Shown here piece by piece: positions 1-64,000 of a stretch of 64,000 nucleotides of DNA. The notes beneath the pieces are model-generated. The model was not told the DNA's origin. It worked only from the letters and a program-made list of their open reading frames with translations, and ran no database searches. The stretch lies in assembly GCA_964036045.1 (NCBI GenBank), contig OZ038382.1, positions 127,844,556 to 127,908,555 on the forward strand, in the 5' to 3' direction. The DNA is from Eutreptiella sp. 'Long Island Sound 2002' (taxonomy: Eukaryota > Euglenozoa > Euglenophyceae > Eutreptiales > Eutreptiaceae). The position numbers and the translations under genes were made by a program. Position 1 is the first letter of the stretch, and the number at the start of each line of letters is the position of its first letter.

Positions 1-407
1 TGCTTCAAGGCGTGGATTTTATCGAGGGGCAGCCGTCTGTCCTCCCGCACACGCACAACAACAGTGCATCGTTGTCACTGTCCAGTCAGGGGTTCGTTGT
101 GCATCCCATCAAGCCCTGCATGCAACACACAGGAGAGATCAGACGCACATTGCATGCCAGTTTCCAGTACATGGCAGCACAGTTTCATCCAGTGCAACCA
201 GTGCTTGCTGTACGTGCATGGTGGTTTTGCTTATGCGAAATATGCAGGGTGCACATTGCTAGCTATTCACAGTTTGCTTTTCAGTGTCCCACATTGACAT
301 TGCTGTTCCTCTTACCGACTTTTTTCCCTGTTCAGGTGAAATTGCTGGGTTTTGTCTGCTCCAAAGCCAGCTACCTGGTACCCCCAGCCAAGATAATTTT
401 GTGGGCA
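1..407. other. Unassigned non-coding DNA
   Basis: Open frames here overlap on both strands and match no family I recognise. I see no gene in this stretch. Confidence 0.4.
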
Positions 408-410
408 TAC

Positions 411-889
411 CCCCCCCCCCCCTTTGTCGTTCCCCACCCCTTGTCGTTCCCCGGGGGGGGGGGGGGACCGACACTTGGTCAACCCAAAATTTTTCATTGC
501 GGCTCATTGTGTTGTTGTGTGGGTGACTGTGTTGTGGGGCACTGCCACTTGTATCCCTTGCACTCATGGCAGGACATTTTGCTCACTTTCGCTGAAATGG
601 AACTTGATAGCACAACCATGTTTCCCCCTGGGACAAGTGTGATGTTCATCCGCTCTACGGGGGAACCTTTTTTGGCGCAGGTCGTTGGACATTCGGAGCA
701 CGGTGATCCATATTGCCGCATCACTTATGACCATGCCTCTCACTGCCACGTGCTCCCTCTCCGCCCCGCGTGTACGGTGGTGGTGCGGTCCCCTAGGGGG
801 GGATGGGGGACCGTCACTTGGTGACCGTCCCCCAGGGGGTGGTGGGGGACTGTCTTCCCTGGGGTGGGGAACGACAAGGGGGGGGGGGG
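411..889. mobile_element. Fold-back/MITE-like element with C/G-run ends
   Basis: The left end is a run of C followed by TTTGTCGTTCCCCACCCC. The right end is its reverse complement, GGGGTGGGGAACGACAAGG plus a G run. Both ends carry a subterminal GACCG(A/T)CACTTGG motif. The trinucleotide TAC at 408-410 recurs at 890-892, as expected for a 3-bp target duplication. The interior includes a short frame (about 597-790, plus) that reads like real coding sequence but that I cannot name. The element is non-autonomous and may carry a captured gene fragment. Terminal repeats and duplication are seen directly; the family assignment is inference. Confidence 0.6.
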
Positions 890-892
890 TAC

Positions 893-3690
893 TTAGATTG
901 CCTTCTGGCGATTTTCGCGTTACAAACAGCAGATTGTGCTCACTGAACCTTCGATAATAGCTGCATTTCAGGAACTTCTTCCCCCTCCCTGCTGTGGTCT
1001 GCACTTTGGATTTGCAAGAAATATGGTGATGGGAACCGGGGCACTACAAGCCCTTCAGTTTGGGCCCCGCTTAAACCTGCAGATGTCCTGATTGGTGTAT
1101 TTGCGTCAATGAGTGGGGCTGTCTCAATGCAGGCACTGCCATGGTGCCTCTTGGCAGGCTTTCACGCAGTTCATGAATTTCGACTAAAATTCTCTTTGAT
1201 GCGAAGGTCTGCCTGTTTGCAGGAAGGGTTGCATCAAAATGAAATGGGGAAAGGGCAGTTGGATACATTGTCCCGCAGCCCCCCTACCCTTTTCCCCACT
1301 TTGCGGACATGCCCTGAAGAGACCTGGAGACCCAGAGCACACTCTGGCCCATCGGATGGGCACGGCACGACGCATGCAGCCAGTTTGTTGCGTTTTGGTC
1401 GGTCAAAATGCATTCATGATTTGCTGTGGGCACTGTGTACCGGGTGTGTTTCATCTTCCCCCCCCCCTTTTTCAGCAGCTTTTGTTCAGCAGGTTTCCTG
1501 CTCACGAGAACTGCAGGTCAGCACCGATATTCCATGGCATAGGGAATGCACCCAACACAAGAGGTGTGGGCCGAAAGATTATCATTTTGTTTTTGTGTTG
1601 TTGAATGACGTATTGTTCAATTTGCAGAAGATATGCACCCCTGTGCCTTTGCAAAGGTTGCAAAGGGGTCTATGCTTTGTTCCCAGCTCCACTTGGGATT
1701 CTAACTGGACTGGACTCCAACTGGAACCCCACTTCAGCAGCTTTGCATGGATGATGGACTGGTTCCAAAGTGTTAAGTGTCGTAGATTCCTGCAGTGGGG
1801 GAGGGTTGCACTGCACAGGCACGCATGGTGCGTGAGCAACAGCAATTTGCGTGCATACCAGATTCCACAGATCATTCTTCAAATTCCGAAGTGATATCTG
1901 CCATCTGCATAGTTTGCCAAACTCCACTGGGAGCTGGCAATCTTCGCCCCCATCAGAAGTGGTGGAGAAGGAAGCAGAGAACATCATCTCAATCCTTCTC
2001 TCCTACATGTGTAGGCAGGTAGCAGTCATTGACTCTCTCCAACACATGTGAGGTTGAGCGATGGTGCAAGCAGTTTGCAAGAAGAGTGAGGAAAATGTTC
2101 CCTGGAGGAGGCAGCAAGCAAGGCTGATTGGGCAGGGGAGGGAAGGGGCACGGGATTCGGAAGGGGTATAAAGTGACCAAGGAGTACCAAGAAGGTACTC
2201 CTTCCTTTCCTATACCCTAGCACAGCAAGGGTGGGCCGAGGGTATGGACTGAAGTCTGAGCTAACCACTGACCAAGCCTGGTGAATTCAAGGCAAAATTC
2301 AGCACAGTGGCAGTGTGATAAGTCTTGAGGTGTGACGGCCAACGGGGGCATGCTGGCTAAACTCGAGTGTTTCAGTGACATTTATCATGGCCCACCTTGG
2401 CCAACACCCTTCAAACCACCCCCATCTGGCCCAAGAACCCACTGCACTGTATGTTTGTTGGGCCCTGGCACTTCTACACGCATTTACCGCAAAAAAAAAT
2501 TCACGACTTGACAATTTTTTTGTGCACGAGTTACATTTTTCACTTTGCTGACTCTGCACCAAGAGCCAGCAAGAATGAGATCAAGTAAGGAAGCATGAGA
2601 GTGAGAGACAGATGGATGGACAGCAAGGAGCCAAACAAGGTTGCCTCTGTGGGCCTGGAATTTAGAATTCAGAATGCAGACTGCGAATGGAAACAAAGCC
2701 GTTTTACATGCAGACAGGGCCTGCAAAGTTTGGTACCCCATGGGTCCCGAAAGTGTCCACTGGACAGCAACTGTGTTCCATTATTGTTCGATGAGGTTGT
2801 TGTGGACTTTTTTTTTCGCGCATGCTCTCCAAAGCAGAAGGACCTCGAGTTAGTTCCAACAGCAACAATTTGTGGAGCCTGTTTTTGACCGCCTCACCCC
2901 TCCCAAATCTGTCTGTGTTGTCCCTCGCTAATCTTCCTTATCGTTTGTCCCTGGGGTTGACCTGCATACTTGCTCAGTCACTGTTCAGATGCTGCCCTGC
3001 TGCAGAATTGTCCCTCATGTGGACATGCCACTACCAGAGGCTGTATGGCCCCAGCACATGTATGCGCGCACCCACGTAGACACAGCAAAAAGAAACCAAA
3101 CAACCCTGGGTGGCCTTGGGGCACAGTTTGATGCAAGACGATTTCTCTCCAAACTGACCTTGTGGCTGTGCTTGTCTCTTTTGGTCAAGGTGGCTGTGCT
3201 GCAACAGACTGATGCAGCAAAAGTAGATGCCAATTGATGAGTGGTATCATCAAATTGGTTGCATCCTGATAGAAGTGCATTAACCAAAGAATGGGATTGT
3301 ACCTCTGTTGATGGCCTTGGGGCAGGCCATTCAAGGACCTGAGCATTTGTTTGTTGGTGTAGTCAGATTGACCATTCATGTGCCGTAGCTCCTAAACGAG
3401 CGTCGGCCTCGGTGTGTGAGTCCCGTTGTAGATTCCCTACGACAAGACCTGTCACGAGGGGACTCAAGCCCTGGCTATGCATCTCTTGTACGCGAGATCC
3501 AGCACGTCAGCAAGTAGACACTTGTTGACGGGGATATGGAAATGGAGAGTCCAAGTGTTTGATTGCATTTCCAAAGGTGCAGCGGTCAGATAGCAGTTTC
3601 TATATAGAGGTGCCCTCTTGTGCCTCCTGTATGGATAGGCAGGTGTCAACATGCTTGCGGTGCTCCCCTTCCAAGCAATCCATGGTACTG
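893..3690. other. Unassigned non-coding DNA
   Basis: No recognisable gene. A hairpin at about 2179-2203 (AAGGAGTACC, 5-nt loop, GGTACTCCTT) and several short homopolymer runs are the only structure I noticed. Open frames are short and overlapping. Confidence 0.4.
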
Positions 3691-3696
3691 TGCTGG

Positions 3697-3824
3697 CCAC
3701 GGGGGGGGCGGCCGGGCCCGGTCCTTGTATGCGACACCCCCCAGCCCCCCCCCCCCCCCCCGAGTTTTGACAGACAGCTGGGGGGTATGTCGCATCAGGA
3801 CCGGTTGTAGTCGCCCCCCCGTGG
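3697..3824. mobile_element. 128-bp MITE with CCACGGGGG inverted ends
   Basis: The left arm (CCACGGGGGGGGCGG, then CCGGTCCTTGTATGCGAC) is matched in inverse orientation by the right arm (GTCGCATCAGGACCGG, then CGCCCCCCCGTGG). The hexamer TGCTGG lies immediately outside both ends (3691-3696 and 3825-3830), which looks like a target duplication. The interior holds a C run followed by GAGTTTTGACAGACAGC. That motif recurs near 12,180 and 13,930, marking a small family in this window. Confidence 0.7.
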
Positions 3825-3830
3825 TGCTGG

Positions 3831-5515
3831 CGAGATTCACCATCTGTCTATTATTCAGGAGGTGTGTAGGTGCACAGATTGGTCCTACAGAGGATGGAGG
3901 TGGCCCGGCGCCAGGAATGACCGACTCGATCCGTTGTGCAGCTTGCAGCTTCCGCAGCACATTTTGGCTCAAGAAGTCCCAGAAAAGGTTGGTGGGTGGT
4001 TGTATGGGTTGATGGATGGGCCAACGTCTTTTTTGCTGTGGTCAGTAGAGGTCAAAAAGTGCTGCCCTGCAGTGGGTGGCAAACCAGTTGTCTCTGGTTC
4101 TCAGCCAACCTCCTGCATATATATGTTGGTTTGGCGTGTAGCCATCCCCACCGTCTGCCCCACTTGCATCTCATCTTGTTCCCTCTGTCTCTTCTCCAGC
4201 TTCCATGCAGGCATGCCCAAGTGTGCATGTTTATACATAGATGCGTATGTGGGTGTGTCAAACATCTACACTACTGCCAGGCATTGATCAGGAATCCTTC
4301 AATGCACTCATGTGCCGCAACACAGGAATTTTTTAAAAATGTGTATGAACTAGCACTCAGAATTTTTCAGTGCTGGTCTACCCAGAAATGCGTACCTTTT
4401 TTTTCCTCATCATTCTCAGCGGTCTGGGTCAGAAATTTAGGGCAAGTCCATTGTTTTGCCACAAATTCAGCAGTCCATCAGTGAAACCATGGTCGCAGAA
4501 CAGCCAGCCATGAGCAATGGTGTAATGCTGCACATTGTTCAAGGTGTGACTACAGAGCTCATTTGCTGACCACCACCCGCTGGTGCAATGCCAGCTCCTG
4601 GTACTGCATGCCAGATGCTGCGTGCACTTTTGGCTGCATCCGTTGTCCAAGCGGGTGCACTTAGTGCAGTGCACGTGTAGTGCAACTATTTGGGTGTCTG
4701 GCCGGATTAGAGACCGATACTTTGGCCAACCCGGGGCATCATTGTTGCCCCTAGCTTAGGTTTTGATGCTTCTTCCACTTTGCAGATATGGCTTTTTTGG
4801 ATTTTCACCCGGTTTCTCCCATTTCCACCCTTTTTCACACTTTTTTGCTCATCTCCACCACATCCACTCCATTCTAGGTTGAGTTCTTTTCTGTTTTATC
4901 TATTTTTTGCATGCTTTGCGTGCTGCTGATGTCAGCCCAGCCCCCGATCATCTGCAACACCTCATCAGTGGACCTCACCGACTTGCTGCCTGCCTGTGCG
5001 TGTAACTGCTAAGGTTGTGCCAGGGTTTTATTAACGTTTTCTCCTCGTTGACACAGTGGGTGAAAACTGGCATGCATGGATCGACGGGAAACACCTCCGA
5101 AGTGGCCACCCGGGGCGACAGGATCCCGAATGTGCGTCATGGTTTTGCATTTTGCATGATGTCTTATGTGAAGGGAAGGTAGTTTGCATTTGTCCTCAGC
5201 TAGGGTAGTTTAGGTGACACAAATCACCTCGAAGAGAGGTTGTTAGATCAAGCGCAGGCGTGGGTGTCGTATACCTTCCCTGTTTTGGGGTCATTCGCGT
5301 AGCATACCCCAAGGCATGATATTTGATGTCCAACCCCTTGTAAAATCATTATTTTGCCCAATAAGACAACCCCCCAATGGATTTTTTGATTCTGAGGCCT
5401 CTATCCCCTAACACTGGATATCACTTTTTTGAGGGGTGGGGGGTCAAAAGTTTGTGCTCAGAAGGCTCCAAGCATTGGAGGCACATTGCTGTCACAACAA
5501 AGCCCGATCGAACAG
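3831..5515. other. Unassigned repeat-derived DNA
   Basis: No gene recognised. About 4670-4770 matches the interior of the transposon at 5981-6543 (GTGCAACTATTTGGG, then a stretch about 'gagacc.atacttt'). About 5125-5240 resembles 41,190-41,290. Both are probably relics of the same transposon family. Confidence 0.4.
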
Positions 5516-5519
5516 CAAC

Positions 5520-5646
5520 GCAGCCGACTGCAGAATTTTCCGTCGGTGGTTCAAATCCTGGTAGGTCGACTGTCGTCGGCGGCGCCGTCGCCATGTTTGG
5601 CCGACTAGGGTTAGAACTGCGGACCAAAAATTCTGCGGTCGGCTGC
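5520..5646. repeat. Imperfect inverted repeat with B-box-like motif
   Basis: Arms of about 50 bp face each other: GCAGCCGACTGCAGAATTTT at the left and the complement of GCAGCCGACCGCAGAATTTT at the right. They are separated by a GGCGCC-centred palindrome. The left arm contains GGTTCAAATCC, which fits the RNA polymerase III B-box consensus; the right arm has a diverged version. It could be a fold-back SINE or two tRNA-derived units head to head. I could not fold a convincing full tRNA. Confidence 0.45.
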
Positions 5647-5980
5647 ATTACCATTCGGCCACTGCTTGCCCCGAGGACGGCGTTCCGCCCCACTGCTTGG
5701 AGCCGAGTCTGCCACTGCCAAAAAACCCAAACTATGTGTTTCTGTCTGTTTGACTGACTGTTGGCCTGGCTAACTAACTGATTGGCTGACTGTCAGGGAA
5801 TGCCATGCACACAGTGCGCACGTAGTGCATACGCAGTGCGCACGCAGTGCAAAGTTTTGAATGTCGGCCAATACTCAAACCCTACTTTTGGCTCCTTTTG
5901 ACAAGTTTTTGGTTCCATGCTGGGGATTCCTATGCATTTGGGATGTGGCACATTTGAATTGTCACCCATTGTTGCCCAAT

Positions 5981-6543
5981 GGGGGCGCCTCAAGCGCAGT
6001 GCGCGCACAGTGCAACTATTTGGGCGTCTGGCCGTACTAGAGACCCATACTTTGAGATACTAGGGGCCCCTAGGGGCATCATGGTGACCCCTAGCGTAGA
6101 CTTTGACTTCTGATTTTGTTCCCTTTGTTGGGGACCCCCGAGAATGCAGGGGTGGGCCTTGGGCCTTGTAGGTTAAGCCTAGTGGTCTCCCACCTCAGGA
6201 CCCCTATACTCAATTGTTTTACCTACTTATTGTGGGCCTACCTTTTAACTGATTCTGAATTCAGTTGCTCGGCCATGCTGGCCAAGCCATATCCTGTGTG
6301 TGGCCCAACCTACTTGCCCTAGATTCCTAACCAACTTCATTGCATGTCAAAGTGTGCACACAAAGTGCTTGGGACTATCCTTGAGGCCAGACTGATGCCA
6401 GTTTTCATTATAAAATCAATTGCAACTTGCAGTTTGGGTCACTTAATTCTAAGGGCATTTCCAAGGGGTGTGCTTGGGGGCTCTTCGGGGAGAACATAGT
6501 CTAAAAGTAGCGCGCAGTGCGCGCGCAGTGCAAAGACTCCCCC
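5981..6543. mobile_element. GGGGG-terminal DNA transposon, 563 bp, TSD AAT
   Basis: It begins GGGGGCGCCTCAAGCGCAGT and ends GCGCGCAGTGCAAAGACTCCCCC, with AAT directly outside both ends (5978-5980 and 6544-6546). The right 120 bp (AATTCTAAGGGC, then AGTCTAAAAGTAGCGCGC) is shared with the right ends of the two transposase-bearing elements at 6843 and 11036, so this is a non-autonomous relative. Its interior (about 6156-6340) is repeated at 48,247-48,440. A 3-bp duplication is the known habit of PIF/Harbinger elements. Confidence 0.7.
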
Positions 6544-6546
6544 AAT

Positions 6547-6839
6547 GTCAACCATTTTTACCCATTTTCCATCCCCCATATTGGACTCTCCCCACTATGG
6601 GGACCCCGAGAAGGTAGGGGTGATGTAGCCATACATAGCCCGCGGACCTTGAGGAGTTTGTGGTACGGCCTTCATCCCCACCACATCACTGATCTCGCTC
6701 GCCATCAACAAGTGTGTCGCGTCCACGCTCAGAATCACCACCGCCCTCCCCTTCACCCTATTCGCGGTCCCCATCACCCAAGAGACCACGGACAACGCGG
6801 CCCCGCGCTCCGAGTCAAGGGACACCTCATCGCCGCCTC
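6547..6839. other. Non-coding spacer
   Basis: A minus-strand frame (6595-6825) has plausible amino-acid composition, but I recognise no domain. Nothing else noted. Confidence 0.3.
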
Positions 6840-6901
6840 CAAGGGGGAACGTTAGCGCGCCGGGCGCGCGCCGGGCGCGCGCCGTGCATCTTTTGTGACC
6901 C

Positions 6902-7213
6902 GTGCCCTACCGGTGGACTGTTGCCGTTGATATGTTGGGCAACATTATATGGATTTGCCCCTTGGCCCCCGGGACATCAGCAGATGTTTTGATATGGGAT
7001 GGGTATGGACCTTCTCGTACCCGAGGTGATTTCTTTGATTTCGAAATTGGGGGCCACGATGGTGCTTATAAGGGCCGGATTCATGTCATTGTGCCATTCA
7101 TTGGAAGAAAGAATGGCACTTTGACATCCCGCCAACAATGTTACAATGACGTGCACGGGTGGTATAGGGCACACATTGAGCAGCTGTTTGCTCGGTTGTG
7201 GCACGCAAGATGA
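6902..7213 (+). pseudogene. Harbinger-like DDE transposase fragment
   Basis: This 103-residue frame resembles the C-terminal part of the DDE_Tnp_4/HARBI1 transposase domain. Asp10 lies in a VAVDMLGN context, Asp53 in GGHDGAYKG, and Glu93 in YRAHIEQLF. The last motif follows the family's typical 'yN..h..R..iE..f' pattern. Family members cut and paste DNA at 3-bp targets, which matches the CAA duplication around this element. The N-terminal half and the partner Myb-like protein are missing, so this is a truncated remnant. The ATG shown is simply the first Met in frame; the real protein would have started upstream. Confidence 0.6.
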
Positions 7214-7234
7214 GGCAGAGGATGAGGCAGAAGT

Positions 7235-7540
7235 GTGTGTGTTGTGTTGCCAGATCGCTCCACCGTTGCAGTTTGTGATGAGTGCAAGGAGCACTATTGT
7301 ACTGAATGTACTGACACCCACACTTGTGGGACCAATGTTATGATGCAGCTCTACTGTTCGCGATACCTCAATAACGCCCATCGCTTCTACTGGAGATCGA
7401 TGCGGGTGTGCTATCCTAACCCCCCATTCTCCCAACTTGCTAAGGTGTTGACCAAGATCGCCCTTAAAGGAGCGAGAGTGGTACTGTGTACCCCAGTTTG
7501 CAACTTTCTTGAGCTGGGGCAGTTTGGTTGGGTCACCTAA
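7235..7540 (+). pseudogene. Cys-rich plus methyltransferase-like fragment carried by transposon
   Basis: Residues 14-31 contain five cysteines (C14, C17, C22, C25, C31), suggesting a broken zinc-binding module. Residues 37-88 match, almost position by position, the segment between protease and RT in element 2: LYCS, FYW, then NP(P)F-S-L-KVLTK, then VLC.P. The motif NPPF (62-65) is the catalytic motif IV type of N6-adenine/N4-cytosine methyltransferases. A DNA transposon has therefore picked up a retroelement fragment, or the two share an ancestor. No start codon or full domain is evident, so I treat it as a non-functional capture. Confidence 0.55.
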
Positions 7541-8494
7541 TTCTAAGGGCGTTTCCAAGGGGTGTGCTTGGGGGCTCTTCGGGGGGAACATAGTCTAAAA
7601 GTAGCGCGCCGGGCGCGCGCCGGGCAAACATTCCCCCCAAGAGCGAAGCCACGGGCACCGAAACACTCGAAGCAAGCGGACTTTACAAGGCTGAGTGGTT
7701 TGTTCATAGGGACAGTGGAGTGCCAAGTTGAAGGCATTTCGTCTTTCTCATGTGGGCTTTGTTGCTTCGCTGTGCAACCAGTCAGGTGACAGGTATTCTT
7801 GGGTGAGTATCCCGGCCTCCGCATGCGCAGTATGCACGCAGTGCCCATGCAGTGCGCACACAGTGCAACAACCTGGCCTCAGCCTCTCTTCGAGGTGCAC
7901 TGCCGAAGGCAATAGAATTTAGGGGCGTTTGGAAGGGGTGTGCCTGGGGGCTCTTTGGGGGCACCTAGTCTAAAAGTAGCGTGCAGTGCGCGCAGTGCAA
8001 GGGACCCCCCCCCCAAAACCGAGTTTCAGGTGGCAGCAAGTGTTTGGTTGGTTTTGCCAGTTGACCCTTACACTGTTGTGCCAGCCTCAACCCCTGCACC
8101 CAAGACCTTGCCATCCCCATGCTTGGTAGTCTAGGTTGGCATGTCACCTGTATCCCCTGAATTATTGAGGGTGCACCCTCAGTGGGGCACGCCTTGATTT
8201 TCCTCCTGAGGCTCAGGTGCTAAGTCCAAGACCTGGCACAGGTAGGTCAGGTCAGCTGCCCCGCCCCTCCTCTTCTTTGTGCGCCACCCTGCTGCTGCAC
8301 TGCTCGTGCATGCATGTGTCCCCTTCCTTATCTTGCTAGGCTTGGGAACTGTATTATAGTCCTCCTCTCTCCCTGGCCTGCCTGCTGTCATCTAGAACTT
8401 GAACTCAACCAATAGAGTGCCTCTCTACATGCGCCCAAGTCTCATGGGAGCCAAGAGCCTTATCCCCTTCTTGCAGCATTTCACCAAGCTCAGC

Positions 8495-8527
8495 AGAGCA
8501 GTGTGGCTGGCCCAGCCACACTGCTCT
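8495..8527. repeat. 33-bp perfect palindrome
   Basis: AGAGCAGTGTGGCTGG is followed by one base and then its exact reverse complement. No terminator-like U tract follows and no gene is adjacent. Confidence 0.8.
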
Positions 8528-9135
8528 TTGTGTCCCTTTTAACCCTCACCCCTCCAAACAGCCACATTGAGTCCAGCATTACCTGGTAGATGACTGGCAA
8601 AGGGCACAACCTTTCACAAATTTCTTAGCCCCATTCCCCATCCCCCTGGGGGGCGTATGGCGTGCACAAGACCATACCCAAGCTGAATAGTACTTCCCAG
8701 TACCCCTATGACCCTTTTGCTACAGTTATATGAGTTGCATGTGTGTTTTCCCCTCATTTCAAGTACATTTGTGGGTGGCCAGAATATTGCTAATTACGGT
8801 CAAATTCCGCAATTTTAACCTGCAAACTGTGCGCTGTGCACGCACCCCCGTTGCCCTCCTTTTTAAAGGCGTCTCTGTTTTTTGACACAGGAAACTGCAG
8901 ATAACACATACGTGCAACCTGGCAGCTCCGAGTGGATGCTCACACGCATGGTGACCAGATATGCTATCCCTGCAGTTCAATTTTTAATTTCGGTCCTTTC
9001 GATGTGTTGCCACAAGTGCACCACAGGTGCACTTTCTCTTACATAGCATGTCCACCCAGAACCCCCCATGAGACAGCTGCGGGTCGCTGCTGCAGAGCTG
9101 TAGAGTGTGCCTCATTAGAGATCTGATGTGTGACT

Positions 9136-9158
9136 CCCAAAAGTTCAGAACTTTTGGG
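9136..9158. repeat. 23-bp perfect palindrome
   Basis: CCCAAAAGTTC, a single A, then GAACTTTTGGG, followed by more G. It may be the fused ends of a C/G-run element. Confidence 0.75.
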
Positions 9159-11083
9159 GGGGGGCACTGATACAAGGGTGTGTGCTGCCAGCTTTTATTG
9201 TCCACATGCCCAGACCATGCATGTTGGTGGAAGACTTTGGGCAGAACACAGGGGGTGGAAGAGTCATGGCAATGATTGGATTTGGGTCAAAGATGGGACA
9301 CCATATGATGGTAGTGTGTTTCAGGGGATGCTGTAGCGGCAGGAGCCTTCCACTAACAAATCGGCAGGTACCGACATGAGACATAGGCACCAACCCCTAC
9401 CCATAGATTGACACTACAAGTATTTCCCCAGACAGGGGTTGCGGTAGTGTATGCCACCCACCCCTTCCTGTCCACCCTAGTGGTAAAGAATGAGACGTTG
9501 CTTGTCTCTGTCTAGGCACCACTAGGTGGTGGGACAGTGCTGTTTAAGGTGTTTTCCTCTCCTTGCCTTGGTATCGTATGCTAACCGCTGTGGAACAGAG
9601 AGGCAAAGATTTTGGAAATGTCCTCTCTGCTCAACGTCAGGTGCCATTTACAGCGGTGCTGTGCAGTGGATTTGCTGACGGCGCTCTGCAGCACCTCTTT
9701 GTAGGCTGACTGGTGCAGAGAAAGTCTGTTGAGCTTTGTTTGTGCTTTCTTCATCATCATTGGCTTTGTTTGATCCCTCCCACCCTATATTGCACATCTA
9801 ACCATCTGCAAACAAAACTCAGAAGCTCTGAGTGCCTTTATTTTTCTCATGTGAGGTTGACTCTGCATGCCTTGTTCACCGTCCATCATTTCGATTCTAC
9901 TGCTGGATGCTCTTGAAGCATTTGCCTCAGAAACAACATGGCCAATTCTGGGGGCATGGTAAATAAGCTGAAGGGAGTGGTGCTGGTGCTCAGTATGAGC
10001 CTTACTTACGCCTGGTTGGATTTGTACTATGGGACCTTGTTTTCAGAACCAATATGTGAGAGGGGCTCAGGGTATCTTTCTTCACCCTTGGACACCTTTT
10101 GCTGCACATTAAAAAAGGAAATCACTGCGTTTCTTCAAGTGACAGTCCCCCCCCCCCCCCCCCCCGTGCCCAAGAACCGCCTAATGGCTGAAAGTGTCTA
10201 TGGCGGGGACATTCAGTCTATCAGTACCGACCATTGCTCCCAAGAACCGCCTTGCGCAAGAACCGCTCCCTGGTTCCGCGGTCGAATTCTCGCACCACTT
10301 TTTTTTTACCACCGTGTTGGGTTTTTCATGGTTCTGGTGGATGCAGGACAGCTATTCAGGTGTGCACGACGACATTTCATGTGTTGTGTTGCTGCGGGTC
10401 CCCCCATCAGGGGGGACCCTATCAGTCAGTCACAGGTGCACATACCCCTTAAGCCCCTCCCCACTGCTCTCGACCCCTTCCCCGAAGCAACCAGCCCCTG
10501 ACAAGGAAACAAACAAAAGTCAGTTAAACACAGAGGGCCACTGATAGCACCACTTTGCAATTTTTTTTTTCATTTTTGGCAAACCATCCTTTCCTAGTTG
10601 AACAGGTGCTGTCTGATGGCTGGGTGCCTGGGCAGGTTTAGGCAGGTTTCACCTTCTTGCCCTACTGGGTGGGAGGAGAGGACACCCAGGCACTCAAGGG
10701 GAATTCAGGAATTCAGGATGGTGTATCGCAGGAAGAAGGGTTTCATGTCCGAACCAGTTCAACATTAGATCATTCCATGCACATTGGAAGGCACACTACA
10801 GCCCAGTCAGCTGAGATTCACTCCTTTGGTGTTCATTTGTCAATGTGGTTAATTGTGGGAAAGGAGAGGCTGCGCATACGCTGGCGCAACGCGCCGGAAA
10901 TTTTTTTTTTTCCGCGGTACGGGGCTGCCCACAGCCATGCGCAAGAACCAACCCCTGGTTCCGCGGTTGAATTTTGGGGGAAAAGTGTGCGCAAGAATCG
11001 CCCCCTGGTTCCGCGGTCAAACAGTGCTGGTTCTTGGGGGAACGTTAGCGCGCCGGGCGCGCGCCGGGCATCTTTTGTGACCC

Positions 11084-11395
11084 GTGCCCTACCGGTGGAC
11101 TGTAGCCGTTGATATGTTGGGCAACATTATATGGATTTGCCCCTTGGCCCCCGGGACATCAGCAGATGTTTTTATTTGGGATGGGTATGGACTTTCTCGT
11201 ACCCGAGGTGATTTCTTTGATTTCGAAGTTGGGGGCCATGATGGTGCTTATAAAGGCCAGATTCATGTCATTGTGCCATTCATTGGAAGAAAGAATGGCA
11301 CTTTGACATCCCGCCAACAATGTTACAATGACGTGCACGGGTGGTATAGGGCACACATTAAGCAGCTGTTTGCTCGGTTGTGGCACGCAAGATGA
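11084..11395 (+). pseudogene. Harbinger-like DDE transposase fragment, Glu lost
   Basis: This 103-residue frame is homologous to the one at 6902-7213. The first two acidic positions are kept (D10 and D53). The presumed catalytic Glu93 is Lys here (YRAHIKQLF), caused by one G-to-A change. This copy cannot encode an active DDE catalytic site even if it were full length. It is truncated in the same way as copy 1. Confidence 0.6.
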
Positions 11396-11416
11396 GGCAG
11401 AGGATGAGGCAAAAGT

Positions 11417-11776
11417 GTGTGTGTTGTGTTGCCAGATCGCTCCACCGTTGCAGTTTGTGATGAGTGCAAGGAGCACTATTGTACTGAATGTACTGACACC
11501 TACACTTGTGGGACCAATGTTATGATGCAGCTCTACTGTTCGCAATATTTCAATAACGCCCATCGCTTCTACTGGAGATCGATGCGGTTGTGCTATCCTA
11601 ACCCCCCATTCTCCCAACTTGGTAAGGTGTTGACCAAGATCGCCCTTAAAGGAGCGAGAGTGGTACTGTGTACCCCAGTTTGCAACTTTCTTGAGCTGGG
11701 GCAGTTTGGGTCACCTAATTCTAAGGGCGCTTCCAAGGGGTGTGCTTGGGGGCTCTTCAGGGGGAACATAGTCTAA
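11417..11776 (+). pseudogene. Methyltransferase-like fragment in transposon copy 2
   Basis: This is a second copy of the Cys-rich plus NPPF segment described at 7235-7540, with the same LYCS, FYW and NPPFSQLGKVLTK landmarks. 'GKVLTK' here is closer to element 2 than the 'AKVLTK' of copy 1, so this copy may hold the older sequence. The frame runs on into the transposon's right end and has no plausible independent start. Confidence 0.5.
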
Positions 11777-11807
11777 AAGTAGCGCGCCGGGCAACCATTC
11801 CCCCCTT

Positions 11808-12390
11808 GGGCATGGAGGGGGGGGTGCAGTGCCACCACCCGCTTCTCAAAGTGGCTTTGTTTGTGTTGGTTTGCAGAGTGCTTGTTCTTCTGCTGCTGTC
11901 CATCAGGATCATATTTGAGACCTGCATCCCTACAAACCGTGAACCCCCAAACAGTATCTGTAATGTCCTGGGGGAAAGTGCTGCCCAGGCTGCTGCAACA
12001 ACCTGCCCACACAACAGAAGCATTTGCAGCGTGCTTGGCCCATTCTGCTGGGTGTCTCTCTCGAGACGTGATCCATCAGCGGGCATGTTGTTGTGTATAT
12101 GGACCATAAATCCCGGGGGGGGGGGGCAGCGGGGCCGGGTCTTTGTATGCGACCCCCCCCAGCCCCCCCCCCCCCCCCCCACCAGGTTTTGAAAGATAGT
12201 GGTGCCGGGTCGGCCCTCAACAAGTGTCCCTAGAGAAAACTGTATGGCGCCAAAGGCGCCATTTTTTTTTTCCATACTATGTCTTTATACTCAAAATACT
12301 CAAAATTTTGTAGAGAATTCATATTTGTGTTAAACCAACAAGAAAAGATTTTGACCTGAAGGAGGCCTACAGGAGGGCTGCAGGACCTAG
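11808..12390. other. Non-coding DNA with C/G-run MITE relic
   Basis: About 12,113-12,220 contains a G run, GTCTTTGTATGCGAC, a long C run and AGGTTTTGAAAGATAG, matching the interior of the MITE at 3697-3824. I could not define clean ends. No gene seen. Confidence 0.45.
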
Positions 12391-13765
12391 CAGCAACCTT
12401 AGCCCTAACCCTAATCAAGACTGAATATTGGGACCGAGCTGGTGGGGGAGGGAACATTAGCTATGACTGGTGAAGGACATCAAGAATGATTCACACATTC
12501 ATGGCTCTTAACAAAGTGAAATCAGCTCGTAAGTCAACTCCATCACCACGAGGCCCACTTTCAAGGCTTTTGTTGGACTTCTGAGGGGCCAAAATGCCCC
12601 AAAATGGGCTCAAAATGGGCTCATTTCACCCGTTTGTGCACCCCAAATGGTCTAGGATGATTTTTGAAAAAACGCGTTTTGGACCCATTCTTGACCCATT
12701 TCTGGTCCCAAAACTGCCCATTTTCAAGGCATTTTGGGATTTTCGGAGGACCAAAATGGGTCACCACAAGCTCAAAATGGTCCAAAAACACTTGTTTTAG
12801 CGTCGCACAGGGTCTAGGATCATTTTTGAGAAAAGTCATCTTTTTGCCTGTACTGAACCCTGCTGACCCATTTGGGCACCCACCTGTTTGGGCTTGAGCT
12901 TGCAGCTTGCCGCAGCCTAGTGGGCCTAAGTACGGCGGTGTAGGCGTCCGTTTGGGCAATTCTAAGGGGTGGAAACCACAAAAAGTGGGGGGTTGCGGTT
13001 GGAGTAGGTGCCCTCGGAATCGCATTTTGAGACATGTAGCCAAAGACATGGCCTATTCTTGGTTTGTGGCTGTCGGCATTTGAAGCTTCTGGCGGCCTTT
13101 TTGGGCCGTTTCCGGGACATGTCATGGAGTTAGAGGGCGGCAAAGAGCTCGTTGACACAGGGAAGTCAAGCCGCACGTGCAGAGTAGCCACCGTTTCCCT
13201 TCGTTTGGCCGTTTTAAATGTGTTCTAGGGCTTTTCAAGCCCAAAAATGGCTGTTTTTGGCCCTAAATTGCAGTTTTTGAAACTCAGGTCCGCCACTTGC
13301 AAATCCCGTTCCCGGCCGCCACAGTTGAGTTTCTTGCTCAAACTTTGTGTGATTGTACTTCGCACCCATAGGTATCATCCACCAAAATTTCACCCGAATC
13401 TGAACCCCCATCCATTTCGCGCATGCTGCTGCTTGCTGCTAGCTGCTGCTGCTTGCTGCTAAACCTGGTAGGTCCACCCTAGACACTAAAAAGGGTTATA
13501 AAACCAAGACTGGTTCCACCAGCTCGGTAACCCTGACCCTAACCCTAGGGCTAACCCTGACCCTAATCAAGACTGAATGTTGGGACCGAGCTAGTGGGGA
13601 AGGGAACATCAGCTATGACTGGTGACGGACATCAAGAATGATTGACACATGGATGCCTCTTGACAAAGTGAAATCAGCTTGCTAAACCCGGTAGGTCCAC
13701 CCTAGACACTAAAAAGGGTTATAAAACCAAGACTGGTTCCACCAGCTCGGTGACCTTAACCCAAA
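12391..13765. repeat. Direct repeats with telomere-like CCCTAA patches
   Basis: A unit containing CTAACCCTAATCAAGACTGA followed by GGGACCGAGCT occurs at about 12,395-12,530 and again at 13,545-13,680. A second unit (GGTAGGTCCACCCTAGACAC, then GGTTATAAAACCAAGACTGG) occurs at about 13,465-13,530 and 13,690-13,755, giving a ~225-bp tandem duplication. Short CCCTAA runs are embedded, so this could be interstitial telomere-derived DNA. 12,560-12,840 is a separate diverged repeat rich in CCAAAATGGG. No genes. Confidence 0.55.
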
Positions 13766-13995
13766 CCCTAGCCCCCCCCCCCCCTCACCCCTGGTTGGAC
13801 GCCCCGACCCTTAGCCAGATGCCCACCCCCGACCCCGGTAGGAACACCCCCCCCCCCGACCCCCAGCAGGAACCCCCCCCCCGACCCCCGGCTGGACCCC
13901 CCCCCCCCCCCGAACTGCCCCCCCCCCCCGAGTTTTGACAGATAGCGGGGGGGCCGGTCGCATCAGGAACGTTGGTAGTCGCCCCCCCGGGCGAT
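13766..13995. repeat. C-run cluster ending in MITE relic
   Basis: Irregular ~20-30 bp units of poly-C alternating with GACCCC(C/G)GG-type spacers are followed by GAGTTTTGACAGATAGCGGG and GTCGCATCAGGAACG, the right half of the 3697-3824 MITE family. Read length in the C runs is likely unreliable. Confidence 0.5.
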
Positions 13996-14218
13996 AAATA
14001 TTGTTCCTCAGAAACATGGGGGTACTACCGTAGAAAAGTGTCATATTCTGCTATGTGCCAAGTACTGCTGAAAGTGTTCAGTCAACACATGTGTGCCATT
14101 CGCACTCAGGGACTGCCGTGGTCAGAGTGCCAAGTTTGTCCCCCCGCCCCCGCCCGCCGCCTGGTCCATCCCACAGACACTAGAGTCATTCTGTGGGGTA
14201 CCAATAATCGCTGATCTA
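13996..14218. other. Non-coding spacer
   Basis: I see nothing recognisable in this stretch. Confidence 0.3.
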
Positions 14219-14260
14219 GGGGGCGCCTTAAGCACAGTGCGCGCGCAGTGCAACTGTTTG
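14219..14260. mobile_element. Left end of GGGGG-terminal transposon
   Basis: GGGGGCGCCTTAAGCACAGT leads to GTGCAACTGTTTGG and matches the left end at 5981. It stops abruptly where the tyrosine-recombinase coding region begins. The continuation (GCAACTGTTTGGGCATCTAG) is found at about 17,825-17,920 beyond the DIRS-like element, suggesting the latter lies inside this transposon. Confidence 0.5.
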
Positions 14261-15100
14261 GAAGATGGTTCAAGTCCGGTCCCACGTGTGGAGTGAGCGC
14301 CGAAAAAATCGGCATCCACGCCGGCCTTCTTCACAATTTCTTTGGTGAGAGAAGAAATGCGTCAAAGGACTACATGGGGGTGCGACTGCCAAAAACACGG
14401 GACCTGGAGAACCATCGGAAAAAGCACCCTCATCGGTTACATTAACATACGCGGTGAGCAAAGAAAATGGACAGATGTGGTCTAAACTTTGCAAACGTAA
14501 TATACGGTCCCATCTTAAGGTGCCCCATCTCTTTCGACATGTGGGAACAAACCATTGATCATCAATGTGTCGGCATAAGCGCACCATGTTGGCGCAATCA
14601 AAAGAGCGGTAAAGTTGAAACAACCGGAGTACAATGATGAGACCGGAACGTAATTGGAAACGTGACAACCGATCCAACGATTGGCTAAGCAAATGGGCCA
14701 CAAGTGCCTCACCGGACCAAAAAACAGTCTACTTTGGTGTGGATTGGTTCCATCTTTGGCGCATGGCCCGGATGGTCGGGTCCAACTGGAGCGAATGCAT
14801 GGTTGGAAATTTTTGAAGCGCTGCATAAAGCGGAGGGTGCCTGCGGCGCAGAGTCGGCATCTATGGTGCATGGAATGCTCGCCAATTGCGCGGTTGAAAC
14901 ATTGGGGAAAGAATACCCCATCTCTAGTCCAACGGCGCACAGCAGCTGGAAACCCGAGTTGTATCTGACTATAGATTTTGATTGCTTCTCTGAAAGCGCT
15001 TGGAGCGCCGTGTCAGTGTACCCCTTTCCCCCCCAAACTTGCTCGATAATGCAACATAAAGAAGGGAAGTTTTTGGTTTTTGCATCAGCTGATTGAAGCA
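14261..15100 (-). pseudogene. DIRS-like tyrosine recombinase, decayed
   Basis: Read on the minus strand, the region near 15,060-14,830 has the helical N-terminal pattern of tyrosine recombinases (QSKSIVRYNSGFQLL, then GYSFPNV). Near the end, GAHSTRGTG (14,284-14,295 encodes HSTR) supplies the family's H-x-x-R box. In DIRS-type retrotransposons this enzyme joins circular cDNA to the genome by strand exchange through a tyrosine. Frames shift several times. Sequence ends just after H-x-x-R at the junction with the transposon end at 14,260, so the terminal Tyr is absent. It lies downstream of RT/RNase H, the canonical DIRS order. It is certainly inactive. Confidence 0.6.
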
Positions 15101-15224
15101 ATCGAGAAACAGCCCCATTCGCGGCAGGACGCGCACGGGTTTGCATCGCAGATGTCAAAGTTGCATTAGACGGGGCCACCACGGGCAACGCGGCCAAAGT
15201 TGCACTACGAGCATGCACCGAAGG

Positions 15225-15881
15225 TTAGAAAACAAACTGAAGTTGTCGGAGAAACTGCCCTACTATGGGCAACGGTGGACATGCGTACATGAGAGGCATG
15301 CGAGCCAAATGGGTTTTCATAACGTCCTCGGCAAAGGTCACCGGATGCGGGTAGCGTGATATGAAGAGGGGGAGTTGAGTGTGGGTTGCTGATGCAAAAG
15401 CGTCCATCACGGTGGACAATCGAAGCATGCAAGTGCGTTGAAGAAAAAAGTCCCTGTTGAGACGGCACTTCTGTGGGTCCTTGGTGCGCCTCGAAATCTT
15501 GTCGGCGGGACTGGAGGCAGAGGGTACCCAAACTGGAAGATGTTGGATTCTTCTCGCCCAGCACTGCTCGAAAAATTCGCGAATCACCCGGTTGAGGTGC
15601 TTGCGTCGTCCACCCGGATTGAGTAAATAGTGATAGGCCCAGGTGTTGTCAATAAGAAGTTTGAGCACATCGTGGGGTTTGAACGAGGCTAACAGTCCTA
15701 AAGTGGAAGCTTGTAACTCTTTTACGCTGATGTGAAGGGAGGCGGGAGTGTAGGAGTGTGTGATGGCACGTGTACAAAGGTCAACGGTGCCAAGTTTCTG
15801 ATCGCTTGCGTCGGTTGCCAAAAACCTTGTGGTGGAGTGAGCATGGGTCGCCCACCCCACGAAAGGAGATGGTGTTGACAA
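15225..15881 (-). pseudogene. DIRS-like RNase H plus methyltransferase-like segment
   Basis: The first part has RNase H landmarks as in DIRS elements: FLATDASDQKLG, HISVKELQASTLGLL, LLIDNTWAYHYL and ADKISRR. The last ~80 residues (STVMDAFASATHTQLP, then ACPPLPIVGQFLRQL at 15,258-15,284) match the segment following RNase H in DIRS elements that has been described as related to phage DNA adenine methyltransferases. The motif-IV equivalent is CPPL, so catalysis is unlikely. It overlaps the RT frame at 15722-16345 in a different frame, indicating a frameshift in a former continuous Pol. Confidence 0.65.
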
Positions 15882-16345
15882 GCTAAAACTTGATTCTTCA
15901 ATGTGAGAGGAATGGGTAAAACCGTGTCGAACCCGTAACGATGGGCGAGTTGTACAAACTCAACTAACTCATCGGTGAGCATGCGTAGGCCCAGAAAGCA
16001 AGCGAGCAAGCTTCGGACCTTGCCTAATATAGCACTTGCTGATTTCAAGGAAATTGCCTCTTCAGTGATGAGTTTAGCCAAATCCTTTTCGTAGGAATTT
16101 CTCTTGCGTTCCGGAATGGAAATTACAGCCAACCGAAAATCGATGTCTATTCCAAAAAACACCACTAGTTGCGAAGGCGTGAGTTGGGACTTGTTCAAAT
16201 TGATGACAAAACCTGCTTCCTGCAATGTTCGTAGAACATCATCGGTGGCAGAATTGCATTCGTGGAACCAATTGCCCAAAATCAAAATGTCATCGACATA
16301 AACAAACACGAGAAGGCCACGTGAACGCCATATGCGTAATGGCAC
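15722..16345 (-). pseudogene. DIRS-like reverse transcriptase, C-terminal half
   Basis: The frame carries the RT catalytic motif FVYVDDILILG (YVDD at 16,289-16,300). It is followed by a thumb-like region with LVVFFGIDIDF and a region resembling 'K...L.G.l.sl'. Just upstream on the coding strand, up to about 16,410, LPFGLNVSPQIWQ corresponds to the RT 'PFGL..AP..F' motif. The RT would copy element RNA into cDNA. The frame is separated from the RT N-terminal half by the ~0.5 kb insertion and from RNase H by a frameshift, so it is a pseudogene. Confidence 0.7.
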
Positions 16346-16410
16346 CTTGACAACGGATTGCCAAATTTGCGGGGAAACATTTAGGCCAAATGGGAGCCCA
16401 GGGAAACGAA

Positions 16411-16905
16411 TGCCGCCAGGGTGTTTGTCCCGTCATACCCCCCCCCCGGGGATGCCGCCAGGGTGTTTGTCCCATCATCCCCCCCCCCCCCCCGCAGCGT
16501 CTCCCATTGCCCCCTTTGATGCCCCCCTCCCCCCGGTTGATGCCGTAATATGTGCTGCAGCCCCCCCCCCCCCCCCACAGCCCTGGCACACACCCTGTTT
16601 TCAGTCCGTTGTGGTAGGTGGCACATCCCCCTTGCACCCCCTGCCCACAACCACCAGTCTGTGGCGGCCAACGATTGGAGGGCCCAGCCATCAACCCGAC
16701 TGAGAGCCCACTGAGCCGTTTGGCGGGCTCACTGAGCACTCAGTGAGCGCTCACTGAGCGCGCCAAACGGCGCAGTGAGCGCTCAGTGAGCTCTCACTTA
16801 CCTCGCAGTCACTGCACACCTAAGACAGGCAATACACAGGCACCACACAAGAGGCCAATACGTTTTTCAAAGAGACTGTTTGTAGTCTGAACCTACCGCA
16901 GGGGC
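16411..16905. mobile_element. C-run-rich insertion inside the DIRS RT
   Basis: RT motifs on either side (GVQVGDEFL at ~16,930 and LPFGL at ~16,390 on the minus strand) should be nearly contiguous, so about 0.5 kb is inserted. The insert starts with two ~40-bp direct repeats (GCCGCCAGGGTGTTTGTCCC plus C runs at about 16,410 and 16,452). It also contains further C runs and an extended hairpin at 16,707-16,798. Exact ends and any target duplication could not be fixed. Confidence 0.55.
16707..16798. repeat. Multi-palindrome hairpin (ACTGAGCGCTCA type)
   Basis: CACTGAGCCGTTTGGCG is matched by CGCCAAACGGCGCAGTG (one mismatch) across ~35 bp. The interval is filled with overlapping palindromes CTCAGTGAGCGCTCACTGAG. 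It can form a long stem or cruciform. Confidence 0.7.
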
Positions 16906-17478
16906 CAAGAATTCATCTCCTACTTGCACACCAACGCAATTGGAAAAGTGGGGAGAGAGAGGACAATGAAAATAGGCATGGGATAGGTCGATCTTTGCGG
17001 CAAACATGCCTCGGCGCAATTCCGGGAAGACCACGCCCCAATGATCTAACCGGAACGGTTAGCTGTTGATTAACCGATTCACCTTTTTGAGATTGGTGAT
17101 GAAGCGCCTTTCAACGTTCCCATTCTGTTCTTGTTTGGAAATGACGAACCAAGGCACAAAATACTTTATAAGAGACGGGAGAGTGCGCCCCACGGCGCCA
17201 ATCATCTCATACTCGCACAAAGTTTCGCGGGCGAAAGTGAGTTCTTTGTCCGTACACGAAACAGGATGCCCCTTCCTAAAGACCGGGAGTTTTATATTGG
17301 GAAAAAGCCCACGCATGAGCAAATCCAAAACACGAGGCGGGGCGTGGTGTGACAACCATTGCCACCTTTTACGCAACCGGTGAGGGTCCGTTTCTACCTC
17401 GGCCCCATTACCCTTGGGCATCCCCACGACCGGAGGGTCTGGGCGTGGAAGGGCGGTAGGCACCTTTTCCTCCTCCAT
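16906..17478 (-). pseudogene. DIRS-like reverse transcriptase, N-terminal half
   Basis: The frame from 17478 includes YFVPWFVISKQEQNGNVERR and ITNLKKVNRLI, the RT fingers pattern 'p.f.v.K....RfI.nlk.lN'. After a stop at 17,059, the same frame continues with AAKIDLSHAYFHCPLSP, the 'DL..Ay..ip' palm motif, up to about 16,906 where the insertion begins. The upstream Gag-like tail is in the adjacent region. Features match DIRS RTs more than gypsy RTs. Stops and the insertion make it non-functional. Confidence 0.65.
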
Positions 17479-17812
17479 CCTTGCCTTTGCCTTGATTTCT
17501 GGAATTCTTGTTTCGACGATTACCGCGGAATGTCGGATTGAAGCGGCCTTGTCCGTTGCCCGTATCTTCTGCCATGGGCTGAGAAGAGGGTTTGGAACGC
17601 CGAAAGTGGTTTAATTCATAAGTGTATTTTGCTAAGGCAAGATCCGCTTTTGAAAAAACGGGATTTTTGTGAGGAAGGGATTCGGGGGACGGTTTTAGAT
17701 TTGCGGTGTTCCTGCATTCTCAATGCCAACTCCAAAAGAATGGAAAAGAGGCGTTCACAAAGTGCCTCAGGATCAAAGGGCACGGATGATGAATCATCTT
17801 CGATAGTTGCGC
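17479..17812 (-). pseudogene. DIRS-like Gag C-terminal tail
   Basis: On the minus strand the sequence reads EALCERLFSILLELALRMQE, then, after frame changes, an Asn/Arg/Gly-rich basic stretch (FNPTFRGNRRNKN, SRNQGKGKDGGGKG). A basic low-complexity tail ahead of RT is typical for the Gag-like first ORF of DIRS elements. Upstream Gag is not found; the sequence passes into the transposon remnant at ~17,813. Confidence 0.45.
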
Positions 17813-18353
17813 AACTGTTTGGGCGGTGCAACTGTTTGGGCATCTAGCCCTACTAAAGACCCATACTTTGTGATACTACGGGGCATCATTGTTGCCTCTA
17901 GCATAGGTTTTCATGTTTTGTCCACATTGGCCAATCCGGGTCTCCATTTCCCGATAGTTTGTCAAAACAGTGGTCAGGTGCTGCCTACAGACAGTGGTGC
18001 GGAGTTCAACGGGAGTGCGAAGTTTTGGATGTCGGCAAATACTGGAACCCTAGGTATGGCCGGTTTTCGAAACCCTCCGTAGAGGCGGTTCGATTCGCCC
18101 TGCAGAGTACTCTTGCCGAGAGATAGTCCGTGCACCAAAACCTTGGTCGACTTCAAGGTGATTCTTGAACTGAGATGCTCAAGATCATTGATCTGTATGG
18201 CAATGTCCACAGCTGCAAAGAAGTCAACGTGGCCAGCGTCGCTCGAAGGCTCTCGATTGCCGATACTCGATGGTGGCGAGTCGACACAAGGACCGGACAG
18301 TTTGTTTTCGGACGATGTTGTTGGTTATAACTACAACCAGAAGTATCGAGGCA
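17813..18353. other. Transposon remnant and unassigned flank
   Basis: 17,813-17,920 continues the GGGGG-terminal transposon interior (GCAACTGTTTGGGCATCTAG, then CCATACTTTG). 17,990-18,060 resembles ~5840-5890. On the minus strand, 17974-18210 includes a short run (DIAIQINDLEHLSSRI) reminiscent of gypsy Gag, but I cannot confirm it. Confidence 0.35.
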
Positions 18354-19142
18354 AAGTTTTATAGTGTTTTCAGCACTGTGTTTTTGTTGTGCCTCTCTCG
18401 CTGCTTGCTGCTGGTGTAGGGTTCCTGCTGCTTGTTTTTGATGAGGAAAATAATTTATTGTTGAAATACAACCAATCCGGGATAACCCAAGCCAGAGATA
18501 AGCAAGTAGAAGATAAACAGGATCAAAGCATGAAGTGCTGCAGTCACAAAGAGTTAGATAAAGACAACTATCAACAATAGACCACAGCAATTTACATACA
18601 TTGCAACTCAGGATGAAATATTTTACATGTTTGAGAAAAACTGACTGAAAAACTGCCCCATGGGCTCTCACTCTTTCATAGTGCCATCTTGAGATGTGCA
18701 CTCCTTGTTTTTGGGTCCCATAGGTGCTGAGGTGGCATGGCTTGTGGCGCTGAGGTCACTGCCATGTCACATGGGATATTTCTACTTAGCTAGGCTGACT
18801 GGGTATTGAATCCAGGACCTCTCAAAAAGAGGTGCCCCAGCCCCCTAGGGTGCATACCAGTAGGACAGCTAAACATTCATGAGAAAACATAGATAAATTC
18901 ATAGGCTCTGCCTTCAGTATATCAGTGCCTCAGTCACCCAGGATAAGATGTTTTAGTGCATATACCTTGGGGATTAAGGAGTCCACACCACATCCTGATT
19001 TAGTGTTTGGTTCCATAGGTCAAAATGTGTTATCACCCATTTTGGTTAGGCCAATACTAAGATGAAAATGCAAGAGTGCTTAGAGCACCTCTAATACAAC
19101 TAAAGTATACCCTAAAGCATTGGAAAAGCACTTTTCCTTACT
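18354..19142 (-). repeat. Element 2 3' LTR (minus-strand copy)
   Basis: This ~789-bp sequence is repeated in the same orientation at 39884-40674 and inverted at 57926-58708. In coding orientation it begins AGTAAGGAAAAGTGC and ends CACTATAAAACTTTG. Immediately upstream in that orientation is a purine tract (AAGGGGGG), the expected polypurine tract, so this is the 3' LTR. It contains a tRNA-like segment. Outer flanks of the two LTRs share no clear target duplication. Confidence 0.75.
18786..18872 (-). repeat. tRNA-like segment in LTR
   Basis: Read on the minus strand: TTAGCTGTCCTACTGGTATG (A-box-like), a long variable-arm-like hairpin (CACCTC/GAGGTC), CCTGGATTCAATACCCAG (B-box/T-arm-like) and TAGCTAA closing the acceptor-like stem. 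The same segment occurs in the LTRs at 40,326-40,403 and 58,195-58,281. Confidence 0.5.
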
Positions 19143-21534
19143 CCCCCCTTGTGCTGTGTTGGCCACCACTGTCGCATTTTCAGGAAAAAGGGATTTTTTC
19201 TTGTCCTTTCCTTGGTTTCCACACCTACTTGTAAATACCTATAGCTTCCCTAACACTAGAAAAGAGCGCTTTACCATGGCCAGCGACTTTTGCTGCAATG
19301 TTCATGACAATGTCCAACAGAAAACTCAGCGCTCTCGGCGCTGCCAGGGTTCCTGTGGCTTGGTGGGGTTAGCATAGGGCATGCAAAGACCATATGGATA
19401 TGCCTCCCTCCCTCCAAGCTGCAGCGTAACACAACCCAACGCCAGACTCTCATAGGACGCTCAATCTAAGTCTCATGGAACCTGATAGAGACACCTGTCC
19501 TGGTGCTGGGGCGCGGGTTCAACGATTAAATCAGCATTGCCGCTTGGAGGGGTCCTGGTTCTGGTTCAGTCTCCTGCTGCTGCTTTTCGGCCCGAACAGC
19601 GGCCTACTCAGCGACACTTTGCTAGGATATCTGTACAACAGAGGAATGGAAGGATGAGGGACGAATCCACGCAAACGCGAAGCGACAACACCTAAATCTG
19701 TCAAATGACGGCCTAGAATTTTTCTGAAAGCACATACCTGAGCAGAATCCAATTGTGCATCAGATGCACATTTTTATAAAATTTGTAGTCATCTCTTGAT
19801 TTTTTAAATCAAGAAATTCCCACGCAGAAAAAGGCGGCGCGCAGGAGCGGGTCTTAGCAAAGCGCCGGAAAATAAAGAATTAATAAGATTATAAACGTAT
19901 GTTACGCATACTGACAAAAATGACGAGACATACATTAATAAATAAACATAAAGATCTCACCCACACTGACAGAAAGAGTCAAAATTCCAAGAATTCGAAA
20001 ATCAAAGAAAAGACTTCAATGAATCAGGTATAAACCACAGGTGTGCTCGTCTCGTATGCAGCATGCACATTGCTGGTCTCGTGTCTCCGTCAACGTGCCT
20101 TGTAGCAGCGCTAACAAACGATAGAGGGCTAGATTAGAAAGCTTGCAGGTGATTAGAGGTGAGATTAGGAAAGAAAAACAGATGGCCTTCGGCCAGGGAG
20201 TGGTTGTCATGGGGGGCTAATGGTCCTGCCCTGCGGTGCAATGCGGGGCAACGGTGACAACTGCTCTTACAGCACAACCACCCTTTGGGTTGCACTGATT
20301 AGAACATACACACTTATGCACAGCGTCGTGTCTCGCTTGTGCTTCGCCTTTTCTCTCACCTTGCTTCACTCTCCAGCGGTAGGTAAGGTAGGTAAGCCCA
20401 GGTGGGGCCACCCCCTGGTCGAGTTCGTGATTGTGGGTAAGATTGGGAGGTAAGAGAAAGATTGATCAAGGTTGACAGGTTGGAAAACTCGTGCATGCTC
20501 GTGCATTCACACACGCATTAAAGGGTAGGCGACACGTGGTGCGCTCGTTACAACCCTTGTTTAGGTTACCCGGGGGCTCCACCCCACGTTCTATAAGAGG
20601 ACGGGTGGAGTTCCTTAAGCTTGCTTGCTTGTACTGAGGTTTGAGGACAGTACATTATAGGGCTACCTGAGAAGCGTATAATACGTGGAGGTAGTCTTGG
20701 TTCCTCAGCCGCAAACCTCAGTCATTTGCCTTTGCTTTACAGGTGGGAAGGTCAGGGTGATTAGTGCAGCAGCGATTGATTTTTTTCATGCCCTGCTAAA
20801 CAAGGGCGCTGTTCACACAAACAAACAACTCCGCCTCTGCCTGTGGCAGAGCAGGGAGTCCGACTCCATCATAATATGCGCTGTGCACGCCAAAGAGCAC
20901 TCCTTCCCTGCAAGCCCTAGCAGGGAAACGCGTTGTGGCGTCCGTGTTAGGCCACAGACTCTTTGTAGCTCTGTCTTTTCTCGCAATCTCACAGGTGAGC
21001 CGCTAGGGCTCGTGACCTCTCCTTCAACGCCACCCAGTAGAGCGTGCGTGTAGGAGTGGTAGTCCTGAGTGGGGGCTTGAGCCAGTTGCAGAAGTGCTCG
21101 CCCACCAGGACGGTGCCACTGTAGGGTGTGTAGGACCTGTAGTGCGTGTGTCACTGTCCGACCCTTTTCCTGCAATTCTAGCGGGGTTGGTGGGCAGTGG
21201 CAGTGGTTAGGCTAGATTCTGGCCATTGTAGCAAATAGGCGTTTTCAAGCCTTCATAGATTTTGGCCACCTCTCCCCTGTAGTAGGCAGATAGGTAGGGA
21301 AAGCAATACCTCGATTAGTACGCTGGGTTTTCCGGCAAGGTTTTGTGCCAGCACAGAAATTGGGCGCTTAGGTGAGGAGAGATCCGGGGCGTACCCCGTG
21401 GCACAGGTAAGACATCCTCCAGGTTTAGCAAGCGTGCAGAACTGGGTATAATTAGGACACCATTTCTGCAGCTTGCTCTCAGGACCTTAGGAGTAGCACA
21501 CTCACACATACGCTTAGGCAGGTAAGGGTAAGGT
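19143..21534 (-). other. Element 2 3' non-coding region
   Basis: This lies between the integrase/chromodomain stop and the 3' LTR. Frames are short on both strands and I recognise no domain. Its length (~2.4 kb) leaves room for an unrecognised extra gene or a nested insertion. Confidence 0.5.
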
Positions 21535-22176
21535 TCAGTCCGTAGCTTTAGTCTTGGAGGCAAGCGTCTCAGGGAGTCTCAGCAACTTCTCAAGGTTGTT
21601 CTGGGACAAGTAGTCTACCAGAACTGAGTTTAGGCGTCCCTCCGGTAGAACAAACACTGAGAAGGGCTCCCAGGTGGCCTCTTCGCCTCCAAACCCTTCC
21701 CAGAGGGTGAGGAAGCGCCAACCCTGGCAATAGCGGTGGCGTAGGACAGACTTCACCAGGTAGAAGCCCTTCTTAGCCATCTCCTCGGCGTTCATGTCGG
21801 GGAGGTCCCCTTCAACTTCCATAGGGCTGGCAGCCCCTTGTAGGTCTAGGGCGGCGATTTCCTTGTCGTTCAGCTCCCACTCCTCCCCACAGAGGTCTTC
21901 AGGATCACAGTGGCGCTTCAGGTGTTGAGCAGCGCACACCAGGGTCCCCCCTAGACGGGGAGAACACCGCACTGTTATACGGTGTCCATCCACAGATAGA
22001 ATCTTGTAGGGCCCGAAGTATGGGTCGTCGCTGGTAGAGCGTGGCCAGGCGGGTAGTCGGCTATGGTGCACCAGCACCCAGTCCCCTTCTTGGTAGGTGG
22101 CAGGTACTTGGTGCTTGTTCTTCTTGTTCCACTGACGCTCCCTCACTCTCTGGAGCATAGCCTTGGCCTTGTCCAC
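21535..22176 (-). pseudogene. Element 2 integrase C-terminus and chromodomain
   Basis: The frame (213 residues) starts with the integrase C-terminal region: basic helix, YQEGDWVLVHHSRLPAW (the GPF/Y-type 'gd.V.v' barrel start), then PYFGPYKILSVDG. Residues ~135-190 form a chromodomain-like module (FYLVKSVLRHRYCQGWRF, then LWEGFGGEEATWEPF) with the aromatic and 'W-E-P' pattern of chromoviruses, which direct integration to particular chromatin. The gene was part of a longer Pol; the upstream integrase core is in another frame (22375-22803), so this copy is broken. Assignment to Ty3/gypsy chromoviruses is secure. Confidence 0.75.
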
Positions 22177-22374
22177 CTACGCTTGTTGCTCTTGGACCCA
22201 CGCACCCACAGAAGAATGGGTGTCTTCTGGATAGAGAGCATGTAGAAACCACGCCGGGTGCCCTAGGAATAGCTCATTGGGCGAGTAGCAGGTCGCCGAA
22301 CTCTCTTGGGAGTTCATCATCAAGGATATGAGGGGGAGTAGTCTCACCCAGTCTCTGGTGCATTCAGTTTTGCA

Positions 22375-22803
22375 CTATATCCTTACATTCTCCTTGAGGA
22401 CACGGATCTGTCGCTCACATAGGGAGTTGCTCTTGTGAGAGTACGGGATCCCCGTAGACACCTGGACATTGAGGGATCTCAGGACCCTCTTGTACCAGCC
22501 GGTATCTGAGCCTACTCGTACGTCCCCATTGGAGTTGATCTCTTTGGGCGCCCCATAGACACAAAACCACTCCTCCAGGAGTATCTTGATGATCTCCTCC
22601 CCGGTAATGTGCTTGGTACATGGGAACACCCCCGTAAACCTGGTCAACCCACAGGTTACCACAAGGGCGAAGTCATAGCCCCTGAACTTCGGCATCTCCG
22701 TGTAGTCCACGTAGAGAACACTGTTAGCACAGTGAGGGATGGGCAGGGTCGAGTAGAGACCCCTGTCCCTAATATCCCCCGCTTGCAGGACGTACACGGG
22801 CAC
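22375..22803 (-). pseudogene. Element 2 integrase catalytic core
   Basis: Landmarks of the retroviral-type DDE integrase core: LYVDYTEMP (first Asp), GLTRFTGVFPCTK, and EINSNGDVRVGSDTGW, where the second catalytic Asp of the 'SD..D.R' motif appears as Asn. Then comes GIPYSHKSNSLCERQIRVLK with the Glu of 'g..Er'. The change at the second position would abolish strand transfer. The enzyme would insert cDNA into chromosomes. It is followed by the integrase C-terminus after a frame change. Confidence 0.7.
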
Positions 22804-22961
22804 TTGTCCATGATAGGCTGGAGGGTCTTCCGCAGTTGGTCATCAGTCCACGTGGTGTGGAACCACTGCTTGAATAGCCTCAGGGTACGGTCAGCACCCA
22901 CATGACCGCTGGACTCATGGGTCCACTTCAGCAGCGCTGGGACTCTGTCACTGGGTACCAC
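22656..22961 (-). pseudogene. Element 2 integrase zinc-binding domain
   Basis: ALLKWTHESSGHVGADRTLR, followed by LRKTLQPIMDKCPCTSCKRG, is the H-x-H and C-x2-C layout of the HHCC domain that precedes the integrase core in gypsy elements. It overlaps the core frame in a different frame, so one indel lies near 22,800. RNase H remnants precede it. Confidence 0.7.
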
Positions 22962-23511
22962 GATGCGGTCCTCGTGCCAGAGGTAGCTCCTGTCCCTCTT
23001 CCACTGTTCTTGGTTGACGAGGAGGGGTTCAAGGCGTTTCTCAAGGCGCTTGTAGATATCCCCAAACTCCTTCAGGTACTCGCTTGTTGGAGTCCATCTA
23101 GGGGGCGTATCATAGTCATGTTGAGGTCCAAGTGGACGTCCATACGGCTGAACGCCTCCTTAGCCAGCGCTTCAGACCGGGCACCAATCAGGGCGTCGAA
23201 GTTGTTGCGGCTGATGTAGTCTGCACACTCGTTCTTCACTCCCTGGATATGGTGTACCGTCAGCCGTAGTAGGCTGAGGTAGGTCCACCAGCGCCGTAGC
23301 TTGGCCTTCTCAGGTGGGGGACCCTTCTGGAAAGTGCGGACCTGCTCTTGGTCGCACAGCTAGACCACAGGTTTACTCCCCAACAGTCATGCCTGAGAGG
23401 ATAGCACCAGCATACCCGCGAGCAATTCCTGCTCATAGGTGGAGTAGTTCCCCCTGGCCTGGTTCCATTTTCAGTTCCAGTGGCCCAGGGGTACTAGGAC
23501 CCACTTGTTGT
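22962..23511 (-). pseudogene. Element 2 RNase H, interrupted
   Basis: Reading the minus strand gives YSTYEQELLAGMLVLSSQ, later LTVHHIQGVKNECADYISR, the typical C-terminal RNase H pattern of gypsy Pol ('y...e.E.la.v' and 'v.Hi.G..N..AD.lSR'). Several stops and frame changes are present. At 23,512-23,516 the domain is cut by element 1; the remainder resumes at 34,293 on the far side. Confidence 0.65.
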
Positions 23512-23516
23512 CAGTG
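23512..23516. repeat. Target-site duplication CAGTG (left)
   Basis: CAGTG directly before the TG of the left LTR; repeated at 34293-34297 directly after the CA of the right LTR. Confidence 0.9.
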
Positions 23517-24048
23517 TGTAAGTGCGGCTAGCCCCATCTGCTCAGATTTTCAGACATTCTGTCCAGATTGGCTACATTTTGGTCATTTTCTCTGCTTCGG
23601 CGGAATCGTCGCCTCGCAGCTCAGTCTCAGGATCAGACCTATATATTTCTGATATGCCGGATCTGATTCCGCGGTCCATTCTCCGTAAATCCGCCGCGTT
23701 CCGATCATTTGCCTGCAATCGCCATTTGCCGCTGGCGCGCGCTCGCGGGCCAGATCGGCCAAATATTTTTCATAATCGGATTTATATAAATCTTTTCAGA
23801 TAGTTTTGGACACTCAGATGTATTTAGAATAATCCGCATCAATTTTCTTCTTAGACTGGGATTTTCTGCCGGATAACACTCAACATGGATCTTGCTTCCG
23901 TTGTTGCTGCTCTCGCCTCCGTTGGTGTTCGAGTCTCCGGTTCTACCCCCAATAGCAGCGTTCAGGTCGACTCCTCGCGTGCCTGCCCCACTGGTCTTGC
24001 CGGCCCCGAGCCCTCCGGCACCATCAACGACCCAGGGCAGCACTTTCA
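23517..24048 (+). repeat. Element 1 5' LTR, 532 bp
   Basis: It begins TGTAAGTGCGGC and ends AGCACTTTCA, the canonical TG...CA. By eye it differs from the right LTR at only three positions (near 23,688, 23,716 and 23,735), so insertion was recent. It contains a TATA-like TTTATATAAAT at about 23,780, placing transcription start near 23,815. The first in-frame ATG of gag (23885) lies inside it. Confidence 0.9.
23779..23790 (+). promoter_or_regulatory. TATA-like box in element 1 LTR
   Basis: TTTATATAAAT sits about 100 bp upstream of the gag ATG within the LTR and is repeated at the same place in the right LTR. It is a reasonable RNA polymerase II core promoter for the element. Confidence 0.5.
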
Positions 24049-25711
24049 TGGTAGCAGAGGCTACCTGAATGTTGTTCCTTTGGTGTCCCAACCACAGCTA
24101 GCTCCCCAGTACGGCCCCGTAGACTCCGCCGCTCCTGGAGAAGTAACGATTACGTTGCCCTGGTGCTGTGCGAACGAGGCCTTGAGAGGAATGCCTTGCG
24201 CAAGCCCAAGCTGCCCAAGAAGGGCACAAATCAGCAGCTGTGGAGGCCCAGATTATCATCAAGATCCCAGTCGAAATTGGCCATCAAGTAGCTGGAATCT
24301 GCCAGCCTACGCCGATGGCAACGCTCCGGTGGAGCTTACGGACCTGGCAGGTACCAATACTCCCTACCAATGTCCACATTTTGAGACCATCGACGCCGAC
24401 ATTGACGACATTGAGATGGGTGGTCCAGGTGAGGTACCTACCTATAATCGACCAGCCTCTTGGGCACAATGGGACAACCATTTGTCTTCAGAAGTGACCC
24501 GTAACCTTGAGGCGCTTGAGGCCCTTTGTCTATTAGCCACGTCTAAGCTGATAGGACAAGAAAGATTCGCCTCTGATTTTTTAATGGAATATTTTTTCCT
24601 ACTTCAGGAAGAAATTAATACCAGGATGTGGTGGCGTTCTCAAGAAGATGACTCTTTTGCCATTTTTTTGCAGATCTGAGAGGCAAGCCCCTTCCCGAAG
24701 GAGAAGACCAAGGCACCTGTTGCCGGGCCCTCCGCCTCTCATCCCCCTGTTTCCATCCGCGACGATCTAGCCGCCGCGGTTGAGGAAGGAATTTTAGAGG
24801 CAGCCAGGCAGGCAAGCCTGGAAATTAGGGCTGAAGGAGCTCCCCAGGTGGACTCCTGGCTGCGGACCACTGAGATTAGCGGTCTGACAGCCTGCTCAGG
24901 CCCTTCAGGACACGGTATGTACTGTCCTGCCGACTGCTCTTGCAGATTCCAGCGAGACTCTGAGCTCCAATTGCTCAAAGATCAAATGCAACTCATCATT
25001 CAAACGCTGGGAATAAAAGATCTTTTCAAGACGCACATGCGATCTGAGGGCGCATCATCGGTTGAACAAACAACAGAACCGTCGGAGGAGGCGACAGAAA
25101 TTTTTTCAATTGCTCCTTCGGTGGACTCCAAGACCACCGATGCAAGGATCAGCAGGACCAAGCTAAAGGAAAGGGTTACAATCTCTCGATCTCAGAGTAG
25201 GACGGCGAAGGCTAGGACTGAGGCTCAGAATGCCAAGCGAACTGCCTCCCGTACTGCCCCTCCTGCTGCTGATTCTAATGCATTAGCCCAGCTGTTGCTC
25301 GCCCAGACCCTCGCCGGAGCTGGTGTGGCGAATGATGCCGCCAAGGTGTCTGCCATTACGGCCGGTGTTGGGCTGGATTCGCTTCTTAATCCTACTTCAT
25401 TGCGACTTCGTCAGGTTGCCAAGCAACCGAAGTATAATGGGAACCCCAGACGTTGGCCTCAGTTCCAACGGGAATTTAAACTGTGGGTTAAGACTCAAAA
25501 ACTCCAGGATGATCAGTTCCTGATGGCTCTCTTGGACTGCCTTGAGGGAGCGCCGGCCAACACTTGGCTCAGGACCTGGAGTGATCGTGAGGATTCAAGT
25601 TCCCCCCTTACCTTTGATGAGGTGTGGGAACAGTTGGAGGTACGTGGATCCCGGCTGCCAGAGGACCATTACCACCAGATGTTGAAGAATTTTCCTTCAT
25701 TCTCGCGATGA
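23885..25711 (+). pseudogene. Element 1 Gag, N-terminal part
   Basis: The frame opens at ATG 23885 inside the LTR, passes through the primer binding site and continues to 25711, with in-frame TGA at 24677 and 25709. After a low-complexity start there is a capsid-like region at about 25,413-25,700 (KQPKYNGNPRRWPQFQREF, then DCLEGAPANTWL). It fits the retrotransposon Gag pattern 'f.g....w..f..dl' and 'L.G.A..w'. Gag would form the cytoplasmic particle that packages element RNA. The same frame continues beyond the second TGA, so both stops look like substitutions in an originally continuous gene, or recoded codons. Confidence 0.65.
24049..24060 (+). promoter_or_regulatory. Element 1 primer binding site
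   Basis: TGGTAGCAGAGG follows the LTR without a gap. It differs at two positions from TGGTATCAGAGC, the site complementary to initiator methionine tRNA used by many LTR elements. Confidence 0.7.
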
Positions 25712-26920
25712 ATCTTGCACGAAGTGCAAGACAAGAGACAGCGCTTCTGGAATTTAGTGGACGAATCTGAACATTCAGGCGAAAAATTTTCTAGTGCCGA
25801 GCTGAAAAGTCTGATTTTTGACAAGATCCCCTCAGAAACCGCCGCCACCCTTCGGAACAAACAGTCCGAAGAAAAGGTCAAGACCTGGTGGGCGGAGGTC
25901 GAAGGCTTCGATGCCTTGGCCAACAGGTTTTCCGTCAGGGAAGCACTTCAAAAGTGTTCCCCCACGTCGTTTACCAAGGTGAAATTCACTGAAAACACGT
26001 GGAAAATCAAGTTTAATGAACACGAGGATCGGGACTTGTTTGTCCAAGTCCTCAACAGGGGAGTAAGTTTCCACGGCCATCGCCTGAAGGCCAAGAACTG
26101 GGTGTTTTCGTTCACCCCGCAGGAACTCTGGGAAGAGGTTGAGCGGCTCGCTGACGCCGCCAATCAAAATTTCCATGAGGGTCTTGGGGGAAACAAGAAT
26201 ACCCAGCAAAACACCCAAAATGGGGCCCAAAAGGGCAACAAAAAAGTGAATGACACCCGGAATGTTCAGGATCACTGTAGCATCTGCCTTCTTTTAGGTT
26301 CTGCGAACCGAGCTAAGTCGCATTCTACTGGTAATCACCGATGGTCTCCTTACGATCACAAGGTGATTGGTGAAAATATCAGTAATCCGCAGAATTCAGA
26401 CAGGAATGACAGACAGGTGCATGGTGGAAAGGGGGGAAAAGGGAATTCGACCCCCTCCGGTGGAAACAAAAATCCCGGAGGTCCTGGCGGGTCCCAAGGC
26501 ACAGGAAATCGGACTCCATCCGGCTCCGGTGGGCAGCCGAACGGCCAGAAAAATCCCAATGGCAACGCCGGAGGCGGAAATCGAAATCCAGGCCAAACCC
26601 CTCAATCCGGTACAAACAAAGGAAATGCTCCAGGATCACAGGGTAAAGGTAAGGGAAATCCTTCAGGAACCCCTTTCTCTGGTAAGGGCAGAGGGCGTGG
26701 CGACGGTGGTGGTCCATCATCCGGCGGCCGTGGCCGTGGACGTGGAAAGGGCAACCATCGTGTGGATCAGGTCTCAGGTGCAGATCAGGTGTCCGATGCG
26801 GATCGAGATTACGTTGAAAATGCCTTGAATCCAGCAGATGATCCGTTCCAGGATGAGTGGGTCGACGAATCAGGGTGTGTTCACAATGTTAACGCAGCCA
26901 CTGGAGGTCAGAACGCCTAG
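25712..26920 (+). pseudogene. Element 1 Gag, C-terminal nucleocapsid part
   Basis: This continues the Gag frame after the TGA at 25709. It contains a capsid-like C-terminal stretch and an unusual Cys/His cluster (C188-x2-C191-x11-H203-x4-H208, counted from 25715) instead of the usual C-x2-C-x4-H-x4-C knuckle. About 100 residues of Gly/Asn/Pro/Lys-rich sequence follow (GGRGRGRGKGNH near the end), expected to bind nucleic acid. It ends at an in-frame TAG (26918-26920); the next 43 codons are open into the Pol frame. Gag and Pol are thus in one frame, separated only by TAG. Confidence 0.6.
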
Positions 26921-29900
26921 GGGAGCCACGAAAATCTTCCCTCCCCAGGAGATTTCAGGCATGATCCCCAGATTCCTGATCGACCATTACTTGATGTAGG
27001 GTCGCTTGTCTCCTCTCCCCTGGATCCGGCAGCGGATCCTTCTGTTGTAGTGGACGAGGTTGGTGTACAGTCCAAGCACAGGGCCCGTCAGTTTGTCACA
27101 AAGCTGTGGGTCTCTGATTGCAAGGGAAATTTCCACCTCGCCACTTGTTTGTGTGACAATGGATCAGAGGTAAATCTCCAATCCAATTCGTTCTTACCCG
27201 ACGACTGCGTGTTTGAGTCGCCTCATCCTGTTACCCTCGAGGGAGTTTCTGGACATTCTCTCGCAGGTGGGCAACGCGGTTGTTATATATCAACTCATTT
27301 GGTCGCTCAAGACCTTTGGGAAGAAGGTAATGTGGAGGAAGTTGTCCTTAAGGATGACTACTTCTATCGTGCCGACATAAAGTATGACCTTTACTTGGGC
27401 CATCCTTGGCTTCGCAAGAACAGGGTGGCGCCCGCAGGTCATCGGCGTTGTTTTTTGCTGGAGTCAGGTCCCTTGGAGCGTCCTGAATTTCGTTTTTTGC
27501 ACGCAGGGTTTAAAAGTGCAGAAGAATTTTTGAAGCAAAAAGTTACACCAAAATTTGGCGAAGATGTCACCATTGCAGAGGTGAATGGGAGTGCCGATTA
27601 CTCCCGAGAGTTACAATGTCTTCGTAGGGACTCCCAGCCACGACGCCCTTCGCGCTGGCACTCTTCATCCTACAGAGTTGTCGACAAATGGCGCGATGCA
27701 ATTTGTGAATATTTTCATGAACACCATTCCTTTTGGCCACAGTATGATGCCTTTGCTAACCGTAAGAACAAGCGCTTTGACAAGCACTTTAGCGACGCTT
27801 GGACCCATGAATGGGACAAGAAGTTGTGGATTAATCCTCCGTTTCACTTAATCCAGCAGGTCATCCACAAAATCAAGCAAGATAAAACCCAGGCAATTTT
27901 AGTTGTGCCCTTGTGGGACGACAAGCCTTGGTTTCAGGAATTACAAGACATTTGTGTAGATTACATCGAACTTCCCAGGAAGATTAAGCTGTACGCCAGG
28001 GACGACACAGGTCCCCTGCCACAGCGGTCCTGGAGTTCGCTTGCATTCCTGGTGGATGGAAAGCTTTCTGACTCTAATTCTGCTGATTCTAGTACAGATT
28101 CCTGTGTTGGGTCTGAATCTGAGGTTGAGCGTGGTACTGATGATGAATCTATTTTTTCTGATTTTTGTCCGTCAGATACCCAAGGGGATCCAACGTCAAA
28201 TGAATCCGCCTCGTCTCCCTCTTCCCCAATACGATCGACATCGAAAAGAATCTTCAGTGCACGGGCGAAGAAAAATCTTAAATCGCGCCGCAAATTCAGA
28301 GTTTTTTATGAAAAACCCCCTGTGGAAGCTTTCATAGATCCTTTCGAGGAGCTGGATCACGAAGATAATCTCTGGAATGTCGACACTCGACCCACCTCTC
28401 TTCAAGAGGCAGTTGATACGGACCTCTTTAGGGACATCCGTAAGAAGATTCTTCCTGCCAAGGCCGAAGAAGTCGCCAAAGTTTTTTCGACAGTAATTCC
28501 TGGCGATCAGGTGGACACTGAATTGTGTTCCAAGGCAAGAGAAAAGATTTTTGAGGAACGGAAGGACACAACCCTTTCGGGGAAGTTGATCAAAGACCCC
28601 CCTGTCCGTGGGCAGTTCGGTGAAGCCTTCATCGAGCTTCGTGAAGGTTACAAGGCGAAGAAACAGCGTCCTTATGAGAACCATGGACATAAACATGAGA
28701 TCCTCAGAAAAATCATCGAGAGAAATCTCAGGGAATTTGGTTGGCTTGAGGGTTGTATGACCAGCGAATGGTGCTGTGCACCCTTCACAGTCCCGAAGCC
28801 GCCGCCTGCAGACCAGAACACTATTGATGGTTGGCGAATGGTTGTTGATTTTCGCAATCTCAACGCCGAAACCAAGGTGGATTCGCACCCCCTGCCCCTC
28901 ATTGAGGAGGAAATCGCCAAGAGGGCAAGAGGTCGTTTGTTTTCTGTGCTGGATCTCCGTCACGGCTTTCACCAAATGCCGTTGAGGAAGGACAGCCGAC
29001 CTCTCACTTGTATGTGCACGCCATGTGGCCCAGTCCAGTGGACAGTCATGCCCATGGGCCTGAAGAACGCCCCTTCGTTTTTTCAAAGAATGATGGAGGA
29101 TGTGCTTTTTACAGCCCATCCTGAGCTTCGTGCCTTTGTGAGTGTGTACATAGATGACATAATCATCGCGACGGAGGGGGAGGGACTGACCGAAGCCGAG
29201 CTGGTGGCCCTACATGAAAAGCAGCTGAACCAAGTTTTGGACATTCTTGATGCTAATCAGCTGATTTGTGGGCCAAAGAAGGGAAAATTATTTTTAAAAT
29301 CAGTCGAATTTTGTGGTTCTCTCCTAGAGAATGGCACCCGACGACCCAGTCCAGGGAAGCTCGTCGCTATTCAGAAGTGGAAGCGCCCGGAGACGATCAC
29401 GGAGTTGAGAGGATTCCTGGGTTGTTGCAATTTTTACCACACTTTTGTGCCGAATTATGCCAAATTTGCTGCCCCCCTCACTGAATTATTGAAGGTAGGG
29501 AGAGATGCAGGCAAGGCAGGTTCAAAGGTTCGTGTCAAGTGGACTGACGAGTGCGAGGAGGCCTTCCATCACTTGAAGGCGGCCCTCTGTGAAGTCGCCA
29601 CGTTGCATGTGCCCCAATTTGACCGACCCTTCTACATTAGAACCGACGCTTCTAGGTACGCGATCGGAGCTGTCCTTGAACATGTTGATGAAGCCACCGG
29701 CGATCATTACCCTCTTGCATTTTGGTCTCGGAAGCTAGCCCCACGCCAAATGCAATGGTCGCCGCGTGAGCAAGAAACATATGCCATAATCTGTGCGCTG
29801 AAAAAGTACCAATCGTGGGTTGGCACCAATCGAGTCGAGGTCCTGACGGATCATCGATCTCTGGAGTATTGGGCCACCGAACACATTGATACTGTCGCGA

Positions 29901-30544
29901 GCCCAGCTGGTCGACGGGCCAGATGGCACGAATTTCTCAGTCTGTTTGACCTCCATGTGTCGTATTTGCCTGGAAAACACAACACGGTAGCGGATGCTCT
30001 GAGCCGATGGGCTTACCCCGCTTCAGAGGGGCTGCAAAGTACCAACATCCATGGTACGGAGCAGGACCGCCATGTAATAATCGAATGGGATCAAGAAGAA
30101 AAGAAACTCATTCGACGTGCATGCATGCAATGCGCTGTTAAACAGCACGCATTACCGTGCCATGACATCACGGCCATCTCAGATCCGGCGCATGCTCATG
30201 AGATCTGCACCAAAACACTGAAAGTCGTGGAAAAAGTCACCGATCCCTCCTCAGGGAGTGTGAAACGGTTTGACTATACCCGACGAGTAAGTCGATTTCG
30301 GTTGATCCAGGGCATTAAGCGTCGAGATCCGGCGAAAACTCCACCCCTGCCGAAAGATTCCCTGATCATCCGTGACTGGACGTCCGATTACCTGCAGGAT
30401 CCCATGTTTAAAGAGGTCTTTGGAAATCTCAAATCCAAAGATGCTCACAAGGATGGGATTTTTTCTGAGTACTCGTTGGATGGGGGGAAACTGTGGATGG
30501 AGGGTAAATTGTGCGTACCAGACGCCCTGGCCCCCCGAGTGTGA
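26921..30544 (+). CDS. Element 1 Pol: protease, MTase-like, RT, RNase H
   Basis: The frame continues from Gag; residues below count from codon 27050. Protease-like: CDNGSEVNL, Asp36, with D-N-G in place of D-S/T-G. Methyltransferase-like: ~215-330, with YDAFANRKN (D233), LWINPPFHLIQQV (NPPF 262-265) and ILVVPLWDDKPWF. Then an acidic Ser-rich linker. RT: ~560-760, with LFSVLDLRHGFHQMPL, PMGLKNAPSFFQ and YIDD (700-703). RNase H: ~860-985, with YIRTDASRYAIGAVL, SPREQETYAI and LPGKHNTVADALSRW. The order PR-RT-RNaseH-IN is Ty3/gypsy. The methyltransferase-like insertion is unexpected. The frame ends at TGA 30542, in frame with the integrase. Confidence 0.85.
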   Translation, partial: GSHENLPSPGDFRHDPQIPDRPLLDVGSLVSSPLDPAADPSVVVDEVGVQSKHRARQFVTKLWVSDCKGNFHLATCLCDNGSEVNLQSNSFLPDDCVFESPHPVTLEGVSGHSLAGGQRGCYISTHLVAQDLWEEGNVEEVVLKDDYFYRADIKYDLYLGHPWLRKNRVAPAGHRRCFLLESGPLERPEFRFLHAGFKSAEEFLKQKVTPKFGEDVTIAEVNGSADYSRELQCLRRDSQPRRPSRWHSSSYRVVDKWRDAICEYFHEHHSFWPQYDAFANRKNKRFDKHFSDAWTHEWDKKLWINPPFHLIQQVIHKIKQDKTQAILVVPLWDDKPWFQELQDICVDYIELPRKIKLYARDDTGPLPQRSWSSLAFLVDGKLSDSNSADSSTDSCVGSESEVERGTDDESIFSDFCPSDTQGDPTSNESASSPSSPIRSTSKRIFSARAKKNLKSRRKFRVFYEKPPVEAFIDPFEELDHEDNLWNVDTRPTSLQEAVDTDLFRDIRKKILPAKAEEVAKVFSTVIPGDQVDTELCSKAREKIFEERKDTTLSGKLIKDPPVRGQFGEAFIELREGYKAKKQRPYENHGHKHEILRKIIERNLREFGWLEGCMTSEWCCAPFTVPKPPPADQNTIDGWRMVVDFRNLNAETKVDSHPLPLIEEEIAKRARGRLFSVLDLRHGFHQMPLRKDSRPLTCMCTPCGPVQWTVMPMGLKNAPSFFQRMMEDVLFTAHPELRAFVSVYIDDIIIATEGEGLTEAELVALHEKQLNQVLDILDANQLICGPKKGKLFLKSVEFCGSLLENGTRRPSPGKLVAIQKWKRPETITELRGFLGCCNFYHTFVPNYAKFAAPLTELLKVGRDAGKAGSKVRVKWTDECEEAFHHLKAALCEVATLHVPQFDRPFYIRTDASRYAIGAVLEHVDEATGDHYPLAFWSRKLAPRQMQWSPREQETYAIICALKKYQSWVGTNRVEVLTDHRSLEYWATEHIDTVASPAGRRARWHEFLSLFDLHVSYLPGKHNTVADALSRWAYPASEGLQSTNIHGTEQDRHVIIEWDQEEKKLIRRACMQCAVKQHALPCHDITAISDPAHAHEICTKTLKVVEKVTDPSSGSVKRFDYTRRVSRFRLIQGIKRRDPAKTPPLPKDSLIIRDWTSDYLQDPMFKEVFGNLKSKDAHKDGIFSEYSLDGGKLWMEGKLCVPDALAPRV

Positions 30545-32152
30545 AACTGGTGGCATAAATGGGAGTCCCCTCACGCACATGGCCGTCGACTGTGGTCGAT
30601 GATTAAACATAGGTTGTTTGGCTCACGGCTATATACTCACTGCATGAAAGTAGCCGCCGGATGTGCCCAATGTGCTGTCTCGACGCCCCCCAGCGCGAAG
30701 AAGCACGGCCATCTGAGGCCTCATCCTATTCCGGAGCGCCTCTTTAACAGAGTCACCAGTGATTTTTTCTTTCTCGGTGAACTCGATGACGAAGAGTGCC
30801 ATTGGACCAATAAAAAGGTCAATGGTGTGCTCCTTATTCAGTGCCGTCATTCCGGCTACATTCAAGTGTTGCCTTGCAACATTGAGTCGATGACTGGCAA
30901 GGCTGCCGCCAAATGGTGCGCGCAGACCTGGATGGGAGGTTGGGACGTCCCATCCGAGGTGGTTACGGACTCAGGCAAAGAGTACACCTCCGAATGGTGG
31001 AGGGAATTATGTGCTCGCCTTGGAATCCACCACCTGCGATGTGAAATCCACTCGCATCGAGCGCTGCCTGGTGAAAGAGCCGGCCGCTCAATTATAAATA
31101 TGCTTCGTAAGGAGCTCGCGAGTGAAAATTATTTCCATTGGATGGAAGTTCTCTTCGCATTGCTTCGCCGGTACCACAACACGCCTTTGTACCATGGCCT
31201 TTCTCCAAATGAAATTGTCTTTGGACGAAAGAAGTGTTGGTGGAACATGCCGTTGAATAATCCTCGCCCTTGTAAAGATGCTTCGTTGTTTTTGGACGAC
31301 GTCCAACGAGCAGATAAAACTGTCTCTAAATTAATCGATAAGCATCAAGCTGACTGGCTTTGGGTTCAGAATCAAGGCCGAAAAAACCCCCAAAATTTTG
31401 AAGTCGATGATCGAGTCTGGCTTCGAAAATCCGAAACCACCCTGGACGGAGATGATAAGCTTCTTCCCTTGTGGGAGGGGCCATTCGCTGTTACAGCGCG
31501 TCTTGGTGAGAACAGGTGGAGGATTCGTGTGGATGTCAGCAGGAAAATTGACGTTTCGGGCGATCGCCTCAAGAGAGAGATCCCCTCCCCCAAGGATCGG
31601 GTTAAACCCCTTTTTTGGACTTCGAAAATTTTGTCCGATCGGGTCATCGAAGGGGAAAAGTACGAACTCAAGAATATTTGAAAAGCAAGACGTGACGGAA
31701 AGGGCGAATGGGAATTTCTATGTGAGTGCAGGGGCTTTGATTCCAGTCACAACAACTGGAAACCAGCCCATTCTTTTGTCCATGGGTACACCAAGGGGTT
31801 CATCGACCTCCTCAAGAAGCACCCCGAAATTGGCGTACTCCTGACAGACTGTCTGTCGAAACCAGACAGACAAGTGGAGAGCGACGGAAAAAGACCTGTG
31901 GTGAATCGAGATCCAGCCTTTTACGGCCCTCAGCAGCCACATTCCAGGGCTGATCCGTCGATCCCCCCTCCTGCGGTCAGGCCAGCCCAGGAGCCAAATG
32001 AAGACCAAGCTTCAAGTTCGGCCGCTGATTTGCAGCGCCCAAGCCGTACGAGGGCCCGACCAGACAGGTTGGTGGTCACATGTATTCGTGCGTGGCCGAC
32101 TTCAGCCTCGCCCCAACCACATTCTGCTCAATCCACTGTTCATTCTTCCTGA
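30545..32152 (+). pseudogene. Element 1 integrase with chromodomain-like end
   Basis: This is the same frame as Pol, resuming after TGA 30542. The HHCC zinc module spans the stop region (NWWHKWESPHAHG, then CAQC). The core has SDFFFLGE, VVTDSGKEYTSEWW and LPGERAGRSIINMLRKE, giving a complete D, D, E set. A C-terminal barrel follows (DRVWLRKSE, LPLWEGPFAV). Near 31,640-31,800 a chromodomain-like stretch (EGEKYELKNI, stop, KARRDGKGEWEFLCECRGF, then NWKPAHSF) is broken by TGA at 31679. The frame then stays open through a Pro/Ser/Ala-rich tail to 32152. No frameshift is present. Confidence 0.75.
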
Positions 32153-33750
32153 TTTCGAACTGATGTGGATACCTGCAAATGTTTGATAATTTGACGTCAA
32201 TCAACTTTTCTTTGGTCTCCGTTCGGCAGACAAGGCGTAGATACGCTGCCGAAAGCCACGGAGTGTGCTGCCGTGTTCAGAAAAAACCAAACTCAGGCTT
32301 AATTCAGGCAGATTCGGGGTAATCTTGTCTCTGTTGGTCTGTGCATTTTTGGAATTTGGCTACTCGTGCAGATGGAAGCAAATGTACATAGTAAAAACAC
32401 CGGCCGGTGACATTCACCCCTACAGGCACCCCCTGTAGTACTGGCTGCACCAGTTGCGACGCCAGGAACTCAGATTTTACCTTCATTTCCCGTGATGCTG
32501 AAGTCAAAGTCCAGATTCAGATCCAGATTCCTTGAATTTACCTTGAATTCCTCAGGTTTGTCCATCATTCTGCCACTGTTGCACGAAACCCAGCCGTCAA
32601 TTGTTCAGACAACTTTCACATAGGAGCTCTAGGGACTTCTAACAGCAACCTCTGCAGTCCGTAAGCTTCGTTGTATTTTTGGCACACGCCAATGTGAGCT
32701 CAATCCGACCTGAAACTGTCGAAAATGGTGAATCCAAGTGTCTTGTGGGACTCCATCGAAAGATTGGCCTTGTCCAAGTCGATTGACACCACCGCCACTG
32801 TAAATTCGGTGTCTCTCAGTTATATACTGTCAGTAAAGCGCCTTCAGCGAACCTTCGGCGCGTTACATGCCAAGGATCCAGGGCCAGCATGTCCCATCAT
32901 GATGCATCATCACATGATGCACATTTTCATAGAATCTGTTAGATGCTCGCGAACCAACGTGCCGGAAAGCACAATTGAGCTGAATAAACGACAATATATA
33001 TTAACTTTAGTCTAAACGAAAGTGTTAGTAGTTTTAGTTCTAGACATTCCGCTTCATTTCACCTTCATCTTAGGGAATTTGCTGATTTTAAGACATTTTA
33101 GGTTGAGCTCCTTGTCATCTCCCCTCATTCCTCGAAGATCTGTTTAGATCTAAGTGCACAGAAAAACATCTCTACCTTCAATGGTTCACTTAGGGTCTGT
33201 AGACTACATTTGTATTTGTTTTCCCTCTCTGTGATTGTTTATTCTCCTTCATCTCTGGCCAATTTGATTTTCAATCTTGCTGAATCCTGTGATCATCCAC
33301 CAGATGCGCCAAATCTGAAGCACATGCTGCACTTTTCAGAACGAGAAAAGCGGGAGTAACACGATGTAGAGTTCGGCGAGGACACCGTAGCGTGCCCGCG
33401 ACAGCGAAACTGTGCCAGAGCGCTGAGATGTCACTCCATTTCTTGATCCCCCCACTCAATCCACCAATAATCTACCTCATTCTCAACCAATGCATGGTTT
33501 GGTATCGATTCTCGATACGTTTACATGCTTTTTAGCCCTTAACCTAATGTTTTACTGCACGGAAGACTGTTCGTCACTCCTCATTCTGTCTCATTTCAGG
33601 TTCATCCAGCCTGATTCAGTGCCAATTCAGCCCAAATCAGGTCAGATCAAGCAGATTTCGCCCCATGGAGGCTACATTTCTATTTTTTTTTCTGGGACTT
33701 ACCCGCACTACGTTCTTCGTTGACGTAGCGACACACCCCAGTGTGTTTTT
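32153..33750 (+). other. Element 1 3' untranslated region
   Basis: About 1.6 kb without recognisable coding, between the integrase tail and the polypurine tract. It is AT-richer than the coding part. I see no extra gene such as env. Confidence 0.6.
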
Positions 33751-33760
33751 GGAGGGGGAG
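33751..33760 (+). promoter_or_regulatory. Element 1 polypurine tract
   Basis: GGAGGGGGAG preceded by a T run lies directly before the right LTR, as required for plus-strand DNA priming. Confidence 0.85.
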
Positions 33761-34292
33761 TGTAAGTGCGGCTAGCCCCATCTGCTCAGATTTTCAGACA
33801 TTCTGTCCAGATTGGCTACATTTTGGTCATTTTCTCTGCTTCGGCGGAATCGTCGCCTCGCAGCTCAGTCTCAGGATCAGACCTATATATTTCTGATATG
33901 CCGGATCTGATTCCGCGGTCCATTCTCCGTAAGTCCGCCGCGTTCCGATCATTTGCCTGGAATCGCCATTTGCCGCTGACGCGCGCTCGCGGGCCAGATC
34001 GGCCAAATATTTTTCATAATCGGATTTATATAAATCTTTTCAGATAGTTTTGGACACTCAGATGTATTTAGAATAATCCGCATCAATTTTCTTCTTAGAC
34101 TGGGATTTTCTGCCGGATAACACTCAACATGGATCTTGCTTCCGTTGTTGCTGCTCTCGCCTCCGTTGGTGTTCGAGTCTCCGGTTCTACCCCCAATAGC
34201 AGCGTTCAGGTCGACTCCTCGCGTGCCTGCCCCACTGGTCTTGCCGGCCCCGAGCCCTCCGGCACCATCAACGACCCAGGGCAGCACTTTCA
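33761..34292 (+). repeat. Element 1 3' LTR, 532 bp
   Basis: It has the same length and ends (TGTAAG...TTTCA) as the left LTR, with three visible differences. The gag ATG is repeated at 34129, where it reads out into the flank for 85 codons. Confidence 0.9.
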
Positions 34293-34297
34293 CAGTG
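34293..34297. repeat. Target-site duplication CAGTG (right)
   Basis: Matches 23512-23516 and fixes the element 1 insertion point within the RNase H region of element 2. Confidence 0.9.
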
Positions 34298-35314
34298 TAG
34301 CTGTGCTTGAGAGTTCCGTCTCGGTTGAGACCTTCGGGCCCCCATTAGGAAATTGCCGAGTCGAACTCCTCCTATTCTGGTGCTAGCCATTGGAACAACG
34401 TTCCACCACCGCCAACATTGCTGGCGTCAGTCACCAGGATAATTCCCCCTTGTGCTCTAGGCACGCCCAAGCACTTAGCGTTGGCCAGCTTGTCTTTGAG
34501 CTCGTCAAACGCTTGTTGCTCTTTTGGGCCCCAGTGCCAAGTAGTACTCTTCTTGATCAGGTTTGTCAGCATGGCGCTGGTGTAAGTGAAGTTTTTGATA
34601 TGGCGGTGATAGAAGTTGCACGCCCCAATGAAACTGCGTACATCATGGAGTCCTTTCTGGGGGTCTTCATGTCGTACCTCAGCGTCCATCAGGGGTTCGG
34701 CCTTAGAGGCCGCTGGGGTCCACCACCCATAGCCAACGTCAAACCCCAGGTACTGCATGGTCTCCTGCATGAACTCACACTTCTCCAGCTTGAGTCGTTT
34801 GTTGTTCTCCTGGCAGACCGCAAAGAACTCACCCAAGAGGATTAGGTGATCCTCCTGGGTATTGGTCCGGAGGCATACATCGTCGATGTGCGCCTCCATC
34901 TGGGCCCCACGGGATATGAGTTCTTGCACCTTCGGTCTTCGTCGTAGGATGGACAAGATCTTGTTCATCAGCTTTTTTTGCACTGAACGGCGCCTTTTGT
35001 GGCTGGCCAGGCCAGATCTTGTTCATCAGCTCTTGGAAAACAGCGGGCGCGTTGGCCACGCCAAACGGCATCACCTTCCACTTGAACACCCTCCCCTGAG
35101 AGGTGAAGAAGGCTAGTAGCTCCTGAGCGTTGGGCGTCAGGTCCACCTGCCAGAATCCGCTCCTCTTGTCCATCTTGGTCTTGTAGCGACAGAAGGCTAT
35201 CTTCTCAAGTGTAGACTCCATATTAGGAATGGATCCTGAGTGGTTCAGCGCTTTCTTGTTCAGCTCTCCGTAGTCCACTACCAGCCGTTTGGCTGTAGAC
35301 CCAGGTTTAGCCAC
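34298..35314 (-). pseudogene. Element 2 reverse transcriptase (minus-strand copy)
   Basis: Two minus-strand frames together give an RT. 34829-35314 has KRLVVDYGELNKKALNHSG, KMDKRSGFWQVDLTP and VMPFGVANAPAVFQ. 34372-34983 has AHIDDVCL, a thumb (QYLGFDVGYGW), the connection SFIGACNFYHRHI and the start of RNase H (LVTDASNVGGGGTLF). The catalytic box is HIDD, not YxDD, in both copies of this element. The frames are separated by a 58-bp insertion at 34,974-35,031 comprising a short A-tailed insert and an 18-bp duplication. The gene is cut at 34,297 by element 1. Confidence 0.8.
34956..35031 (-). mobile_element. 40-bp A-tailed micro-insert with 18-bp duplication
   Basis: AGATCTTGTTCATCAGCT occurs at 34956-34973 and 35014-35031, but only once in the plus-strand copy. 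Between them are 40 bp that, on the minus strand, end in a short A run. A long target duplication plus A tail is the signature of LINE-machinery retroposition. Confidence 0.6.
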
Positions 35315-37301
35315 CAGGAGACAGGGGCTGCAGTGTTGGGGATAGTCCCCGTCCCTATACTCCAGGACTAGGCCAGCGTCGATACTCTCTTGTATCTATC
35401 GCTCAATCTCGTCGGCCTGCTCTTTAGGAGTGGGATAGGGTCTCCTCCGGATCTGATGGCCCGCGAACTCGGGTTTCAGCTTGAGGTCCATCTGTACCAG
35501 CTTGTCACATGAGGCTCGGGGTGGTACTTCCCCGAACACCTCCAGATAGGTCCTTAAAACCTTCTGTACCCGCGGGTCCAATAGCTTGATCTTGTCCTCC
35601 ATGTCCTCGTCGGAGTGTAGGTTGCTTGCCCCCTGAGTAATAGACGTCGGGAGGTGATCCTCCACCGACTCTTCGCCCTTGGTAGTATCCTTCAACCCTT
35701 GGTAGGCATAAAGTAGGTCTCGTTCAACCATCTCCGGTGGACAATGGCAACATAGGCACGCTCGAGGGGGTTCACATACACATTCCTCCGAGAGGTCGTC
35801 CTCCTCTGGGGTCCTCACATGGGCAGCCCACACGCTCTTCATGAGCTTAAGATCTACCTCCTATTGCCAGGTGGTGATCTTCTGTTCGAGGTCTTCCTTC
35901 AATTGGGATAGATCTCCCATACGTCCTTGCTTCAGTGGCCATGAGCTGCGGGTAGGCTTAGCGTAGCATAGCTTTTTTGCCACCAACCTCCTCTTGGAGT
36001 CCACGTACTCTCTTAGCCTGGATGGGGGATCCAGCTCCTCGTCCACGGGGTCTTCCACCCTCATAGAGAGTAGGGGTTTCAGTGGGGCGATGTACTCGGC
36101 GTCCTCCACTTCCTCCACACATGTCTGCACGAAGAAGGCGTCATGCTCCGTTTCATCATCTGAGTGGATAGAGCTGGGGAGCTCGGATAGTCCACACTCA
36201 GAGACTCCATCGGGAACAGGTACTTGGCATGGAGAGTTGGGAGCATTGGTGTTAGCAACGACGTGTTCATCTCCCCCGGGTATAGTCTCAATAGCATCTT
36301 GAGGTCGTAGTCGATCTTTCAAGTTGCCCAGGGTAAGTCCATCGCTTTCTCATTGCATAGCCTGGACCAGAGTCGAGTCCAGGTCCTCCTAGGGAATGAA
36401 GATAAGACCTCCGTCCAACACGCTGAGCATACTTCCCCATCTGGGTTTCCTGATGGGCCTCTTACGCCCCAGAGGCACGTATATGGCCTCATGAGGTAAC
36501 CGAACAGAGCTGATAGTCAGTCTGTCCAGGAGGGTTCGCCAGTACTCGTTGCCCCCATGGGCTCCCCAATCGGGGGAACACAGGACCATACGGGAACGTT
36601 CCAGGGCCACCTTGGTCAAGAATCTCCAGTTCACTGAACCTGGGGTTCCCGTAGGCCATCTTGAAAGAGGGCCAGTAAAATTTGTCGCTGCAGTTTTTCC
36701 CCTTGCTGCAGTAAAGGTCCAAGACATGTTGCTTGTCGCTGGCGAACAACTCCACACTCAGGTCTTCTCTGGAGTAACCCAACTCCTTCAGACCTTGGTC
36801 TAGGACTTCCCCCAATAGTTGATAGTCCTCCGTTTTGGAGGCCGCCATCATGTTCGAGGGCTCCTCCTTCGATACCCTCAGGTAGCTCGAGGTGTGCTCC
36901 GACTGCTCCAGTGGCACGGAGTCTCTGCCGTTGCCGTGGTCCACGTAGAGGAGGTAGGGCGCTTGCAGCGTCAGGGATTGTATCTGGGAGTGCTGCACGA
37001 AGAAGTCAGTCCCCAATACAAAGTCGAAGGCCTCAGTGTCGATCACATAGAATCAATGGGCGATAGTTCGGGAGCCCATTGGTACCTCCACTTCACAGTC
37101 CCCGCAGCTGTGCACCACATGTCCATCCCCCATGCGTATAGCCGCGGTGCTCATGGTGTTTTTCAGGCTCCCACAAGGTAAAGTTTTCTTGGCCACTACA
37201 GATATGGTGGCTCCAGTATCCAACACCCCCAGGTATTCACGTCCCCCTAGTCGGATACGTACCCAGAACACCAGGTCCAGGACCCCACCGGAGCGTCCCC
37301 G
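35315..37301 (-). pseudogene. Element 2 protease, MTase-like and linker (minus-strand copy)
   Basis: Starting right after the TGA at 37302-37304, the frame has the aspartic protease core GVLDTGATISVVAK (37,053-37,271). An in-frame TGA follows where the plus copy has CGG, then VLGTDFFVQHSQ. Next is the methyltransferase-like segment (VELFASDKQHVLDLYCSKGK, then AYGNPRFSEL). A frameshift near 36,630 follows, then acidic linkers (35861-36322 and 35396-35842) leading to RT at IRRRPYPTPKEQADEIE. Several stops and frameshifts make this copy inactive, while the plus-strand copy preserves the frame. Confidence 0.75.
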
Positions 37302-38593
37302 TCAGAACTCAGCGGGACAGGTCACCTCAAACCCCTTGTTCCGCAATTTGCGGGCCATCCTCATGCAACGGCTTCTCTTCTTAGCGCTGCTGTCATCACC
37401 ACCTTCATGCTCACGTTTGGCCCCTTGTTCTTGCTGGCCCTGACTTTGGGAGCGTGTGGTAGGACCAGACAGCCCTCCAGAGGGCTCGGAGTCCCCCCCT
37501 GGATTAGGGTTGGGGCTGCCTCCGTTCTTGTCCGGGTTCTTGTTGTCCTTGTCTGGCTGGAGGTTAGCGCCTCCTCCTCGTCCACCTTGCCTCTTGTCTT
37601 GTCCTTTTCCACGTCCTTTCGACTTGCCCTTGCCGGAGTCGTTGCCGTTGCCCTTGTCAACGCCCTTGCTGAGCCTTTGCCAGGATCCTCGCCCTTCAGC
37701 TTCGACGACAGCCGCTGCTTGTGGTAGCACTCATCCTCGTAGTGCTTCCTCCTCCCACAGAAGGCACAGGTGATAGTACACCTGTAGTGAACCGGCATCT
37801 TAGCCTTGGCGCCGGTGTTGGTCTCCTGCTTCTTCCCTTGCACTACGAAGCAGTCTCGCTGCTCGCAGTTAGGGGCGTGCTGCAGGTGGCCATGCCCCTC
37901 TCTGGCGTCACACCAGAAGAGCTTCTTGACGTTGTCCATGATACGGGCGTGCTTGGGGGTAGTCCCCTGTCCAGGTCTAGGTCCTCTGTACCCTTTGCCA
38001 TGGCTTCCAGAGCCTCTTCCTCCAGGACGGTAGGCGTTCAGGTGCTGGTCGCTTTCTTTCTCCAGCGCCAGCTGCAAGAGTAGCACAGACAAATCCTCGT
38101 AGTTGAGGACTCTAGCCTTGCACTCTGCCGTTGACCGGCACTCGTCCCACAGCTCCCGAGGGAGCTGAGCCACCAGCCAGAAAAGCAGGTCGTCGCTGCT
38201 GTAGGAACCGGGCGTGAATCATCCAGCCGCGTGATCCAGGTCAGCCAGTAGCTCAGAGACCCTGGCAGGTTTTTGGTTTTTGGGCAGCACGGCCAGGTTC
38301 TGGATCTCGGCCCTGATGGAGGGGTCGGTTTGGTAGGTAGGGTACTGCCTCTCCTAGGCAACCAACACGTCGGCAAAGGTGGCGGACTTAGTCACGATCT
38401 GCTTGAACTCCTTCTCCAGGTACTTGGTCTTGCAGCACTGCAGGAGCAGATCACACTTGACTCGCCCACTAGCATGCGCTTGGCCGGTCATTCGGAGGAA
38501 CCGGCCAAAATTTTCAGCAAACTTGCTGAGATCCTAGCCTGTGGACTCAGACAGGTTCACCACGATCTTCAAGGTGGCAATGGCCTCAGCCTC
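37302..38593 (-). pseudogene. Element 2 Gag capsid and zinc knuckle (minus-strand copy)
   Basis: The minus-strand sequence matches the Gag at 60028-61290. It keeps the zinc knuckle CAFCGRRKHYEDEC (C-x2-C-x4-H-x4-C) and the Lys/Gly-rich tail (GKGKSKGRGKGQDKRQGG). At least three in-frame stops have arisen, including AAG-to-TAG and CGA-to-TGA relative to the other copy, plus a frameshift near 37,680. The 3' end (EVTCPAEF, then TGA CGG) is identical in arrangement to the plus copy. Confidence 0.8.
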
Positions 38594-39763
38594 CTAAGAC
38601 CTGCGTCCCTCAGGGCGCCTGGTCTTCCTCTTCTTCTTCTTCTTCCGCCAACTCAAGTTCTCGGGGTCCTCAGGGTCTTCGTCCTCCGAGGGCGAAGCAG
38701 AAGTCATGGACGGCGGCTCATTGTCAGAGGGGTCTCCGCCTAGGTCACTAGAGCCATAGGGCTCCACGTCAACCATTGCCCTTAGGGCTGTCAGCCCCAA
38801 CCGGTCCAGCTCGGCTCTCGTGGAATTCGGGACGTGGCTGTAGGGAGGCTGGGCCGTTCTTGGTATGAAAGGGCTTCTTGGTATCACAGCAGGAGTCGGC
38901 ATCGGTCGGCTCCTCAGGCTCCCCAGGGTGTTTGTCAACCCTGCCACCAGGTGGTTGGCCTGTACTCGGTGGGGTGAAACTCCCACGATGGTAAGGGACG
39001 CTTGGGGTGGAATCAGGGGCTCCAGTTTAGCCCGAATCTCTTGAGTGAGATCACCAACAATTTTAGAGGTGGCTCCTCGGAGTGCCTCGTTGATCTCCGA
39101 CCGCGTCAGGGACCTGTTGGAGGATCTCCCCGATCCTCTACTCCTGCTCCCGCATGACTCAGGGCCTCTCCTCAGCCCACTCAGGGTTGCATACCCAGGA
39201 ACATCCACATAGACTCCAGTAGCATGTAAAGAATGGTGATAGTCTGCCGCGTACCAGTGCGGCGCAGAACTAGAGGCCACTGGCTCACCGGCGGTAGTTG
39301 CCTTTGGAAACGCAGTGGTAGATGGGTCCACACCATAGGCAGCGTAGGTAGGCATACCAGTAAAGCCTGTGCCCTCAGCCATAGGCAGGGTGGTTATGGG
39401 TGTGGATGTTGCAGCGGCTGGGTCTGGAGTTGGGAGTGTGGTGGTTGTAGGAGAGGGTGATGCGTAGAGGCCAGAGGCGCTTGGCGTGCCCTCGAAGGTC
39501 GACTCACTCGTTGGGTCGTGCTCATGGTCTACTCCTTCGTCTGCCATGCTTTCTCCTGCATTGTTCTCTCTCTCCCGCTTTCTCTTCACAGGGTCCGTGT
39601 CCACCTCCTCGACTGAGAGGGCCCGGAAGGCCGCCTGAAGTCCCTCCAGCGAGTCATCAACCACGTCCACTGGCCCATGTAAGGGCAGGAAAGGTATAGC
39701 GCTAGGTCCAGGTCCAGGTTCACCAGGTGGTGGCATTGCTGGTGCCTCAGGCGCCATCCTCAC
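38594..39763 (-). pseudogene. Element 2 Gag N-terminal region (minus-strand copy)
   Basis: The 389-residue frame is Pro/Ser/Thr-rich with basic and acidic patches (VKRKRERENN, SEDEDPEDPE) and a Lys/Arg run near its end. It matches 58810-59973. The ATG used by the plus copy is CTG here, so the first ATG is 11 codons downstream. The stop at 38594 is CAG-to-TAG relative to the plus copy, so the frame originally ran into the capsid region. I recognise no domain; by position it is Gag. Confidence 0.65.
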
Positions 39764-39883
39764 GTCGGTGTCCTCCTTCTTCGTGTCCAGATTCGCCCTT
39801 CTTGCTTATGACAGTACTCGGTGCACTGGATGTACGGCACGGGGTTGCTGCCGGTACGCAGAGACTGTCTGCCTCTGCTACCA
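39764..39883 (-). other. Element 2 leader and primer binding site
   Basis: On the minus strand TGGTAGCAGAGGCAG (39869-39883) directly follows the LTR. It is the same methionine-tRNA-like site as in element 1. About 105 bp of leader precede the Gag frame. Confidence 0.65.
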
Positions 39884-40674
39884 GAAAGTTTTATAGTGTT
39901 TTCAGCACTGTGTTTCTGTTTTGCCTCTCCTGCTGCTTGCTGCTGTTGTAGGGTTCCTTCTGCTTGTTTTTGATGAGGAAATCCTTTTATTGTTGAGATA
40001 CAACGAATCCAGGATAACCCAAGCCAGATATAAGCAAGTAGAAGATAAACAGGATCAAAGCACGAAGGGCTGCAGTCACAAAGAGTTAGATAAAGACAAC
40101 TATCAACAACAGACCACAGCAATTTACATACATTGCAACTCAGGATGAAATATTTTACATGTTTGAGAAAAGCTGATTGAAGAACTGCCCCATGGGCTCT
40201 CACTCTTTCATAGTGCCATCTTGAGATGTGCACTCCTTGTTTTTGAGTCCCATAGGTGCTGAGGTGGCATGGCTTGTGGCGCTGAGGTCACTGCCATGTC
40301 ACATGGGATATTTCTACTTAGCTAGGCTGACTGGGTATTGAATCCAGGACCTCTCAAAAAGAGGTGCCCCAGCCCCCTAGGGTGCATACCACTAGGACAG
40401 CTAAATATTCATGAGAAAACATAGATAAATTCATAGGCTCTGCTTTCAGTATATCAGTGCCTCAGTCACCCAGGAAAAGATGTTTTAGTGCATATGACCT
40501 GGGGATTAAGGGGTCCACACCACATCCTGATTTAGCGTTCGGTTCCATGGGTCAAAATGTGTTATCACCCATTTTGGTTAGGCCAATACTAAGATAAAAA
40601 TGCAAGAGTGCTTAGAGCACCTCTAATACAACTAAGGTATACCCTAAAGCATTGGAAAAGGACTTTTTCTTACT
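39884..40674 (-). repeat. Element 2 5' LTR (minus-strand copy)
   Basis: This ~791-bp sequence is closely similar to 18354-19142. On the minus strand it starts AGTAAGAAAAAGTCC and ends CACTATAAAACTTTC, next to the primer binding site. The tRNA-like segment is at 40,326-40,403. The flank outside (CACCTGG) does not match the flank of the other LTR, so no target duplication is visible. Confidence 0.8.
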
Positions 40675-41400
40675 CACCTGGCCAACTCTATGGTATTGAC
40701 ACTTTTCAGTCTTCCCCTTAGTAAACAGGTGACAGGTATTCTTCGGTGAGCATCTTAGCCTCTGCGTGCGCAATATGCACCAAGTGCCAGATCCTGGCCA
40801 ATGGCATTTTTGGATTTTTACCCACTTTCACCCATTTCCGCCGCTTTTCAGACTTTTTTGCTCATCCCCACCATGGACTGGCACGTTGTGGTGTGGGCTT
40901 TTGAGTTGGGGTGACGGAGTCCCCGGTCTTTGGCTGACCACAGTCGAATGCCCTATGCGAGGCTGCATCATTGCTGATAACGATGCGTAGTTGTACCACA
41001 AGTCCAAAAAAGAGGTTGACCTGGATTCCCTCTTACAAGCCACTTTGCCCCCCGGTCCAGTTGAGGATGAGGTGGACACATATGAGGCATTCGCACTAGC
41101 TGGTAGGGTGAGTGAGCTTTCAAATGCGGCCACTCGGAAGCATTCTGATTTTGTATTTAGTTGGGAATTGAACAAAAAAGAGGCTATGTGCGTGTCTTGC
41201 CGCATTTTGCATGATGTCGTATGTGCGGGGAAGGGAGCTTGCATTTGTCTTTAGCTAGGGCAGTTTGGGCGACTCAAATTGAGGGGCATTTGGAAGGGCT
41301 GTGCCTTGGTGTTCTTTAAGGACTGCTCTAAAAGTAGCGCGCAGCTTGCGCGATCCGCGCGCGCATAGGGCGCGGGCAGTGCAAGGATTCTCCCCTAGGC
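40675..41400 (+). other. Transposon-family relic with short coding-like frame
   Basis: Its start (CAGGTGACAGGTATTCTT, then GAGCATC) matches 7785-7830. Its right part (41,255-41,395, with CTAAAAGTAGCGCGC) matches the right end of the GGGGG-terminal transposons. Between them a plus frame at 40,766-41,254, interrupted by one TAG at 40,988, has gene-like composition (KKEVDLDSLLQ, VEDEVDTYEAFALAG) but no domain I know. Confidence 0.4.
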
Positions 41401-42117
41401 CCATCCCCAGGGATGGGGTGGGGCATCACCGGCTAGTCCCCGAAGAAATGTGTGCTTACCCGTCATGCCTTTGGTCAAGACATGTTGCTTGCACACCTTG
41501 TAATTTTTGTGGCCCTTGGCAACCCGTGGAAGCAGAATAGTTAGAAGAACCGGAAAGCGAGAGCAAGGCAGTGATGAGTCACATGATTCACTGACGAGCC
41601 GGACAAATTATGCATGCATCTTCGAACAACTCGCCTTATTTTAATTCCACATTCTGGTTTTTCTGCATCTTGTTGTGTTATGTTGCTCTAGGGAGGAAGT
41701 TGGAGTGCTTGTGTGTGCAAGGTTCATATCTGCAGCAATGACAGGGTGTTTCAATGCTTTTTTGGTCAGTCTTTCATTGTGGCGGACCCAATGTTGGGAC
41801 AGTGTGCGTGTTCTTTGATGACCTCTCCTGCTCTCATCTCCTCCTTTCCGGATGTTCGACGTCATTCAGTCAATAAACCGCTGTCAAAAGACATTTTTTT
41901 GTCCAATTGTTCTTTCGTCAAACATGCCATCTTCAAGCTGGAGTGCCAAGGTACATTGCTGGCAAGGGAGCCAAGTGGCTGGAGAATATGAAAAAACCCC
42001 CCGCTTTGTACCAAAACCCCCCCGTCTCGTAGCAAAAAATCCTCCGTTTTGTGCTGAACTCGGCCCTTTTTGTACCAAAAACCCCCTTTTTATATACCAA
42101 AAAACCCCTTGTGACAG
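41401..42117. other. Unassigned DNA, possible exon
   Basis: The plus frame 41713-41991 has gene-like composition in part (SFPDVRRHSVNKPLSKDIF) and could be an exon ending at a GT near 41,951, but no homology is recognised. From ~41,990 a low-complexity C-rich repeat (TTTGTACCAAAA plus C run) begins. Confidence 0.3.
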
Positions 42118-42283
42118 GTCCCTCCCAGAAAGTTGTTCCACTGCTACGGGCGCTGATACGAGTGTCTTCCCATTGAATTTTGATTCTGATGAGGAGACTA
42201 TCTCTACGGGCAGTGAGTCAGATTCTTCTGCAAGCACAGAAGTGTCCGTTCCCAGGAAGAAACGCAAACGCGAGTCAAAATAA
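42118..42283 (+). CDS. Candidate last exon with acidic tail and NLS
   Basis: After a possible splice acceptor (CCCCTTGTGACAG) an open stretch runs to a TAA at 42,281. It encodes an acidic, Ser-rich tail (NFDSDEETISTGSESDSSAS) ending in a basic cluster (PRKKRKRESK) that resembles a nuclear localisation signal. Composition is unlike the shadow frames nearby. The gene upstream is not identifiable, and the exon could equally belong to a transposon protein. The product is unknown. Confidence 0.35.
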
Positions 42284-44090
42284 TCAGCCTCCACTTTATA
42301 GCAATGTGGTACCAAGTTTAGCGAGATGAAAAGGGCATCACGACATATCAACAGCAATCAAACACACTAACACATCAAGGAACCACAAAGTAGGACTACC
42401 ACAACGACGGACAGCCGAAGGAGTGCTTGAGTACAGTAGCAGTGGATGGTAGAACATACGGTATGTGGCATGCAGGTTGAACGTGCCAACCAAAAAGTCA
42501 TCAGTCGGACACGCTCTAACACCGGCGTTTGATGGTAGATATGGATGCAGTTTTCATGACAGATGGATACTTTGTATTGCATCTAGATTGTCCATAGCAT
42601 ATTCCTTCGAACACAAGAACCGTTGCAGCTTGAATGATGATTCCGCCAAAAAACCCCCATTTTTGTAGCAAAACAACACCCCGCTTTGTACTAAAAAGTG
42701 CCCCGCTTTTTACTAAAAACCCCCCACTTTGTACTAAATACCACCTTTTTGTACTAAAAAACCCCCCTTTTCACCATTTCCAAAAAATCACGTCCGCCAA
42801 ATAGGAGAAACCCCGTTTACCATGTCTCAAACCATGCCAACCCCGCACAGCTGTACCCAGGTTCTTTGGGGGTGAAAACTGTCCGTTGCAGCTCCTTGCT
42901 TGTCTTTTATGTAGGGTTCGGAACCGGTTTTACCGATTAATCGGAAAAACCGTTATCGGCAATAATCGGAGGTTATTTTCAAAATAATTGGCACCATCGG
43001 TTATTTTGAAAACTGATTTAAACCAATTAATCGGAATGGTTGCAAATCTATCCGGTTCTTTTCGGCATTTCATTTTGTCGAATTTTTGCACTACGCAACG
43101 GCTTTGGTAGCAATCAATGATGGCGGATGGTGAATTACAACTTCCGACGTAGTTTTGGTCACTATGCTCCGACTTGTATGGGCTCTCTTGTGCCAAAGGC
43201 AAGATTTTGGTCAGTAAAGGGCAATTAATCGGAAAAACCAGTTATTTTGAAAACTATCAATCGGCAAAACCGGTTTTTTTGAAAAAATAATCGTTTCAAA
43301 CCGTTTATTTTCAGAACTATCAGGTTCCAAAACTTACTGTTATGGTACCGTGTGCTCCAGCATTACTGCGATACTGCATATGTCCCCCCGCCCCCCCTGC
43401 AGTGTGCCTTCCGAGTATACGAAATCTTGAGTTGTTTCTTTGTTTCGGGCCACAGCTCAGCCCTCCAAAGCATCTCCCCACTTCCCAAAAGAAAACTGCC
43501 ATATCCCGCAGGCAATATCAATGCAATACAGCACGTAAGCATGTATTAAAGCTGAAATGCACCACACCACTGACAATGTATTTTACAGTTTTTTGGTGTT
43601 TTCACGTAATGGCCTGCCAGAAGTCTAGTAGCAGATCTGACACAGAATGCTGATCACTGACTATGTAAGCATATAATGTATTATAATGAAATGTACTAAA
43701 AGACCCTTAAAATGCAGTAAAAAAACACCCCAAAATGTGCTAAGCCCCCCCTCCCTAAATGTACTAAAAGGCCCCCCCCGCAAAATGTACTAAAAGAGAC
43801 CCCCGACATTTACTACCAGACCCCCGAAAATGTACTGACTCCTCCCCCCCGAAATGTACTTAAAAATGTCGTGCCCCAAAACTCCCCAGCTTTATTAAAA
43901 ACCCACCGCGGCGTTTTTTTTATTAGATGGGTTTTTTTGTGCATTTTAGAGCCGCGGGTTTTTTAGCACAGAAGGGGGGTTCTTTAGCACAAAAAGGGTG
44001 GGTTTTGTCATATGCCCCAGCTTGAGGGCAAACGATGATGATGGGTTGTGGTGTGACCCCCCCATTTTTCTCTTCCCCCGCCCCCGCCGG
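42284..44090. repeat. Low-complexity AT/C-rich repeats
   Basis: 42,650-42,790 and 43,690-43,990 are degenerate 17-20 bp tandem units of the form CCCCC-TTTGTACTAAAA. 42,920-43,325 is a separate degenerate repeat of TTAATCGGAAAAACCGG. No gene seen. Confidence 0.55.
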
Positions 44091-45640
44091 GAGCTGCTTC
44101 AATTTTCAATCCGACTGGGGGAGGGCCCTCCCCCCGGGACCCCCTCCCCTGCTCCCCTGGACCCCCTCCTTCCCTCCCCCCCTCGCTCTAAATCACCTAA
44201 AATTCAGGATTCTGGAAACTTTGTTTCGCTTGTGCACGAACAATTTCTCTTGTGCCTTCGGCGCACCTATACCAGGGTTCTTTGGTCATTCAGCTTGTAC
44301 CCTTGGTCCCCTGTCCCACACATATCAGGTCACAAAGGTACATAAGTGCGTCCTTTGGCTCTCCAATCGAACCGTGCCCCCGAGGAAAACGCGGCGATGT
44401 TATAACCGTAATCCTGTATTTTCGGTTTGCAGACAGATGGACTTGGAAGGGAACGCAACGGGCATACAATGCTGCACAAAAAGCATGTTCCATAACTTGT
44501 CTCAAAAGTCCAATCGCAAGTGTCTGCCAGTTTGAACAACAAGCACCCGTAATCGCGGAACAAGACCACGAGGTGCACTGCCTGCCGCATGAGTTCCTGC
44601 TCATGCAGCCCATCCTGTGCGCACACTGGGCACCACAAGTGCCACGAACACGCATTCAGTTGCAATATGCGTGTTTTCTGTCCTTTACAGCCCCAACAAA
44701 GCTGCACTGTTCTGCACTTGAGGTCCCAGTCAGATCCAAACAAGAAAAAAGTATGGACCGAGAAAGATGAGCATTACTTTTGCTTCTGACATTATGAGAA
44801 ACGTAAATGTTGACCGGGTCATTGTGATACAATTTTGCACTTTGTTGGTTGTTTGTTGAATTCCCACCGGGGGTCAGACCCCTCCCCCCCTGCCCCCTGC
44901 CCCCCCCAGAGCCCCTGGTCCCCCCCCCCTTCCGCTCTAAATCACCTAAAAATCAAGGTTGTGGGACCGTTTTGGCTTGTATGCGAAAACGTTCTCTTAT
45001 GCCTTTGGCGTAGGTGTACTAAGGTTCTTAGGCCATTCTGCTTGTATCCTTTGTCCCCTGTGCAACACATATCAAGGTCCATCAATGCGTTCTTTGGCTC
45101 CCCGGTCCAACCGTTCCCGTGAACAAAACGCGACGACGTTGTAACCACAGCTCTCTATTTTAGTTTTAAACATAGATGGACTTGGAAGAAAAGGCAAGAG
45201 GCATACAATGTTGCACAGAAAGCATGTTACACACTGCAATAGCAACTGTGTGTGAGTTCCTTCGACAAACAGCCATCATGGTGCTACAAGACTGCTAGAT
45301 ACTTTGCGTGCCGCATGATTTCGTCCTCATGCAGCTTGCTCTATGCGCACATCGGGCACCACAACTGCGACGAACACACGTTCAGCTGCGACATGCGTAT
45401 TGTTTGTCTGTCACAGCCCCAACAAACCTGCACTGTCGTCCACCTGAGGTCCCAATCAGACACAAACAAAAAGCAAGTATGGCCCGGCAAAGATGAGTTG
45501 AATTACCTGGTCTTCCGACATTCTGACAAAAGTATGTGCTGACCGGCTCATTGTGATACATTTTTGCAATTCTTCGCGTATTTGTTGAATTCTTACCGGG
45601 GGGTCGTCCCCTCCCTCTTGGACCCCCCCCCTCCCCTGCA
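44091..45640 (+). repeat. Diverged ~0.8 kb tandem duplication
   Basis: Two units (~44,100-44,880 and ~44,880-45,640) share order and sequence: a C-rich head, CGCTCTAAATCACCTAAAA, AGATGGACTTGGAAG, ATACAATG(C/T)TGCACA and a Cys/His-rich frame. In both units that frame (44589-44789 and 45252-45542) contains CAH(T/I)GHH and the run VLHLRSQSD or VVHLRSQSD. Conservation of protein-like sequence in both units suggests a decayed gene pair, not random DNA. A TTTGCAG before ACAGATGGAC could be a splice acceptor. The product is not recognised. Confidence 0.45.
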
Positions 45641-46400
45641 CCTCTCCACGTTCAAGCAACGCCTGCCCCCCCCCCCGTCAAACTTTCTTTTTACCAAAAC
45701 GGGGGGGGTTTTCCTGGTAAGGTTTGGACACTTTTTTTCTAAGATTTACGGGGTTTTTTGTACAATTTACGGATTCTTTGGTAAATTTCGTTCTTTTTGG
45801 TAGGGTTTTGGGGGCTGGCTACAACTTTGATTGTACAAAAATTTGGTCGATTTGGGGTTCGGGCATAGCAAAATGGGGGGATTTCAGAGTTTGGGATATG
45901 GACTCGAGCACATTGCCCTGACTTTTCGAGTTGGACGTACACACCGGTTTGCTTTGCTTTGGTATTAGACTTGAGTGTGGCTTTTGCACGGTTGGATATC
46001 AACTGTGGCACTTCAGTGTGTCCGATAGAGTTCGTGATAAGGATTAGCAGGTTTTGGGGGGCCCTTTGCAGTTGGGGATATTGAATGCCACGCTTTGGTG
46101 TGCACTTTAGAGTTGGAGATATGGACTCCTATGCTTCGGCATGGTTTCCGTGAGTTGTGATATGGACCTTTACGCTTTGGAGCTGTGCTAGGATTTAACG
46201 ATGTGAATTCAAAGGCTTCGGGGTGGCCCCTCTACGGCTCTTGCGCTTTGATGTGGCGTGTATGGTGAGGAATATGCAATCGCACCCTTTAGTTGGGATC
46301 TCAATGTTGGGCATATGGACTGCCAAGCTGTGCATTCTCCTTTGTGGTTGGTGTTTGCATGTTTAGCCTACAGTTGGGCGTCGGAGAGTGGTCAATATTG
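45641..46400. repeat. Degenerate minisatellite (GTTGG.ATATGGACT units)
   Basis: Irregular ~50-60 bp units contain AGTTGGGGATAT..GACT and CGCTTTGG, running from about 45,880 to 46,390. No coding seen. Confidence 0.45.
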
Positions 46401-48246
46401 AGTTGCATGCTTGTATGTACCTTTTCAAGTTGGAAACATTAACTCCAGTCCCTTTGTTCGTGGCATTCAACGTGCAAATTCGTGTGCCCAAACTTTGGTT
46501 TTTGCATTCCACTGCACGAATCAGCAAGGGAATATGGGAACACTTTGTTGAGATTGGTTGGATATGCAGTTGTGGTAGCTTTAGCTTCATTAGTTTTTTC
46601 AACGGTTTTCAACGTTTTTCAACCACATAGGTTCTTCTTGTTTTTTGCATTGGCTTTTGCCTTTAGGGGCAAAAGGGGACAACCAAGTTGTTTCGTGTCA
46701 CAAAAGGTGAAACCTCTTCGTTTCAAAGCAAATGTTTCAAAGCAGTTTACATTCTATCATTGATACATGTTCTTTTCAATATCAATGGCGGCACTTCGGA
46801 AAATGGTCATCACCCTACCAGGAATATAACCTTACTGTCACGGGCGGCAGTGATGACGCGGATTTGAGGGTCTCTCCCCTACTCCGCCCAGCAATACTTA
46901 GTTCAGGTGCACTCAGGAGCAGTTTTGCTCCAGGATACCTCCATTTTGCAAGGATCAGGACCGAACTCTGGCCCTGAGCACCGTCGCGAGCGCCAGACCG
47001 AAAGACGCAAGCCACATTGGCCTGTGAGTTTTTCCTCTGTGAAAATCAGGGTTTTATAATAAAAAAGTCACAGATTTGGTGGTTTTGGGATTAAATGGAA
47101 TCAGGGGCACGATTAGTTTGAGCCACGGTGATGGTCAGGATTAGCGGTGCATGGTGTGTGTTTCGCGCATCGTTCGTGACTTGTGTTTTTGTTTATTTTG
47201 TCTGTAGACAATGTAGAATACTCAGATAAAATCACAGGAACCCGTGCAAGGTTCCTATGAACGTTTGTACAATGATGGGGTACGACCAACAACTGGCACG
47301 TGAACGGCTCTAGGATCTTGTGTCACCACGTTCGTTCAAAGGGTCAATTGGACTGAAGGATGAAGCTCAAGGCTCTTGAAGTTTGGGGAAAATTGCAGGT
47401 TTTTGGTTTGGGTCAATCAAATCCAAATGGGTGTGATTTCGAAACATTGCAGAGACTTTGACAAAAATCAACAACAGCATCAATCACCAATAATGATTGT
47501 ATCCGCTTTGTAGGGCGTCTGGCGAGCTTGATGGTGCTGGCAGCGCCACGAGATGGGAACGAGATCAAGGTCACCCGCTGACACTGCAAAGAGTCCTTCT
47601 TCAAGTATGCCTGGCGACTGCGGTGATGGGCGGCGCTAAAGTCTCTGCACCCAAGGTCGCAACACGGTCTCCGACGCAAAAGTAGTGTATGCCAACCCGG
47701 ATGTCATCATCATTGACACCCAAACCCAAGCAGCCCTCGCCTTTGGTGACATCTGTGCCCAGACGAAGTCCAGCGTCACTGGGAAGTTCAAAATGACGAT
47801 AGCGGCATTTACGACGACTTCCAGAAGTCCACATGCTGTGAGAGCTCAGCGAAGAGCTCCATCCCTAGTTTTTTTTGCGTGCGCTGCTCTAAATGTAGCG
47901 TGCCGCGCCCATCAGAAGCCAACTATGCCTGGAGGCCACTTCCCATATCCCCTTGTGCAGCGTCCCTTGCAGAGGACACGTTCACTGTAGAGAGGAAGAA
48001 AAAGTCGCTACCATGTCTTTCTTGGGGTACTTGATCCAGGTCAAGCGCCCCCAAATCCTTGGGAAGTAATGAAGACTAACACTTAATCATTTTGATCACT
48101 CTTTTTGAAGCTTTAAGTACGTTTTTTAAAGTGACTAGGGTTACAACCCTACTCCTTCATGAAGTTCACCCCTACCACTCAAGTGAGCAGAGGTATCTTC
48201 CTTGATGCAGGTTATACCGAAACAAAATAGGCATTTCATGCCTTGC
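46401..48246. other. Unassigned DNA
   Basis: Two minus-strand frames at 47,413-47,834 have gene-like composition (EGCLGLGVNDDDIRVGIHYF) but I recognise no family. Nothing else noted. Confidence 0.3.
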
Positions 48247-48440
48247 GCCTTGTTGGTTAAGCCTAGTGGTCTCCCACCTCAGGACCCCTATACTCGACTG
48301 TTTTTCCTACCTTTTGGGAGCCTAATTTTTAACTGATTCCGAATTTAGTTGCTTGGCTATGCTGGCCAAGCCATATCCTGTGTGTGGCCAAGCCTAATTG
48401 CTCCAGATTGCTGACCAACTCCATTGCTTGTCAAAAGGTG
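48247..48440 (+). repeat. Dispersed repeat shared with 6156-6340
   Basis: GGTTAAGCCTAGTGGTCTCC, then CATATCCTGTGTGTGGCC, matches the interior of the transposon at 5981-6543. The segment GCCTAGTGGTCTCC is A-box-like, but no B box follows. Confidence 0.6.
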
Positions 48441-48906
48441 CAGATGAGGTGCTTCGGACTGTCTTTGGTCTATAGGAGAAACACAGAAGGTATGACACTG
48501 AGATATGTTATCGCACCGAAACCGCAAGCCACGTGATACGTACCACCGACCAAAAACAGCCAAAAGCGGGTACGGCCAAACACAACACCGCACGAACCAC
48601 CGCGTAATGCGTACCACCACACCGCTCCGCACCTCTACACTCCGCAGGTATCACCAAGAGGCAAAGCAACGGCAAGGGGACAAACACCGAGGAAAGGTCA
48701 GGGACACGGATAAAAGCCGGAACGCCCGCCCCCCCACCGAACCACACGCTACACATTTACAGGACTTTGTTTTGTACCGTTTATCGTGACCATGGCGGCC
48801 GACAACTCGAACCAAAACAGGTATGACATACCCAAAAACCCGCACACCTGATACCACACACCGCACACACACCCGAACACACCCACACCAACACACGGCG
48901 AATCAC

Positions 48907-48938
<32 letters not shown>

Positions 48939-49278
48939 AGGGCCACGGGGAAGAGGAGGAAGCACCACCCACAGCACAACACACCAAAACACGCACACAA
49001 CACCGGGGCGGAGGGACCCACGCCGCGCAAACACATACACCGAACGCGCCACAGAAGGGACGACAAACAACACGCCCAAAACCACAAGACACTACTGCGC
49101 AAGCCACACACAACGAACACAAACGGCATCCCCGGCCAGGAATGGTGGGGAACTGCAGCCAAAACCCACACAGATACACAGGCCACACCACATGAACACA
49201 CACACCACACGCCACAAACACACACGACACACCCCAAGCCCACACCAGCGGCGACACCACCGCCACAAGTAGACACCA
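48441..49278. repeat. CA-rich region with (CA)n microsatellite
   Basis: A run of about 15 CA units is centred on ~48,910-48,938, surrounded by CACA-rich low-complexity DNA. Open frames on both strands follow from composition and are not genes. Confidence 0.6.
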
Positions 49279-50080
49279 GCCAGGAATGGCGGAGAACTGC
49301 CCCCGGAGCCCTCAGCCAGGATTGGCGAGGGACCACCAACCACCACAACCAGCGGACCCCAGCCAGGAGTGGCGGGGAACCGCACCCACGGCCCTCAGCC
49401 AGGATTGGCGAGCGACCACCCACCACCACCAGAAGCGGACCCCAGCCAGGAGTTGAGTGGAACCGCACCTAGGACCCTCAGCCAGGACTGGCGAGGGACC
49501 ACCCACCACCAGCAGCAGCGGACGGCAGCCAGGAGTGGCGGGGAATGCGCACCCATGGCCCTCAGCCAGGATTGGCGAGGGACCAACCACCACCACCAGC
49601 AGCGGACACCAGCCAGGAGTGGGGGGAAACACCACCCAGGGCCCTCAGCCAGGATTGGCCAGGGACCACCCACCACCACAACCAGCGGACCCCAGCCACG
49701 AGTGGCGGAGAACCGCACCCACTGCCCTTAGCCAGGATTGGAGAGCGACAAGCCACCACCACCAGCAGCGGACCCCAGCCAGGAGTGGCGGGGAACCGCA
49801 CCCAAGCCCCTCAGCCAGGATTGCCGAGGGACCACCCACCACCACGAGCAGCGCATGGCAGCCAGGATTGGCGGGGAACCGCACCCAGGGCCCTCAGCCA
49901 GGATTGGCGAGCGAACACCCACCACCAAAACCAGGGGACCCCAGCCGGGAGTGGCGGGGAACCACACCCACGGCCCTCAGCCAGGATTGGCGAGGGACCA
50001 CCCACCACCACCAGCAGCGGATCCCCGCCAGGAGTGGCGGGGAACTGCACCGAGGGCCTTCAGCCAGGACTGGCAGGGGC
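49279..50080. repeat. 83-bp minisatellite, nine to ten units
   Basis: The unit is built from CCTCAGCCAGGATTGGCGAG, GGACCACCCACCACCACCAG and CCAGCCAGGAGTGGCGGGGA, repeating every 83 bp. Within each unit CAGCCAGGA(T/G)TGGCG appears twice. 83 is not a multiple of three, so the long open frames across it are compositional. Confidence 0.85.
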
Positions 50081-50929
50081 CTGCACGGGGCCCACCCACA
50101 ATACACACCCGCCACACCCACACTAACACCGGCTGCAAGACCTAGCCGGGAGAGGCAGGGGCAGGCAACCAAAGACACCACCGACAGACCACACGCACAC
50201 ACGCACCCAAACCAGCGCGCGTACGCGGAGCACACACTCACGCCACTCCCACACCACACCAACACAGGCGCCACAAAAACACAAAACACACGAAAGCATG
50301 AGCACCACAAACAGCGGCCCGCACCACAAACACACACAACACGGGAAGCCCCCCACCCACCCCCAAGTAAGCCAGCACCCAACCCTCAGCCAGGAATGGC
50401 GAGGAACCAACTACCCACCCCAACAACAAGGTAGTAGGTAGGTAGCTCAACTCGGGACCGGTGTTGCCCCGCTGGGGGGTCTTACCAAGGGGCTTTTGCT
50501 CACCCACCCACGGCCCCACTGCACGTGCCCCCAGAAAGCGGCTCCCCCACATGGGGGAAGGGCGCGGTTGCCGCGAGCAGTACCCTACAGCGGGTTCTGC
50601 CCAGAGAGGTAAGCCATGTTCGACCGAAGTCTCACATTCCTCTTTGGGCGGATGATACGTGGGGGAGGGTCCCATCGCACATCCTAATCAACCTCCGGAT
50701 TGCGGGGCCCAGGGGCCGGGAGCCAGGCCAAAGGCCCTGTCCTGCAGGCACCCCCACCTGGGTTGGTTTTCAGTAGGCGTGAAGAAGCACGTGCTACGGG
50801 ACTCGCATGCCGTGGCGCACACTCACGCCTCCTGACTCGGTCGAGCTTGCGCTCTCCCGCGGGGCCGGGGCTTCAAAGTAGGTCGTCGTGGTTGGTTGGT
50901 CGGTCATTTAACGGTTGGGCGTAGTCTGT
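50081..50929. other. Unassigned GC-rich DNA
   Basis: Scattered single pieces of the 83-bp unit occur (about 50,380). 50,450-50,890 contains many short G/C hairpins. No gene or rRNA segment recognised. Confidence 0.35.
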
Positions 50930-51499
50930 TAATGTTGGTTGGTCCTTCGCGTGATGGTAGAGTCACCGTTTTGTTCGTGGATATGTTCCTTGGCGGGCTT
51001 GTTGGACCCGTTGGACGCCGTTCCCGTTTCGACCCGTGCACGCCTGGCTGGTTTGGTGTTGGCTGGCGTGCGTGTGGTCTTTTTACGGTCAAGTGGCGGC
51101 TGCAGCTACAGTGTGGTTGGTGCGCGGTTGTCTTTGCCGCCTCATGGTTGGCTTGTCTTGTGTGGGTTCCGTCGCGCTGCTGCCGGTGGTCGTATCGCCG
51201 AATGTTGTTTGTGCAGCCAGCACGTCCGTGTCGGTGCGGGCTGGTTGCGTCTTGGTTGGTCCAAGTGTAGCGTAGTGTAAATTGTCAACGTTGGTTGGCT
51301 GCGTTCGTAATGGTAGAGTTGCGGTGTTCTGTTGCGTTCGTGGGTATGGTCTTCGGCAGGCGTGGCGCACCACAGTGCCGTCATCCCGTTGGACGCTGTT
51401 CCCGTTTCGACCGGTGCACGCCTGGCTGGTTTGGTGTTGGCCGGCTTGCGTGTGGTCTGTTTACGGTCATGTGGCGTCTGCAGCTGCGGTGTGGTTGGC
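50930..51499. repeat. ~345-bp tandem duplication, second unit truncated
   Basis: 50,930-51,274 and 51,275-51,499 share GCACGCCTGGCTGGTTTGGT, GTGTGGTCT and TTACGGTCA(A/T)GTGGCG in the same order. The second unit stops where the small LTR element begins. Confidence 0.6.
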
Positions 51500-53861
51500 T
51501 GTAGCAGGCCAGAGCACAACACCAATCCTTGAAGTCAGCGACGCAGTTCTGATTTTGTCCTAAGACCTTTCATAGTCCCTGAATAACATGATAATAAAAC
51601 AATCATGATATCTCGATAATTGTAACATACAAACACACACAATCTGAGCGTGTTTCATTTATCTACATTATGTAATGCGCAGCACTATGCAACAATCTGA
51701 AGTGCGCGCGTGTGACTGCTGCACTCCCCTCCCAAGCTCACTGATACCCTTGTACCATCGGGCTGAGCCACAGTTTGTTTGTTATATAAAAGAGTGGCAG
51801 TCACACCCAAAAGCTTTGATAACCAAAACAAAACTGATATTGTCTTGCCTCAGGTCAAAACATGCTGTTTCTCTCATCAAAAAAAATTCCAAAATTTTCG
51901 CATCTCAGCCGCAACCACAGGCAAACAAGCAGCACAACCAAGGCAATGATGTTTGTTGAAACCACTCCCCATTGGGTTCCAAACTCTTAAGCTAATGTAC
52001 AAGGTGCTGCAGCCTTGTGGGGCACTTAAGTGCCTTACTTCTGAGTGCTTCTTTTTGAACTTCTCTCCTCCTCCACTGTGCCTCTCCACTGCAAAAGCAG
52101 AGACAGGCAATTCAACTGATGGGAGGGACGATCAAAAGCGCCAAAAACAAAGCAAAGGTGCAGACGTCTTGTATTTTTGACTAATTTCAACTGATTTGAC
52201 CTGTGACATAAGAGCAGAAACAATGGTGCATTGGGCAGGTTAGACATCGCGAAGGGGGGGGGCAACAGTTGTTTTGGCCTTTAGTAGGGCTCTGCCCATT
52301 CTTTGGGTGGCCTACCCTTTTATCTGACCAAGGCTACAGACCTCCTGCAGTGGGGGGATTACAAAAACTAATGTCCCCAGTCCACGTGTTGTGCACCCCA
52401 CACAACACACCCAACTGGGCCCCTGCCGAGGTGTCCAAACCCTCCAACACCCTTCAACACTTTCCTAGTGCGGGTGTGGGTGGACGGGCGTAGGCAGAAA
52501 AAAAAGAAGTACCTGCAAATACCAATCTCCTGCTAAGCAACACCATGGCTGCAGGCCTCATACCCTTACCAAAACAGCACTGTCCAATTGACAGGCTTCA
52601 ACGTTCGTCAGAGCACAGGTAGAAAAAAAAGGCTGTGCTGCCTGCCAGTCTTCAAACCTCCATCTGCCATACGGCAGAAAACCAACACAAAAGCCACCAA
52701 CTCAACACAAAAATGGCAACAACAGCCATAGCAGCAAACCAGTGAAATCAAAAATGAAACATACAACAGAGTTTTCCGAAACAAAGGCAAAGGTGCATGT
52801 TCGTGCAACCTAGTCAGCAGAAAACTGTGCTTTTCGGACCAAAACTGGTCCTCAACGCAAACGTCATTTTGACATTCAGCTCATTTTTGAGCTGCATCTT
52901 ACTCAATATACAGCACTTGAGAGAAAAAAAAAACCCAGACAAAAGTAACGAAGACAGCTATTCAGCATGCGTGCACACACACGCAAAGACAGACACAGTC
53001 AACCTTTAGGTTTGCTTCTTATTGACTTCTCTTGTGTGCGCCGTTGTCTTTCTTCTGCGACATTGAATACGCAAACCTGTCGCGCGTTGTTCCAGCACTC
53101 CAACGTCGTACTCCCTCGCCGGCGCTCCCCCGAACGATGGCTCCCTTTCGCAAACTCCTTCATTGTCATTGGACCCCTGTCTTTGCGCCTTCTCACGAGC
53201 GTTGGCCTCCGCTACATCTTCAATGCTTGCTGTGGCGGCCTCATCGCCGCATATCCTTGGCACGCTCTCTTCAGCGTGACTCGCTGTGGCGCTGCCAGTC
53301 TGCCTCAGTACCTGTAGCACTCGCACGCCACGTGCCCGACGCCCAGACTCACGATACGGCATACTGGTTTTTTGGTCCACCCAACGTCGGAGGCACCCCA
53401 ACTGTCCTCAGTGCTCAGGCTGCGCAGAACGTTCCTCAACTTGTCCTCTTCGGCGGGTTGTAGCACTGCCCTGTGCATATATTCGGTGAAAGGGGGAAAA
53501 AATTTGTTCCCGAACTTCGGACGTAAATGCAGATCTCTGCGTCCTGCTCTGTAGCTTTAAACTTCTCCACAGCGGCCACGATTCTTTGCAACCCCAATCT
53601 CAACGATGTCCGAAAATTTTCCCAGTTATGACAAAATTGTAGCAGGCCAGAGCACAACACCAATCCTTGAAATCGGGGACGCAGTTCTGATTTGGTCCTA
53701 AGACCTTTCATAGTCCCTGAAAAACATGATAATAAAACAATCATGATATCTCGATAATTGTAACATACAAACACACACAATCTGAGTGTCTTTCACTTAT
53801 CTACATTATGTAATGCGCAGCACTTTGCAAAAAAATGAAGTGCGCGCGTATGAATGCTGCA
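51500..53861 (-). mobile_element. Non-autonomous LTR element (TRIM/LARD-like), 2.36 kb
   Basis: Two direct repeats of exactly 224 bp (51500-51723 and 53638-53861) start TGTAGCAGG and end GCTGCA. In the minus orientation a purine tract GGGAGGGGAG (51724-51733) lies directly before the left repeat, identifying it as the 3' LTR. The repeats differ at many positions, so it is older than element 1. The 1.9 kb interior has only short frames (for example 53006-53401 minus) without Gag or Pol motifs. A convincing primer binding site and target duplication are not seen. Confidence 0.6.
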
Positions 53862-54226
53862 ATGGTCTTGTGTTCTCGTCTTCAGTTTGCGGCGCCCACT
53901 AGCAGATCGCCATTTGCTGCCCTTCCCTTCCCTTTCCTTCAGTGAAGGTCCACCAAGCCGCTGTTTTGGTCCGCCGTTTCCGTTTCTCCATGGTGGCGGG
54001 TTGCGTCGACCAAAACATTAAGGATCCATACGGCAATACCCTTCACCTCCACGGGGTCACGTTCATGCTCATGGCGGAGTGCTTCCAACGCGTGTGTGGG
54101 TGAGCTGTGTAAACTCAGCACAACTGTCACCACTGCCCCCCATGTGTCACACGTTTACGGCTCAACAGGAGCGCCAACGGTGGTGCCCGGTCCAAGCTGC
54201 GCGACCATCCTCAACACCATCGGCAC

Positions 54227-54694
54227 ATGCTCAACTGTCCACTGCATGCCATACCCCCGGCGATGCATTGCTATGGAGTCGCAGCGGGTACTTGCACTCT
54301 CGCTGTACCAGATCTTCTTCCCTGGGAGCTCCACATGAGTCGTGGTATCGTTAGCATGCTCTCGGAACGCTCGGCGCGTTTCACGCCCCAACAGCCCCCG
54401 TGGGGGGGCGATCCACGTCATGCGTGGTATGAGGGCGTTTTGGCAAGAAGCCATGGTATTGTGTTCTCGTCTGCAGTCGGCAGCGCCAACTGGCAGATCG
54501 CCATTTGCTGCCCTTCCCTTCCCTTTCCTTCAGTGAAGGTCCACCAAGCCGCTGTTTTGGTCCGCCGTTTCCGTTTCTCCATGGTGGCGGGTTGCGTCGA
54601 CCAAAACATTAAGGATCCATACGGCAATACCCTTCAGCTCCAGGAGGTCATGGTCATGCTCATGGCGGAGTGCTTCTATCGCGTGTGTGGGTGA
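54227..54694 (+). CDS. Array ORF 1, unknown 155-residue frame
   Basis: It starts MLNCPLHAIPP and ends AECFYRVCG. It spans the end of repeat unit 1 and the start of unit 2, so it exists only because units are in tandem. Two other units have frames of the same length and similar sequence. No domain is recognised and no promoter or polyadenylation signal is obvious. It may be a real small protein or a by-product of a satellite whose length happens to be a multiple of three. TCTGCAG and GGGTGAGC within each unit could also serve as splice sites. Confidence 0.25.
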   Translation: MLNCPLHAIPPAMHCYGVAAGTCTLAVPDLLPWELHMSRGIVSMLSERSARFTPQQPPWGGDPRHAWYEGVLARSHGIVFSSAVGSANWQIAICCPSLPFPSVKVHQAAVLVRRFRFSMVAGCVDQNIKDPYGNTLQLQEVMVMLMAECFYRVCG

Positions 54695-54817
54695 GCTGCG
54701 TAAACTCAGCACGACTGTCACCACTGCCCCCCATGTGTCACATGTACACAGCTGAACGAGAGCGTCAACGGTGGTGCCGGGTCCAAGCCGCGAGACCATC
54801 CTCAACACCATCGGCAC

Positions 54818-55285
54818 ATGCTCAACTGTCCCACGCATGCCATACCGCCGGCGATGCAGTGCTACGGAGTCGCGGCGGGAACTCGCACTCTCGCTGTACC
54901 ACATCTTCTTCTCTGGCAGCTCTACGTGAGTCGCAGTGTCGTTGGCATGCTCTCGGCACGCTTGGCGCGTTCCACGCCCCAACAGCCCCCGTGGGGGGGC
55001 AATCCACGCCATGCGTGGTATGAGGGGGTTTTGGCAAGAAGCCATGGTATTGTGTTCTTGTCTGCAGCTGGGGGCGCCCACTTGCAGATCGCCATTCACT
55101 GCCGTTCCCTTCCCTTTCCTTCAGTGAAGGTCCACCAAGCCGCTGTTTTGGTCCGCCGTTTTTGTTTCTCCATGGTGGTGGGTTGCGTTAACGAAAACAT
55201 TAAGGATCCATACGGCAATACCCTTCACCTCCACGAGGTCACGTTCATGCTCATGGCGGAGTGCTTCCATCGCGTGTGTGGGTGA
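54818..55285 (+). CDS. Array ORF 2, unknown 155-residue frame
   Basis: Homologous to the frame at 54227, displaced by exactly 591 bp, with the same length and the same stop position (GGGTGA). Substitutions between the two are scattered, with no frameshift. I recognise no family. Whether changes favour synonymous sites should decide between gene and satellite. Confidence 0.25.
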   Translation: MLNCPTHAIPPAMQCYGVAAGTRTLAVPHLLLWQLYVSRSVVGMLSARLARSTPQQPPWGGNPRHAWYEGVLARSHGIVFLSAAGGAHLQIAIHCRSLPFPSVKVHQAAVLVRRFCFSMVVGCVNENIKDPYGNTLHLHEVTFMLMAECFHRVCG

Positions 55286-55408
55286 GCTGTGTAAACTCAG
55301 CACGACTGTCACCACTGCCCCCCATGTGTCACATGTTCACCGCTCAACGAGAGCGCCAACGGTGGTGCCCGGTCCAAGCCGCGAGACCATCCTCAACACC
55401 ATCGGCAC

Positions 55409-55876
55409 ATGCTCAACTGTCCAGCGCATGCCATACCCCCGGCGATGCACTGCTACGGAGTCGCGGCAGGAACTCGCACTCTTGCTGTACCACATCTTCT
55501 TCTCTGGGAGCTCCACGTGAGTCGCGGTGTTGTTGGCATGCTGTTGGCACGCTTGGCGCATTCAACGCCCCAACAGCCCCCGTGGGGGGGCAATCCACGC
55601 CATGCGTGGTATGAGGGGGTTTTGGCAAGAAGCCATGGTATTGTGTTCTTGTTTGCAGCTGGCGGCGCCCACTTGCAGATATGCATTTGCTGCCCTTCCC
55701 TTCCCTTTCCTTCGGTGAAGGTGCACCAAGCCGCTGCTTTGGTCCGCCGTTTCCGTTTCTCCATGGTGGCGGGTTGCGTCGACCAAAACGTTAAGGATCC
55801 ATACGGCAATACCCTTCACCTCCACGAAGTCACGTTCATGCTCATGGCGGAGTGCTTCCATCGCGTGTGTGGGTGA
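55409..55876 (+). CDS. Array ORF 3, unknown 155-residue frame
   Basis: Third frame of the same size and register. The equivalent frame in unit 4 (55852-56307 region) has lost register through a small deletion (the spacing falls from 591 to 589). The function is unknown and the evidence is the same as for the other array frames. Confidence 0.25.
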   Translation: MLNCPAHAIPPAMHCYGVAAGTRTLAVPHLLLWELHVSRGVVGMLLARLAHSTPQQPPWGGNPRHAWYEGVLARSHGIVFLFAAGGAHLQICICCPSLPFPSVKVHQAAALVRRFRFSMVAGCVDQNVKDPYGNTLHLHEVTFMLMAECFHRVCG

Positions 55877-56355
55877 GCTGCGTAAACTCAGCACGACTGT
55901 CACACCTCGCCCCATGCATCACATGTTTAAGGCTCAACAAAAACGCCAACGGTGGTGCCCGGTCCAAGCCGCGAGACCATCACCAACACCATCGGCACAT
56001 GCTTAACTGTCCACCGCATGCCATACCCCCGGCGATGCACTGCTACGGAGTCGCGGCGGGAACTCGCACTCTCGCTGTACCAGATCTTCTTCTCTGGGAG
56101 CTCCACGTGAGTCGCGGTGTCGTTGGCATGCTCTGCACGCCTGGCGCATTCCACGCCCCAACAGCCCCCGTTGGGGGGACAATCCACGCCATGCCTGGTA
56201 TGAGGGGATTTTGGCAAGAAGCCATGGTATTGTGTTCTTGTCTGCAGCTGGCGGCGCTTACTTGCAGATGGCCATTCGCTGCCCTTCCCTTCCCTCTCCT
56301 TCACTAAAGCTCCACCAAGCCGCTATTTTGGTCTGCCGTTTCCGTTTCCCCATGG

Positions 56356-57925
56356 TTAGCGCCCATGTCCCAATCTGTCCTCGGCGTAGTTCCATGCTAT
56401 TTGCTATCATGAATGTCTGAGCTAGTGCGATGGTCGTGGACCATGCACATACCGCCAACCGTCAGACTAAGGGTTTGTGGCTGGGGCTTGTTTCCTTTGG
56501 CGAGTGTGTACCCGCATTCGAAGCAGTTGGACGAAGTCTGCAACCTTTCCCCTCCAATCTCAAGTTTCTATTGGCTCATCACCCCCGACCCGTGGTGCGC
56601 TGAGTGTCTTCTCTAGCGTGGACCGCCTCATGCTGCTGGTGGCGTTGTTGTGGCATTGGCATCCTGATGAATTGATGCACTTGTTCCTTGGGTGTGTTGG
56701 GATGACGCCATGGTGTGATGATCTCGTCTGCAGCTAGCAGCGCCTACTGGCCGATCGCCATTCGCTGCCCTTCCCTTGGACCCTTTCCCCCCATAGGCGG
56801 TGGTGCCCATTGGCCTCTCACCACCCTTTGACCTTCCTCTTCCTCCCTGCCCTAACCTTCCCTCTCCCCTCCCCTTTCCCTTCCCTTGGCCTTTCCCTCC
56901 GTAGGCCACCGTGCCCATCGGCCTCACCACACTCCTTCCCTTCCCTTTCCCTTGGTCGGTTGTGCCAACGGAGCCCCCGGACTTGCCCTGTTTCACTTCT
57001 CGGCGTCGGGTCCACGCAGAGGAAGGCAAATGCCTTTGCCTTTGGCCAGGTGCGTCCAAGCGGCCATCCCAAGCCGGCGGTGAGGTACCTCTCCCCAACG
57101 GCGGCTGGTGGGCCCTGGGATGGCCACTTGCGGCGTCGTTTCACCGACGGGGGCACATGACAACCTTTCGCCTCCAAATTCCCGCGCTGAGTCCTTCCTT
57201 TGGAGAGGCAACACAAACCCCCTACCCTCTCCTTCATGCCTTTGCTGCGCGGATGGGAGTTGTGGGGTGTGCGTGGGTGCACGGGGGAGTAGGATGTAGC
57301 GGGAGATGTGGGGTGGGCTACTTGCCGTCGTTGGCCGCCCGCTTCGTTGCGCGACTCCCCGGACCACCTCCACATAGGAGCGAGTTGTTGTTGGGTTGAT
57401 GGTGGTGAACCGTGTTGGGTGGGAGTGCGTAGGGCCCCTTGCTGGCCCCCTTATCCCGGCTTGGTCTGGGCGCTTGACAATGTGGTGCATCCTTTTTCTA
57501 GTTGAGTCGCTACGCGAGGGAAGGAGTCTCTCCCCTGCTCGCTTCTCAGTGCCAGCACGCTGGGACTTACTGCCGTGGTCACTCCCTTGAGAGCGCGACC
57601 CCCAGTGGGCCTGCGTTGCCACATCGGGCAGCTCGCTGAGGCCCCGTTGGACGCCACGAGAAGAACTTGGTGCACGTGTAGACGTCATTGTGTTGTTGAG
57701 GTCGGTGTTGGTCACCACCCTGGCTGAAAAGGTGCGGGGATTGCCTTCCCCCTGCCTGGTGTTTGGCCTTGCCCCCTACTCCGCCGGCGAGAAAGCTCGC
57801 TGCGCGTTGTGCTAGCCGGGGCGCATCCAATGGAGACTGCGGCGCCGTCTCCATGCGGCAGGGGGGTTCCGGAGGCCCGTCCGCGGCCGTCCCTCCGACA
57901 ACATTGTTGTGCCTTGTTGCTGTAT
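56356..57925. other. Unassigned, partly pyrimidine-rich DNA
   Basis: 56,750-56,960 is dominated by CCCTTCCCTTTCCC-type runs. Long frames on the minus strand follow from purine-rich composition. No domain recognised. Confidence 0.35.
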
Positions 57926-58708
57926 AGTAAGAAAAAGTGCTTTTCCATTGCTTTGAGGCATACTCTAGTTGTATTAGAGATGCACTGAGCATCCAGGCAT
58001 TTCTATCTTAGTATTGGTCCCACCAAACGTGGTGATAACACATTTTGACCTATGGAACCAAACACCCAATCAGGATATGGAGTGGACCCCTCAATCCCCT
58101 TTCAAAGTGAGGCACATCATCTTTTCCTGAGTTGACTGAGAACTGACATATCCAAGGCCGAACCTATGAATTTATCTATGTTTTTCCATGAATTCTTAGC
58201 TATCCTAGTGGTATGCACCCTAGGGGGCTGGGCACCTCTATTGAGAGGTCCTGGGTTCAATTCCTGGTCAGCCTAGCTAAGTAGGAAGATCCCATGTGAC
58301 ATGGCAGTGACCTCATCGCCACATGCCCTGCCACCTCAGCACATATGGGACCCAAAACAAAGAGTACACATCTCCTGAGATGGCACTATGGAGGGAGGGT
58401 GACCATGGGGCAGTTTTCCAACTCTTTTCCAAAACATTTTAGCTATCTTTGTGAATATGCATTCCGATTTGACCTGAGTTGCAGTTTCTGTGAATATTCT
58501 TTCATCTATCACTGTTTACACTGCAGCCCTTCATGCTTTGATCCTGATTCTCTTCTCCTTGCACACCTCTGGCTTGGGTTATCCTGGATTGACTTTATTT
58601 CAGCAAACAAAAGCTTTTCATCTCCAAAAACAAGCAGCAGGAAACCCTACACCATCAGCAAGCAGCAGGAGAGACAAAACACAGTGCTGAAACCACTATA
58701 AACCTTTC
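57926..58708 (+). repeat. Element 2 5' LTR (plus-strand copy)
   Basis: It begins AGTAAGAAAAAGTGC and ends CACTATAAACCTTTC, directly followed by TGGTAGCAAGTGGC (58709), a diverged primer binding site. It is more diverged from the other two LTRs than they are from each other. Confidence 0.75.
58195..58281 (+). repeat. tRNA-like segment in LTR (best copy)
   Basis: CTTAGCTA and TAGCTAAG form an 8-bp acceptor-like stem. Inside are CCTAGTGGTATGC (A box), ACCTCTATTGAGAGGT (perfect hairpin like a long variable arm) and GGGTTCAATTCC (B box). It resembles a type II tRNA such as Leu or Ser, but I cannot assign an anticodon. Confidence 0.55.
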
Positions 58709-58809
58709 TGGTAGCAAGTGGCAGTCTGTCTCTGCGCACCGGCAGCAACCCCGCGCCGTACATCCAGTGCGCCGAGTACAGGCACATATAAGCAGAAGGG
58801 TGACTGAAG

Positions 58810-60027
58810 ATGGACACAAGGCTGGAGGACGCCGACGTGAAGACAGCGCCAGCGCCTGAGGCACCGGCAAGGCCAGCACCTGGCGCTGTACCTTCGGCGG
58901 AGCCCTTACATGGGCCAGTGGAAGCGGCTGAGGACTCGCTGAATGGACTCCAGACGGCCTTCGGGGCCCTGTCTGTCGAAGAGGTGGTCTCTCAGCCTGT
59001 GAAGAGGAAGAGAGAGAGCGAGAAGGATGCTGGAGACGAAGCAGACGAAGGAGAGGAACAAGGGCAAGACCTGAAGAATGACCCTACCTTCGAAGGCGCA
59101 CCAAGCGCTTCTGGCCTCCACGCATCACCCTCTCCTATGACCACCACACTCCCAGCTGCTGCAACATCCACTCCCATAACCAACCCGCCTATGGCAGAGG
59201 GCACAGGCTTTACTGGCATGCCTCCCTACCCCGCCTATGGTATGGGCCCACCTACCACTGCGCTCCCTGAGGCAACTACTGCCAGTGAGCCGGTGGCTTC
59301 CAGCTCTGCGCTGCGATGGTATGCGGCTGAATATCCCCATCCACTACCCGCTACTGGAACCTATGTGGATGTTCCTGGGTATGCACCTGGGTATGCAACC
59401 TTGAGTGGGTTGAGGAGAGGACCTGAATCTCTTGGTGGCAGGAGTAGAGGATCGGGAAGATCCTCCAACAGGTCCCTGACGCGGTCGGAGATCAACGAGG
59501 TGCTCCGAGGAGCCACTCCAAAAATCGTGGGCGACCTCACTCAAGAGATCCGAGAGAAACTGGAGCCCCTGCTGATCCCGCCCCAAGCGTCACCTACTAC
59601 GGTGGGAATGTCACCCCACCGAGTACAGGCCAACCACCTGGCGGCAGGGTTGACAAATACCCTGGGGAGCCTGAGGAGCAGACCGTTGCCGACTCCTGCA
59701 GCTATTCCGAGAAGTCCTTTCGTGCCGAGAACGGCCCAGCCGCCCTACAGCCACGTGACGAACTCGACGAGGGCCGAGCTGGACCGGCTGGGGCTAACAG
59801 CCTTGAGGGCTATGGTGGACGTAGAGCCTTATGGCTCTAGTGATCTAGGCGGAGACCCCTCCGATGATGAGCCGCCGTCGATGACTTCATCTTCGCCCTC
59901 GGAGGACGATGACCCGGAGGACCCCGAGGACCCGAAGGGGAAGAAGAAGAAGAAGAAGAAGAAGAAGACCTGACGCCCTGAGGGACGCAGGTCTCAGGAG
60001 GCGAAGGCTATTGCCACCTCCAAGTTC
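58810..60027 (+). pseudogene. Element 2 Gag N-terminal region (plus-strand copy)
   Basis: Starting at ATG 58810, about 100 bp after the primer binding site, 387 residues run to a TGA at 59971. The other copy has AGG there, and the frame stays open from 59974 into the capsid region at 60028, so the TGA is a nonsense change. The sequence is Pro/Ser/Thr-rich, with a basic patch (VKRKRESEKD), RGSGRSSNRSLTRSEINE, an acidic run and a Lys run before the stop. No known domain; it is Gag by position. Confidence 0.65.
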
Positions 60028-61290
60028 GTGGTGAACCTGCCTGAGTTCACAGGCAAGGACCTCAGCGAGTTTGCTGAGAATTTTGGCCGGTTTCTACGAC
60101 TGACCGGCCAAACCCACGCTAGTGGGCGAGTGAAGTGCGATCTGCTCCTGCAGTGCTGCAAGACCAAGTACCTGGACAAGCAGGTCAGGCAGATCGTGAC
60201 TAACTCCGCCACCTTTGCCGATGTGTTGGTTGCCCTGGAGAGGCAGTACCCGACCTACGAAACCGACCTCTCCATCAGGGCCGAGATCCAGAACCTGCCC
60301 GTGCTGCCCAACAACCCCAAACCTGGCAGGGTCTCTGAGTTGTTGGCTGACCTGGATCACTGGGCTGGACGACTGACGCCGGGTTCCTACAGCAGCGACG
60401 ACCTGCTGTTCTGGTTGGTGGCCAAGCTCCCTCGAGAGCTATGGGACGAGTGCCGTTCGACGGCGGCGCGCAAGGCTAGATCCCTCCGCTACGAGGATCT
60501 ATGCGTGCTACTCCCGGAGCTGGCGCCGGAGAAGGAGAGCGACCAGCACTTGAACAATTACCAACCTGGAGGAGGAGGTTCTGGAGGTCATGGCAAAGGG
60601 TACCAAGGGTCCCGACCTGGGCAGGGGACTACCCCCAAACACGCCCACGCCCGTATCATGGAGAACGTGAAGGAGCTATTCTGCCGTGATGCTAGAGATG
60701 AGCAGGGCCACCTGCAGCACGCCCCTGACTGCGAGCAGCGAGACTGCTTCGTAGTCCAGGGGAAGCAGCAGGAGAAGAACACCAGCGCCAAAGCGAAGCT
60801 GCCGGATCATTACAGGTGCACCATCACGTGTGCATTCTGCGGGAAGCGGAAGCACTACGAGGATGAGTGCTACCATAAGCAACGCCTATCGGCGAAGCTT
60901 AAGGGAGAAGATCCTGGCAGAGGCTCAGGCAAAGGTGGAGGCAAAGGCAAAGGCAACGACTCCGGCAAGGGCAAGTCGAAAGGACGTGGTCAAGGGCAAG
61001 ACAAGGGTCAAGGTGGACGAGGAGGAGGCGCTAACCGCCAGCCCGACAACAAGAACAAGGACAAGAATGGAGGCAACCCCAACCCTAATCCAGGGGGGAA
61101 CTCCGAGCCCACTGGAGGGCAGTCTGGTCCTACCACACGCTCACAAACGCAGGCCCAGCAAGAACAAGGAGCCAGGCGTGAGCATGAAGGTGGTGATGAC
61201 GGCAACGCTAAGAAGAGGAGCCGTTTCATGAGGATGGCCCGCAAATTGCGGAACAAGGGGTTCGAGGTGACCTGTCCCGCGGAGTTCTGA
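60028..61290 (+). CDS. Element 2 Gag capsid and nucleocapsid
   Basis: This continues the frame from 58810. The first ~180 residues are capsid-like (LPEFTGKDLSEFAENFGRFL, LLFWLVAKLPRELWDECRS). Residues 268-281 form a classical zinc knuckle, C268-x2-C271-x4-H276-x4-C281. A long Lys/Gly/Arg/Asn-rich tail follows, expected to bind element RNA. The frame ends EVTCPAEF, then TGA CGG (61288-61293). The identical stop and following codon occur in the minus-strand copy (37302-37304), with the Pro-Pol frame continuing in phase, so this stop may be natural, with readthrough producing Gag-Pro-Pol. Confidence 0.8.
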   Translation: MVNLPEFTGKDLSEFAENFGRFLRLTGQTHASGRVKCDLLLQCCKTKYLDKQVRQIVTNSATFADVLVALERQYPTYETDLSIRAEIQNLPVLPNNPKPGRVSELLADLDHWAGRLTPGSYSSDDLLFWLVAKLPRELWDECRSTAARKARSLRYEDLCVLLPELAPEKESDQHLNNYQPGGGGSGGHGKGYQGSRPGQGTTPKHAHARIMENVKELFCRDARDEQGHLQHAPDCEQRDCFVVQGKQQEKNTSAKAKLPDHYRCTITCAFCGKRKHYEDECYHKQRLSAKLKGEDPGRGSGKGGGKGKGNDSGKGKSKGRGQGQDKGQGGRGGGANRQPDNKNKDKNGGNPNPNPGGNSEPTGGQSGPTTRSQTQAQQEQGARREHEGGDDGNAKKRSRFMRMARKLRNKGFEVTCPAEF

Positions 61291-63102
61291 CGGGGACGCT
61301 CTGGTGGCACCCAAGACCTGGTGTTTTGGGTACGTTTCCGACTAGGGGGACGCGAATACCTGGGGGTATTGGACACGGGCGCCACCATATCTATAGTGGC
61401 CAAGAAAATTTTACCTTGTGGGAGCCTGAAGAACACTATGACCACCACTGCTATACGCATGGGGGATGGACATGTGGTGCACAGCTGCGGGGACTGTGAA
61501 GTGGAGGTACCTATGGGCTCCCGGACTATCGCCCATCGGTTCTAGGTGATGGACACTGAGGCCTTCGACTTTGTACTGGGTACTGACTTCTTCGTACAGC
61601 ACTCCCAGATACAATCCCTGACGCTGCAAGCGCCCTACCTCCTCTACGTGGACCACGGCAGTGGCAGAGAGTCTGTGCCACTGCAGCAGTCGGAACAGAC
61701 CTCGAGTTACCTGAGACTATCTAAGGAGGAGCCCTCGAACATGATGGCGGCCTCCAAAACTGAGGACTATCAACTATTGGGGGAAGTCCTAGACCAAGGT
61801 CTGAAGGAGTTGGGTTACTCTCGAGAAGACCTGAGTGTGGAGTTGTTCGCCAGCGACAAGCAGCATGTACTGGACCTATACTGCAGTAAGGGGAAGAACT
61901 GCAGCTACAAATTTTACTGGCCCTCTTTCGGGATGGCCTACGGGAACCCCAGGTTCAGTGAACTGGGGAAGGTGCTGACCAAGGTGGCCTTGGAACGTTC
62001 CCGTATGGTCCTGTGTTCCCCCGATTGGGGAGCCCATGGGGGCAACGAATACTGGCGAAACCTCCTGGACAGGCTGGCTATCAGCTCTGTTCGGTTACCT
62101 GATGAGGCCATCTACGTGCCTCTGGGTCGTAAGACGCCTATTGGGAAACCCGGATGGGGGAGTATGCTGAGCGTGGTGGACGGAGGTCTTACCTCCATCC
62201 CCTGGGAGGATCTGGACCCAACTCTGGTCCAGGCTATACAACGAGAAAGCGACGCACTCGCCTTGGGTGACTTGAAGGATCGCCTACGACCTCAAGATGC
62301 TGTTGAAACTACACCCGGAGGAGATGGGTACGTCGTGACTGACACCAACACACCCAACTTTCCCTGTCATGTACCTGTTCCCGATGGAGTCTCTGAGTGT
62401 GGACTATCTGAGCTACCTAGCTCTATCCCCTCAGATGACGAGACTGAGCACGACGCCTTCTTCGTGCAGACCTGTGTGGAGGAAGTGGAGAACGCCGAGT
62501 ACGTCGCCCCACTGAAACCCCTACTCTCCATGAGGGTGGAAGACCCCGTGGACGAGGAGCTGGACCCTCGATCCAGGCTCAGGGAGTATGTGGATTCCAA
62601 GAGGAAGTTGGTGGCGAAAAAGCTATGCTACGCGAAGCCTACCCGCAGCTCATGGCCACTGAAGCAAGGACGTATGGGAGACCTATCCCAATTGAAGGAG
62701 GACCTCGAACAGAAGATCACCACCTCGCAAAGGGAGGTAGATCTTGAGCTCATGAAGAGCGTGTGGGGCGCCCATGTGAGGACCCCAGAGGAGGACGACC
62801 TCTCGGAGGAATGTGTATGTGAACCCCCCCGAGCGTGCCTACGTTGCCATCGTCCACCGGAGATGGTTGAACAAGACCTTCTATATGCCTACCAAGGGCT
62901 GAAGGACACTACCACGGGCGAAGAGTCGGTGGAGGACCACCTCCCGACGTCTATTACTCAGGGGGCAAGCAACTTACACTCTGACGAGGACATGGAGGAC
63001 AAGATCAAGGTATTGGACCCGCGGGTACAGAAGCTTATAAGGACCTATCTGGAGGTGTTCGGAGAACTACCCCCTCCAGCCTCATGTGACAAGCTGGTAT
63101 AG
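61291..63102 (+). pseudogene. Element 2 protease, MTase-like and linker (plus-strand copy)
   Basis: In phase with Gag. Protease core GVLDTGATISIVAK (Asp at 61372), then a TAG at 61543 where the other copy has TAT. Next comes VLGTDFFVQHSQ. The methyltransferase-like segment lies at about 61,837-62,170 (VELFASDKQHVLDLYCSKGK, AYGNPRFSELGKVLTKVAL, MVLCSPDWG), with NPRF at 61945-61956 in place of NPPF. Long acidic linkers follow. A TAG at 63100 replaces the CAG of the other copy just before RT. There are no frameshifts over 1.8 kb. Confidence 0.75.
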
Positions 63103-64000
63103 ATGGACCTCAAGCTGAAACCCGAGTTCGTGGGTCACAAGATCCGGAGGAGACCCTATCCAGCTCCTAAAGAGCAGGCCGACGAGATCGAGCGACAGAT
63201 ACAAGAATGTATCAACGCTGGCCTAGTCCTGGAGTACAAGGACGGGGACTACCCCCTACACTGCAGCCCCTGTTTCCTGGTGGCTAAACCTGGGTCTACG
63301 GCCAAACGGCTGGTAGTGGACTACGGAGAGCTGAACAAGAAGACGCTGAACCACTCAGGGTTCATTCCCAATATGGAGTCTACCCTGGAGAAGATAGCCT
63401 CCTGCCGCTACAAGACCAAGATGGACAAGAGGAGCGGATTCTGGCAAGTGGACCTGACGCCCAACGCACAGGAACTACTGGCCTTCATCACCCCTCAGGG
63501 GAGGGTGTTCAAGTGGAAGGTCATGCCGTTTGGCGTGGCTAACGCACCCGCTCTATTCCAAGAGCTGATGAACAAGATCTTGTCCATCCTACGAAGGAGA
63601 CCTAAGGTGCAGGAGCTCATATCCCGTGGTGCCCAGATGGAGGCTCACATCGACGATGTATGCCTCGGTACCAATACCCAGGAGGATCACCTAATCCTCT
63701 TGGGTGAGTTCTTTGCGGTCTGCCAGGAGAACCACACACGACTCAAGCTGGAGAAGTGTGAGTTCATGCAGGAGACCATGCAGTACTTGGGGTTGTTAAC
63801 CACGCAACTGTTTGATGTTGGCTATGGGTGGTGGACCCCAGCGGCCTCTAAGGCCAAACCCCTGATGGATGCCAAGGTACGACACGAAGACCCCAAGAAA
63901 GGACTTCATGATGTACGCAGTTTCATTGGGGCGTGCAACTTCTATCGCCGCCACATCAAAAACTTCACCTACACCAGCGCCGTTCTGACGGACTTGATTA
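63103..64000 (+). CDS. Element 2 reverse transcriptase, cut by window edge
   Basis: Open in the same frame to the last base. RT motifs in order: RLVVDYGELNKKTLNHSG, KMDKRSGFWQVDLTP, VMPFGVANAPALFQ, the catalytic box HIDD at 63646-63657 (His instead of the near-invariant Tyr, as in the other copy), and SFIGACNFYRRHIKNF at the connection to RNase H. An 18-bp in-frame insertion near 63,793-63,812 is absent from the minus-strand copy. The enzyme would copy element RNA; RNase H and integrase lie beyond the window. Confidence 0.8.
   Translation, partial: MDLKLKPEFVGHKIRRRPYPAPKEQADEIERQIQECINAGLVLEYKDGDYPLHCSPCFLVAKPGSTAKRLVVDYGELNKKTLNHSGFIPNMESTLEKIASCRYKTKMDKRSGFWQVDLTPNAQELLAFITPQGRVFKWKVMPFGVANAPALFQELMNKILSILRRRPKVQELISRGAQMEAHIDDVCLGTNTQEDHLILLGEFFAVCQENHTRLKLEKCEFMQETMQYLGLLTTQLFDVGYGWWTPAASKAKPLMDAKVRHEDPKKGLHDVRSFIGACNFYRRHIKNFTYTSAVLTDLI

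Follow-up and report, generated by a model that had tools for sequence, protein, structure and literature searches.

A Dam-like methyltransferase domain before the reverse transcriptase in Ty3/gypsy elements of Eutreptiella

Does a Ty3/gypsy retrotransposon of Eutreptiella sp. 'Long Island Sound 2002' carry an adenine methyltransferase inside its Pol, and what would such an enzyme do for the element? The question arises from a 64,000-nucleotide stretch of contig OZ038382.1, called the window here, in whose coordinates all positions are given, on the plus strand unless stated otherwise. A sequence-only reading had placed a segment with the layout of phage Dam-like enzymes at 27690..28060, between the protease and reverse transcriptase (RT) of a gypsy chromovirus, and its NPPF motif was said to be intact in a young element.

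The carrier, element A, is 10.8 kb long, bounded by two direct repeats and flanked by a 5-bp target duplication, CAGTG, read at 23512..23516 and 34293..34297 (unstranded). BLAST of the element ends and reading of their termini define TG...CA long terminal repeats (LTRs) at 23517..24048 (5′, 532 bp) and 33761..34292 (3′). They have 3 mismatches over 533 aligned bp in BLAST, the very number claimed from the letters. By sequence reading, a primer binding site, TGGTAGCAGAGG, lies at 24049..24060 and a polypurine tract at 33751..33760, just 5′ of the 3′ LTR; we take the former to be initiator-Met-tRNA-like. The LTR termini, the short target duplication and both priming sites are those of a Ty3/gypsy element, and so is the Pol order of RT, RNase H and integrase, with the integrase scoring slightly under its curated cut-off.

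The open reading frames place a gag-type frame at approximately 24680..26920, with no Pfam match, and a stop-free Pol frame of 1207 codons at 26921..30544 that holds the protease-like stretch, the methyltransferase domain (MT), RT and RNase H. Pfam assigns RT to 28793..29317 (PF00078, E 2.7e-25), RNase H to 29540..29944 (PF17919/PF17917) and, 3′ of the stop ending at 30544, the integrase core to 30842..31054 (PF00665, E 8.6e-7, 29.6 bits against a cut-off of 32.6). Further on, 31661..31774 aligns to the chromodomain of the relative P0004 and has a stop inside it in this copy. The copy is hence young but not intact, with stops ending at 25711, 30544 and 31681 that interrupt gag and the integrase/chromodomain region. 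The earlier picture of an intact NPPF in a young element stands for the motif and the near-identical LTRs. Elsewhere in the genome are copies whose frame around MT is open for as many as 1757 codons.

As to the class of the element, a C-terminal chromodomain, the chromovirus trait, is present in relatives by profile match, PF00385 being above its cut-off in the close relatives P0002 and P0004. Some algal gypsies that bear chromodomains are not chromoviruses (PMC12477816, in part). Membership of the DIRS elements was considered and rejected, as element A has the PF00665 integrase, LTRs and MT before RT instead of after RNase H as in DIRS, and PF00589 is absent from the scanned frames.

The protease is assigned by motif alone, from LCDNGSEVNL ... 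YDLYLGHPWL at 27149..27430, in which we read DNG and YDLYLGHPWL as protease motifs. The usual protease motif is DSG or DTG; the DNG form at 27149-27175 recurs as DNGSEVN in P0030, P0035 and P0065. Pfam has nothing for this part, and the joint structure prediction of the protease-like part and MT gave a pLDDT of 46, with the protease part poor or unresolved. Of the order of protease, MT and RT claimed for a gypsy chromovirus, the place of MT before RT holds, in a gypsy element whose relatives bear chromodomains; the protease in front of it is putative.

MT itself comprises about 140 residues at 27641..28060, upstream of RT in the Pol frame. The domain is present as had been proposed, except that its start lies about 50 bases earlier. 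The three peptides singled out before, YDAFANRKN at 27743, LWINPPF at 27824 and ILVVPLWDD at 27896, are all found as given in the frame 26921-30544. The second holds the NPPF catalytic-type motif, at 27833..27844, which conforms to [DN]PP[YF].

The best Pfam match of the segment is PF05869 Dam, with E 1.3e-4 for 214 aa and 8.7e-5 for 140 aa. The score of 22.7 bits is below the curated cut-off of 28.1 and TIGR01712 does not match, so we call MT of element A a Dam-like distant relative and not a curated family member. The cut-off is passed by the relatives P0125 (33.4 bits) and P0008 (28.2 bits as a cut-out segment, 23.6 as the whole protein). PHROG 111, annotated 'DNA methyltransferase', matches MT as well (E 2.5e-4). 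The profile-profile comparison proposed with the sequence-only reading, made by hhalign against nine T1-type Dams, reached a probability of 92.4 (E 5.3e-7) in an alignment of 103 columns in which D..A, NPP and P..W are all contained.

The structure prediction agrees. The AlphaFold (AF2) model has a pLDDT of 92.1 and a pTM of 0.88, and its class I methyltransferase fold resembles phage Dam. It has 27 matches in BFVD at E <= 1e-3, the best at E 1e-7; the named top matches are phage DNA N-6-adenine methyltransferases, with query TM of 0.65-0.77 in the top ten. A PDB sequence search returned none, and an IMG/VR scan with the MT alignment returned a single, unconfirmed pattern match.

The resemblance might be accidental and the segment not a methyltransferase at all, given that the window segment by itself is under the Pfam cut-off and lacks a TIGR01712 match. 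Against this, two profile libraries, the profile-profile comparison and the fold search agree on a methyltransferase, and two relatives exceed that cut-off; we give the accidental reading next to no probability. A chance motif is rejected on the fold, the profiles and the constraint described below. A frame artefact was likewise discarded, as MT is stop-free in 148 of the 150 places scored for subfamily I, which are those most similar in MT itself out of 26,741 candidates. The relationship of MT to phage Dam-like N6-adenine methyltransferases is therefore confirmed at the level of profiles and predicted fold.

The nearest solved fold to the MT model is the catalytic core of CAPAM/PCIF1, the cap adenosine-N6 methyltransferase, which has an NPPF motif. 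CAPAM/PCIF1 is a large cellular RNA enzyme, and MT has no sequence-profile match to it in Pfam. MT might be an adenosine methyltransferase on RNA instead of DNA, acting on the element mRNA or its cap or on the genomic RNA in the particle, a reading that we regard as unlikely, though a serious rival.

Candidates for the domain are plentiful. A first look at the 2.28-Gb genome gave 26,741 candidates with a subfamily I query and 29,319 with a subfamily II query; these are unscored, overlap between the queries and are not copy counts, and 150 were scored per query. In the protein search, clusters of 964 (P0003) and 4843 (P0004) member sequences were obtained. P0001-like and P0006-like proteins combine MT with RT in a single frame. 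Shorter pieces, in which MT but no RT is seen, are the P0057-like and P0040-like groups and P0125, all probably of gypsy origin.

LINE-type RT proteins from other records, P0008 (1727 aa) and P0129 (1575 aa), carry MT as well, nearer the N-terminus and with NPPF. Their MT is <30% identical to that of the element A lineage, and NPPF and the D.F motif are common to both. P0103 and P0128, which we class with these two proteins, likewise have a Dam-like domain near the N-terminus, RT being seen only in P0008 and P0129. Several peptides in P0008 and P0129, and also in P0103 and P0128, are presumably 2A-like.

Is the domain maintained? For the lineage of element A (lineage A), we compared 20 subfamily I copies, the top 20 of 150 scored, with 48 subfamily II rows, namely the top 30 of 150 plus 18 picked for long open frames (45 distinct, 3 places being duplicated). 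NPPF occurs in all 20 of the former and 45 of the latter, so that 65 of the 68 rows keep the motif and free variation is not seen in this lineage. A stop inside MT is seen in 0/20 and 4/48 rows, respectively; most copies came from a ranking by likeness in MT, a choice biased towards intact domains.

Between the subfamilies, which separated long ago, synonymous differences are near saturation, and MT has pS 0.82, pN 0.27 and pN/pS 0.33 (95% 0.24-0.44; the bootstrap pairs 10 of the 20 copies of subfamily I with those rows of subfamily II that contain the stretch in question). The weakly conserved linker from MT to the pre-RT region (28055..28330) has 0.83 (95% 0.64-1.07), a rough ratio since its pS of 0.58 is lower, maybe by patchy alignment. 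The other ratios are 0.25 for the protease-like part, 0.49 for the stretch between it and MT, 0.34 for the pre-RT part and 0.16 for RT. Between P0001 and P0006, MT is 55% identical at the protein level; identity falls to 36% for the linker that follows and rises to 84% for RT and 81% for RNase H. Thus, the constraint on MT is about equal to that on the protease-like and pre-RT parts, exceeds that on the linkers and falls short of that on RT. The ranking by MT similarity is expected to have little effect on this contrast. As judged from these codon comparisons, MT is shown to be under long-term purifying selection.

Within subfamilies, dN/dS from the MT-ranked copies is biased because the copies were picked by MT similarity. 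The 18 copies of subfamily II picked for frame length give 0.45 for MT, 0.38 for RT, 0.69 for the linker and 0.61 for the protease-like part. The constraint is weak throughout, as expected if most differences post-date insertion.

A search of all six frames of the window with the MT-domain profile revealed a second gypsy lineage, lineage B. Its frame at 61546..63102 contains a protease-like end (by motif) and an MT-like domain at 61759-62184 with NPRF (E 6e-4), directly 5′ of an RT at 63103..63999 that reaches the window end (PF00078, E 5.9e-29). The order of parts is the same as in element A, and the two RTs are 27.7% identical. A decayed copy on the minus strand at 34396..39793, found by profile search and reading, has a frameshifted MT-like part at about 36338-37046, again with NPRF.

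Assignment of the lineage B domain is less certain, as it has no Pfam match and only weakly matches phage Dam by profile. Its profile, built together with two window fragments, gave a probability of 71 and E 3.7e-5 against MT of element A, and 28 and 6.3e-4 against phage Dam. Its genome query returned 26,302 candidates; 150 of the 150 scored places, the most similar ones, have no stop. These best places are near-identical in protein, so lineage B looks recently mobile.

NPPF-type MT-like fragments were also found at 7226..7537 (profile E 1e-6; PF05869 E 0.01) and 11408..11773 (profile E 2e-7; PF05869 E 0.02). They are carried by a 749-bp direct repeat with copies at 6866-7614 and 11048-11792 of 96.9% identity. 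Elsewhere in the window, 3 consecutive 193-codon frames at 591-base spacing (54113-55876) look like a tandem array. An Rfam scan returned none, and a search for spliced-leader-type motifs gave 1 match against 0.65 expected by chance.

NPRF is present in all 8 lineage B copies examined (2 in the window and 6 fetched from the genome), so NPPF is not kept in every MT-bearing gypsy. The 6 fetched copies, a sample biased by being taken where protein similarity is highest, differ from the window copy by 4-19 nucleotides and only 1-2 residues. This persistence of NPRF with few residue differences would suit a non-catalytic MT, a module that helps Pol to fold, acts as a spacer or binds nucleic acid, and so would its minimal size of about 140 residues without a separate target-recognition domain. 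However, lineage A keeps NPPF and D.F across subfamilies despite the near-saturated synonymous sites, and the two motifs extend to the far diverged LINE-type proteins. Compact phage Dam-like proteins exist too, e.g. one of 130 residues with TM 0.75 on target. We consider a non-catalytic role improbable for MT, though it deserves serious weight.

The most likely function, in our view, is that MT methylates the DNA of its own element, a chain of steps that we hold to be about evenly poised between right and wrong as a whole. A Ty3/gypsy lineage would have acquired a minimal Dam-like N6-adenine methyltransferase and kept it in Pol before RT. Made within Gag-Pol, it would be packed into the particle; its location inside Pol suggests that it is packaged together with RT. 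There it would bind SAM and methylate adenines of the new element cDNA before integration, so that each new copy would carry the mark from the moment it enters the genome. Such a mark might either protect the cDNA against nucleases or sensors or promote a permissive chromatin state where the copy has inserted. The latter is a plausible benefit, since adenine methylation accompanies permissive chromatin in several unicellular eukaryotes (PMC12695648, in part). Cytosine methyltransferases in gypsy and DIRS elements offer a precedent, by analogy, for self-methylating retroelements (PMC5890265, in part).

Alternatively, MT could act in trans on the host genome or on rival elements and affect host chromatin or competitors. 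The abundance of the candidates, unscored and overlapping between queries as they are, would allow such an effect. Nothing seen points to expression outside the particle, and the Pol location would favour the element nucleic acid as substrate, so we rate the action in trans as very doubtful.

More broadly, pre-RT adenine methyltransferase domains may be a standing part of gypsies in this host group, being carried by no fewer than two gypsy lineages with distinct RTs and by LINE-type elements. Under this tentative generalization, the active version would mark element cDNA before integration and lineage B would have re-used the domain in its NPRF form. If true, pre-marked elements, numbering thousands to tens of thousands, would have populated the genome. 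An LTR element that has young copies and a conserved adenine-type domain at a fixed pre-RT place makes a testable case of possible epigenetic self-marking before insertion. Moreover, with NPPF in lineage A and NPRF in lineage B, one genome offers a natural contrast between a catalytic version and one that may be non-catalytic.

Retroelement-borne enzymes that mark DNA are already known, of the adenine type in DIRS and of the cytosine type in a few DIRS, LINE and gypsy elements. In line with the novelty claimed from the letters, searches of open-access literature brought up no gypsy Pol with a Dam-like domain; an earlier mention may exist in subscription papers or Repbase reports. MT is among the domain abbreviations of an architecture figure in PMC11673190 (in part).

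DIRS elements resemble element A in having a Dam-like MT of the same Pfam family, PF05869, inside a retroelement Pol, and among the fungal tyrosine-recombinase elements it is described in DIRS only (PMC3783388, in part). They have a tyrosine recombinase, no protease or DDE integrase, and MT together with RT and RNase H (same source, in part). Unlike them, element A has MT before RT and is an LTR element with an integrase and, in its relatives, a chromodomain.

KnitGypsy-Dnmt3, SymbioDIRS-Dnmt3 and SymbioLINE-Dnmt likewise captured a DNA methyltransferase, in one case in a gypsy Pol, and the KnitGypsy enzyme has Ka/Ks < 0.2 (PMC5890265, in part). Their enzymes are C5-cytosine methyltransferases, structurally unrelated to the Dam-like adenine enzymes, and methylation of cDNA was proposed by de Mendoza et al. 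for the cytosine enzymes of DIRS (same source, in part). In the alga Ectocarpus, the transposon Sola1-1_Ec32 has an N4C/N6A-type methyltransferase whose presumed target is the element that carries it (PMC12477816, in part). That gene belongs to a DNA transposon and has a ParB-like domain, and unlike MT it is outside any retroelement Pol (same source, in part).

Among the phage enzymes, T1 Dam (AAP49979, AY216660) is collinear with MT through DAAA...N, NPPY and P...AWF. T1 Dam is a stand-alone protein of 237 residues, and the core alone is common to it and MT of element A.
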